From an uncultured Clostridia bacterium (lineage in GTDB: Bacteria > Bacillota > Clostridia > Peptostreptococcales > Anaerovoracaceae): 34,583 nucleotides of DNA. The stretch lies in the NCBI GenBank assembly GCA_944386095.1, contig CALWZU010000044.1:1-34583 (forward strand), given 5' to 3'. Position numbers and translations under genes: made by a program. The notes beneath the pieces were generated by a model, which had not been told where the DNA came from, ran no database searches, and worked only from the letters and a program-made list of their open reading frames with translations. Below, piece by piece: positions 1 through 34,583 of this stretch; positions within the stretch are counted from its first letter, which is position 1; every line of letters starts with the position of its first letter.

Positions 1-127
1 ATGGCAAAAGCGAAATTCGAAAGAACCAAACCCCATGTCAATATCGGAACCATCGGTCACGTAGACCATGGAAAGACCACACTGACAGCGGCGATCACAA
101 AGACGCTGCACACCAGATACGGACTGG
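1..127 (+). repeat. Terminal direct repeat, left copy
   Basis: Bases 1-127 are identical to bases 34457-34583. Both copies begin at the ATG of tuf. A direct terminal repeat of exactly 127 bases equals a k-mer size widely used by de Bruijn assemblers, so it most likely marks an assembly overlap at a duplicated gene. Confidence 0.95.
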
Positions 128-1194
128 GCTCAGAAGTAGCCTTCGACCAGATCGACAAAGCCCCTGAAGAAAGAGAAAGAGGCATCACCATCGCCACGGC
201 ACACGTAGAATACGAAACACCCAACAGACACTACGCCCATGTAGACTGCCCCGGCCATGCGGACTATGTAAAGAACATGATCACAGGAGCGGCGCAGATG
301 GACGGAGCGATCCTGGTAGTAGCGGCCACAGACGGCCCCATGCCCCAGACAAGAGAGCACATTCTGCTTTCCAGACAGGTAGGGGTACCCTATATCGTTG
401 TATTTTTGAATAAATGCGACATGGTAGACGACGAAGAGCTGCTGGACCTGGTAGAAATGGAAGTCAGAGAGCTGCTGGATGAATATGAATTTGACGGAGA
501 CAATACGCCGATCGTAAGAGGCTCTGCGCTGGAAGCGCTGAACGATCCCACCGGCCCCTGGGCGGATAAGATCATCGAGCTGTTCGAAGAGATCGACCAG
601 TATATTCCGGAGCCCCAGAGAGCGACGGATAAGCCGTTCCTGATGCCGGTAGAAGACGTATTCTCGATCACAGGAAGAGGAACCGTCGCCACAGGAAGAG
701 TCGAAAGAGGGGTACTGAAGGTATCCGACGAAGTAGAGCTGGTAGGCCTGACAGACGAAGCGAGAAAGATCGTCGTAACGGGCGTGGAAATGTTCAGAAA
801 GCTGTTAGATCAGGCGGAAGCGGGAGATAACATCGGAGCGCTGCTCAGAGGCGTACAGAGAAACGAGATCGAAAGAGGACAGGTACTGGCGCAGCCGGGA
901 ACGATCCATCCCCACACGAAGTTTACCAGCGAGGTATACGTACTGAAGAAGGAAGAAGGAGGAAGACATACTCCGTTCTTCAATGGATACAGACCGCAGT
1001 TTTATTTCCGGACAACAGACGTAACGGGAACGGTAAAGCTGCCGGATGGAGTGGAGATGTGCATGCCGGGAGATAACATCCGGATGGAGATCGAGCTGAT
1101 CACGCCGATCGCGATTGAAGAGCAGCTGAGATTCGCCATCAGAGAAGGCGGAAGAACAGTAGGCTCCGGCGTCGTAACCGGCATTCTGGAATAA
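1..1194 (+). CDS. tuf: Elongation factor Tu (copy 1)
   Basis: Translation elongation factor EF-Tu, the cytosolic GTPase that delivers aminoacyl-tRNA to the ribosome. The 397-residue product is full length for the family. The GTPase motifs are all visible: P-loop GHVDHGKT near residue 19, DCPGH near 81, NKCD near 136 and GSAL near 174, followed by the two beta-barrel domains ([18 protein letters not shown] and the C-terminal [11 protein letters not shown]). The start codon is base 1 of the window, so its promoter and ribosome binding site are not visible. The same first 127 bases recur at the right end of the window, 33 bp behind fusA. Two near-identical tuf copies are common in Clostridia, one after fusA and one upstream of rpmG-secE. 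A strong terminator follows at once, so this copy is the last gene of its transcript. Confidence 0.98.
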
Positions 1195-1227
1195 GCCTGC
1201 AAGGAAAACCCGTAAAAACGACCAAAG

Positions 1228-1260
1228 CCCCGAGGCGGGATGCCTCGGGGTTTCTGCTTT
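1228..1260 (+). terminator. Intrinsic terminator after tuf
   Basis: A perfect 9-bp stem (CCCCGAGGC, loop GGGAT, GCCTCGGGG) is followed by TTTCTGCTTT. It lies 33 bases past the tuf stop codon. It also lies between two converging genes and could stop transcripts of the minus-strand flavoprotein, although the T-run on that side is poor. Confidence 0.85.
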
Positions 1261-1315
1261 GTTTTGAAAAAATGCCTTTGAGGGAAAAAGACGGGCAAGG
1301 AAAGGCGGGTCCAGA

Positions 1316-2599
1316 TCAGAGCTTTATACCGGCGCTGGCGGTAAAAGCGGAGGAAAAAGCGAATTGCAGATTATAGCCGCCGGTATCTCCGTCTACATCC
1401 AAAATCTCGCCGATCATATACAGTCCCGGAAAATCCAGGCATTCCATGGTTTTTACGCTGATCTGGGAAAGAGCGACACCCCCTGCCGTGGCCATGGCCC
1501 ATTGAAAGCCTCCGGTCCCGCTGATCCGGAAGACATCCTGGGTGATGAGATCTATGAACCGGCGAAGCTGCCCGCCGGAAAGGGAAGCGGCTTTTGCCCG
1601 GGGATCGATGCCGCAGCGCAGGCATAAAAGCTCAGTGAAGCGCCTGGAAAATTCCGTGTGGAAAAAGGAGCCCTCATGATTCAGATACTGGCACAGGGCG
1701 GTTTGCGCCTGCTTGTGATTGCCGGAAAGCAGGGCTTTAAGCTTCTGCTGCATGTCAAGGGGGAAAAGGCCGGGAAGATAGTTGATGGAAAGCTCGTCTC
1801 CGGAGCTTACATAGCGGCTGTGATCCAGGATGACCGGCCCGGAAAAGCCCCGGTGGGTCAGTAAAAGGCTGCCGGAGGCCTGGATTTCCCGCTTGGGCCG
1901 GCCCTCTTCCCCTTTGATCCGCAGGGTCGCCCGGATCTGGGGAAAAGACAGGCCGGAAAGGGAGCCGTAGGGATAATCCTGGACGAAAACGGGCGTCAGG
2001 GCAGGCCTTTGAGGCACGATTTCCAGCTTTTTTCCCTGATCCTGGGCCAGATGGGAAAGAACGGGAAGGATACTGCCGTCGGAGCCGGTTTGGGGATAGG
2101 AGGCGCCGCCGCAGGCGATCACAAGGTGCTTTGCCTGCTCGGTTCCCCCTGGATGGATGACGGTGTAAAGCCGGGAAGAGGCGGCATACCGGATTTCAAG
2201 AGCAGGAGCGCCGGTTTTGAGAGAAAAACCGTTTTCCCGGCTGCGAGCCAGAAGAAAATCCGCGATCTGAGGAGCGGAAAGGGATTTGGGAAAAACCTTT
2301 CCGTCTTCTCTGGTAATCAGGGGGATCCCGTTTTTCTGAAAATAATCCATCAGCGCCTGGTTGCTCAGGCGGTACAGGATGGGGCGGATCCGGCTGCCGT
2401 TGTCGCCGTAGCGGCTTGCAAAATCCCGTATGTCGCCCCTATGGGTCAGATTGCACTGACCGGAGCCCGAAAGCAGGAGCTTTGCGGCAGGGCTTTGATT
2501 TTTTTCTAAAAGCAGCCCTTTTATTTTTTTCGTAAAGGAAGCGGCGCAAAAGAGACCGGAAGCGCCTGCGCCGATGATGATGATGTCGTAAATCGCCAT
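1316..2599 (-). CDS. BaiN/HI0933-family FAD-dependent oxidoreductase
   Basis: Predicted cytosolic flavoprotein of the HI0933/BaiN (YhiN) family, 427 residues from the chosen start. The N-terminus has a Rossmann FAD-binding motif (IIIGAGASGLFCA, residues 7-19), then the family signature GSGQCNLT near residues 45-52 and, at the C-terminus, GEILDVDGDTGGYNLQ, which closes the FAD site. The start at 2599 was preferred over one 47 codons upstream because MAIYDIIIIGAG begins right before the FAD motif and an AAGGAG ribosome binding site lies about 11 bases ahead. BaiN was linked to bile acid 7-dehydroxylation in Clostridium scindens, but most members have no proven substrate and nothing nearby suggests bile acid metabolism. 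It is divergent from argC and shares an intergenic region holding ARG boxes. Physiological substrate unknown. Confidence 0.88.
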   Translation of the reverse strand: MAIYDIIIIGAGASGLFCAASFTKKIKGLLLEKNQSPAAKLLLSGSGQCNLTHRGDIRDFASRYGDNGSRIRPILYRLSNQALMDYFQKNGIPLITREDGKVFPKSLSAPQIADFLLARSRENGFSLKTGAPALEIRYAASSRLYTVIHPGGTEQAKHLVIACGGASYPQTGSDGSILPVLSHLAQDQGKKLEIVPQRPALTPVFVQDYPYGSLSGLSFPQIRATLRIKGEEGRPKREIQASGSLLLTHRGFSGPVILDHSRYVSSGDELSINYLPGLFPLDMQQKLKALLSGNHKQAQTALCQYLNHEGSFFHTEFSRRFTELLCLRCGIDPRAKAASLSGGQLRRFIDLITQDVFRISGTGGFQWAMATAGGVALSQISVKTMECLDFPGLYMIGEILDVDGDTGGYNLQFAFSSAFTASAGIKL

Positions 2600-2659
2600 G
2601 AGAAGCTCTGCTCCTTTTTTATTCAGGTGCGCATGATTTTGCTTTTGCTGTTTCTGTAT

Positions 2660-2688
2660 ATTATAGCGAAAAAAGGGGACGGGGAAAA
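2660..2688 (-). promoter_or_regulatory. Possible promoter of the flavoprotein gene
   Basis: On the minus strand a consensus TATAAT (2660-2665) lies about 60 bases before the start codon. The matching -35 hexamer 17 bp further upstream is weak (TTTTCC). This is plausible only because of the good -10. Confidence 0.35.
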
Positions 2689-2712
2689 GGCGGAGGAAGG
2701 ATTTTTCAGAAA

Positions 2713-2751
2713 ATTGAATATTTATAAAAACATATTGCATAAATATTCATA
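2713..2751 (+). promoter_or_regulatory. Pair of ARG boxes (ArgR/AhrC operator)
   Basis: Two 18-bp sites resemble the arginine repressor consensus TNTGNATWWWWATNCANA. The right one, ATTGCATAAATATTCATA (2734-2751), matches at all fixed positions except the first. The left one, at 2713-2730, has one further mismatch. They are 3 bp apart, the spacing typical of paired ARG boxes. The right box overlaps the -35 of the argC promoter, so bound ArgR would block RNA polymerase when arginine is plentiful. No argR gene lies in the window. Confidence 0.75.
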
Positions 2752-2763
2752 AAATGATATACT
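2735..2763 (+). promoter_or_regulatory. argC promoter
   Basis: TTGCAT (2735-2740), a 17-bp spacer and TATACT (2758-2763) form a near-consensus sigma-A promoter. The leader to argC is about 108 nt and contains a small hairpin at 2821-2835 (AACCC, TGAAA, GGGTT). No T-box features were recognised in it. Confidence 0.78.
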
Positions 2764-2878
2764 CTTTTTCGTGAACGCAACAGAAAGGATGGGCTTTCCG
2801 GCAAGGGGCTTCCGGATCTAAACCCTGAAAGGGTTCGGGAGCCGCAAGCCGTCAAAATGGAAGGAAAAGACAGAACCT

Positions 2879-3841
2879 ATGGAACCGAAAATATTCATCG
2901 ACGGAAGGGAAGGCACCACAGGCCTTCAGATTTATCAGAGACTGGGCGGCAGAAAGGATATCCGGCTGCTTTCGATAGAAGAGAGCCTGCGCAAAGATCC
3001 CCGGGCAAGAAAAGAAAAGATCAATGAAGCGGACATCGTGTTTTTGTGTCTGCCTGATCAGGCGGCAAGAGAAGCGGTGGGATTTTTGGAAAACGAAAAT
3101 ACCCGGATCATCGACGCTTCAACGGCCCACAGAACGGATCCGGCATGGGTTTACGGCTTTCCGGAATTATCGCCGCAGCAGAGGCAGGCCGTTTCCGGCG
3201 CCAGATTTGTGGCCAATCCGGGCTGTCACGCCACAGGCTTTATTTCCATTGTGGCGCCTCTTGTAAAAATGGGGCTTCTGCCGGTGGATTATCCCCTTGT
3301 CTGCCATTCCCTGACAGGCTACAGCGGGGGCGGGAAAAGCATGATCGCCGAATATGAGGAGCCCCGAAAGGACCGGCGGCTCAACAGCCCAAGAGAGTAT
3401 GGGATCTCTCTGCATCATAAACACCTGCCGGAGATGACCTATGTGACGGGGATCAGCCAAAGCCCTGTTTTTTGCCCGATCGTAGCGGATTATTATGCGG
3501 GCATGGCCACGACGGTCCTCCTTCATAATCATCTGCTGGGAAGGGGCGTAACGGCAAGATCCCTTCATGAGGCGCTGGAAAGCCATTATGGGGGAGAGGC
3601 TTTTGTAAAGGTGCTCCCCTTTGCCGGAGAGGGGATCATCGACCGCCGGGGATTTATTGAATCCAACGCCTGCGTAGGAACCAACCGGCTTGAGATCATC
3701 GTCAGCGGCCATGAAGAGCAGACCATGATCGTTTCCCGCTTTGATAATCTGGGCAAGGGCGCTTCCGGCGCAGCGGTCCAGAACATGAATCTGATGCTGG
3801 GGCTTGACCAGACCGCCGGGCTTTTGGACAGGCTCCTGTAA
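2879..3841 (+). CDS. argC: N-acetyl-gamma-glutamyl-phosphate reductase
   Basis: Third step of arginine biosynthesis: NADPH-dependent reduction of N-acetylglutamyl phosphate to its semialdehyde, in the cytosol. The 320-residue product has the length of the shorter (type 2) ArgC class. The nucleotide-binding N-terminus has GREGTTGLQI (residues 9-18), the catalytic cysteine lies in NPGCHATG (Cys116), and the active-site region continues with LTGYSGGGK and the HHKHLPEM segment. The start was taken at the ATG that precedes the Rossmann motif, with GGAAGG upstream. It is the first gene of an argC-argJ-argB operon driven by an ARG-box-controlled promoter. A 152-bp gap without an obvious terminator separates it from argJ. 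Confidence 0.95.
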   Translation: MEPKIFIDGREGTTGLQIYQRLGGRKDIRLLSIEESLRKDPRARKEKINEADIVFLCLPDQAAREAVGFLENENTRIIDASTAHRTDPAWVYGFPELSPQQRQAVSGARFVANPGCHATGFISIVAPLVKMGLLPVDYPLVCHSLTGYSGGGKSMIAEYEEPRKDRRLNSPREYGISLHHKHLPEMTYVTGISQSPVFCPIVADYYAGMATTVLLHNHLLGRGVTARSLHEALESHYGGEAFVKVLPFAGEGIIDRRGFIESNACVGTNRLEIIVSGHEEQTMIVSRFDNLGKGASGAAVQNMNLMLGLDQTAGLLDRLL

Positions 3842-3993
3842 ATCGGTTTCAAGGCTTCCGGCATGATCCGGCGGGAAAACCGGAGATTTAAAAAAGACGC
3901 TTATACACACAGCAGGGACGTTGCTGTTTAAAGAGAATGGGATTTTTAAGAAGCTTGGATATAAAAAAATCAGGAAACAGGAGTGTGAGAGAA

Positions 3994-5211
3994 ATGAAAG
4001 TGATCGAAGGAAACGTAACCGCGGCGAAGGGTTTTAAGGCAGGGGGCATCCACTGCGGCGTCAAATCCCCTGAAGGAGGGAAAAAGGATCTGGCCATGAT
4101 TCTTTCCCAGGTGGAATGTACGGCGGCTGCCACCTATACCAGAAATAAGACCAAGGCGGATCCTCTTTACGTGAGCATGGCCCATCTGGAAAAGGGAAAG
4201 GCCTGGGGAATCATTTGCAACAGCGGAAACGCCAACGCCTGCGCGCCCAATGGAAAAGAACACGCCATCCGTATGTGCCAGGCCGCCGCAGCCGCTACGG
4301 GGCATAAAGGAGAGGATTTTGCAGTGGCTTCTACCGGCGTGATCGGACAGGAGCTGAATATCCAGGCGATCCTGTCGGGGATACCCTCTCTTGTGGAAAG
4401 CCTTTCCGTTCAGGGGGGAGATGATGCCGCTTCCGCTATCATGACCACCGACCTGAAGGAAAAGAGCATCGCTGTGGAAATGGAGCTGGGAGGAAAAACC
4501 GTGCGCCTTGGGGGCATAGCCAAGGGCTCCGGCATGATCCATCCCAATATGGGCACCATGCTGTGCTTTCTCACCACCGACGCGGCCATTTCCCATGAGC
4601 TGCTGCAAAAGGCCCTCAGAGAGGCTGTCAGGGTGACCTTTAACCGGGTCAGCGTAGACGGGGACACCTCTACGAATGACATGTGCTGCATCCTGGCAAA
4701 CGGACTGGGGGAAAACCAGCCGATCCTTTCGGAAAATGAGGATTACAGACGGTTTATGGAGGGACTTGCCTTTGTGTGCAGGACCCTGGCAAGGGCAATC
4801 GCCGCAGATGGAGAAGGGGCCAGCCGCCTGGTTACCTGTATTGCCCAAAACGCCAGGGACGAGGAAGAGGGGGAAACGGTGGCAAAAGCGGTCATTGCAT
4901 CTTCTCTTGTAAAAGCCGCCATGTTCGGCGCTGACGCCAACTGGGGCAGGGTGCTTTGCGCCGCCGGTTATTCCGGGGCTGACTGTCATCCGGAAAACAT
5001 CTCCGTGGCCTTTTCTTCTGCGGCGGGCAGGATCCCGGTATGCGAAAAGGGCAAGGGCCTGGTGTTTGACGAGGATCTGGCAAAGAAGATCCTTTTGGAA
5101 AAGGAAGTGACCATCGAGGTGGATCTGAATGAAGGAAAAACCGATGTGGAAGCCTGGGGATGCGATCTGTCCTATGAATATGTCAGAATCAACGGCGATT
5201 ACCGGTCCTGA
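3994..5211 (+). CDS. argJ: Ornithine acetyltransferase / glutamate N-acetyltransferase
   Basis: ArgJ moves the acetyl group from N-acetylornithine to glutamate, recycling it in arginine synthesis; bifunctional forms also use acetyl-CoA. The proenzyme cleaves itself before a threonine. Here that site is in KGSGMIHPNMGTML, with Thr188 as the expected nucleophile and N-terminus of the beta chain. A glycine replaces the usual alanine just before it. The C-terminal part keeps SVDGDTSTND and FGADANWGRV, both typical of the family. Start 3994 gives 405 residues, usual for ArgJ, and has GGAG about 9 bases upstream; an ATG 19 codons earlier lacks a ribosome binding site. Having argJ implies the cyclic acetyl pathway, so a separate argE is not required. 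Confidence 0.95.
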   Translation: MKVIEGNVTAAKGFKAGGIHCGVKSPEGGKKDLAMILSQVECTAAATYTRNKTKADPLYVSMAHLEKGKAWGIICNSGNANACAPNGKEHAIRMCQAAAAATGHKGEDFAVASTGVIGQELNIQAILSGIPSLVESLSVQGGDDAASAIMTTDLKEKSIAVEMELGGKTVRLGGIAKGSGMIHPNMGTMLCFLTTDAAISHELLQKALREAVRVTFNRVSVDGDTSTNDMCCILANGLGENQPILSENEDYRRFMEGLAFVCRTLARAIAADGEGASRLVTCIAQNARDEEEGETVAKAVIASSLVKAAMFGADANWGRVLCAAGYSGADCHPENISVAFSSAAGRIPVCEKGKGLVFDEDLAKKILLEKEVTIEVDLNEGKTDVEAWGCDLSYEYVRINGDYRS

Positions 5212-5247
5212 CGCCCTTTCGGGGGAGGCGCTCTGAAGGGGAAGAAG

Positions 5248-5263
5248 CAGGCCTTCGGGCCTG
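5248..5263 (+). other. UUCG-tetraloop hairpin between argJ and argB
   Basis: CAGGCC, TTCG, GGCCTG forms a perfect 6-bp stem capped by a C(UUCG)G tetraloop, an unusually stable RNA fold. No T-run follows, so it is more likely an mRNA processing or stability element than a terminator. Confidence 0.6.
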
Positions 5264-5326
5264 ACAGAAGGAGCGGAGCGCAAAAGCCGCAAAGACAAAG
5301 GGAGCATATGAAGGAGTTAAATAAAG

Positions 5327-6193
5327 ATGACCTATACACTGATTGACCGGGCGCAGATCCTGGTAGAGGCGCTGCCTTATATCCAGAAGTATTACAATAA
5401 GACCATCGTGGTAAAATACGGCGGAAACGCCATGATCAATGAAGCGCTGTTTGACGCTGTTATGAGCGACATTGTCCTTTTGACCCTTGTGGGGCTGAAG
5501 GTGGTGGTGGTACACGGCGGCGGGCCGGAAATCAGCGAAATGCTGGCAAAAACCGGGAAGGAATCCGTTTTCCGGGACGGGCTGCGCTATACGGATGAGG
5601 AGACCATGGACGTGGTGCAGATGGTTTTGTGCGGCAAGGTCAACAAGAACCTGGTTTCCGCCATCAACCGCAAGGGAGGCAGAGCCATAGGGCTGTGCGG
5701 CGTGGACGGAGGCCTTCTGAAGGCCCAGAAGCTGGTTCGGGGGGATGGAAAGGAATACGGCCTTGTGGGAGATATTGTGGAGGTGGATCCCACTTTGGTG
5801 ATGGATGCTTTGGAAAAGGGCTATATACCGGTGGTTTCCACGGTGGCCCAGGGGCTTTACGACGAGCATTCCTACAATATCAATGCGGATACGGCCGCCT
5901 CGAAGCTGGCTGTGGCTTTGAAGGCGGAAAATCTGATGCTTTTGACCGATGTAAAGGGCGTACTGAGAAATCCCGCCGATCCGGATACGCTGATTCCGGA
6001 AATCCGGACCACGGAGGTGGATGCGCTGGAAAGAGAGGGGGTTATTACCGGAGGCATGATCCCCAAGATCGAATGCTGCGCGGAGGCGGTCAACGGAGGC
6101 GTTAAAAGGGCTACGATCTTTGATGGGAGGATACCTCACGCCCTTTTGATCGAGCTGTTTTCCGATATGGGAATCGGAACGATGATCCGCTGA
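5327..6193 (+). CDS. argB: Acetylglutamate kinase
   Basis: Second step of arginine biosynthesis: ATP-dependent phosphorylation of N-acetylglutamate. The 288-residue protein is of the amino acid kinase fold. Visible motifs are KYGGNAM (residues 30-36), the glycine-rich VVHGGGPEI (61-69), NINADTAA (substrate binding) and LLTDVKGVL. The N-terminal helix segment (RAQILVEALPYIQKYYNK) is the kind found in arginine-inhibited hexameric enzymes, so feedback inhibition is likely; this matches a pathway recycling acetyl groups through ArgJ. AAGGAG precedes the start by about 10 bases. It is the last gene of the operon; argD, which often follows, is missing here. Confidence 0.96.
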   Translation: MTYTLIDRAQILVEALPYIQKYYNKTIVVKYGGNAMINEALFDAVMSDIVLLTLVGLKVVVVHGGGPEISEMLAKTGKESVFRDGLRYTDEETMDVVQMVLCGKVNKNLVSAINRKGGRAIGLCGVDGGLLKAQKLVRGDGKEYGLVGDIVEVDPTLVMDALEKGYIPVVSTVAQGLYDEHSYNINADTAASKLAVALKAENLMLLTDVKGVLRNPADPDTLIPEIRTTEVDALEREGVITGGMIPKIECCAEAVNGGVKRATIFDGRIPHALLIELFSDMGIGTMIR

Positions 6194-6256
6194 CAGTCTA
6201 ACGGACAGGGGGGCGGCGAAGCCGCGGCGATTCCGAAATTATTTCATAAAACAGGC

Positions 6257-6299
6257 AAAAAACCGCTTTCAGACCAAAATGGTTCACAGGCGGTTTTTT
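6257..6299 (+). terminator. Intrinsic terminator after argB
   Basis: A 10-bp stem AAAAAACCGC / GCGGTTTTTT encloses a 23-nt loop that can itself pair (ACCA, AAA, TGGT). The right arm supplies a run of six T. The following stretch, 6300-6480, is purine-rich and shows no gene or clear signal. Confidence 0.85.
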
Positions 6300-6480
6300 A
6301 TGATGGAAAGGAAGAAACGGCAAAAGAAAATGCGAAGGGAAAGAAAGGCTGTCCTTCGTGGAAAATTCCCGCTGTGTCAGGAGGGAGAAAGGCCGGAAGG
6401 AAGGGGAAAAGAAAAGGAAAATTGTCAGAATATTTTCAAGATTTCGAAATCAGGAGCAAGGCGTAATTTTTCATGTAAAG

Positions 6481-6501
6481 GATTACAAAAAGATTACAAA
6501 A
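6481..6501 (+). repeat. 11-bp-period direct repeat upstream of the hadB promoter
   Basis: GATTACAAAA occurs twice (6481-6490 and 6492-6501), offset by 11 bp, about one helical turn. It ends 4 bp before the -35 hexamer, a position where activators often bind. Confidence 0.6.
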
Positions 6502-6505
6502 TGCC

Positions 6506-6534
6506 TTGAAAAGGCCATCAAAACATAGTATACT
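6506..6534 (+). promoter_or_regulatory. Promoter of the dehydratase-thiolase operon
   Basis: TTGAAA (6506-6511), a 17-bp spacer and TATACT (6529-6534) form a near-consensus sigma-A promoter. Transcription would start near 6541, giving an untranslated leader of about 170 nt before the TTG start at 6713. No known riboswitch was recognised in that leader. Confidence 0.75.
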
Positions 6535-6712
6535 AAGCTCGAATATAGGAAATATGGGCGAGAATAGAAACAAATGCTGGAAAATGATGCATATATATTG
6601 ATGAAGGTACGGCTTTTCGGTCAATATCGTGTGGCGTCAGGTTTACAGCATTTCGGTGCGCTTGCCGGTATTTTTTATACACACGCACAAAAACAAAAGG
6701 AGGGCATTAGCT

Positions 6713-7945
6713 TTGGAACAAAAGGAAAAGATTTCGTCAAAAGAGATGTTAAACAATCTGATGGCAAACCATTACAAAAGCGCAATGGAAGCTAAGGCGA
6801 ACGGCGAACTGGTAGCATGGTCCACCTCCATCGCTCCTCAGGAGCTTCTGGAAACCATGGATATCAAAGTCGTTTATCCTGAAAACCATGCCGCAGCCAT
6901 CGGCGCCAGAAAAGAAGCGCAGAAGTTTATCGATGACGCGGAAGGAAGAGGATATTCCATCGACCTGTGCTCCTATGCCAGAGTCAACATCGGATACAAA
7001 AACATCCAGTATGCGGATGCAGAAAACATTCCCCTTCCCGATTTCATTTTCAGCTGCGACAATATCTGCCATACCGTACTCAAGTGGTATGAAAACCTGG
7101 CAAAAGACCTGAACATTCCACTGATCGTATTCGACATGCCGTTTAACCATACCTATGATGTTCCCGATCACGCGGTCAAATACATGAAGGGCCAGATCGA
7201 AGAAGCTATCAAGAGGCTGGAAAAGATCTCCGGCAAAAAATTCGACCACGACAGATTCAGAGAAGTCATGGAGCAGTCCAATAAAACCTCCCAGATGTGG
7301 AAGGACGCTTCCATGGTAGCAAAAGCGAAGCCTTCTCCGTTAAACGGATTTGACCTTTTCAACTATATGGCCGCCATCGTAACCTCCAGAGGGACAAAGG
7401 AAGGCTATGAGCTCTTCAAACGCTGGAAGGAAGAGCTGGAAGAAAAAGCCGCTGCCGGACTGGGCCCCTGGAAGCCGGGCGAAGAAGAAAAGTTCAGAGT
7501 TATGTGGGACGGCATCGCCTGCTGGCCTTATCTGGGACCCACATATAAAGGACTCAAGAACAACGGCATCAACATGGTAACCTCCACCTATCCCGATTCC
7601 TGGACGATCCTGTACGAAACAGGCGATGTTGACGGCATGGCAAGAGCTTACAGCTCCAATTACGTTAACAGAAACCTGAATTACGGCGTAGACAATATCG
7701 TAAACCTGATCAATGAATTCTCCCTGGACGGCGTTGTGTTCCACTCCAACAGAAGCTGCAAGCTGATGGACTTCAGACAGTATGAAGTACAGAGAGAAGT
7801 AGAAGAAAGAACCGGCGTTGTTTCCGTTATCTTCGACGGAGACCAGACAGACCCCAGAGCGTTCTCTACTGAACAGTACAACACGAGAATTCAGGCATTC
7901 CTTGAAATGCTCGAAAACAGGAAGGAAGAAAGGAGAAAGGGATAA
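6713..7945 (+). CDS. hadB: 2-hydroxyacyl-CoA dehydratase, alpha subunit (HadB/HgdA/FldB family)
   Basis: One of two subunits of an oxygen-sensitive iron-sulfur enzyme that removes water from an (R)-2-hydroxyacyl-CoA by a ketyl-radical mechanism. Starting at TTG 6713, with AGGAGG 8 bases upstream, the protein has 410 residues, close to C. difficile HadB as I recall it and lacking the long internal insertion of Acidaminococcus HgdA. Cysteines expected to hold the [4Fe-4S] cluster are seen in DLCSYAR (Cys86), CDNICHTVLKWYEN (Cys119) and NRSCKLMD (Cys349). The family motif FDGDQTDPRAF is near the C-terminus. An ATG frame extends 28 codons further upstream but has no ribosome binding site and codes for unlikely sequence. 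The stop overlaps the next start (TAATG), so the subunits are translationally coupled. Sequence feel is nearer HadB than HgdA, but the substrate cannot be assigned from sequence alone. Confidence 0.92.
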   Translation: MEQKEKISSKEMLNNLMANHYKSAMEAKANGELVAWSTSIAPQELLETMDIKVVYPENHAAAIGARKEAQKFIDDAEGRGYSIDLCSYARVNIGYKNIQYADAENIPLPDFIFSCDNICHTVLKWYENLAKDLNIPLIVFDMPFNHTYDVPDHAVKYMKGQIEEAIKRLEKISGKKFDHDRFREVMEQSNKTSQMWKDASMVAKAKPSPLNGFDLFNYMAAIVTSRGTKEGYELFKRWKEELEEKAAAGLGPWKPGEEEKFRVMWDGIACWPYLGPTYKGLKNNGINMVTSTYPDSWTILYETGDVDGMARAYSSNYVNRNLNYGVDNIVNLINEFSLDGVVFHSNRSCKLMDFRQYEVQREVEERTGVVSVIFDGDQTDPRAFSTEQYNTRIQAFLEMLENRKEERRKG

Positions 7946-9072
7946 TGGCTGACTTGAAGAATATGATCGCACAACTGGAACAGGTTGCGCTGGAACCGGC
8001 AAAAGCGGTTGCCGGAATCAAATCTGAAGGTAAAAAAGTAGTGGGAATGTTCCCTCTTTATCTTCCTGAGGAAATCGTTTATGCCGCCGGCATGATCCCG
8101 GTAGGCATGTGGGGCGGTCAGACGGAAATCAAGCTGGCTGACAGATATCTCCAGAGCTTTTGCTGCTCCATTATCAGAGCTGATCTGGAAATGGGCATGA
8201 GAGGCACTTATAACATGCTGGACGGTGTGATCATGGCAACCTACTGCGACACCCTCAAATGCGTCTGCGAAGACTGGAAGGTCGCCGTACCCCAGATCCC
8301 CTTTATCCCCATGGTTTATCCCCAGAACAGAAACATCCAGCCCGCTATCGAATACATGAAAGCGGAATTCTCCAGAGTGCAGGCGGAGCTGGAAAAGATC
8401 GCCGGCACAACCGTAACCGAAGAAAAGCTGGAAGCTGCATGGGAAGTATATGAAGCCTACAGAGCAGCCTGCAGAAAGTTCGTAAAGCTGGTAGAAAAAA
8501 TGCCAAAGACCCTCAACGCCAAAACCAGACACCTGATCCTGAAGGCATCCTGGTTTATGGACAAGAAGGTTTACACCGAAAAGCTCAACGCCATCATGGA
8601 AGCCATTGAAGCCGCTCCCGCGGAAGAATTCAACGGCACGAAGGTGGTTGTGGAAGGCATCATGACAGAGCCTTTGGCCCTGCTGGACGCTTTCGTGGAA
8701 AACAATGTATGCATCATCGCCGACGATCTGGCTCATGAATCCAGACAGTTCAGAACAGTAGGCAGAACCGAAGGAACCGTTTACGAGAGAATGGCCTACA
8801 GAATCGCCGATGCCAAGGGCGACGCGCTTCTGTATGAAGAAATGAAAACAAAAGGCCAGTTCCTGATCGATCTGGTAAAAGACAGCAAGGCTGACGGCGT
8901 GGTTGTCTGCATGATGAAATTCTGCGATCCGGAAGAATACGATTACCCGATCTTCAAGGTAGAGCTGGAAGAGGCCAAGGTGCCCATGCTGTACATGGAA
9001 ATCGAACAGAAGATGGATTCCGTAGAGCCTTTGAAGACCAGAATCCAGAGTTTCGCCGAAATGCTTTCATAG
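7945..9072 (+). CDS. hadC: 2-hydroxyacyl-CoA dehydratase, beta subunit (HadC/HgdB/FldC family)
   Basis: Partner subunit of the radical dehydratase. At 375 residues it has the family's usual length. Conserved blocks are YLPEEIVYAAGMIPVGMWGG (residues 39-58), SFCCSII (71-77), YCDTLKC (100-106), IADDLAHESRQF and VCMMKFCDPEEYDYP (cysteine near 327). These blocks supply the second iron-sulfur cluster and the acyl-CoA pocket. GGQTEIKLA after MW resembles 2-hydroxyisocaproyl-CoA dehydratase more than 2-hydroxyglutaryl-CoA dehydratase. The start codon overlaps the preceding stop by one base. Together with the upstream subunit and the downstream activator it forms a complete dehydratase system. Confidence 0.93.
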   Translation: MADLKNMIAQLEQVALEPAKAVAGIKSEGKKVVGMFPLYLPEEIVYAAGMIPVGMWGGQTEIKLADRYLQSFCCSIIRADLEMGMRGTYNMLDGVIMATYCDTLKCVCEDWKVAVPQIPFIPMVYPQNRNIQPAIEYMKAEFSRVQAELEKIAGTTVTEEKLEAAWEVYEAYRAACRKFVKLVEKMPKTLNAKTRHLILKASWFMDKKVYTEKLNAIMEAIEAAPAEEFNGTKVVVEGIMTEPLALLDAFVENNVCIIADDLAHESRQFRTVGRTEGTVYERMAYRIADAKGDALLYEEMKTKGQFLIDLVKDSKADGVVVCMMKFCDPEEYDYPIFKVELEEAKVPMLYMEIEQKMDSVEPLKTRIQSFAEMLS

Positions 9073-9087
9073 GAAAGGGAGAAAAAC

Positions 9088-9876
9088 GTGTTTTTTTTAG
9101 GAATTGACATCGGTTCATCTTCATCAAAAGCCGTTTTGATCGACGAGAACAAAAACATACTGGCCAGTGCGGCAAGAAATATCGGAACGGGAACAAACGG
9201 CCCCTCCATCGTGGTACAGGAGGTGCTGGAGGCGGCGGGCATCGCCAGAGACCAGATCCAGTTCACCGTTGTAACAGGCTACGGCAGGGTCAACTATACC
9301 CAGGCGGACAAACAAATCACAGAAATCAGCTGTCACGGCAAAGGCATCGCGCATCTGATTCCGGGCGCCCGGACGATTATCGACATCGGCGGTCAGGACG
9401 CGAAGGTCATCAAGCTTTCCCAGGACGGAACGGTTGAAAATTTTGTTATGAATGAAAAGTGCGCCGCCGGGACGGGAAGATTCCTGGAAGTCATGGCGCG
9501 TATCCTGAATTGTAATATTAATGAGCTTTCAGACTTGTCTCTGAAGTCAAAACACGATATAATCATTAGTAACACCTGTACGGTTTTCGCCGAATCTGAG
9601 GTTATTTCTCAGCTTGCGGGGGGAGCCTCCAAGGAAGACGTTGCAAAAGGCGCAGATAACGCGATCGCCTCCCGCGTGGCGGGTCTTGCTCGTCGGATCG
9701 GCATCGTTCCCATCGTTGCCATGTCCGGCGGCGTGGCAATGAACCCCAGCGTGGTAGCCTCTCTTTCCAGGGAGATCGGCGAAGAAATCACCGTAGCACC
9801 TCATCCCCAGACTGTGGGAGCTTTGGGTGCGGCGTTGTTTGCCCTTGAAGCGTACCAAAAAAAGGAAAAAAATTAA
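9088..9876 (+). CDS. hadI: 2-hydroxyacyl-CoA dehydratase activator (HadI/HgdC family)
   Basis: ATP-driven one-electron donor ('archerase') that energises the dehydratase. The homodimer is bridged by one [4Fe-4S] cluster. The 262-residue protein has the ASKHA ATPase fold: GIDIGSSSSK (residues 5-14), VVTGYGRVNY and IIDIGGQDAKVIKL. Cluster ligands are Cys125 (NEKCAAGTGRF) and Cys164 (SNTCTVFAESE), matching Cys127/Cys166 of Acidaminococcus HgdC. The start is GTG, preceded by AGGAAAGGGAG and followed directly by a run of eight T, so the first codons are slippage-prone. It sits 15 bp behind the beta subunit, within the operon. Confidence 0.94.
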   Translation: MFFLGIDIGSSSSKAVLIDENKNILASAARNIGTGTNGPSIVVQEVLEAAGIARDQIQFTVVTGYGRVNYTQADKQITEISCHGKGIAHLIPGARTIIDIGGQDAKVIKLSQDGTVENFVMNEKCAAGTGRFLEVMARILNCNINELSDLSLKSKHDIIISNTCTVFAESEVISQLAGGASKEDVAKGADNAIASRVAGLARRIGIVPIVAMSGGVAMNPSVVASLSREIGEEITVAPHPQTVGALGAALFALEAYQKKEKN

Positions 9877-9896
9877 CAGAAAGGATGTTGAAGACA

Positions 9897-10760
9897 ATGG
9901 AATTCAAAAAAGTGGCTATGATCGGTGCCGGCACTATGGGTAACCAGATCGCTATGCAGTGCGCAATTTGCGGCTATGACGTAACCTGCTACTCCAGAAG
10001 ACAGACAACTGTTGACAAGGCTCAGGCTTTCTCCGACAAGTGGTTTGCCGGCAGAGTTGCAAAAGGCAAGATGACGCAGGAAGAAGTTGACGAAATCCAG
10101 AAGAGACTGATTTTCACAAACGACCTGAAGACAGCCTGCGAAGGCGCTGACCTGGTAATCGAAGCCGTTGCCGACGTAATCGACACAAAGAAAAAGGTAC
10201 TGGCGGATGTAGACGCTCTTACCCCGGACAACACCATTTATGCGTCCAACAGCTCCTACATCGTTGCTTCTCTGTTCTGCGACGCTGTAAAGCATCCTGA
10301 AAGAGTGATCAACCTTCACTTCTTCAATCCCGCTCTGGTTATGAAGTGCGTTGAAGTTGTAAAAGGACCTCACGCTTCCCAGGAAGTTATCGACGAAATG
10401 GTAGAATTCGTAAAATCCATCAAGAAGGTTCCCTCCGTTGTTAACAAGGAAATCTATGGATTTATCGTAAACAGAATCTTCAGCGCTATGACAAAGGAAG
10501 CCTGCTATCTGCTGGATCAGGGCGTAGCTTCCGTAGAAGACATCGACAACGCTGTAAAGAACGGCCTTGGCCACAGCATGGGTCCCCTGGAACTGCTTGA
10601 CATGACCGGCATCGATCTGGAATACGATGTTCTGATGCAGAAATACAGATTAACAGGCGATCTGGCCGACAAACCGTCTCCCGGTCTTGTAGAAAGATAC
10701 GCAAGAGGCGACTATGGCAGAAAGACAGGAAAAGGCTTCTACGAATATCCTGCTAAATAA
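9897..10760 (+). CDS. hbd: 3-hydroxyacyl-CoA (3-hydroxybutyryl-CoA) dehydrogenase
   Basis: Interconverts acetoacetyl-CoA and (S)-3-hydroxybutyryl-CoA. The 287-residue product has the single-domain bacterial Hbd length. The Rossmann motif is GAGTMG (residues 10-15), the catalytic histidine is His141 in LHFFNPA, and the C-terminal domain has GFIVNRI and GLGHSMGPLELLDMTG. At the end of the second strand, where NAD-dependent members carry an acidic residue, this one has CYSRRQ (Ser33-Arg34-Arg35), which suggests NADP(H). Start 9897 was chosen over the ATG at 9885 because AAAGGA abuts the earlier codon but is 11 bases from this one. Next to crt and thl, it can act in oxidation of crotonyl-CoA or in butyrate synthesis. 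Confidence 0.93.
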   Translation: MEFKKVAMIGAGTMGNQIAMQCAICGYDVTCYSRRQTTVDKAQAFSDKWFAGRVAKGKMTQEEVDEIQKRLIFTNDLKTACEGADLVIEAVADVIDTKKKVLADVDALTPDNTIYASNSSYIVASLFCDAVKHPERVINLHFFNPALVMKCVEVVKGPHASQEVIDEMVEFVKSIKKVPSVVNKEIYGFIVNRIFSAMTKEACYLLDQGVASVEDIDNAVKNGLGHSMGPLELLDMTGIDLEYDVLMQKYRLTGDLADKPSPGLVERYARGDYGRKTGKGFYEYPAK

Positions 10761-10776
10761 GTAAGAGGTGTCATAC

Positions 10777-11538
10777 ATGGAAGATTTGGTACTTTACGAG
10801 AAAGTCGGTAATATCGGCGTTCTGAAAGTGAACAGACCAAAAGCGTTCAATGCGTTGAGCAGAGAGGTTGTCGATGAAATCGACAACAAGCTGGCAATCA
10901 TCGAAAAAGACGAAGAGATCAGAGCTCTGATCGTGACCGGCGACGGCAATTTTGCAGCCGGAGCCGACATCGTCGCCATGGTAGAGTTGAATCCGGAGCA
11001 GGCGAGAGCCTTCCTTTTCTCCGACACATTCAACCGCCTGGAAAACCTGAGCATTCCCACCATCGCCGCCGTATGCGGCTATGCCCTGGGCGGCGGGCTG
11101 GAGCTGGCACTGACCTGTGACTTCAGGATCGCTTCCGAAGATGCGAAGGTCGGTCTTCCGGAAATCACACTGGGTATCATGCCCGGCGCCGGCGGAACCG
11201 TCAGACTTCCCAGATTGATCGGCGAAGCAAAGGCAAAGGAAATGATTCTGCTGGGCGGACAGATCAAGGCGGATGAGGCTCTGAAGGCCGGACTTTTCAC
11301 GAAGGTGGTTCCCAAGGAGGAACTGTTCGACGAGGCCATGAAATTGGCGGAAAAGCTGGCGCAGAGACCCAAGCTGGCCCTGAAAGCCGCAAAACAGTCC
11401 ATTAACAATGGAAAAGCTCAGGCTGAAGCGATCGTTAAAGAGGCAGACATCTGGTCGAGCTTATTCGCAACACATGATCAAAAAGAAGGCATGAGAGCCT
11501 TCGTTGATAAAAGAAAACCGCAGTATATTGGTAAATAG
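10777..11538 (+). CDS. crt: Enoyl-CoA hydratase / crotonase
   Basis: Hydrates crotonyl-CoA to (S)-3-hydroxybutyryl-CoA and works in reverse in butyrate formation. From ATG 10777 the product has 253 residues, normal for short-chain crotonase. The oxyanion-hole segment is FAAGADIVAM, and the two catalytic glutamates are Glu109 in GGGLELAL and Glu129 in LPEITLGIMPGAGG, 20 residues apart as in rat crotonase. A GTG three codons earlier overlaps the AGAGGTG ribosome binding site and was rejected. Gaps of 16 and 12 bp to hbd and thl support co-transcription. It would take the enoyl-CoA released by the dehydratase if that product is crotonyl-CoA. Confidence 0.93.
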   Translation: MEDLVLYEKVGNIGVLKVNRPKAFNALSREVVDEIDNKLAIIEKDEEIRALIVTGDGNFAAGADIVAMVELNPEQARAFLFSDTFNRLENLSIPTIAAVCGYALGGGLELALTCDFRIASEDAKVGLPEITLGIMPGAGGTVRLPRLIGEAKAKEMILLGGQIKADEALKAGLFTKVVPKEELFDEAMKLAEKLAQRPKLALKAAKQSINNGKAQAEAIVKEADIWSSLFATHDQKEGMRAFVDKRKPQYIGK

Positions 11539-11550
11539 GAGGACACAATT

Positions 11551-12732
11551 ATGCGAAATGTAGTAGTAGTAGCTGCCGCTAGAACAGCTATTGGTACCAT
11601 CAACGGACAGTTCAAAACCTTAACACCTGTTGAACTGACAGTACCTGTAATGGAAGCCCTGATCGACAGAGCCGGCATCGACCCTGCCATCATCGACGAA
11701 GTTATCTGGGGTGAAAACTATCAGAGAACCTATCTGGAAAACAACATCGCCAGAGTATGTGCTGTTAAAGCCGGATGCCCCGTAACATCCGCTCCTGGTA
11801 TCACCATTCACAGAAACTGCACATCTTCCCTTTCTTCCGTACAGTTCGGTTACTATCAGATCAAAGCCGGCGACGCTGACTGCATCCTGGCAGGTGGTAC
11901 GGAATCCATGACCGCTGCTCCTTTCATGACATTTGACATGAGAGCCGGCAAGAAATTCGGTCACTCCCAGCTGAGAGACTCCATGTGGGATTCTCTGTCC
12001 AGCGCTGGCGTTGGCTGCTCCATGGGTATGACAGCTGAAAACGTTGCTGAAAGATACGGCATCACAAGAGAAATGCAGGACGAACTGGCCTGTGAATCTC
12101 AGAGAAGAGCGACAGCTGCTATCAACGAAGGAAAATTCAAGGATGAAATCGTTCCGATCACAGTAAAACTGAAGAAGAGCGAAGTTGTTGTGGACACAGA
12201 CGAATATCCGAAACCGGGCACCACAATGGAAGGTCTTGCCAAGCTGAGAGCTTCCTTCAAGGATGGCGGTACCGTAACAGCCGGTAATGCTTCCGGTATG
12301 AACGACGCTTCCTCCGGCGTAATCCTGATGTCCGAAGAAAAAGCCAAGGAACTGGGCTGCAACATCCTGTGCAGAGTTGCCAGCGTATTCGTAGCCGGCG
12401 TTGATCCTGATTACATGGGTATCGGACCTCTCTTCGCAATTCCTAAGGCTTGCGAAAAGGCTGGTATCGAAGTGAAAGACTTAGACCTGGTTGAACTGAA
12501 CGAAGCATTCGCTGCTCAGGCCTGCGCCTGCATCAGAGAACTGGGACTCAACAAGGAAATCGTTAACGTAAACGGTTCCGGTATCTCCCTTGGTCACCCG
12601 GTTGGTGCTACAGGTACCAGAATGATCACAACTCTGATCTATGAAGCCAAGAGAAGAGGAAACGTTAAATGGGCTTGCGCATCCGCTTGCGCCGGCACCG
12701 GTATGGGCGTTGCCGTTGTATTCGAATTCTAA
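11551..12732 (+). CDS. thlA: Acetyl-CoA C-acetyltransferase (thiolase)
   Basis: Cleaves acetoacetyl-CoA to two acetyl-CoA, or condenses them. The 393-residue protein has the standard thiolase II length. Active-site residues are Cys90 (HRNCTSSLSS), His349 (GISLGHPVGATG) and Cys380 (SACAGTGMG). NEAFAAQA is also present. The last motif is CAGTGMG where most acetyl-CoA thiolases have CIGGGMG or CIGGGQG, and the nucleophile motif is NCTSSL, not VCGSGL, so this is a somewhat divergent member whose chain-length preference cannot be assumed. It ends the six-gene operon; a 140-bp gap with a GC-rich hairpin follows. Confidence 0.9.
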   Translation: MRNVVVVAAARTAIGTINGQFKTLTPVELTVPVMEALIDRAGIDPAIIDEVIWGENYQRTYLENNIARVCAVKAGCPVTSAPGITIHRNCTSSLSSVQFGYYQIKAGDADCILAGGTESMTAAPFMTFDMRAGKKFGHSQLRDSMWDSLSSAGVGCSMGMTAENVAERYGITREMQDELACESQRRATAAINEGKFKDEIVPITVKLKKSEVVVDTDEYPKPGTTMEGLAKLRASFKDGGTVTAGNASGMNDASSGVILMSEEKAKELGCNILCRVASVFVAGVDPDYMGIGPLFAIPKACEKAGIEVKDLDLVELNEAFAAQACACIRELGLNKEIVNVNGSGISLGHPVGATGTRMITTLIYEAKRRGNVKWACASACAGTGMGVAVVFEF

Positions 12733-12760
12733 TCGGGCTGCATAAGATTCTTTTGCGGCG

Positions 12761-12785
12761 GGGAGGGCCGAGAGCTCTCCCGGCC
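12761..12785 (+). other. GC-rich hairpin after thiolase gene
   Basis: Two overlapping pairings are possible: GGGAG (12761-12765) with CTCCC (12777-12781), or GGCCG (12766-12770) with CGGCC (12781-12785). There is no T-run, so it is more likely a 3'-end stabiliser or partial terminator. No convincing promoter was seen in the gap before the next gene. Confidence 0.45.
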
Positions 12786-12872
12786 GTAAATCATCGGAAA
12801 ATTCCGGCGGGTCATATAACAAAAGGCTCGGGATGTTATCATTCGTGAAATAAGAAAGAGGTAAATACTGAA

Positions 12873-14240
12873 ATGAACTACTATAAGCTGAGTACTGTTC
12901 AGGAAGAGTACAAGAAAAAATTAAAGACTGCTGATGAAGCTGTCAAAATCATTAAATCCGGTGACAGAGTACACTATGGTCTGTTCAACGGTCTGGTTGT
13001 TGACCTGGATGAAGCGCTGGCTAAGAGAACAGAAGAGTTGCATGATGTTATCATCATGACCACTATCTGGGCTTGGCCCTTCCCGCCCAAAATCCTGGAA
13101 GCCGACCCCAAGGCGGAACACTTCAAGTATCTGAGCACACAGTTCAGCGGCACTGACAGAAAAATGAACAAGCAGGGCTGCTGCTGGTACATTCCTGTAC
13201 AGTTCAGAGAAAACCCCAAATACTGGGCAGAATGTGTAGAACCCTGTGACGTTGTAATGCTGCAGACCGGTCCTATGGACAAATGGGGCAACTTCAACCT
13301 GGGACCACAGGTTGCGGAATACTGGGGCATCTTCAAGAACGCGAAGCACATCATCGTTGAAATCAACGAAAAACAGCCCAAGACCCACGGCGTAGGCATC
13401 TCCCTGAACATTTCCGAAATCGATACCATCGTTGAAGGCAGAAACATCGACATGCCTCAGGTAAAACCGAAGGATCCTTCCGAAATCGACAAGAAGATCG
13501 CTTCTCACATCATCAACAAGATCAAAGACGGCTCCACCATGCAGCTGGGTGTAGGCGGACTTCCCAACTATATCGGTTCTCAGCTGGCTGAATCCGATGT
13601 TAAGGATCTGGGCGTTCACTCCGAAATGTTCGTAGACGCTTATCTGAAGCTGTATGAAGCCGGCAAGATCACAGGCGACAGAAAGAACATCAACAAGCGT
13701 CAGCTGGTACATACATTCTGCCAGGGTTCTCAGGCTCTGTATGATTTCCTGGATGACAATCCGATCGTACAGTGTATGCCGGTAGACTATGTAAATGATA
13801 TCGGCGTTATCGCTTCCAATGACAATGTTGTTTCCATCAACAGCTGTCTGCAGGTAGACATTCAGGGTCAGGTTAACTCCGAATCTGACGTATGGCAGCA
13901 TATCGGCGGAAACGGCGGACAGGTAGACTTCGTACTGGGCGCTTTCAAATCCAACGGCGGACAGTCCTTCCTGTGCACTCCTTCCACCAGAACTTATAAA
14001 GATGGTCACGTTGAATCCCTCATCGTTCCCAGACTGATCGAAGGCGCGACCGTTACCGTTCCCAGAACAGGCCCGCACTATATCGTAACAGAATATGGCG
14101 CTGTTAACCTGAAGGGAAGATCCATGTGGGAAAGAGCGGAACTGCTCATCAGCATCGCTCACCCCGATTTCCAGGATGATCTGGTAAGAGAAGCAGAAAG
14201 AATGGGTCTGTGGAAGACTTCTTCCAAAATCACATACTAG
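12873..14240 (+). CDS. Acyl-CoA:acetate CoA-transferase (butyryl-CoA / 4-hydroxybutyrate CoA-transferase family)
   Basis: Family I-type CoA-transferase that exchanges CoA between an acyl-CoA and a carboxylate through a glutamyl-CoA thioester. The 455-residue protein resembles bacterial butyryl-CoA:acetate CoA-transferase (But) and the 4-hydroxybutyrate transferase AbfT/Cat2. The predicted nucleophile is Glu251 in GVHSEMFVDAY, and the CoA-binding loop is LGVGGLPN (residues 225-232). C-terminal HYIVTEYGAVNLKG and RAELLISIAHPDF are family hallmarks. Its neighbours, a class III aminotransferase and an iron alcohol dehydrogenase, favour use of 4-hydroxybutyrate or a related hydroxy acid. The 2-hydroxyacyl-CoA dehydratase operon upstream makes a 2-hydroxy acid a second possible substrate. 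AAAGAGG lies ahead of the start. Confidence 0.85.
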   Translation: MNYYKLSTVQEEYKKKLKTADEAVKIIKSGDRVHYGLFNGLVVDLDEALAKRTEELHDVIIMTTIWAWPFPPKILEADPKAEHFKYLSTQFSGTDRKMNKQGCCWYIPVQFRENPKYWAECVEPCDVVMLQTGPMDKWGNFNLGPQVAEYWGIFKNAKHIIVEINEKQPKTHGVGISLNISEIDTIVEGRNIDMPQVKPKDPSEIDKKIASHIINKIKDGSTMQLGVGGLPNYIGSQLAESDVKDLGVHSEMFVDAYLKLYEAGKITGDRKNINKRQLVHTFCQGSQALYDFLDDNPIVQCMPVDYVNDIGVIASNDNVVSINSCLQVDIQGQVNSESDVWQHIGGNGGQVDFVLGAFKSNGGQSFLCTPSTRTYKDGHVESLIVPRLIEGATVTVPRTGPHYIVTEYGAVNLKGRSMWERAELLISIAHPDFQDDLVREAERMGLWKTSSKITY

Positions 14241-14257
14241 TTTTGAGAAGATAAAAC

Positions 14258-14279
14258 GGGGCAAAGGCACCTTTGCCCC
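14258..14279 (+). other. Hairpin after CoA-transferase gene
   Basis: GGGGCAAAG (14258-14266), loop GCAC, CTTTGCCCC (14271-14279) is a perfect 9-bp stem located 18 bases after the stop codon. It is terminator-like but has no following T-run, so read-through or RNA stabilisation is likely. Confidence 0.6.
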
Positions 14280-14283
14280 ACTG

Positions 14284-14295
14284 ATTTACGTAAAT
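14284..14295 (+). promoter_or_regulatory. 12-bp perfect palindrome upstream of the aminotransferase gene
   Basis: ATTTACGTAAAT is a perfect palindrome about 85 bp before the aminotransferase start. Its symmetry without a loop suggests a DNA-binding site for a dimeric regulator. Further on, ATGCG (14301-14305) and CGCAT (14318-14322) form another short inverted repeat. Confidence 0.4.
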
Positions 14296-14379
14296 AGTTG
14301 ATGCGCTGCTTTTCTGACGCATTGATTATTTAATACAAGTTTCTCAAAAGGTTATCATTTTAAAAGGAGGACGATTATT

Positions 14380-15693
14380 ATGCCAATGAAATTTGAGGAT
14401 TACAAACAGTATTTATCCCCAGTATTCTCAAAGAGCTCCGATCTCGTTGCGGGCGAAGGCCACGGTCTTTATATTACAGACGTAAACGGCGTTAAATATC
14501 TGGATATGATTCAGGGTATTGCTGTAAACGTAGCCGGACATACACATCCCAAGATCGTTAAGGCGATTCAGGACCAGGCTGGAAAGCTGATCCACGCTTC
14601 CTTCAACCATGTTAACTATCCTACCACTCTGGAACTTGCCAAGAGACTGGCTTCTGTTGCTCCTGGCGAAGGCGAAAAGAAATTAACAAGCCTCTTCTTC
14701 TCCAACGGTGGTGCGGAAGCGACAGACAGTGCGATCAAACTGGCCAGATGCGCAACAGGCAGACCGCTGATCATCGCTTGCCAGGGTTCCTTCCACGGCA
14801 GAACTGTGGGCGCTACATCCGTTACAGGTTCCAACTCTCACTACAGAGAAGCTTATGAACCATTAATGGGCGGCGTTTACTGGACACCGTTCCCCCAGAG
14901 AATTCTTTGCCCCGATTCCATCGACAATGACGATCTGGAAGGCAGAGCGGATTATTGCCTGTGGATGCTGGAGAACCTGCTGAAGTTCCTGGCTCCGCCG
15001 AAAGAAGTAGCTGCGATCATCATGGAACCCATCCAGGGTGAAGGCGGATACGTTGCTCCTCATCCGAAGTTCTTAAAGGGCGTTAGAGAAATCTGCGACA
15101 AGCACGGCATTCTCCTGATCTTTGACGAAATCCAGTCCGGATTCGGCAGAACAGGTAAAATGTGGGCAAGCCAGCACTTTGATGTAGTTCCGGATATCAT
15201 GACAACCGGTAAAGCCATCGGCGGCGGTCTCCCCATGTCCTGCGTATGGTCTACACCTGCTATCATGGATAGATGGAACAAAGGTACCCACGGAACAACC
15301 TTCGGCGGCAACCCGGTTTGCGCTGCTGCTGGTCTTGCTGTACTGGATGTTATCGAAGAAGAAGGCCTGATCGAAAACAGCAGAGTAATGGGTGATTATC
15401 TCCAGAAACAGCTGAAAGAAATGCAGAAGAGACATAAGATCATCGCTGACATCAGAGGTATCGGCCTCATGACAGCTGCTGAATTCTGCAAACCCGGCAC
15501 CTTCGAACCTGATGCCAATGCTCTTTCCTTCATCACCAAATACCTCAGAGAAGAAGAACACATGCTCACAACAGGTTGCGGCGTAAATGGAAACGGCTTC
15601 AGATTCATCATGCCTCTGAACATCAAGCAGGAAGAAGTTGATCTGTGCCTCGAAAAATTCGAAAAGGCTGTTGCGGCTTACGAAGCAAAATAA
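14380..15693 (+). CDS. gabT: Class III aminotransferase, 4-aminobutyrate aminotransferase-like
   Basis: PLP-dependent fold-type I enzyme that moves a terminal amino group, most likely from 4-aminobutyrate to 2-oxoglutarate. The 437-residue length fits GabT better than ArgD (about 400). Visible motifs are NGGAEATDSAIKLAR (residues 109-123), GSFHGRT (136-142), EPIQGEGG (216-223), the FDEIQSGFGRTG block with Asp249 contacting the PLP nitrogen, and TTGKAIGGG with Lys278 as the Schiff-base lysine. AGGAGG lies 9 bases ahead of the start. Between a CoA-transferase and an iron alcohol dehydrogenase it fits GABA fermentation. Because no argD accompanies argCJB in this window, an acetylornithine role is a possible alternative. 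Confidence 0.82.
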   Translation: MPMKFEDYKQYLSPVFSKSSDLVAGEGHGLYITDVNGVKYLDMIQGIAVNVAGHTHPKIVKAIQDQAGKLIHASFNHVNYPTTLELAKRLASVAPGEGEKKLTSLFFSNGGAEATDSAIKLARCATGRPLIIACQGSFHGRTVGATSVTGSNSHYREAYEPLMGGVYWTPFPQRILCPDSIDNDDLEGRADYCLWMLENLLKFLAPPKEVAAIIMEPIQGEGGYVAPHPKFLKGVREICDKHGILLIFDEIQSGFGRTGKMWASQHFDVVPDIMTTGKAIGGGLPMSCVWSTPAIMDRWNKGTHGTTFGGNPVCAAAGLAVLDVIEEEGLIENSRVMGDYLQKQLKEMQKRHKIIADIRGIGLMTAAEFCKPGTFEPDANALSFITKYLREEEHMLTTGCGVNGNGFRFIMPLNIKQEEVDLCLEKFEKAVAAYEAK

Positions 15694-15753
15694 GCAGGCT
15701 GCACCGTCTGACAGAATCAACATCATAAACTAAGGTTCAATTGTAATTCGTGC

Positions 15754-15781
15754 TCAGCCTGTGCACCCGTGCACAGGCTGA
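15754..15781 (+). other. 13-bp perfect inverted repeat between aminotransferase and dehydrogenase genes
   Basis: The arms 15754-15766 (TCAGCCTGTGCAC) and 15769-15781 are perfect complements separated by CC, giving a very stable hairpin 42 bases before the next start codon. No T-run follows. It may stabilise upstream mRNA, partly terminate, or bind a regulator as DNA. Confidence 0.6.
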
Positions 15782-15823
15782 TTATCTCACGCTTCCAAAA
15801 TGAAATAAAGAGGAGTGATAACC

Positions 15824-17008
15824 ATGAAAGATTTTGAATTCAAAATGCCTGCCAGAGTAAAATTTGGTGAAGGAATCAGCAAACAGATCGGTCAGGTTCT
15901 CAGAGATATGGGATACAAGAAGGTATTCATCGCTACCGATAAAGGTATCGTTGCTGCCGGCATTATCGCTCAGATCGAAGAAGGTCTGAAGGCCGGAAAC
16001 TTCGAATACCAGGTATATGATGAACTGATTCCGGATCCCACCATCGAAGTCGTTGACGAAGCGGCTGAGGTTCTGAGAAAGAGCGGCGCGGACGTTGTTC
16101 TGGCAGTTGGCGGCGGCAGCCCCATCGACACGGCGAAAGCCATGTGCATGCTGCAGACACACGAAGGCTCCATCAGAGAATACCTCTTTGGCGGAACCAA
16201 ATCCGTTACCAATCCTATCATGCCTTTGATCTGCATCCCCACAACGGCTGGCACCGGTTCCGAAATGACCGCTGCTTCCGTTATCACAAACAATCAGAAC
16301 AAGACCAAGGTTTCCGTAACCCACGAAAACCTGATCCCCAAATATGCTCTGATCGATCCCATGCTCCAGCTGGGCTGCCCTCCGTTCATCACCGCTACAA
16401 CCGGTATGGATGCGCTGACACATGCCATCGAGTCTTACATCTCCAACAGAGCTAACCCCATCAGCGAAGCCATGTCCCTGCAGGCCATCAGAATGATCGG
16501 CAAGAACATCAGAACCGCTGTTGGCGCTGGTTCCGCTATGGAAGCCAGAAGCAACATGGCAGTTGCCTCCACCATCGCCGGCGTTGCCTTCATGAACGGC
16601 GGACTGGGCGTTGTACACGGCATCGGCCAGACCATCGGCGCGATTGCACACGTACCCCACGGCGTTGCCATGACTCTGCTGCTGCCCTACTGCATGGAAA
16701 GATCTGTTGTAGGTAATTTTGAAAAATTCAAGGATATCGCCATTGCGCTGGGCAAGAACGTAGAAGGTCTTGACCTGAGAGACGCTGCTTTCGCAGCGGT
16801 TGACGCCGTATTCGAAATGGCGGAAGATCTGAGAGTGCCCATGAGATTATCCGAACTGGATCCTGCCAAGAGACAGTGCTCCGAGCCGATCACAGAGGCT
16901 ATGTTCGATGAGATCATCGAGGACGTTATGAACTACAGACTCCTGGCTGACACACCGGTCAAAATCACCAGAGACGACGTTAGAGCGATCCTGGAGGCTG
17001 CGTTATAA
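15824..17008 (+). CDS. Iron-containing alcohol dehydrogenase (candidate 4-hydroxybutyrate dehydrogenase)
   Basis: Group III metal-dependent alcohol dehydrogenase; here a likely job is reducing succinate semialdehyde to 4-hydroxybutyrate with NAD(P)H. The 394-residue protein has GGGSPIDTAKAM (residues 97-108) and PTTAGTGSE (139-147) for nucleotide binding, and metal ligands Asp196 and His200 (GMDALTHAIE), His265 (VVHGIG) and His279 (HVPHG). The start is ATG 15824, with GAGGAG about 10 bases upstream; an in-frame GTG three codons earlier overlaps that site. The sequence also resembles 1,3-propanediol and general alcohol dehydrogenases, so the substrate assignment rests on the neighbouring CoA-transferase and aminotransferase. 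A strong terminator follows. Confidence 0.85.
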   Translation: MKDFEFKMPARVKFGEGISKQIGQVLRDMGYKKVFIATDKGIVAAGIIAQIEEGLKAGNFEYQVYDELIPDPTIEVVDEAAEVLRKSGADVVLAVGGGSPIDTAKAMCMLQTHEGSIREYLFGGTKSVTNPIMPLICIPTTAGTGSEMTAASVITNNQNKTKVSVTHENLIPKYALIDPMLQLGCPPFITATTGMDALTHAIESYISNRANPISEAMSLQAIRMIGKNIRTAVGAGSAMEARSNMAVASTIAGVAFMNGGLGVVHGIGQTIGAIAHVPHGVAMTLLLPYCMERSVVGNFEKFKDIAIALGKNVEGLDLRDAAFAAVDAVFEMAEDLRVPMRLSELDPAKRQCSEPITEAMFDEIIEDVMNYRLLADTPVKITRDDVRAILEAAL

Positions 17009-17053
17009 TCAAAACGGCGGCCCTCTGGGGCTGTATAAGAGAAAACGATCAGC

Positions 17054-17093
17054 AAAACGCCTTTCCCGGAGATATTTCGGGGAAGGCGTTTTT
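17054..17093 (+). terminator. Intrinsic terminator after the alcohol dehydrogenase gene
   Basis: A 10-bp stem AAAACGCCTT / AAGGCGTTTT, extended by CCC/GGG across a one-base bulge, ends in TTTTT. It closes the transcription units from 6506 onwards. Confidence 0.88.
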
Positions 17094-17168
17094 CCCATCC
17101 GGCAAAACCCCATCCGGCAAAACCCCATCCGGCAAAACCCTATCCGGTAAAAACCCATCCGGCAAAGA
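17094..17168 (+). repeat. 15-bp tandem repeat, five units
   Basis: The unit CCCATCCGGCAAAAC occurs three times perfectly (17094-17108, 17109-17123, 17124-17138), followed by two diverged units (17139-17153 and 17154-17168). It directly abuts the terminator. It is non-coding and too short and spacer-free to be a CRISPR. The following 170 bp (17169-17340) show no gene or clear signal. Confidence 0.9.
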
Positions 17169-17343
17169 GAAGAAACGGCAGGGCTGGAAAAGGCGAAGGG
17201 CGGAGGGGGACCGGTGAAACCCAGGGCTGAGAGAAAGGGAAATACCTAAAAAAAGACAGTGATAATTTCTGAAACCAGAGGAATTCTAAAAAAGAATGAC
17301 GGTATAATCCAGAACATCTGTCGAAATTGCTGAAAATCGAACT

Positions 17344-17381
17344 TTTTACAGAAGACAGAGTAGGCAGAATTTTCTGTAAAA
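17344..17381 (+). promoter_or_regulatory. Upstream inverted repeat of the TTACAG motif
   Basis: TTTTACAGAA (17344-17353) and TTCTGTAAAA (17372-17381) are perfect 10-bp complements 18 bp apart. The right arm ends 3 bp before the -35 hexamer. This looks like an operator with two half-sites on nearby helical turns. Confidence 0.55.
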
Positions 17382-17384
17382 GGA

Positions 17385-17413
17385 TTGACAAACCAGGTGA
17401 AATAATATAGATT
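17385..17413 (+). promoter_or_regulatory. Promoter of the dehydrogenase-ridA pair
   Basis: Consensus TTGACA (17385-17390), 17-bp spacer and TAGATT (17408-17413); a TATAGA two bases earlier is an alternative -10. It lies between two groups of TTACAG/CTGTAA motifs. Confidence 0.65.
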
Positions 17414-17435
17414 TATTACAGAAGTGTTACTGGAA

Positions 17436-17458
17436 ATTACAGCAAAGGTGGCTGTAAT
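17436..17458 (+). promoter_or_regulatory. Downstream inverted repeat of the TTACAG motif
   Basis: ATTACAGC (17436-17443), spacer AAAGGTG, GCTGTAAT (17451-17458) is a perfect 8-bp inverted repeat in the early transcribed region, 32 bp before the start codon. A further TTATTACAGAAG copy lies at 17413-17424. It may be an operator or an RNA hairpin. Confidence 0.55.
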
Positions 17459-17490
17459 GATAAATTATTTTTTAACAGGGAGGACCTCGT

Positions 17491-18516
17491 ATGAGCAAGA
17501 AAAAAGTAGTATATTACAACGTTGACGACACTCTTGATTTTGAAAATCAGCTTCTGAAAGAGTGGGGCGTAGATGACATCGAACTGATCGAGTTCAAAAA
17601 CGGCGAAGACAGAGACAAGCCGGAAGCTTTCCTGGAAGCAACAAAAGATGCGGATGGCATCGTAGTTGAATTCTTCGACGTAAACGCCAGCGTTATCGAA
17701 AAGATGGACAAATGTAAGATCGTAGCTCTGCAGGCGATCGGTTATTCCAACGTTGATATCGATGCTGCTACCGAAAAAGGCATGGCCGTTACCAACAGCC
17801 CCGGATTCTGCACACCTGAAGTTGCGGTACATACAGTAGGTCTGATTATCGACCTGGCAAGAAAAATCACATTCCTTGACAGAACCGTAAGAGAAGGAGA
17901 ATGGAATCCTCATCTCTGCGGCCCCATGGTAAAGAGACTGGCTGGTCAGACTGTAGGTCTGGTATTCTTTGGCTCCATTCCAAAGTACATGATTCCTATT
18001 CTGAAGGCCATGGAAATGAAGGTTACCTGCTGGGCTCCCACAAAGACCGCAGAATACCTTGCTGAATTCGGCGTAGAAAAAGTAGAAACACTGGAACAGT
18101 TGCTGAAGGAATCCGATTTCGTATCCCTGCACTGCCCGCTGGTTATGAAAGAAACACCCGGCAGACCTTCCACCTATCACATCATCGGCGAAAAAGAACT
18201 GAAGATGATGAAGCCCTCCGCTTATCTGATCAACACAGCCAGAGGCCAGGTCATCGATGAAGCAGCTCTTGTAAAAGCCCTGAAAGAAGGCTGGATCAGA
18301 GGCGCAGGCGTAGACGTAATCGAAGACGAAGCAACGGAAAAATCCGAACTGTTTGGTCTGGACAACGTAATCTGCACACCTCATGCTGCTTTCGTTTCCG
18401 TTGAAGCTTTCGAGGATGCCAGAATCATCGCTCTGAGACAGCTGGTTGAACTGCTCCACGACAATAAGGTTCCGGAAAATCTGGTTAACAAAGCAGTTGC
18501 GGACAAACTCTTATAA
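17491..18516 (+). CDS. D-2-hydroxyacid dehydrogenase-family protein with an altered NAD-binding loop
   Basis: Member of the D-isomer-specific 2-hydroxyacid dehydrogenase superfamily (CtBP/PGDH-like), 341 residues. The expected role is NAD(P)H-dependent reduction of a 2-oxo acid to the (R)-2-hydroxy acid that would feed the dehydratase. The catalytic triad is intact: Arg251 (NTARGQ), Glu280 (VDVIEDE) and His298 (CTPHAAF). The nucleotide-binding glycine loop is not: where the family has GxGxxG this protein reads FFGSIP (residues 159-164), keeping one of three glycines, and the usual acidic residue after the second strand is alanine (WAPTK, residue 182). It may use NADP(H), bind cofactor differently, or have another function. 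GGGAGGA precedes the start. It has its own promoter and is followed 50 bp later by ridA. Confidence 0.85.
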   Translation: MSKKKVVYYNVDDTLDFENQLLKEWGVDDIELIEFKNGEDRDKPEAFLEATKDADGIVVEFFDVNASVIEKMDKCKIVALQAIGYSNVDIDAATEKGMAVTNSPGFCTPEVAVHTVGLIIDLARKITFLDRTVREGEWNPHLCGPMVKRLAGQTVGLVFFGSIPKYMIPILKAMEMKVTCWAPTKTAEYLAEFGVEKVETLEQLLKESDFVSLHCPLVMKETPGRPSTYHIIGEKELKMMKPSAYLINTARGQVIDEAALVKALKEGWIRGAGVDVIEDEATEKSELFGLDNVICTPHAAFVSVEAFEDARIIALRQLVELLHDNKVPENLVNKAVADKLL

Positions 18517-18520
18517 TCGT

Positions 18521-18538
18521 TAGTTATTGTTATAACTA
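18521..18538 (+). promoter_or_regulatory. Inverted repeat before ridA
   Basis: TAGTTAT, spacer TGTT, ATAACTA is a perfect 7-bp inverted repeat just after the preceding stop and 28 bp ahead of ridA. It is AT-rich and more like a repressor site than a stable RNA hairpin. Confidence 0.45.
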
Positions 18539-18566
18539 TAAATTTCAACTAAAAGGAGATGTAAAG

Positions 18567-18953
18567 ATGAAACAGACAGCTATTTTTAACGAAAAAACTT
18601 TAGGCGAAGTACATGGCCCATACGTTCAGGGAACAAAATATCGTGATTTATTCTTCACAACTCAGATCGCTACTCTTCCCAATGGCGACATGGTTCCGAA
18701 TGATTATTACGAACAGACAAAGCAGACTCTGCTGAACGCTCAGGCTGCTGCTGCTGAAGTTGGCGCTACTCTGCAGGACTGCCTCACATGCAGAATCTTC
18801 ATCCTGGACTACAATATGTATGATGAAGTAAACAGAGCTTACAAAGAAATCATGCCCAACAATCCGTTCCCCACAAGAGCTTGCCTGCAGATCTCCAGAA
18901 TGCTGCCGGACGTACTGGTTGAAATGGAATTCATCTTCAGATGCGACGAATAA
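18567..18953 (+). CDS. ridA: RidA/YjgF family enamine-imine deaminase
   Basis: Small cytosolic trimer-forming protein that hydrolyses reactive enamine/imine intermediates, classically 2-aminoacrylate and 2-aminocrotonate released by serine and threonine dehydratases. The 128-residue length is standard. The key arginine that binds the substrate carboxylate is present as Arg104 in FPTRACLQ (Arg105 in E. coli), followed by the usual DVLVEMEFIF end. AAAAGGAG lies ahead of the start. Pairing with a 2-hydroxyacid dehydrogenase-like gene hints at a 2-oxo acid produced from an enamine, for example 2-oxobutyrate from threonine; that link is inference. Terminated by a strong hairpin 64 bases later. Confidence 0.9.
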   Translation: MKQTAIFNEKTLGEVHGPYVQGTKYRDLFFTTQIATLPNGDMVPNDYYEQTKQTLLNAQAAAAEVGATLQDCLTCRIFILDYNMYDEVNRAYKEIMPNNPFPTRACLQISRMLPDVLVEMEFIFRCDE

Positions 18954-19017
18954 TCGAAGGCTGAAGACGCAAACGCAAAGCAGACCTTGTTAAGGACTGA
19001 ATCAAAAAAATGATTTT

Positions 19018-19054
19018 CTGGATACGGAATCCCATTTCCGTATCCAGTTTTTTT
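19018..19054 (+). terminator. Intrinsic terminator after ridA
   Basis: CTGGATACGGAA (19018-19029), loop TCCCAT, TTCCGTATCCAG (19036-19047) is a perfect 12-bp stem followed by seven T. It separates the fermentation block from the ribosomal operon. Confidence 0.95.
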
Positions 19055-19078
19055 GCCAATGGAAAAATCATGTTTTCG

Positions 19079-19107
19079 TTGACAGTCACGGGCAATTGTG
19101 GTATCAT
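19079..19107 (+). promoter_or_regulatory. Promoter of rpmG-secE-nusG
   Basis: TTGACA (19079-19084), a 17-bp spacer and TATCAT (19102-19107) make a strong sigma-A promoter about 90 bp before rpmG. Confidence 0.85.
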
Positions 19108-19197
19108 ACAATGGCAACTTTAGTGGGTAGAATCGGAAAAGTCTGTAGATTTCAATAAAATCATAAAAACATTACATATATCCGGGAGGTAAACATT

Positions 19198-19347
19198 ATG
19201 AGAGTCAAAGTAACCCTGGCCTGCACAGAGTGCAAGCAGCGTAATTACAACACGATGAAAAACAAGAAAAACGATCCTGATCGTATGGAAATGAACAAAT
19301 ACTGCAAGTTCTGCAAAAAGCATACCCTTCACAGGGAAACCAAATAA
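19198..19347 (+). CDS. rpmG: 50S ribosomal protein L33
   Basis: Ribosomal protein bL33 of 49 residues, a short gene in the usual place ahead of secE. It is the zinc-binding (C+) form: two CxxC pairs, CTEC (residues 9-12) and CKFC (residues 36-39), make a zinc ribbon. [12 protein letters not shown] and the HRETK end are typical. GGGAGG lies 7 bases before the start. It is followed by secE 12 bp later. Confidence 0.95.
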
Positions 19348-19359
19348 AGGAAGAAAGTC

Positions 19360-19572
19360 ATGGCAAATACCGAAAAGAAAAAGAGAAGCGGACTGTTCGG
19401 TTATCTGAAGGACGTTCGTGTGGAAATGAAAAAGGTCGTTTGGCCTACAAAAAAAGAAATGGTTTCCTACACTTGCATGGTTGTTTTTGCGTGTGCATTT
19501 TTTGCCGTCGGGTTCTGGGCGCTGGATTCGATTTTTGCCGCCGGTTTAGGCGCGTTGCTCAGCATCAGCTGA
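19360..19572 (+). CDS. secE: Preprotein translocase subunit SecE
   Basis: Essential membrane subunit that braces SecY in the Sec protein export channel. The 70-residue protein is the short single-span form common in Gram-positive bacteria. The amphipathic cytoplasmic helix (FGYLKDVRVEMKKVVWPTKKEM) carries the conserved VVWPTKKE motif, followed by one membrane segment at about residues 37-65. It lies between rpmG and nusG, the standard order. AGGAAG precedes the start. Confidence 0.95.
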   Translation: MANTEKKKRSGLFGYLKDVRVEMKKVVWPTKKEMVSYTCMVVFACAFFAVGFWALDSIFAAGLGALLSIS

Positions 19573-19590
19573 TGGGGTTAAGGAGTTATC

Positions 19591-20208
19591 ATGTCTGAAT
19601 TCAAAACATATGAAGAACCCGTAGAGGAGCAGGAAAACACCGAGGCTGACAAGGCACGGGATGATGCTCAGGCTCTCCGGCAGGAGGAAGGCCCGCGGGC
19701 GGAATGGTATGTGGTCCACACCTATTCCGGTCATGAGAACAAAGTAAAAGCCAACATCGAAAAAATCGTCGAAAACAGAAATATGCAGGATCTGATCGTC
19801 AATATCGTGGTTCCCACAGAAGAAACCATCGAAGTAAAAAACGGTCAGAGAAAGCTGAAAACCAGAAAAATATTTCCGGGATATGTTATCGTAAAAATGG
19901 TCATGACCGATGAATCCTGGTATCTTGTCAGAAATACCCAGGGCGTAACCGGTTTTGTGGGACATGGCACAAAGCCCATCCCCCTGTCTCAGGACGAGGT
20001 GCGGAAAATGGGCATTGAAAAGGTTCACGTGGAGATCGACGTGGAAGAAGGAGATATGGTCCGGGTGATCAGCGGCCCCTTCGAAAGCTTCATCGGCACA
20101 GTGGAAGAAATCAATATGGAAAAACAGACTTTGAAGGCCAAAATTTCCATGTTTGGCAGAGAAACACCGGTGGAACTGGAGTTTATGCAAATTGAAAAAC
20201 TGTCGTAA
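19591..20208 (+). CDS. nusG: Transcription termination/antitermination protein NusG
   Basis: General transcription factor that binds the RNA polymerase clamp through its NGN domain and contacts partners through its KOW domain. The NGN domain starts at [18 protein letters not shown] (about residue 39) and continues through [11 protein letters not shown]; the KOW domain is [21 protein letters not shown] near residues 153-173. At 205 residues it is longer than the usual 175-180 because of an acidic N-terminal extension of about 36 residues. GGAGTTATC precedes the ATG; no later ATG falls before the NGN core, so the extension seems real. Confidence 0.96.
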
Positions 20209-20299
20209 GCAAACGGCAAGAGGCCTCAGACCTCAGGCGTTTTGCGATAAATCGCGTTAAAGAGCGCGAATGTTCCCTGTCGCCTTCAGGCAAAGGGAA
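20209..20299 (+). other. Structured leader upstream of rplK
   Basis: Two hairpins fill the 116-bp gap. The first pairs GCAAACG (20209-20215) with CGTTTTGC (20238-20245), with GAGG/CCTC inside. The second pairs TTCCC (20273-20277) with GGGAA (20295-20299) around GCCT/AGGC. They may help autoregulation of the L11-L1 genes; no protein-binding site was identified. Confidence 0.45.
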
Positions 20300-20324
20300 A
20301 CTCGTCAGGAAAGGAGGAAACGAT

Positions 20325-20753
20325 ATGGCAAAAAAAGTGGAAGGTTATATCAAGCTGCAGATTCCCGCAGGAAACGCGAATCCGGCTCCCCCGGTAGGCC
20401 CCGCACTTGGCCAGAAGGGCGTCAATATCATGGACTTTTGCAAACAGTTCAATGCCAAGACGCAGGATCAGCAGGGCATGATCATTCCGGTAGTCATTAC
20501 CGTGTATGCTGACAGATCCTTTACCTTCGTAACCAAAACACCGCCTGCGCCGGTTCTTTTGAAAAAAGCCGCCGGTATCCAGAAGGCATCAGGAGAGCCT
20601 AATAAAAATAAGGTTGCTACGGTAACCATGGATCAGGTTCGTGAAATCGCCAGCCTGAAAATGCAGGATCTGAATGCGGCAAACCTTGACTCCGCTGCCA
20701 ACATGATCAAAGGCACCGCCAGGAGCATGGGTATTGTAGTAGAAGGCGAATAA
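20325..20753 (+). CDS. rplK: 50S ribosomal protein L11
   Basis: Ribosomal protein uL11 at the GTPase-associated centre, where it binds 23S rRNA together with L10/L12. The 142-residue length is normal. The N-terminal domain reads [29 protein letters not shown], including the proline-rich segment near residues 16-26 targeted by thiopeptides; the RNA-binding C-terminal domain ends with [25 protein letters not shown] precedes the start. Followed by rplA after 52 bp. Confidence 0.97.
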
Positions 20754-20764
20754 TCTCAGGCAAA

Positions 20765-20793
20765 TGTGGGAGGCATATGCCGCAATTACCACA
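20765..20793 (+). promoter_or_regulatory. Probable L1-binding hairpin before rplA
   Basis: TGTGG (20765-20769) pairs with CCACA (20789-20793), enclosing GGCATATGCC and an unpaired GCAATTA side. A GTGGGAGG stem with an asymmetric internal loop just ahead of the rplA ribosome binding site is the form of the L1 autoregulatory element in Bacillota. Identification is from memory of that motif. Confidence 0.55.
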
Positions 20794-20805
20794 AAGGAGG
20801 AAAAC

Positions 20806-21501
20806 ATGCCAAAAAGAGGTAAAAACTATCAGGAAGCCAGAAAGCTCATTGACAGGGCGACTCTTTACGACGTAGAGGAAGCCATCGATCTGGCTGTACA
20901 GTCATCAAAAGCCAAATTTGATGAAACAGTGGAAATCCATGTAAAGCTGGGCGTAGACTCAAGACATGCGGATCAGCAGGTCAGAGGCGCCATCGTACTG
21001 CCCCACGGAACCGGCAAATCCAGAAAGGTGCTGGTATTTGCAAAGGGCGAAAAGCTCAAGGAAGCGGAAGCGGGCGGAGCTGATTATGCCGGCGGAGAAG
21101 AACTGGCCGACAAAATCAAAAACGAAAACTGGTTTGATTTTGACGTAGTGGTTGCCACACCCGACATGATGGGAACCGTAGGTAAGCTGGGTAAGATTCT
21201 GGGGCCCAAGGGCCTGATGCCTAACCCCAAATCCGGAACCGTTACCATGGATGTGGAAAGAGCCATCAAGGAAATCAAAGCCGGTAAGGTGGAATACAGA
21301 CTGGACAAAACCAATATCATTCACTGCCCCCTGGGAAAGGTTTCCTTCGGCAAGGAAAAGCTGGATGAAAACCTGAAAGCCCTGATGGAAGCCATCATAA
21401 AGGCAAAACCGGCAGCGGCAAAGGGCCAGTATCTGAAGAGCGTAACCATCGCCACAACCATGGGCCCGGGCGTGAAGATCAATCCTCAGAAAATCGGCTA
21501 G
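20806..21501 (+). CDS. rplA: 50S ribosomal protein L1
   Basis: Ribosomal protein uL1 of the L1 stalk, also the usual translational repressor of this operon. ATG 20806 with AAAGGAGG 5 bases ahead gives 231 residues, the family norm; an ATG 14 codons upstream lies inside the leader hairpin and was rejected. The signature [19 protein letters not shown] is present at about residues 125-143, as are [18 protein letters not shown] and the C-terminal [14 protein letters not shown]. Co-transcribed with rplK. Confidence 0.97.
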
Positions 21502-21519
21502 GCCGAATGGAGAGGCTAC

Positions 21520-21745
21520 CAAAAAGAATAAAAACCGTAGACAGCAGGGACTTTTGTTTAAACAGCCTGCCGAGGTATTGGATAAATACTCGAATTGTAC
21601 GATGCCTTTTCCTGTCTGCGGTAGGAAGGGCATTTTCCTTGCAGAAGGCCGGCCAGATCCGGACTCTGCAAAAGGGCGGATCAGAGAAAAGGCGCCTTGC
21701 GCCTGAAGGGCCTGGTCCGGTCTATATATCAAAAAGAAGGAGGTG
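21520..21745 (+). ncRNA. Ribosomal protein L10 leader
   Basis: The 249-bp gap between rplA and rplJ has the conserved L10-leader features: a closing helix pairing CCGTAGACAG (21535-21544) with CTGTCTGCGG (21612-21621), and an inner GCAGG (21544-21548) / CCTGC (21566-21570) helix followed by CGAGGT. TCTGC (21615-21619) can also pair with GCAGA (21641-21645), giving a mutually exclusive fold. A GGCGC/GCGCC hairpin (21691-21703) lies before the ribosome binding site. In Bacillota this leader binds L10(L12)4 and represses rplJ-rplL. Confidence 0.8.
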
Positions 21746-21750
21746 TATGT

Positions 21751-22344
21751 ATGTCAGCATTCATAAAAGAAAAAGAAGCAGTTGTCAATGAAATCAAAGA
21801 CAAGCTGGAAAGAGCGCAATCTGCTATCGTTGTTGACTATCGTGGAATCACCGTTGCGGAAGCCGATCTTTTAAGAAAAAGAATGCGTGAGGCAAATGTA
21901 GAATACAAGATTTACAAAAACACCATGGTGAGAAGAGCCGTTCAGGGAACCGTTTACGAAGCCCTGGCGGACGCGCTGAAAGGACCTTCCGCTTTTGCGT
22001 TTGGCTACGAAGACGCGACAGCTCCGGCAAAGATCCTGGATAAATCCATCAAGGAATTTAAAAAGATGGAGATCAAGGCCGGCGTGATCGACGGACAGTA
22101 TTATGACGCAGCAGGCGTAGGCGTTATCGCACAGCTGCCTTCCAGAGACGAACTGATCGCCAAATTGCTGGGAAGCTTCCAGGCTCCTGTCAGCAGCTTT
22201 GCCAGAGTGGTTCAGGCGATTGCCGATCAGAAGGCCGATGGCGCTCAGCCTGAGGGAGAAGCGGCTCCTGCCGAAGAAGCCCCTGCTCAGGAAGAGGCGC
22301 AAGCCCCTGCTCAGGAGGGAGAAGAAGCCACACCGGAAGCTTAA
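21751..22344 (+). CDS. rplJ: 50S ribosomal protein L10
   Basis: Ribosomal protein uL10, base of the L12 stalk that recruits translational GTPases. The start at 21751 is set by AAGGAGG 8 bases upstream and gives 197 residues; the longer upstream frame runs into the leader RNA. The RNA-binding N-terminal domain has VVDYRGITVAEADLLRKRMR and YKIYKNTMVRRA. Helix 8, which holds L12 dimers, lies near residues 138-165 (LLGSFQAPVSSFARVVQAI). An extra tail of about 38 residues rich in Ala, Glu, Gln and Pro makes it longer than the usual 165-175. Confidence 0.96.
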   Translation: MSAFIKEKEAVVNEIKDKLERAQSAIVVDYRGITVAEADLLRKRMREANVEYKIYKNTMVRRAVQGTVYEALADALKGPSAFAFGYEDATAPAKILDKSIKEFKKMEIKAGVIDGQYYDAAGVGVIAQLPSRDELIAKLLGSFQAPVSSFARVVQAIADQKADGAQPEGEAAPAEEAPAQEEAQAPAQEGEEATPEA

Positions 22345-22456
22345 CTGGAAGGTGTGGGGATTATGGGCTGTGCCGCTAAAAAACAGACGCCTGAAAACAG
22401 GAGAGAAAATCAAAAAAGGCATGGCGCAAAACCCGGAAAAATGTTGTATCTCATTG

Positions 22457-22476
22457 CGGGAAACGCTTCCCGTTTT
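22457..22476 (+). other. Hairpin with short T-run between rplJ and rplL
   Basis: CGGGAA, loop ACGC, TTCCCG, then TTTT: a small terminator-like hairpin in the 164-bp gap. It could modestly attenuate transcription into rplL. rplL then has its own good AGGAGGAGG ribosome binding site, suited to making more L12 than L10. Confidence 0.5.
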
Positions 22477-22508
22477 CACAAACCCCATTTAAACAGGAGG
22501 AGGATCTC

Positions 22509-22877
22509 ATGAATAAAGATCAAATTATCGAAGCGATCAAAAATATGACTGTACTGGAACTCAATGAGCTGGTAAAGGCTTGTGAAGAAGAATTCGGCGT
22601 ATCCGCGGCAGCGGCGGTAGCTGTTGTAGCCGGTCCTGCGGCAGGCGGAGAAGCAGCGGAAGAAAAGACAGAATTCGACGTTATCCTGGCATCTGTTGGA
22701 GCAGAAAAGATCAAGGTCATCAAGGTTGTCAGAGAAATCACCGGTCTGGGTCTGAAAGAAGCCAAAGAGCTGGTTGACACCGCACCCAAGCCGATCAAAG
22801 AAGCTGCTTCCAAGGCTGAAGCCGATGAAATCAAGGCCAAGCTGGAAGAAGTGGGCGCTTCCGTAGAACTGAAATAA
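22509..22877 (+). CDS. rplL: 50S ribosomal protein L7/L12
   Basis: bL12, the multi-copy stalk protein that recruits EF-Tu, EF-G and other GTPases. The 122-residue protein has the N-terminal dimerisation helices (residues 1-35), an Ala/Gly-rich hinge (about 36-52) and the C-terminal domain with [23 protein letters not shown], which contains the GTPase-contacting helix. Followed by a large hairpin terminator before rpoB. Confidence 0.97.
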
Positions 22878-22905
22878 GCCTCTGGGCGGATAAAAGAAGA
22901 AAAGA

Positions 22906-22964
22906 GCGTCGGAAGGAGCACGGGCGGCAGAAAGCCGCCTGCCTTCCGGCGCTTTCGTATTTTT
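22906..22964 (+). terminator. Terminator/attenuator between rplL and rpoB
   Basis: A two-layer stem: outer GCGTCGGAAGG (22906-22916) with CCTTCCGGCGC (22942-22952), with one mismatch, and inner GGCGGC/GCCGCC (22923-22928 / 22934-22939). It is followed by TTTCGTATTTTT. It probably stops much of the ribosomal protein transcript, so rpoB uses the next promoter. Confidence 0.8.
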
Positions 22965-23076
22965 CAGGCTTGCTGTCGGCCGCTGTCGTTTTCTGTCCCC
23001 TTCAGCTCCGAAAAAGCAGAGAGAGGTCCTTCAGAAGGAAGGGGCCCCGGGGGAGAGCCGGTGCGACAAAAACTGC

Positions 23077-23105
23077 TTGACTACTTTACAATTTTATGAT
23101 ACGAT
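23077..23105 (+). promoter_or_regulatory. rpoB promoter
   Basis: TTGACT (23077-23082), a 17-bp spacer and TACGAT (23100-23105) with an extended TG (23097-23098). The start would be near 23112, about 455 nt before rpoB. Confidence 0.65.
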
Positions 23106-23108
23106 TCT

Positions 23109-23220
23109 AAATTGCAACAGAATGTGTAATTTATCCAAAATGCCACATTCTATTTGTCTTTCGCAATTTTGTGAAGGAAACCGGAAAAGGATCCGGGGAG
23201 GACGCCTTCGGATCGTTTTT
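23109..23220 (+). promoter_or_regulatory. rpoB leader with early terminator
   Basis: Right after the promoter, AGAATGTG (23119-23126) pairs with CACATTCT (23144-23151) and AAATTGC (23109-23115) can pair with GCAATTT (23163-23169). Then GATCCG (23190-23195) and CGGATC (23209-23214), followed by GTTTTT, form an intrinsic terminator about 110 nt into the transcript. This arrangement suggests transcription attenuation of rpoBC. The remaining 23221-23567 has no convincing gene; a 75-codon frame at 23250-23477 lacks a ribosome binding site and recognisable content. Confidence 0.6.
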
Positions 23221-23567
23221 AAAACGCGGAAAAGCGAAACCATTACATAATGACAAAATCAGCAGGAAAACAACAGGGGAAAGGCCTTTTTGGCAACGAC
23301 CTTGAAAGCCGGCATACGTTACAACTTTTTCTGAAAACCAAAACTAGAAAAAGGATTTTGTCATGTTCGAAAGAAAATCTGATCGTATACAAACTGTCGG
23401 AATCGGAGAAAGAGAAGGCTTTCCACCTCCGGCAGCCGTCTTCCTTCCCATATCCCCTGGGAAAGGGAATTTCCTGAAAAACTGTACCAACCCTTAAGCG
23501 CAGCAATTTGATCCCAATGTTCTGATGACGCTTTCATACATGACTTTGTATACAAGGAGTGAAGAGA

Positions 23568-26500
23568 ATGCCCCATCTTATTAAAACCGGAAAAAGGAAC
23601 AGAATGTCTTTCTCGAAAATCAACGAGGTAGCTCCGATTCCCAGTCTGATCCAGATCCAGAAGGATTCCTACGATTGGTTTATCGAAGAGGGACTGAAAG
23701 AAGTGTTCGAGGATATTTCCCCCATAAAGGACTATGCGGGGAATTTAGTGCTGGAGTTTATCGATTATTCTCTGAAGGATAAGCCCAAGTATGATGTGGA
23801 GGAATGTAAGGAAAGAGACGTCACCTATGCGGCTCCGCTGAAGGTGGGCGTTCGTCTTGTAAACAAAGAAACCGGAGAGGTCAAAGAGCAAGAAGTTTTT
23901 ATGGGGGATTTCCCGCTGATGACGGAAAACGGAACCTTTATATATAACGGCGCGGAACGTGTTATCGTTACCCAGCTTGTCAGGTCCCCCGGGCCGTATT
24001 ATGATTCCACCTTTGACAAGTCCGGAAAAGAGCTGTTTTCCACCACCATCATCCCCAACCGGGGGGCGTGGCTGGAATATGAAACGGATTCCAACGAAAT
24101 TATTTCCGTGCGGGTGGACAGAACCAGGAAATTGCCCGCCACCATGCTCCTGAGAGCCCTGGGCTTTGGAACGGATCAGGAAATCATAGAGCTTCTGGGG
24201 GAAGACGAACGGCTTTATAAAACCCTGTCAAAGGACACCGTCAATACAGTAGAGGACGGCCTGAAGGAAATTTACAAAAAGCTCAGGCCCGGTGAACCGC
24301 CTACGGTAGACAGCGCCCAGTCCCTGATCGATTCTCTGTTTTTCGATCCCAAGCGCTATGACCTAGCGAAGGTGGGGCGGTACAAATACAACAAAAAGCT
24401 TGGCCTTTCGGGCAGAATCGCAGGATTTCAGGCCTCCAGAAACATCGTGAATCCCCAGACCGGGGAAATCCTGGCGGCGGCAGGGGAAAAAATCACCCGG
24501 GAAACCGCCCTTGCCATTGAAAACAGCGGCGTGAAATTCGTATATATATTAGATGAAGAAGAAAAAGAACATAAGGTGATCGGCAATCACTTTGTCAACC
24601 TGGCGGATCATGTCCCCTTTGACGTAAAGGATATAAAAATCGGGGCGAAGGTCTATTATCCCGTGCTCAGAGAAATCCTGGATACCTGCCGGGAAGAAGA
24701 GGAAATCAAAGAGGGGCTTCTGGCAAACAAAGGCAGGCTGGTGCCAAAGCACATTCTCATAGACGATATAGTGGCCTCCATGAGCTATCTGCTGGGTCTG
24801 CCCTATGGCATCGGCTCCACCGATGACATCGATCATCTGGGCAACAGAAGGCTGCGCTCCGTAGGAGAGCTTTTGCAAAACCAGTTCCGCATCGGCCTTG
24901 CCAGAATGGAACGGGTGGTTCGGGAAAGAATGACCATCCAGGACATGGATGTAACCACGCCCCAGGCCCTGATCAACATTCGGCCCGTCACGGCGGCGAT
25001 CAAGGAATTTTTCGGCAGCAGCCAGCTGTCCCAGTTTATGGACCAGACCAATCCCCTGGCGGAGCTGACCCATAAAAGAAGGCTTTCCGCCCTGGGCCCC
25101 GGCGGCCTTTCCAGAGAGAGAGCCGGATTTGAGGTCAGAGACGTCCATCATTCCCATTACGGCAGAATGTGCCCCATTGAGACGCCGGAAGGTCCCAATA
25201 TCGGGCTGATCGGTTCCCTGACCACCTATGGCAGGATCAATGAATACGGCTTTATCGAAACCCCTTACCGGCTGGTAGATAAAGAAAAAGGCATTGTAAC
25301 GACGCAGATCCATTATTTGACCGCAGATGAAGAGGAAACCCTGGTCATCGCCCAGGCAAACGAACCCCTGGATGAGGAAGGTCATTTTGTCAATGCCAGA
25401 GTGGCGGCAAGAGGCGCCGGCGGAGAAATCGACATGGTAGATAAATCCGTACCCGATTACATGGACGTATCGCCTAAGCAGGTCGTGTCCGTGGCTACCG
25501 CTATGATCCCCTTCCTGGAAAACGACGACGCCAACCGGGCGCTGATGGGTTCCAACATGCAGCGGCAGGCGGTGCCGCTTCTGATCACCGACGCGCCTAT
25601 GGTGGGAACCGGTATGGAATACCTGGCGGCCAGAGATTCTGGCGTGGTCATTTTGGCAAAGCACCCGGGGACCGTTATCCGGGTGGACGCCAATCAGATC
25701 ATAATCGCAAGAGATGACGGACAGGGCAACGATACCTATAAATTATTGAAATTCAAACGTTCCAACCAGGGAACCTGCATCAACCAAAGACCTATCGTCA
25801 GCAAGGGCGAGCATGTGGAAGAGCGGGAGCCTATCGCCGACGGCCCTTCCACGGATATGGGCGAGGTGGCCCTGGGAAGGAATCTTCTTGTAGGCTTTAT
25901 GACATGGGAAGGCTATAACTATGAGGACGCCATTCTTCTGAACGAACGGCTGATCATGGAAGATATTCTTACTTCCCTTCATATCGAAGAATACGAGGCG
26001 GAGGCCAGAGACACCAAGCTGGGCCCCGAAGAGATCACAAGAGACATTCCCAACGTGGGAGAAGACGCCCTGAAGGATCTGGACGAAGAGGGCATCATCC
26101 GCATCGGCGCGGAGGTAGGCGCTTCCGACATCCTGGTTGGAAAGGTCACGCCTAAGGGAGAAACCGAGCTGACCGCAGAGGAAAGGCTCTTAAGAGCCAT
26201 CTTCGGTGAAAAGGCCAGAGAGGTCAGGGACACCTCCCTGCGGGTGCCGCACGGAGAAGCCGGTATCATCGTAGATGTAAAGATCTTTTCCAGAGACAAC
26301 GGAGACGAACTGCCCCCCGGGGTCAATAAGCTGGTCAGATGCTATATCGCAACCAAGAGAAAAATCAACGTAGGAGACAAAATGGCCGGACGGCACGGCA
26401 ACAAGGGCGTTATTTCCCGTGTGCTTCCGGAAGAGGATATGCCCTTTATGGAAGACGGAACGCCGCTTCAGGTCGTTCTGAATCCCCTGGGCGTACCTTC

Positions 26501-27281
26501 CCGTATGAACATCGGGCAGGTGCTGGAGACCCATCTGGGGCTGGCGGCGAAGAAAAAAGGCTGGTATATCGCCACGCCGGTATTTGACGGAGCCAGAGAA
26601 AAAGACATCATAGAACTGATCAAGGAATGCGGCTATTCCGAAACCGGAAAGCTGGTGCTCAGAGACGGCCGTTCCGGAGAACCCTTTGATAACCCCGTTA
26701 CGGTGGGCTATATGTATATGCTGAAGCTCCACCATCTGGTAGACGACAAGATCCATGCCAGAAGCACAGGGCCTTATTCGCTGGTTACCCAGCAGCCCCT
26801 GGGCGGAAAAGCCCAGTTTGGCGGCCAGCGCTTCGGCGAGATGGAGGTATGGGCGCTTGAGGCCTACGGCGCGGCCTATACCCTCCAGGAAATCCTGACG
26901 GTGAAATCTGACGACATCGTGGGAAGAGTCAAAACCTATGAAGCCATCGTCAAAGGAGAAAACATCCCTGAACCGGGCATCCCTGAATCCTTTAAGGTGC
27001 TGATCAAGGAAATGCAGAGCCTTGCCCTTGATGTAAAGGTGCTGTCCGAGGAAAACGAAGAAATCGAGATCCGGGAATCCATCGACGATGAGATGGAGGC
27101 GGAAACCATCACGGAAATCGAACGTCTGGCAGATGCCAGAAACGTATATGAAGGCGATCCGGGATTCGAAGTCAGCGACGCCGAGGAAGGCTATGACGAG
27201 CTGGAGGATGAGGGCGACGACGACCTTTACGATGACGCGGACGATGATGATTATATAGATGAGGAAAACGAAGATTTTTAA
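23568..27281 (+). CDS. rpoB: DNA-directed RNA polymerase subunit beta
   Basis: Catalytic-core subunit of RNA polymerase. ATG 23568, with AAGGAGTG upstream, gives 1237 residues. The rifampicin-binding stretch [20 protein letters not shown] (about residues 483-502), followed by [10 protein letters not shown], has the susceptible residues at the usual resistance positions (Asp in FMDQ, His in THK, Ser in LSALG). [14 protein letters not shown] (near 783) and [17 protein letters not shown] (near 940) are core motifs, and the C-terminus includes [24 protein letters not shown]. The last 40 or so residues form a strongly acidic Asp/Glu tail, longer than in E. coli. rpoC follows after 33 bp. Confidence 0.98.
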
Positions 27282-27314
27282 CGGGTGTGAAACGAGAGAA
27301 GGGAGAGTGACCCC

Positions 27315-30300
27315 TTGCAGGAACTGAATAATTTTGAATCTTTGCAGATCAGTCTGGCTTCACCGGAGAAAATTCTCAGCTGGTCCAGAGGCGAGGTGAA
27401 AAAACCTGAAACCATCAATTACAGAACCCTGAAGCCGGAAAAAGACGGGCTCTTCTGTGAACGGATCTTCGGCCCCATGAAGGATTGGGAATGTCACTGC
27501 GGGAAATATAAAAGGATCCGCTACAAGGGCATCGTTTGCGACCGCTGCGGCGTAGAGGTAACCAAGTCCAAGGTAAGAAGAGAAAGAATGGGCCATATCC
27601 AGCTGGCGGCCCCGGTTTCCCATATCTGGTATTTCAAGGGCATCCCCAGCCGCATGGGCCTGGTTCTTGATATTTCCGCCAGAAATCTGGAAAAAGTATT
27701 GTATTTCGCAGCCTATATCGTAACGGATCCCAAAGAAACGGATCTGACATACAAAGCGCTTCTGACCGAGCAGGAATACCGGGAGGCCAAGGAAAAATAC
27801 GGCAACGGCTTTGAAGCGTCCATGGGTGCAGAAGCCATTAAGGAGCTTCTGTCCCAGATCGATATGGAAGCCCTGGCCGATGACCTGCGCACAAAGCTCA
27901 GAGAAAGCTCCGGACAAAAGCGCATCCGCATCGTCAGACGGCTGGAGGTCATCGAGGCCCTGCGCCTTTCAGGCAACAAACCGGAATGGATGATCCTGGA
28001 TGTGATCCCGGTCATCCCGCCGGATCTGAGACCCATGGTTCAGCTGGACGGCGGCAGATTTGCCACCTCTGACCTGAATGATCTTTACAGGAGGGTCATC
28101 AACAGAAACAACCGTTTAAAAAGACTGTTGGATCTGGGAGCTCCGGATATCATCGTCAGAAACGAAAAAAGAATGCTTCAGGAAGCGGTGGACGCGCTGA
28201 TCGATAACGGAAGAAGAGGCCGGCCGGTTACGGGCCCGGGCAGCCGCCCCCTGAAATCCCTGTCGGATATGCTCAAGGGAAAGCAGGGCCGCTTCAGACA
28301 GAACCTTCTGGGAAAGAGGGTGGATTATTCCGGACGTTCCGTTATCGTGGTAGGGCCCGAGTTGAAATTCTATCAATGCGGCCTGCCCAAGAAAATGGCC
28401 CTGGAGCTGTTCAAGCCCTTTATTATGAAAATGCTGGTGAAAAACGGTACGGCTCATAATATTAAGAGCGCCAAGAGAATGGTGGAGCGGGTCCGTCCCG
28501 AGGTATGGGATGTGCTGGATGAGGTCATCAAGGAGCATCCGGTGCTTCTGAACCGTGCCCCGACCCTGCACCGTCTGGGCATTCAGGCCTTCGAGCCGGT
28601 GCTGGTAGAGGGCAAGGCCATCAAGCTGCATCCCCTGGTATGCACCGCCTACAACGCGGACTTTGACGGAGACCAGATGGCGGTCCATGTGCCTCTTTCC
28701 GTAGAGGCGCAGGCGGAAGCCCGGTTCCTGATGCTGTCGGTCAATAACATCCTGGCTCCCAAGGACGGCTCTCCCATTACGACGCCTACTCAGGATATGA
28801 TTCTGGGCAGCTATTATCTGACCGTTGAAATTCCAGATGAGCCGGGAGAGGGAAAAATCTTCTCGGATTTTGATGAAATGCTCATGGCTTATCAGAACCA
28901 CTCGGTGGGGCTGCATTCCAGGGTCAAGGTCAGAATGTATCTGGATCAGGATGACCACAAGGGCAGGCTGGTGGAATCCACCGTGGGAAGATTCATCTTT
29001 AATGAAAAAATTCCCCAGGATCTGGGATATGTGGATCGAAGCAAGGATCCCTATGCGCTGGAAATCGATTTCCTGTGCGACAAGAAAAAGCTGGGCGACA
29101 TTATCGACCGGTGCTACCGGGTACACGGCAATACCAAAACCGCTTTGATGCTGGATCATATCAAGGAAATGGGCTTCCATTATTCTACGGTAGGCGCCAT
29201 TACCATCAGTATTTCCGATATGAAGATCCCCGATGAAAAGGAAGAGATCATCGCCAGAGCGGATGCGAAGATCGAGCAATTCGAAAAAGCCTACAAGCGG
29301 GGCCTGATGTCCGATTCCGAACGCTATGAAAGCGTTATCAACGTATGGCAGAAAACCTCCGACGAGGTAGCCGACGCGCTGATGGATTCCCTTGGAGGCC
29401 TGAACAACCTGTATATCATGGCTCATTCCGGCGCCAGAGGCAGCAAGAGCCAGATCAAGCAAATCGGCGGCATGAGAGGCCTGATGGCCAACGCCTCCGG
29501 TAAAACCATCGAAATTCCCATCAAGTCCAACTTCCGGGAGGGCCTTTCCGTTTTGGAATACTTCGTATCCACCAACGGCGCCAGAAAAGGCCTTGCGGAC
29601 ACGGCTCTGCGGACAGCCGACTCCGGCTATCTGACCAGAAGGCTGGTGGATGTCAGCCACAATGTGATCGTGCGGGAAGAGGACTGCGGAACCAAGGACG
29701 GCATTGAAGTGCGGGCCTTCCGGGACGGCAAGGAAATCATCGAGCAGCTTAAGAGCCGGATCACCGGCAGAACCACCTGCGAGGATGTGACGCATCCGGT
29801 TACAGGAGAGCTGATCGCCAAAGAAGGGGATGTGCTCAACGAGGAACAGGCGGCGGCCATTGAAAACGCCGGCATTGAGATGGTCCGGATCCGATCGGTG
29901 CTGACCTGTGAAAGCAAGCATGGCGTCTGCGCAAAATGCTACGGCAGAAACCTGGCCACAGGGGGCCCTGTGAATATCGGAGAGGCGGTAGGCATCACGG
30001 CGGCTCAGTCCATCGGCGAGCCCGGCACACAGCTGACCATGCGTACCTTCCATACCGGCGGCGTAGCGGGCAGCGATATTACCCACGGTCTTCCCAGAGT
30101 CGAGGAGCTGTTCGAGGCCAGAAAGCCCAAGGGCCTTGCGGTGATTTCCGAAGTGGCGGGAACCATTTCCCTTCATGGAACAAAGAAAAACAACGAAGTG
30201 ATCGTCAGAGCGGACGATGGCAGCGAAACGAAATATACCATTCCCTACAGCGCCAGGATCAAGGTCAAGGACGGCGATTATATCGAGGCGGGCGACGAGA

Positions 30301-30851
30301 TCACCCAGGGCTCGGTCAATCCCCATGACGTGCTGCGGATCAAGGGGATCGAGGGCGTTTTCCAGTATCTTTTGAAGGAAGTGCAGAGAGTATACAAGCA
30401 GCAGGGTGTTGACATCAACGACAAGCATGTTGAAGTAATCGCCAGCCAGATGCTTTCCAAGTTCAGAGTGGAAGAAGCGGGGGACACCACCCTTCTGCCG
30501 GGAGGCCTTTACAGCAAGTTTGAGCTGGAGGAGGCCAACGAAAAGGCTTTGGAAGAAGGGGGAGAACCCGCCAAGGCCAAACGCACCCTTCTGGGCATCA
30601 CAAAGGCCTCTTTGGCGACCAATTCCTTCCTGTCGGCGGCCTCCTTCCAGGAAACCACCCGGGTGCTCACGGATGCGGCGATCAAAGGAAAGACCGACGG
30701 CCTCCACGGCCTGAAGGAAAACGTGATCATCGGCAAGCTGATCCCTGCGGGAACCGGCATGAAGAAATATAAGAACATCGCCCTGGATTACGGCGAGAAT
30801 CTGCCTCAGCCTTCTCAGGCCCAGCCTCAGTATGAGCCTGCGCAGGTGTGA
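27315..30851 (+). CDS. rpoC: DNA-directed RNA polymerase subunit beta'
   Basis: Largest catalytic subunit of RNA polymerase, 1178 residues. The start codon is TTG, supported by AGAAGGGAGAG 7 bases ahead and by protein sequence beginning as in other Bacillota ([11 protein letters not shown]). The N-terminal zinc site is CHCGKYKR...CDRCG (about residues 60-79), the active-site magnesium motif is NADFDGDQM (about 448-456), and a second zinc site includes [13 protein letters not shown] near 865. [19 protein letters not shown] marks the trigger-loop region. Co-transcribed with rpoB; a new strong promoter begins 75 bp after its stop. Confidence 0.98.
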
Positions 30852-30925
30852 GAAAAAACACCGGGAAGAAAAAGGAAAGCCCCGGAAAATTCCCAGGGGG
30901 CCCGGTAAAATTACCGTAAAGTTTA

Positions 30926-30954
30926 TTGACAGGAAAATAGGCAAATGGTATACT
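30926..30954 (+). promoter_or_regulatory. str operon promoter
   Basis: TTGACA (30926-30931), a 17-bp spacer and TATACT (30949-30954): nearly ideal sigma-A promoter driving rpsL-rpsG-fusA-tuf, with a leader of about 170 nt. A small hairpin CGGTAA/TTACCG lies just upstream (30903-30916). Confidence 0.88.
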
Positions 30955-31047
30955 ACGAAAGTGCGTCAGGGCCTTTCGCAGTATGCCGGAAAGCCCGTAA
31001 AACACCGGCCCCGGCGGCAAAGCGCCAGAGGGACCGGCATGTTGCGT

Positions 31048-31072
31048 TTAAAACGCCCGCCGGGCGTTTTAA
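31048..31072 (+). other. Terminator-like hairpin in the rpsL leader
   Basis: TTAAAACGCCC (31048-31058), loop GCC, GGGCGTTTTAA (31062-31072) is a perfect 11-bp stem about 90 nt into the transcript. The right arm supplies four T, so it may act as an attenuator for the str operon. Confidence 0.6.
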
Positions 31073-31133
31073 TAGATATGCAAACTTCTGCATGAAGCAG
31101 GAGGGACAACTTTTAAGGAGGTGAAACCATCAT

Positions 31134-31547
31134 ATGCCTACAATTAACCAATTAGTAAGACATGGAAGAGAAAAGGTCATTACCAAATCAACGGCGCCGG
31201 CCTTGAACAGAGGATTCAACTCTCTGAGAAGAAAGCCGACGGATGAGGACTCTCCCCAGAAGAGGGGCGTTTGCACCGCAGTGAAAACCGTTACGCCCAA
31301 AAAGCCCAATTCCGCGTTGAGAAAGGTTGCCAGAGTCCGTCTTACCAATAACATCGAAGTGACCGCTTACATTCCCGGTGTGGGACACAATCTGCAGGAG
31401 CACAGCGTTGTTCTGATCAGAGGCGGAAGAGTCAAGGACCTTCCCGGTGTCAGATACCATATCGTAAGAGGAACCCTCGATACCGCTGGCGTGGAAGGCA
31501 GAAAAAAGGCTCGTTCCAAGTATGGAGCTAAGAGACCGAAAAAATAA
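31134..31547 (+). CDS. rpsL: 30S ribosomal protein S12
   Basis: uS12 of the decoding centre, 137 residues, with a consensus AAGGAGGTG ribosome binding site. The decoding loops [17 protein letters not shown] and [12 protein letters not shown] have lysines at the two positions (43 and 88 in E. coli numbering) whose change causes streptomycin resistance, so this allele appears susceptible. First gene of the rpsL-rpsG-fusA-tuf operon. The gap to rpsG is unusually long at 299 bp and carries a structured element. Confidence 0.97.
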
Positions 31548-31619
31548 TGATGGTAAAATGCGCCCTTGAAGCTGTAAAGGAAGGCTCCTGAACAGATGTA
31601 GAGGTTTGATATGATAGAT

Positions 31620-31760
31620 CAATATCAGCGCACCGCACTCCCTTGCAAAGGGGAGTGAGTACCAACAGCAAGACTGAGGGAGTCGATAAATTGCGGGCTC
31701 CTCAGAGTAATCCGCCGGCCTGTGCGCCGGAGGGTGAAGTGAAACGTGCAATTTGAGACG
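31620..31760 (+). repeat. Structured intergenic element between rpsL and rpsG
   Basis: This unusually long rpsL-rpsG gap holds several short stems. CACTCCC (31636-31642) pairs with GGGAGTG (31651-31657); its ACTCCC can instead pair with GGGAGT at 31678-31683 within ACTGAGGGAGTC. CCGGC (31715-31719) pairs with GCCGG (31726-31730). The CTCCC...GACTGAGGGAGTC pattern resembles short dispersed repeats I associate with gut Clostridia genomes, but it could also be an S7-binding regulatory RNA. No open reading frame fits. Confidence 0.45.
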
Positions 31761-31771
31761 TTACTTTCTGA

Positions 31772-32317
<546 letters not shown>

Positions 32318-32359
32318 CCGCCTACCGGCAAACCATTGTTGTAGAAAGGAGGAATTAAG

Positions 32360-34423
32360 ATGGCCAGACAATTTCCTTTGGAAAAAACTCGCAACATCGG
32401 CATCATGGCACATATCGATGCGGGAAAAACGACCACCACGGAAAGAATCTTATTTTACACCGGCAGAACCCATAAGATCGGGGAAGTGCATGAAGGCGCA
32501 GCGACCATGGACTGGATGGAGCAGGAACAGGAAAGAGGAATCACAATCACCTCCGCTGCAACCACGGCCCAATGGAAGGATACCAGAATCAATATCATCG
32601 ATACCCCCGGCCACGTGGATTTTACCGTTGAGGTAGAGCGTTCCCTGAGAGTACTGGACGGAGCGGTAGCGGTATTTTGCGCCAAGGGAGGCGTAGAGCC
32701 CCAGTCTGAAACCGTATGGAGACAGGCTGAAAAATACGGAGTACCCAGGATGGCCTTTGTCAATAAAATGGATATCATGGGCGCCGACTTTGAACGAGTG
32801 GTGGGCATGATGAGAGACCGTTTGAAGGCAAACGCCATTCCCATTCAGCTTCCTATTGGAAAGGAAAGCGATTTTTCCGGGATCATCGACCTTGTAACCA
32901 TGAAAGCGGATATTTACAAGGACGATCTGGGAAAACAGATCGATGTAGTGGATATTCCGGAAAACATGAAGGAAAAAGCGGACGAATACCGCCTTCAGCT
33001 GATGGAAGCGGTGGCGGAAACAGACGAAGAGCTTCTGATGAAATACCTGGAGGGGGAAGAGCTGACCGTTCAGGAAATCAAAGAAGCGATCCGCAAGACC
33101 ACGATCGCCGGGAAAATGGTGCCTGTTTGCTGCGGCTCCGCATACAGAAACAAAGGCATCCAGCCCCTTCTTGATGCGATTGTGGATTTCCTGCCCTCGC
33201 CTCTTGATATTCCGCCCATCAAAGGCGTAAAGCCGGGAACGGATGTGGAAGAGGAAAGAGTGGCGGATGATAAAGGACCTTTTTCCGCTCTGGCCTTTAA
33301 GGTCATGGCAGACCCCTTTGTGGGAAAGCTGGTCTTTTTCAGAGTTTATTCCGGAAAGCTCAATTCCGGATCCTATGTATACAATTCTGTTAAGGGCAAA
33401 AAAGAAAGGATCGGCAGGATCCTGCAGATGCACGCCAACAGAAGAGAAGAGATCGAAGAAGTATACGCAGGCGATATCGCGGCCGCAGTGGGTCTGAAGG
33501 ATACCACCACAGGCGACACCCTCTGCGATGACAAGCATGCGATCATTCTGGAATCGATGGATTTCCCGGATCCCGTTATCGAGATCGCCATCGAGCCCAA
33601 AACCAAGGCAGGCCAGGAGAAGATGGGTATGGCGCTGGCAAAGCTGGCGGAAGAGGATCCCACCTTCAAAACCTATACAAATGAAGAGACCGGCCAGACC
33701 ATCATTGCGGGTATGGGAGAGCTGCACCTGGAAATCATCGTAGACAGATTGCTGCGGGAATTCAAGGTGGAAGCCAACGTGGGCAAACCACAGGTTTCCT
33801 ACAAGGAAACCATTACCGCCAATGCGGAATCCGATTACAAATACGCCAAGCAATCCGGCGGCCGGGGCCAGTACGGACACGTCAAGATCCGGATTTTCCC
33901 CAACGAACCGGGCGCAGGCTACGAGTTTATCAATTCCGTTGTGGGCGGCGCGGTCCCGAAGGAATATATTCCCAAGGTGGACGACGGTATCCGGGAAGCG
34001 ATGGAAAATGGCCCTCTGGGCGGCTATCAGGTGGTAGACGTAAAGGTAGAGCTTTACGATGGATCCTATCATGAGGTAGACTCCAGCGAAATGGCCTTCA
34101 AGATCGCAGGCTCAATGGCCTTCCGGGAAGCTGTCAAAAAGGCGAAGCCTGTTATGCTGGAACCCATCTTCAAGGTAGAGGTTACCGTTCCGGAAGAGTA
34201 TATGGGAGACGTCATCGGCGACATCAACTCCAGAAGAGGGCGTATCGAAGGCATGGAAGCCGTCGCAGGCGCTCAGGTGGTAAGAGGCTATGTTCCTCTT
34301 GCGGAGATGTTCGGCTATGCCACCGACCTGAGATCCAAAACCCAGGGCAGAGGCGTTTACTCCATGCAGTTCCACCACTTCGACAAGCTGCCTGAAAGCA
34401 TTCGGGAGAAGCTGACCAAATAA
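32360..34423 (+). CDS. fusA: Elongation factor G
   Basis: Translocation GTPase EF-G, 687 residues, close to the usual 690-700. G motifs: [19 protein letters not shown] (P-loop, from residue 15), the switch segment [17 protein letters not shown] and [10 protein letters not shown]. Domain IV carries [12 protein letters not shown] and the tip loop, and the C-terminus [20 protein letters not shown] is standard. AGGAGG lies ahead of the start. tuf follows after 33 bp with AAAGGATG as its ribosome binding site, completing the str operon. Confidence 0.98.
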
Positions 34424-34456
34424 AACCGCATAATGCGTGAAAGGATGTAAATAGCA

Positions 34457-34583
34457 ATGGCAAAAGCGAAATTCGAAAGAACCAAACCCCATGTCAATAT
34501 CGGAACCATCGGTCACGTAGACCATGGAAAGACCACACTGACAGCGGCGATCACAAAGACGCTGCACACCAGATACGGACTGG
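34457..34583 (+). CDS. tuf: Elongation factor Tu (copy 2, cut by window end)
   Basis: First 42 codons of tuf, ending at the window edge within the GTPase domain (after the GHVDHGKT P-loop). The DNA is identical to bases 1-127. Here the upstream context is visible: fusA, 33 bp, and AAAGGATG 8 bases before the ATG. This is the classical tuf at the end of the str operon. Confidence 0.96.
34457..34583 (+). repeat. Terminal direct repeat, right copy
   Basis: Right-hand copy of the 127-base repeat described at 1-127. It starts exactly at the tuf ATG and ends at the last base of the window. Confidence 0.95.

Follow-up and report, generated by a model that had tools for sequence, protein, structure and literature searches.

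A HadBC-like dehydratase clade beside crotonase, 3-hydroxyacyl-CoA dehydrogenase and thiolase genes: a candidate second entrance to crotonyl-CoA in an uncultured Clostridia bacterium

Described systems and the layout of the locus

In amino-acid fermentation, the known 2-hydroxyacyl-CoA dehydratases give access to the reductive branch, and it is this branch that the Had and Fld enzymes feed. The (R)-2-hydroxyisocaproyl-CoA and phenyllactoyl-CoA dehydratase systems, HadBCI and FldBCI, agree with the system described here in having two subunits and an activator, and in their cluster ligands, Ser37/Glu55 and fold. They differ from it in that the present enzyme belongs to a separate clade, scores under their cut-offs and is joined to Crt-Hbd-Thl, and in that they are accompanied by a class III CoA-transferase whereas the present system has one of class I. 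The 2-hydroxyglutarate pathway (HgdAB, Gcd) has ketyl-type dehydration en route to crotonyl-CoA in common with it, and the 4-aminobutyrate (GABA) fermentation of Clostridium aminobutyricum (AbfD, AbfT, AbfH) has its GabT, iron alcohol dehydrogenase, CoA-transferase family and a close AbfD represented in the same genome. Lactoyl-CoA dehydratase is known to turn 2-hydroxybutyryl-CoA into crotonyl-CoA (PMC8473912 and PMC10053330). The reaction of the Pct-LcdAB acrylate pathway is probably alike (PMC8473912), and residues are shared with two Pct-like loci. In contrast to that pathway, the block described here contains no Pct-type gene and includes a thiolase, which Anaerotignum lacks according to PMC10053330.

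The window, by which we mean the whole stretch of 34,583 nucleotides that was analysed, was read for open reading frames, and the eleven genes in Table 1 were all found to be open, on the same strand and in the order claimed by the first-pass annotation: a dehydratase system of two subunits and an activator with hbd-crt-thl, nearly without gaps, followed by the CoA-transferase, GabT-like, Fe-ADH, 2-HADH-like and RidA genes, the families being named by profile scans. The hadB gene starts with TTG preceded by AGGAGG and overlaps hadC by one base, and the gaps to hadI, hbd, crt and thl are 15, 8, 7 and 12 bases. These small gaps make hadBCI-hbd-crt-thl one tight block (6713-12732), and its recurrence in distant relatives with different neighbours argues that it is not a product of chance. 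The later gaps are wider (140 bases before the CoA-transferase gene, 139 before gabT, 121 before the Fe-ADH gene, 482 before the 2-HADH gene and 50 before ridA), and the genes after thl may form one or more further transcripts. Promoter-like and terminator-like matches were barely above those in shuffled sequence (17 vs 13.9 and 20 vs 15.3). A sigma-54 promoter upstream of the block was also considered and rejected, as the loose -24/-12 pattern gave 124 matches in the window vs 118 expected, which is no signal. In the literature searched we found no description of an operon coupling HadBC-type dehydration to crotonase, Hbd and thiolase, in line with the earlier annotation; the individual parts are of known kinds, while the combination and the dehydratase sub-family look new.

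Table 1. Features of the island and the matches on which their names rest (bits as score/cut-off where two values are given)
Feature	Position	Strand	Basis
Promoter-like site TTGAAA-17-TATACT upstream of block	6506..6534	+	consensus match only
Dehydratase alpha subunit, HadB-like	6713..7945	+	PF06050 271.6 bits; HadB equivalog 514/750 bits; 3o3m_A
Dehydratase beta subunit, HadC-like	7945..9072	+	PF06050 267.9 bits; HadC equivalog 444/700 bits; 3o3m_B
ATP-dependent activator, HadI-like	9088..9876	+	TIGR00241 261 bits vs cut-off 125.4; PF01869
3-Hydroxyacyl-CoA dehydrogenase (Hbd)	9885..10760	+	PF02737, PF00725 (3HCDH)
Crotonase (Crt)	10768..11538	+	PF00378 (ECH_1); top NCBIfam short-chain enoyl-CoA hydratase, under its cut-off
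Thiolase (Thl)	11551..12732	+	TIGR01930 432.8 bits vs cut-off 240.55
Class I CoA-transferase, 4-hydroxybutyrate/butyryl-CoA transferase family	12873..14240	+	TIGR03948 512/674.8 bits; solved relatives
Class III aminotransferase, GabT-like	14380..15693	+	PF00202; E. coli GabT residues kept
Iron-containing alcohol dehydrogenase (Fe-ADH), probably 4-hydroxybutyrate dehydrogenase	15815..17008	+	PF00465
2-Hydroxyacid-dehydrogenase-like protein (2-HADH), altered nucleotide-binding motif	17491..18516	+	PF02826, PF00389; VGLVFFGSIP
RidA-like protein	18567..18953	+	PF01042 75.6 bits
Promoter-like site inside 482-base gap before 2-HADH gene	17385..17413		consensus match
Terminator-like stem and T run downstream of ridA	19018..19047	+	consensus match only

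The dehydratase and its clade

Two PF06050 subunits adjoin a TIGR00241 activator, which places the system in the dehydratase superfamily, and the best solved relative of both subunits is HadBC, with the superfamily fold common to both. The three cluster cysteines and Glu55 of the alpha subunit are kept in 63 of 63 clade rows and Ser37 in 62, residues to which a role is ascribed in this family. From the family and these conserved residues we infer that the enzyme would dehydrate a 2-hydroxyacyl-CoA. The shared superfamily and fold, and the presence of Bcd near 16 of the 63 clade dehydratases, would also fit an ATP-driven reductase or electron donor comparable to the double-cubane or benzoyl-CoA reductase relatives. 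This is very improbable given the kept Ser37, Glu55 and cysteines, and the profiles for such reductases score far below those for HadBC.

In order to place the enzyme, the best 80 of 220 relatives were kept and a tree of 85 rows was built, from which L040 (distant family members only), L041, L042 and L044-L048 (records duplicated by later loci) were excluded, as were rows that BLAST aligned with the window protein over <=330 residues; the rows are not independent, C. aminobutyricum providing three and several genomes two. For the counts of neighbouring genes the window row was filled in manually and C. difficile HadB was excluded; simple gene calling missed hadB in L092, L099, L111 and L118 (opposite-strand frames). 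Among these best relatives the window dehydratase falls into a 63-row clade separate from HadB/FldB (SH-aLRT 99). Hbd, Thl or Crt adjoins the dehydratase in 45 of the 63 clade rows and in 0/21 rows outside; the remaining 18 have none of the three nearby, some of them owing to missing flank. A class I CoA-transferase adjoins 43/63 clade rows and 2/21 outside, and the class III type (HadA/FldA) 0/63 and 13/21; the gene list and family scans found none of the latter within the window. AbfD adjoins the dehydratase in six clade rows. The clade lies nearest to Lcd-like loci with a CoA_trans-family gene, at a support of only 84 and in a row set without named LcdAB.

That the enzyme is an ordinary branched-chain or aromatic dehydratase (HadBC/FldBC), a chance neighbour of butyrate genes, would agree with HadBC being its nearest solved relative. 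However, both subunits miss the curated cut-offs for (R)-2-hydroxyisocaproyl-CoA dehydratase (NF052455/NF052456; Table 1), whereas a Fld-type control locus, L132, passes the HadB one (765 vs 750 bits), and the clade is set apart from Had/Fld by 36 consistent residue differences. Cut-offs, tree and neighbours, including the missing class III CoA-transferase, set this reading back, and we regard it as improbable. At the alpha subunit, Ser85, Trp262, Ala266, Leu271 and Thr274 differ from Had/Fld and match the two loci resembling Pct-lactoyl-CoA dehydratase; Trp262 and Ala266 may be ancestral, since they also occur in most other rows outside the clade. Ser293 and Ser342, polar residues at positions occupied by Ala and Met in Had/Fld, are found in none of the outside rows; Thr289 is present also in six of these.

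The GABA arm and AbfD

It had been proposed that GABA could reach crotonyl-CoA through 4-hydroxybutyryl-CoA, with AbfD missing. AbfD is indeed absent from the window, but an AbfD-like gene is present on another contig of the same genome, its product being closely related to the characterised AbfD of C. aminobutyricum (83% identical over 206 residues to 1u8v). With this gene counted the set for the route is complete, and a HadBC-type dehydratase is therefore unnecessary for it. Of the other genes suggested for a search, an acyl-CoA dehydrogenase gene (bcd) lies beside Etf-like genes elsewhere in the genome, which also has a threonine ammonia-lyase; for gcd, PF03977 (glutaconyl-CoA decarboxylase membrane subunit) was not matched there.

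The substrate residues of GABA aminotransferase, as known from E. coli GabT, are kept in the window aminotransferase and in all 17 type-A rows, including four repeats (L168-L171 and L173 were dropped by the frame filter). Fe-ADH lies under each NCBIfam cut-off among the matches listed (e.g. NF058672, 260.8 vs 500) and is probably a 4-hydroxybutyrate dehydrogenase, judging from its sequence family. The CoA-transferase scores under the butyryl-CoA:acetate profile TIGR03948, and its solved relatives are 4-hydroxybutyrate CoA-transferases.

C. aminobutyricum and Evtepia gabavorous are GABA fermenters, and both carry clade members, the former at three loci. The arrangement in C. aminobutyricum is a different one: the AbfD of the window's genome lies outside the operon, and the window aminotransferase belongs to a different lineage and shares 38% identity with its best match in C. 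aminobutyricum. The HadBCI cluster of C. aminobutyricum is not the published GABA locus, as the crystallised AbfD is encoded at a separate locus without HadBCI, and comparison ruled out that the CoA-transferase beside that cluster is 3gk7.

The dehydratase sits at the place expected for AbfD in the type-A operon, and one genome, G050, has the full operon (L114) with no PF11794 (AbfD) match; a dehydratase that replaces AbfD and acts directly on 4-hydroxybutyryl-CoA would explain both. Against this, G050, being a MAG, may lack part of its genome, PF11794 is matched in 39 of the 44 genomes reached via clade loci, and the ketyl mechanism requires an alpha-hydroxyl. Such a replacement is extremely improbable in general, and for the window it is rejected on account of the AbfD in the same genome.

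Proposed role and candidate substrates

The gene names, the two routes drawn earlier and their meeting point at crotonyl-CoA are upheld, and we propose that the island is a crotonyl-CoA hub for C4 amino and hydroxy acids in an anaerobe that ferments amino acids, in which the clade dehydratase would form a second entrance, most likely acting on (R)-2-hydroxybutyryl-CoA; we put the probability of this reading at roughly 0.45. GabT, Fe-ADH and the CoA-transferase, whose genes are seen, would convert GABA to 4-hydroxybutyryl-CoA, and AbfD from elsewhere in the genome would convert this to crotonyl-CoA. Together with the ATP-driven activator, the HadBC-like dehydratase would yield the same product by ketyl-radical loss of the alpha-hydroxyl from a short (R)-2-hydroxyacyl-CoA. 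Crt, Hbd and Thl would then hydrate, oxidise and cleave crotonyl-CoA to two acetyl-CoA, and the acyl-CoA dehydrogenase and Etf encoded elsewhere would reduce the remainder to butyryl-CoA. In contrast to Had/Fld, the clade dehydratase would be specialised for pairing with a thiolytic module. The tight block, the clade neighbours, the kept residues, the Lcd-like alpha positions, AbfD and Bcd in the genome and the GabT residues speak for the hub; the clade rows without the module and the support of 84 speak against it, as do the possibly ancestral Trp262 and Ala266 and the polar Ser293 and Ser342, for which an ethyl side chain gives no reason.

The candidate route from a 2-oxo acid via 2-hydroxybutyryl-CoA is in keeping with the known chemistry of lactoyl-CoA dehydratase and with gene context, and weakened by an uneven threonine link and the altered 2-HADH motif. 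Threonine ammonia-lyase scores 477 bits in the window's genome vs a curated cut-off of 378.75; five relatives with the same operon gave two long matches under the cut-off (326 and 337 bits), one fragment (194) and two matches of <=75 bits, so that threonine as the only source is unsupported across them. The 2-HADH has VGLVFFGSIP in place of the usual GxGxxG NAD-binding glycines, which weakens it as a 2-oxoacid reductase.

A 2-hydroxyglutaryl-CoA dehydratase, followed by decarboxylation of glutaconyl-CoA to crotonyl-CoA, would suit the formation of glutamate from 2-oxoglutarate by GabT and the polar residues close to the cluster cysteines, and PF03977 is matched in 9 of 18 genomes searched, including the four more distant type-A carriers that were searched (G046, G048, G049 and G050). 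However, PF03977 also includes other decarboxylases, no gct-like gene is present in the block, and there is no match in the window's genome G000 or in the same-operon genomes G016 and G041-G045 (0/7, G016 and G041 probably being one genome). This absence from the window's lineage sets the reading back, and it is most improbable.

It is rather unlikely that the substrate is a polar 2-hydroxyacyl-CoA bearing another functional group, such as 2,4-dihydroxybutyryl-CoA, which would give 4-hydroxycrotonyl-CoA and then, by acyl-CoA dehydrogenase and AbfD, crotonyl-CoA. A single polar substrate would account for the co-occurrence of HadBCI and AbfD: PF11794 is matched in 39/44 clade-reached genomes, whereas of 148 genomes of the order 54 have AbfD-like proteins (a protein query, unlike the PF11794 query), and the AbfD and Bcd neighbours and the clade-specific Ser293 and Ser342 agree with it. 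Conversely, the clade occurs without AbfD in five of the 44 genomes and in G035, which carries the dehydratase and is absent from the 54, and Thr289 is shared with outside rows. In a wider form, in which the clade dehydratases are ketyl-radical enzymes of a new specificity, acting on a polar C4 2-hydroxyacyl-CoA or a different acyl-CoA and in sequence with AbfD, the idea is still doubtful but a slightly better prospect; GABA-type fermenters would then hold a second, undescribed crotonyl-CoA route.

If the hub reading is correct, the clade would supply the oxidative, thiolytic branch and give the formation of butyrate and acetate a further point of entry. To go by the profile scores, score-based annotation likely labels the clade genes as 2-hydroxyisocaproyl- or 2-hydroxyglutaryl-CoA dehydratase and thereby masks the sub-family.

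Gene layout and butyrate genes in the rest of the genome

Gene calls and family scans of the window placed eleven genes on the + strand, flanked by argCJB and nusG-rplKAJL-rpoBC, and all were present as the first-pass annotation had named them. The first six, encoding the two dehydratase subunits, the activator, Hbd, Crt and Thl (hadBCI-hbd-crt-thl), are tightly packed: one base is shared and the other gaps measure 7 to 15 bases. The remaining five, encoding a CoA-transferase, a GabT-like aminotransferase, an iron alcohol dehydrogenase (Fe-ADH), a 2-hydroxyacid dehydrogenase-like protein (2-HADH) and RidA, are more widely spaced, and the 2-HADH gene is preceded by a gap of 482 bases and a promoter-like site. 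A single operon is safe for the first six genes and only likely for the rest.

Coordinates of features in the window, its genome and related loci
Feature	Location	Positions	Strand	Remark
argCJB	window	2879-6193
hadB start	window	6713	+	TTG codon, AGGAGG ahead
hadBCI-hbd-crt-thl	window	6713-12732	+
2-HADH gene	window	17491-18516	+
RidA gene	window	18567-18953	+
Ribosomal protein L10 leader, RF00557	window	21517-21646		59.5 bits
Second, distant PF06050 pair (L040)	own genome (G000), contig C43	1640-4701		activator domain fused to one member
TRAP transporter and HadBCI locus	L116 (Smithellaceae MAG)	5431-13136
TRAP transporter and HadBCI locus	L094 (C. aminobutyricum)	920-13110
Transporter-like and flavoprotein gene set	L181	3279-6534
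Transporter-like and flavoprotein gene set	L182	296-5065
Transporter-like and flavoprotein gene set	L082	13606-17993
Transporter-like and flavoprotein gene set	L070	16667-21176

The proposed search for abfD and bcd was run on the genome of origin (1.70 Mb, 128 contigs, 94% complete). Its single PF11794 protein, an AbfD of 495 residues on contig C124, had C. aminobutyricum AbfD (1u8v) as its top solved relative (936 bits; 83% identity across 206 compared residues), and kept the motifs holding the four cluster ligands, which we take to be Cys99, Cys103, His292 and Cys299. The single PF02771 match was an acyl-CoA dehydrogenase on contig C1, adjoined by genes that we named as Etf-like by reading their sequences. 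AbfD, noted earlier as missing from the island, is thus absent from the window only, and the gene set from GABA through crotonyl-CoA to butyryl-CoA is complete in this genome. With these genes present, the window dehydratase is not needed for the GABA route.

A dehydratase clade and its thiolytic neighbours

The top-scoring models for the two window subunits were the HadB and HadC equivalogs, yet both fell under the cut-offs (514/750 and 444/700 bits). A clade member from C. aminobutyricum behaved similarly (549 and 461 bits), and a protein encoded at a Peptostreptococcus Fld-type locus reached 765 bits, above the HadB cut-off. The structure model of the alpha subunit, with a mean pLDDT of 90.8, matched 3o3m_A with a TM-score of 0.94. 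A collection scan gave 220 relatives, and among the best 80 of these the named carriers include Clostridium aminobutyricum (three loci), [Clostridium] viride, Evtepia gabavorous, Anaerovorax odorimutans, Emergencia timonensis, Sinanaerobacter chloroacetimidivorans and [Clostridium] symbiosum, along with Syntrophomonas and Smithellaceae MAGs.

A quick maximum-likelihood tree with 85 rows placed the window dehydratase in a 63-row clade (SH-aLRT 99), with C. difficile HadB and the Fld-type loci outside. Neighbours were counted on the same strand within 8 kb of the dehydratase. One or more of the enzymes Hbd, Thl and Crt were nearby in 45/63 clade rows vs 0/21 outside rows, a contrast whose Fisher value of 2e-9 is a descriptive figure rather than a test as the rows are related; 41 clade rows had at least two. 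A class I CoA-transferase was found near 43/63 clade rows vs 2/21 outside, and one of class III near 0/63 vs 13/21. Bcd adjoined 16/63 vs 15/21, GabT 14/63 and none of 21, and AbfD 6/63 and none of 21. The window dehydratase belongs to a distinct sub-family tied to a thiolytic module, and the convergence of the island on crotonyl-CoA, as first proposed, is well supported.

The order hadBCI-hbd-crt-thl-CoAT-gabT-FeADH-2HADH (type A) was found again in loci L060, L063, L064 and L114, and in L073 with crt missing; in all five (45-77% protein identity) a sigma-54 regulator lies 5' where the window has argB. Three close relatives (L055, L056, L057) share 79-91% identity for most genes and still carry argB in front. 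We observed argCJB directly 5' of the block only in the window and close relatives (these three and L117); in L058 a very long gene separates argB from hadB. No published description was found of HadBC-type genes with Crt-Hbd-Thl or in GABA loci, which is weak evidence of absence as the search covered few subscription journals. Passages of one source treat these dehydratases as enzymes of the reductive branch in amino-acid fermentation (PMC11574389).

Candidate 2-hydroxyacid substrates

Cys84, Cys117, Cys346 and Glu55 of the alpha subunit were conserved in 63/63 clade rows and Ser37 in 62/63, and 36 positions were consistently unlike nine Had/Fld rows. Ser85, Trp262, Ala266, Leu271 and Thr274 are common to the window dehydratase, L134 and L051. 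In the latter two, the dehydratase is neighboured by a gene of 521-524 residues, which in L134 belongs to the CoA_trans family. Its placement resembles that of pct in the acrylate pathway, and we read both as probable Pct-Lcd loci. This residue set points to a short substrate; Trp262 and Ala266 may be ancestral, since most remaining outside rows except Had/Fld also have them. Outside the clade, Ser293 and Ser342 were not seen, Thr287 was seen in one row and Thr289 in six; this second set points to a polar substrate.

2-Hydroxybutyrate, our candidate substrate, fits a module ending in Crt, Hbd and Thl. Hofmeister and Buckel reportedly described in 1992 the 2-hydroxybutyryl-CoA reaction of lactoyl-CoA dehydratase. 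Passages of two papers state that this enzyme converts 2-hydroxybutyryl-CoA to crotonyl-CoA (PMC8473912, PMC10053330). Growth of C. homopropionicum, which has homologues of abfD, abfT, pct and lcd, is recorded on 2-, 3- or 4-hydroxybutyrate (PMC4591306), and hence such a crotonyl-CoA hub exists as physiology. Threonine was suggested earlier as a source of 2-oxobutyrate; threonine ammonia-lyase is present in the genome of origin, but not clearly in all relatives.

A 2-hydroxyglutarate route would call on glutaconyl-CoA decarboxylase, and the proposed check for its membrane subunit (PF03977) gave no match in the genome of origin or in those with the same operon (0/7, with G016 and G041 probably the same genome), making this substrate unlikely for the window. 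PF03977 was present in 9/18 genomes searched, including G046, G048, G049 and G050, which carry a more distant type-A operon and where the 2-hydroxyglutarate route is possible. Elsewhere in the clade, L116 has a TRAP transporter and CoA-transferase 5' of HadBCI, and L094 a TRAP transporter followed by CoA-transferase, Fe-ADH, Bcd-EtfBA and HadBCI; this order suggests an imported acid as the substrate there.

GABA genes and accessory enzymes

PF11794 proteins occurred in 39/44 genomes reached via clade loci (none matched in G050, G067, G074, G075 and G078), and AbfD-like proteins in 54/148 genomes of the order. G050 has a full type-A operon (L114) yet no match, and G035, rated 100% complete with two clade copies, was not among the AbfD-positive genomes of the order. 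The clade therefore often, not always, accompanies AbfD. In C. aminobutyricum a CoA-transferase and an Fe-ADH accompany the crystallised AbfD at a locus without HadBCI, so that HadBCI does not belong to the published GABA locus as such. One HadBCI locus of that species has a different CoA-transferase and an AbfD paralogue with 66% identity to 1u8v.

Six residues of E. coli GabT (Ile50, Arg141, Glu211, Lys268, Thr297 and Arg398) were kept by the class III aminotransferase in 17/17 type-A rows, including four repeats of a gene already in the set; the homologue in G035 did not keep them. The top C. aminobutyricum match of the window protein was only 38% identical, and aminotransferases encoded close to AbfD in C. 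viride and Evtepia about 37%, so the type-A enzyme represents another lineage. In 2-HADH, VGLVFFGSIP replaces the NAD-binding GxGxxG in 7/7 type-A rows (the window, L056, L060, L063, L064, L073 and L114). Of the residues that are presumably catalytic, Arg was kept in all seven, and Glu and His in all 6 rows reaching them.

In L060, L073, L181 and L182 the gene after that for 2-HADH encodes RidA, truncated in L060 by the end of the locus. Downstream of some such operons we observed a transporter-like gene with sarcosine-oxidase/D-amino-acid-dehydrogenase-like flavoprotein genes; in L181 and L182 the transporter-like and sarcosine-oxidase-like genes lie directly downstream of RidA, which adjoins flavoproteins that would make imines. 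C. aminobutyricum-type clusters (L083, L084, L085, L067, L089) carry, between activator and CoA-transferase, a gene for a FabA/FabZ-like dehydratase with a PF07977 match in L083, perhaps for (R)-3-hydroxybutyryl-CoA.

Follow-up and report, generated by a model that had tools for sequence, protein, structure and literature searches.

A clade of 2-hydroxyacid dehydrogenases with a variant dinucleotide-binding loop in a putative amino-acid fermentation module of Clostridiales Family XIII

Dinucleotide binding is classically recognized by a glycine-rich loop. The window analyzed here, a stretch of 34,583 nucleotides from an uncultured Clostridia bacterium (contig CALWZU010000044.1), encodes a 2-hydroxyacid dehydrogenase (2-HADH) homologue in which FFGSIP takes the place of this GxGxxG loop. 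Is such a protein still an enzyme and, if so, what does it do? Our analysis indicates that it is probably a working 2-oxoacid reductase, that is, an (R)-2-hydroxyacid dehydrogenase, which belongs to a distinct subfamily and would act in an amino-acid fermentation module.

Signature and catalytic residues of the dehydrogenase

The dehydrogenase (341 aa) is encoded on the forward strand at 17491-18516, in a frame that begins with ATG and has GGGAGG close upstream. We classify it as a D-2-hydroxyacid dehydrogenase of a variant-loop subfamily based on its structural relatives and its matches to PF02826 (8.2e-52) and PF00389 (6.7e-22), whose 175.6 and 78 bits are above the cut-offs of 25.1 and 24.6. 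Among PDB entries, archaeal glyoxylate reductases and phosphoglycerate dehydrogenase (PGDH) come closest to it in sequence. The focal genome contains four further full-length matches to the 2-HADH NAD-binding domain, and the paralogues listed by our protein search share only ∼31–32% identity with the variant dehydrogenase.

The residues named by an earlier, sequence-only reading of this DNA (FFGSIP at 159–164, Ala182, Arg251, Glu280 and His298) match the translation exactly. The loop lies at 17965-17982 (forward strand), and at 18034-18045 on the same strand the tetrapeptide APTK (residues 182–185) occupies the end of strand βB in place of the Asp that contacts the NAD ribose. We compared 44 homologues, comprising 16 distinct sequences of the clade described below, focal protein included (61–100% identity), and 28 outside relatives. 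The catalytic residues Arg251 (18241-18243), Glu280 (18328-18330) and His298 (18382-18384), all on the forward strand, are conserved in 44/44, as are D275, V276, G161 and G252, and G84 is found in 43/44. In the 2-HADH family, nicotinamide binding is assigned to an Asp/Val pair and substrate placement to a Gly (PMC6303947); by our own alignment, D275/V276 and G84 would be their respective counterparts.

Measured against the family motif GXXGXGXXG (PMC6303947), the focal stretch GLVFFGSIP keeps two of four glycines (G156 and G161), with the first and third glycines of GxGxxG gone. Since every glycine of the motif varies somewhere in the family (PMC6303947), this loss does not exclude family membership. 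G161 is the sole loop glycine that is invariant in all 44 homologues. Outside the clade, the third-glycine position is Pro or Ala in 16/28 relatives and the first is Ser or Ala in 9/28, nearly all of which keep the Asp; position 182 is Asp in 23, Asn in four and Thr in one. All 16 clade sequences have F159, F160, G161, I163, P164 and A182-P183-T184-K185, and within the loop only residue 162 varies (Ser in 15, Glu in one). Pro164 was considered as part of a special damage to the loop and rejected, Pro being common there outside the clade, which leaves only Phe159 and Ala182 as special. None of the 38 outside sequences of our tree has Phe for the first Gly.

The sequence-only reading had raised a local mutation or sequencing error, to be recognized by a normal GxGxxG in homologues at the same locus. 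The orthologues all carry the variant loop, and the presence of the signature in 16 sequences whose codons vary synonymously at these sites rules out such an origin. This variation also shows that recent descent alone does not account for the retention of the signature residues. A crude permutation, uncorrected for kinship, put the combination of a 6-mer with five or more invariant columns and a fully invariant 4-mer in the clade at ∼9e-4, against a background in which 36% of core columns are invariant within the clade.

Distribution and origin of the signature

When ∼1,540 genomes were searched with the dehydrogenase protein, orthologues above 60% identity were found only in Clostridiales Family XIII; a scan of named genomes added one in a Spirochaetales MAG, SZUA-377. 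The 16 clade sequences are monophyletic with a support of 100/100 in a maximum-likelihood tree of 54 rows, and their stem branch measures 0.58 changes per column. Their sister group, also from Family XIII, reads SFGNIP, SFGHIP, AFGNIP, SFGNIA, SFGNIG or GLGNIG, always with YDP, a pattern summarized as [SAG]xGNI[PAG] plus the usual Asp, and more distant firmicute relatives read GFGNIP/YDPY. Most of the sister group has Ser or Ala for the first Gly, and a change of the third Gly to Pro is widespread outside the clade. By this comparison, Pro164 is older and common, and Phe159 and Ala182, with T184 and K185, are changes peculiar to the clade; the tree supports a single origin of the signature.

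One genome, G024, holds a copy from each group, ∼1.8 kb apart (12124-13119 and 14905-15930 of its locus), which assigns the loop change to the gene lineage and not to the genome. At this locus (12124-15930), the variant dehydrogenase and the sister 2-HADH with its normal Asp flank an acetolactate-synthase-type thiamine-diphosphate enzyme, and RidA is absent. The Spirochaetales contig (QKAR01000041.1) carries the module with a variant dehydrogenase of 61% identity, through either gene transfer or a binning error; extra 2-HADH-like and chemoreceptor-like genes, named by eye, lie downstream.

The surrounding module and its proposed pathway

In the window, the dehydrogenase is the penultimate gene of a row encoded on the forward strand. 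The row starts with hadB- and hadC-like subunits of a 2-hydroxyacyl-CoA dehydratase (6689-7945, start approximate, and 7945-9072), both matching PF06050 and scoring 522 bits to NF052455 and 444 bits to NF052456, under the cut-offs of 750 and 700, followed by a hadI-like dehydratase activator (9088-9876; TIGR00241, 261 bits, above cut-off). Next are hbd, a 3-hydroxyacyl-CoA dehydrogenase found by profile search (9885-10760), and a crotonase (enoyl-CoA hydratase; 10768-11538) and a thiolase (11551-12732), both named from synteny and translations read by eye. A CoA-transferase of the butyryl-CoA:acetate CoA-transferase type (12873-14240; TIGR03948, 512 bits, under the 674.8 cut-off), a class III aminotransferase of the GABA-T/acetylornithine/isoleucine epimerase type (14380-15693; PF00202) and an iron-dependent alcohol dehydrogenase (15815-17008; PF00465), which adjoins in most clade loci, lead to the dehydrogenase. 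A RidA family enamine/imine deaminase (18567-18953; PF01042, 4e-21) follows it. The 480-bp gap between the alcohol dehydrogenase and dehydrogenase genes contains a 15-bp tandem repeat, CCCATCCGGCAAAAC, in 4.9 copies (17094-17166). Matches to a sigma-54 promoter pattern in the window were no better than chance.

This order (hadBCI, hbd, crt, thl, CoA-transferase, aminotransferase, alcohol dehydrogenase, dehydrogenase, RidA) is maintained across genera: it is repeated in five further loci (L051, L055, L103, L104 and L105), and L092 has the same order without crt. The sequence-only reading had proposed a search for homologues sharing the FGSIP loop and co-occurring with ridA. They exist: FFG[S/E]IP is present in 16/16 clade sequences, and RidA adjoins the dehydrogenase in 15/16 clade loci versus 0/18 outside relatives (within 1.5 kb), the exception being the variant copy of G024.

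Downstream of RidA, genomes G130 and G364 encode Fer2_4, FAD oxidoreductase, 4Fe4S and DAO proteins plus a transporter, and G130 also has a separate BFD/SO_alpha_A3 protein and then a racemase-like gene. The order is aminotransferase, alcohol dehydrogenase, dehydrogenase, RidA, oxidase and racemase in G006, and the same without the alcohol dehydrogenase on the Spirochaetales contig. In several genomes the oxidase is on a contig other than that of the dehydrogenase, and in the focal genome the racemase, transporter and oxidase set lie together on another contig, C48. The DAO subunit of the oxidase occurs in 13/15 clade genomes versus 0/27 other family genomes picked for completeness (Fisher 4e-9, uncorrected for kinship); the two clade genomes without it are 77–78% complete assemblies. 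The closest known counterparts of the set are heteromeric amino-acid oxidases of the sarcosine oxidase/HcnABC/proline dehydrogenase type, which likewise have Fer2_4, FAD, 4Fe4S, BFD (SO_alpha_A3) and DAO parts encoded one after another. In the module, the two of these parts for which curated models exist score under the NCBIfam cut-offs.

Other genes were seen near the module. In G364, a sigma-54 activator with PAS domains (Pfam; L103 436-2160) lies just upstream of hadB, and a frame at the equivalent place in G130 (L104 2-1192) resembles it by eye. In two loci from two genera (L039 10685-13839 and L041 10960-14145), flavodiiron-like and ∼640-aa acyl-CoA dehydrogenase-like genes, named by eye, are directly upstream of the dehydrogenase. 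An AbfD-like 4-hydroxybutyryl-CoA dehydratase (908 bits to 1u8v) is present in 13/15 clade genomes and also in 11/27 others, a co-occurrence too weak to point to a substrate. In G291 (L102 7735-10764), a second DAO-type oxidase stands beside this dehydratase; match positions place the two likewise in G292.

We propose a route in which the order of steps, like the activity, substrate and cofactor, is our reading of this gene content. The racemase would deliver a D-amino acid, which the five-part flavin/Fe-S oxidase complex would convert to a 2-imino acid and RidA would hydrolyze to the 2-oxo acid. The variant dehydrogenase would then reduce the 2-oxo acid to an (R)-2-hydroxy acid, and so feed HadBCI: the CoA-transferase would form the CoA ester, HadBCI would turn it into a 2-enoyl-CoA, and crotonase, Hbd and thiolase would yield acetyl-CoA and a shorter acyl-CoA. 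The aminotransferase and iron-dependent alcohol dehydrogenase would handle a second amino group. The usual substrates of such a pair are omega-amino acids such as GABA, which suggests a diamino acid as the substrate; ornithine or lysine would be our guess, and the AbfD-like dehydratase would fit lysine weakly. Known clostridial HadBCI fermentations (leucine in C. difficile, 2-hydroxybutyrate in C. propionicum) likewise run from a 2-oxoacid through an (R)-2-hydroxyacid and its CoA ester to the dehydratase (PMC8473912). The C. propionicum path (PMC8473912) has the same logic as the proposed route, which adds an oxidative front end. Unlike in these two organisms, the module adds the aminotransferase/alcohol dehydrogenase pair, RidA, the racemase and the flavin oxidase complex, crt, hbd and thl follow, and the reductase is the variant-loop protein. 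A literature search on the module found no relevant paper.

Cofactor site and alternative readings

We further investigated how a protein with this loop could hold a dinucleotide. In an AlphaFold2 model (pLDDT 93.8), strand 154–158 leads into helix 162–173, so that the predicted fold starts with an ordinary Rossmann βα unit. The best Foldseek matches were 6bii, 5aov, 2dbq and 1wwk (TM ∼0.8 across two mobile domains); the top ones are glyoxylate reductases, including two structures with bound NADP. The archaeal glyoxylate/hydroxypyruvate reductases (2dbq, 5aov and 6bii), best matches by both sequence and fold, lack an Asp at the ribose position, as does the variant clade, but are normal at the first two glycines and have Gly in third place as well, at 35–36% identity to the focal protein. 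Where the latter has Ala-Pro-Thr-Lys, 2dbq and 5aov have Ser-Arg-Thr-Arg. In the D2HDH of H. mediterranei, binding of the pyrophosphate relies on backbone amides of the first helix turn and on the helix dipole (PMC12328707), and S162 and I163 after G161 are the likely counterparts of these amides. The dinucleotide would thus be held by the dipole of helix αA and the backbone amides of 162–163, behind an indispensable G161.

Cofactor choice in 2-HADHs sits in the βB-αD loop, where an Asp equivalent to Ala182 is found in 5/9 characterized subfamilies and a missing Asp points to NADPH (PMC6303947). The NADP fingerprint of the GHRA type, [ST]R[ST]X[RK], is not matched by APTK[T/S], in which the third position alone agrees, and we therefore only lean toward NADPH or dual use; T184 and K185 could contribute to binding. 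The sequence-only reading had proposed a subfamily with changed cofactor use. The subfamily holds up (one clade, one origin, an invariant loop and APTK, RidA in 15/16) and the cofactor change is plausible, as far as sequence allows. Its expectation of impaired NAD binding fared less well: mutations of the motif glycines reportedly bring a drastic loss of activity (PMC6303947) and the loop change is real, but impairment is not established, with the catalytic and nicotinamide-side residues invariant and the predicted Rossmann unit ordinary.

The protein could instead be an ordinary NADH-linked 2-hydroxyacid dehydrogenase whose loop changes are structurally tolerated and became fixed a single time, by drift on the stem lineage, with cofactor use unchanged. 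The frequent substitution of the first and third glycines among relatives that nearly always keep the Asp shows a loosely constrained loop, which speaks for this explanation, as do the normal predicted fold and the absence of any totally conserved motif glycine in the family. The change of Asp182 to Ala is nevertheless exceptional beside Asp-keeping relatives, and drift does not explain why APTK has been invariant since the Spirochaetales copy split off; we consider this explanation unlikely. Far less probable still is a pocket remodeled for another ligand, such as a CoA ester or some other nucleotide, in an enzyme that works with another redox partner. The exchange of the first Gly for Phe and the APTK tetrapeptide are a strong, invariant remodeling of the dinucleotide site on a long stem branch (0.58), but the nicotinamide-side D275/V276 are invariant and NADP complexes are among the best fold matches.

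We give equally little credence to a non-enzymatic, CtBP-like role, which the sequence-only reading had offered and in which the protein would sense a ligand or regulate the operon with no dinucleotide bound. Besides the variant loop and the position next to RidA, the annotation of plasmid-borne outside relatives as "C-terminal binding protein" favors it. Prokaryotic 2-HADHs with this annotation (L015-L017, L072, L075-L077 and L079) have the same domains and catalytic residues, and their loops contain an FGxIP core in which Pro replaces the third glycine; unlike the variant clade, they have Asp at 182, Gly, Ser or Ala at 159 and no adjacent RidA. The CTBP subfamily likewise has a conserved βB-αD Asp, unlike the clade with A182 in 16/16, and animal CtBP retains this Asp as well as NAD binding (PMC6303947), which makes it a poor parallel for the altered loop. 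The catalytic and nicotinamide-side residues are all invariant, Pfam finds no DNA-binding domain in the protein, and nothing in the bacterial context suggests corepressor function or PxDLS binding. The G364 module has its own sigma-54 activator. The gene, a 2-HADH by domain, moreover sits inside a catabolic, HadBCI-type operon at the sole step that needs a 2-oxoacid reductase; it is the only 2-HADH seen in the G364 and G130 modules, which are complete and show no second 2-oxoacid reductase in the stretch read.

A working reductase with an NAD(P)H pocket re-tuned, possibly toward NADPH, is therefore our best reading of these sequences. A bolder version, which we advance only tentatively, is that the FFG[S/E]IP/APTK clade has a novel mode of dinucleotide binding that dispenses with the canonical loop, and serves an undescribed D-/diamino-acid fermentation that joins the oxidase, RidA, the reductase, HadBCI and β-oxidation enzymes in one pathway. 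If this is true, and if lysine is the substrate, the AbfD-like dehydratase that clade genomes often carry would receive 4-hydroxybutyryl-CoA from thiolysis. Having lost two loop glycines and the ribose Asp with its catalytic residues intact and its position in a catabolic operon fixed, the clade offers a clean natural experiment on which motif elements are essential, in a protein that motif-led annotation would label broken. Its module points to an unassigned amino-acid fermentation in Family XIII bacteria of the gut and rumen.
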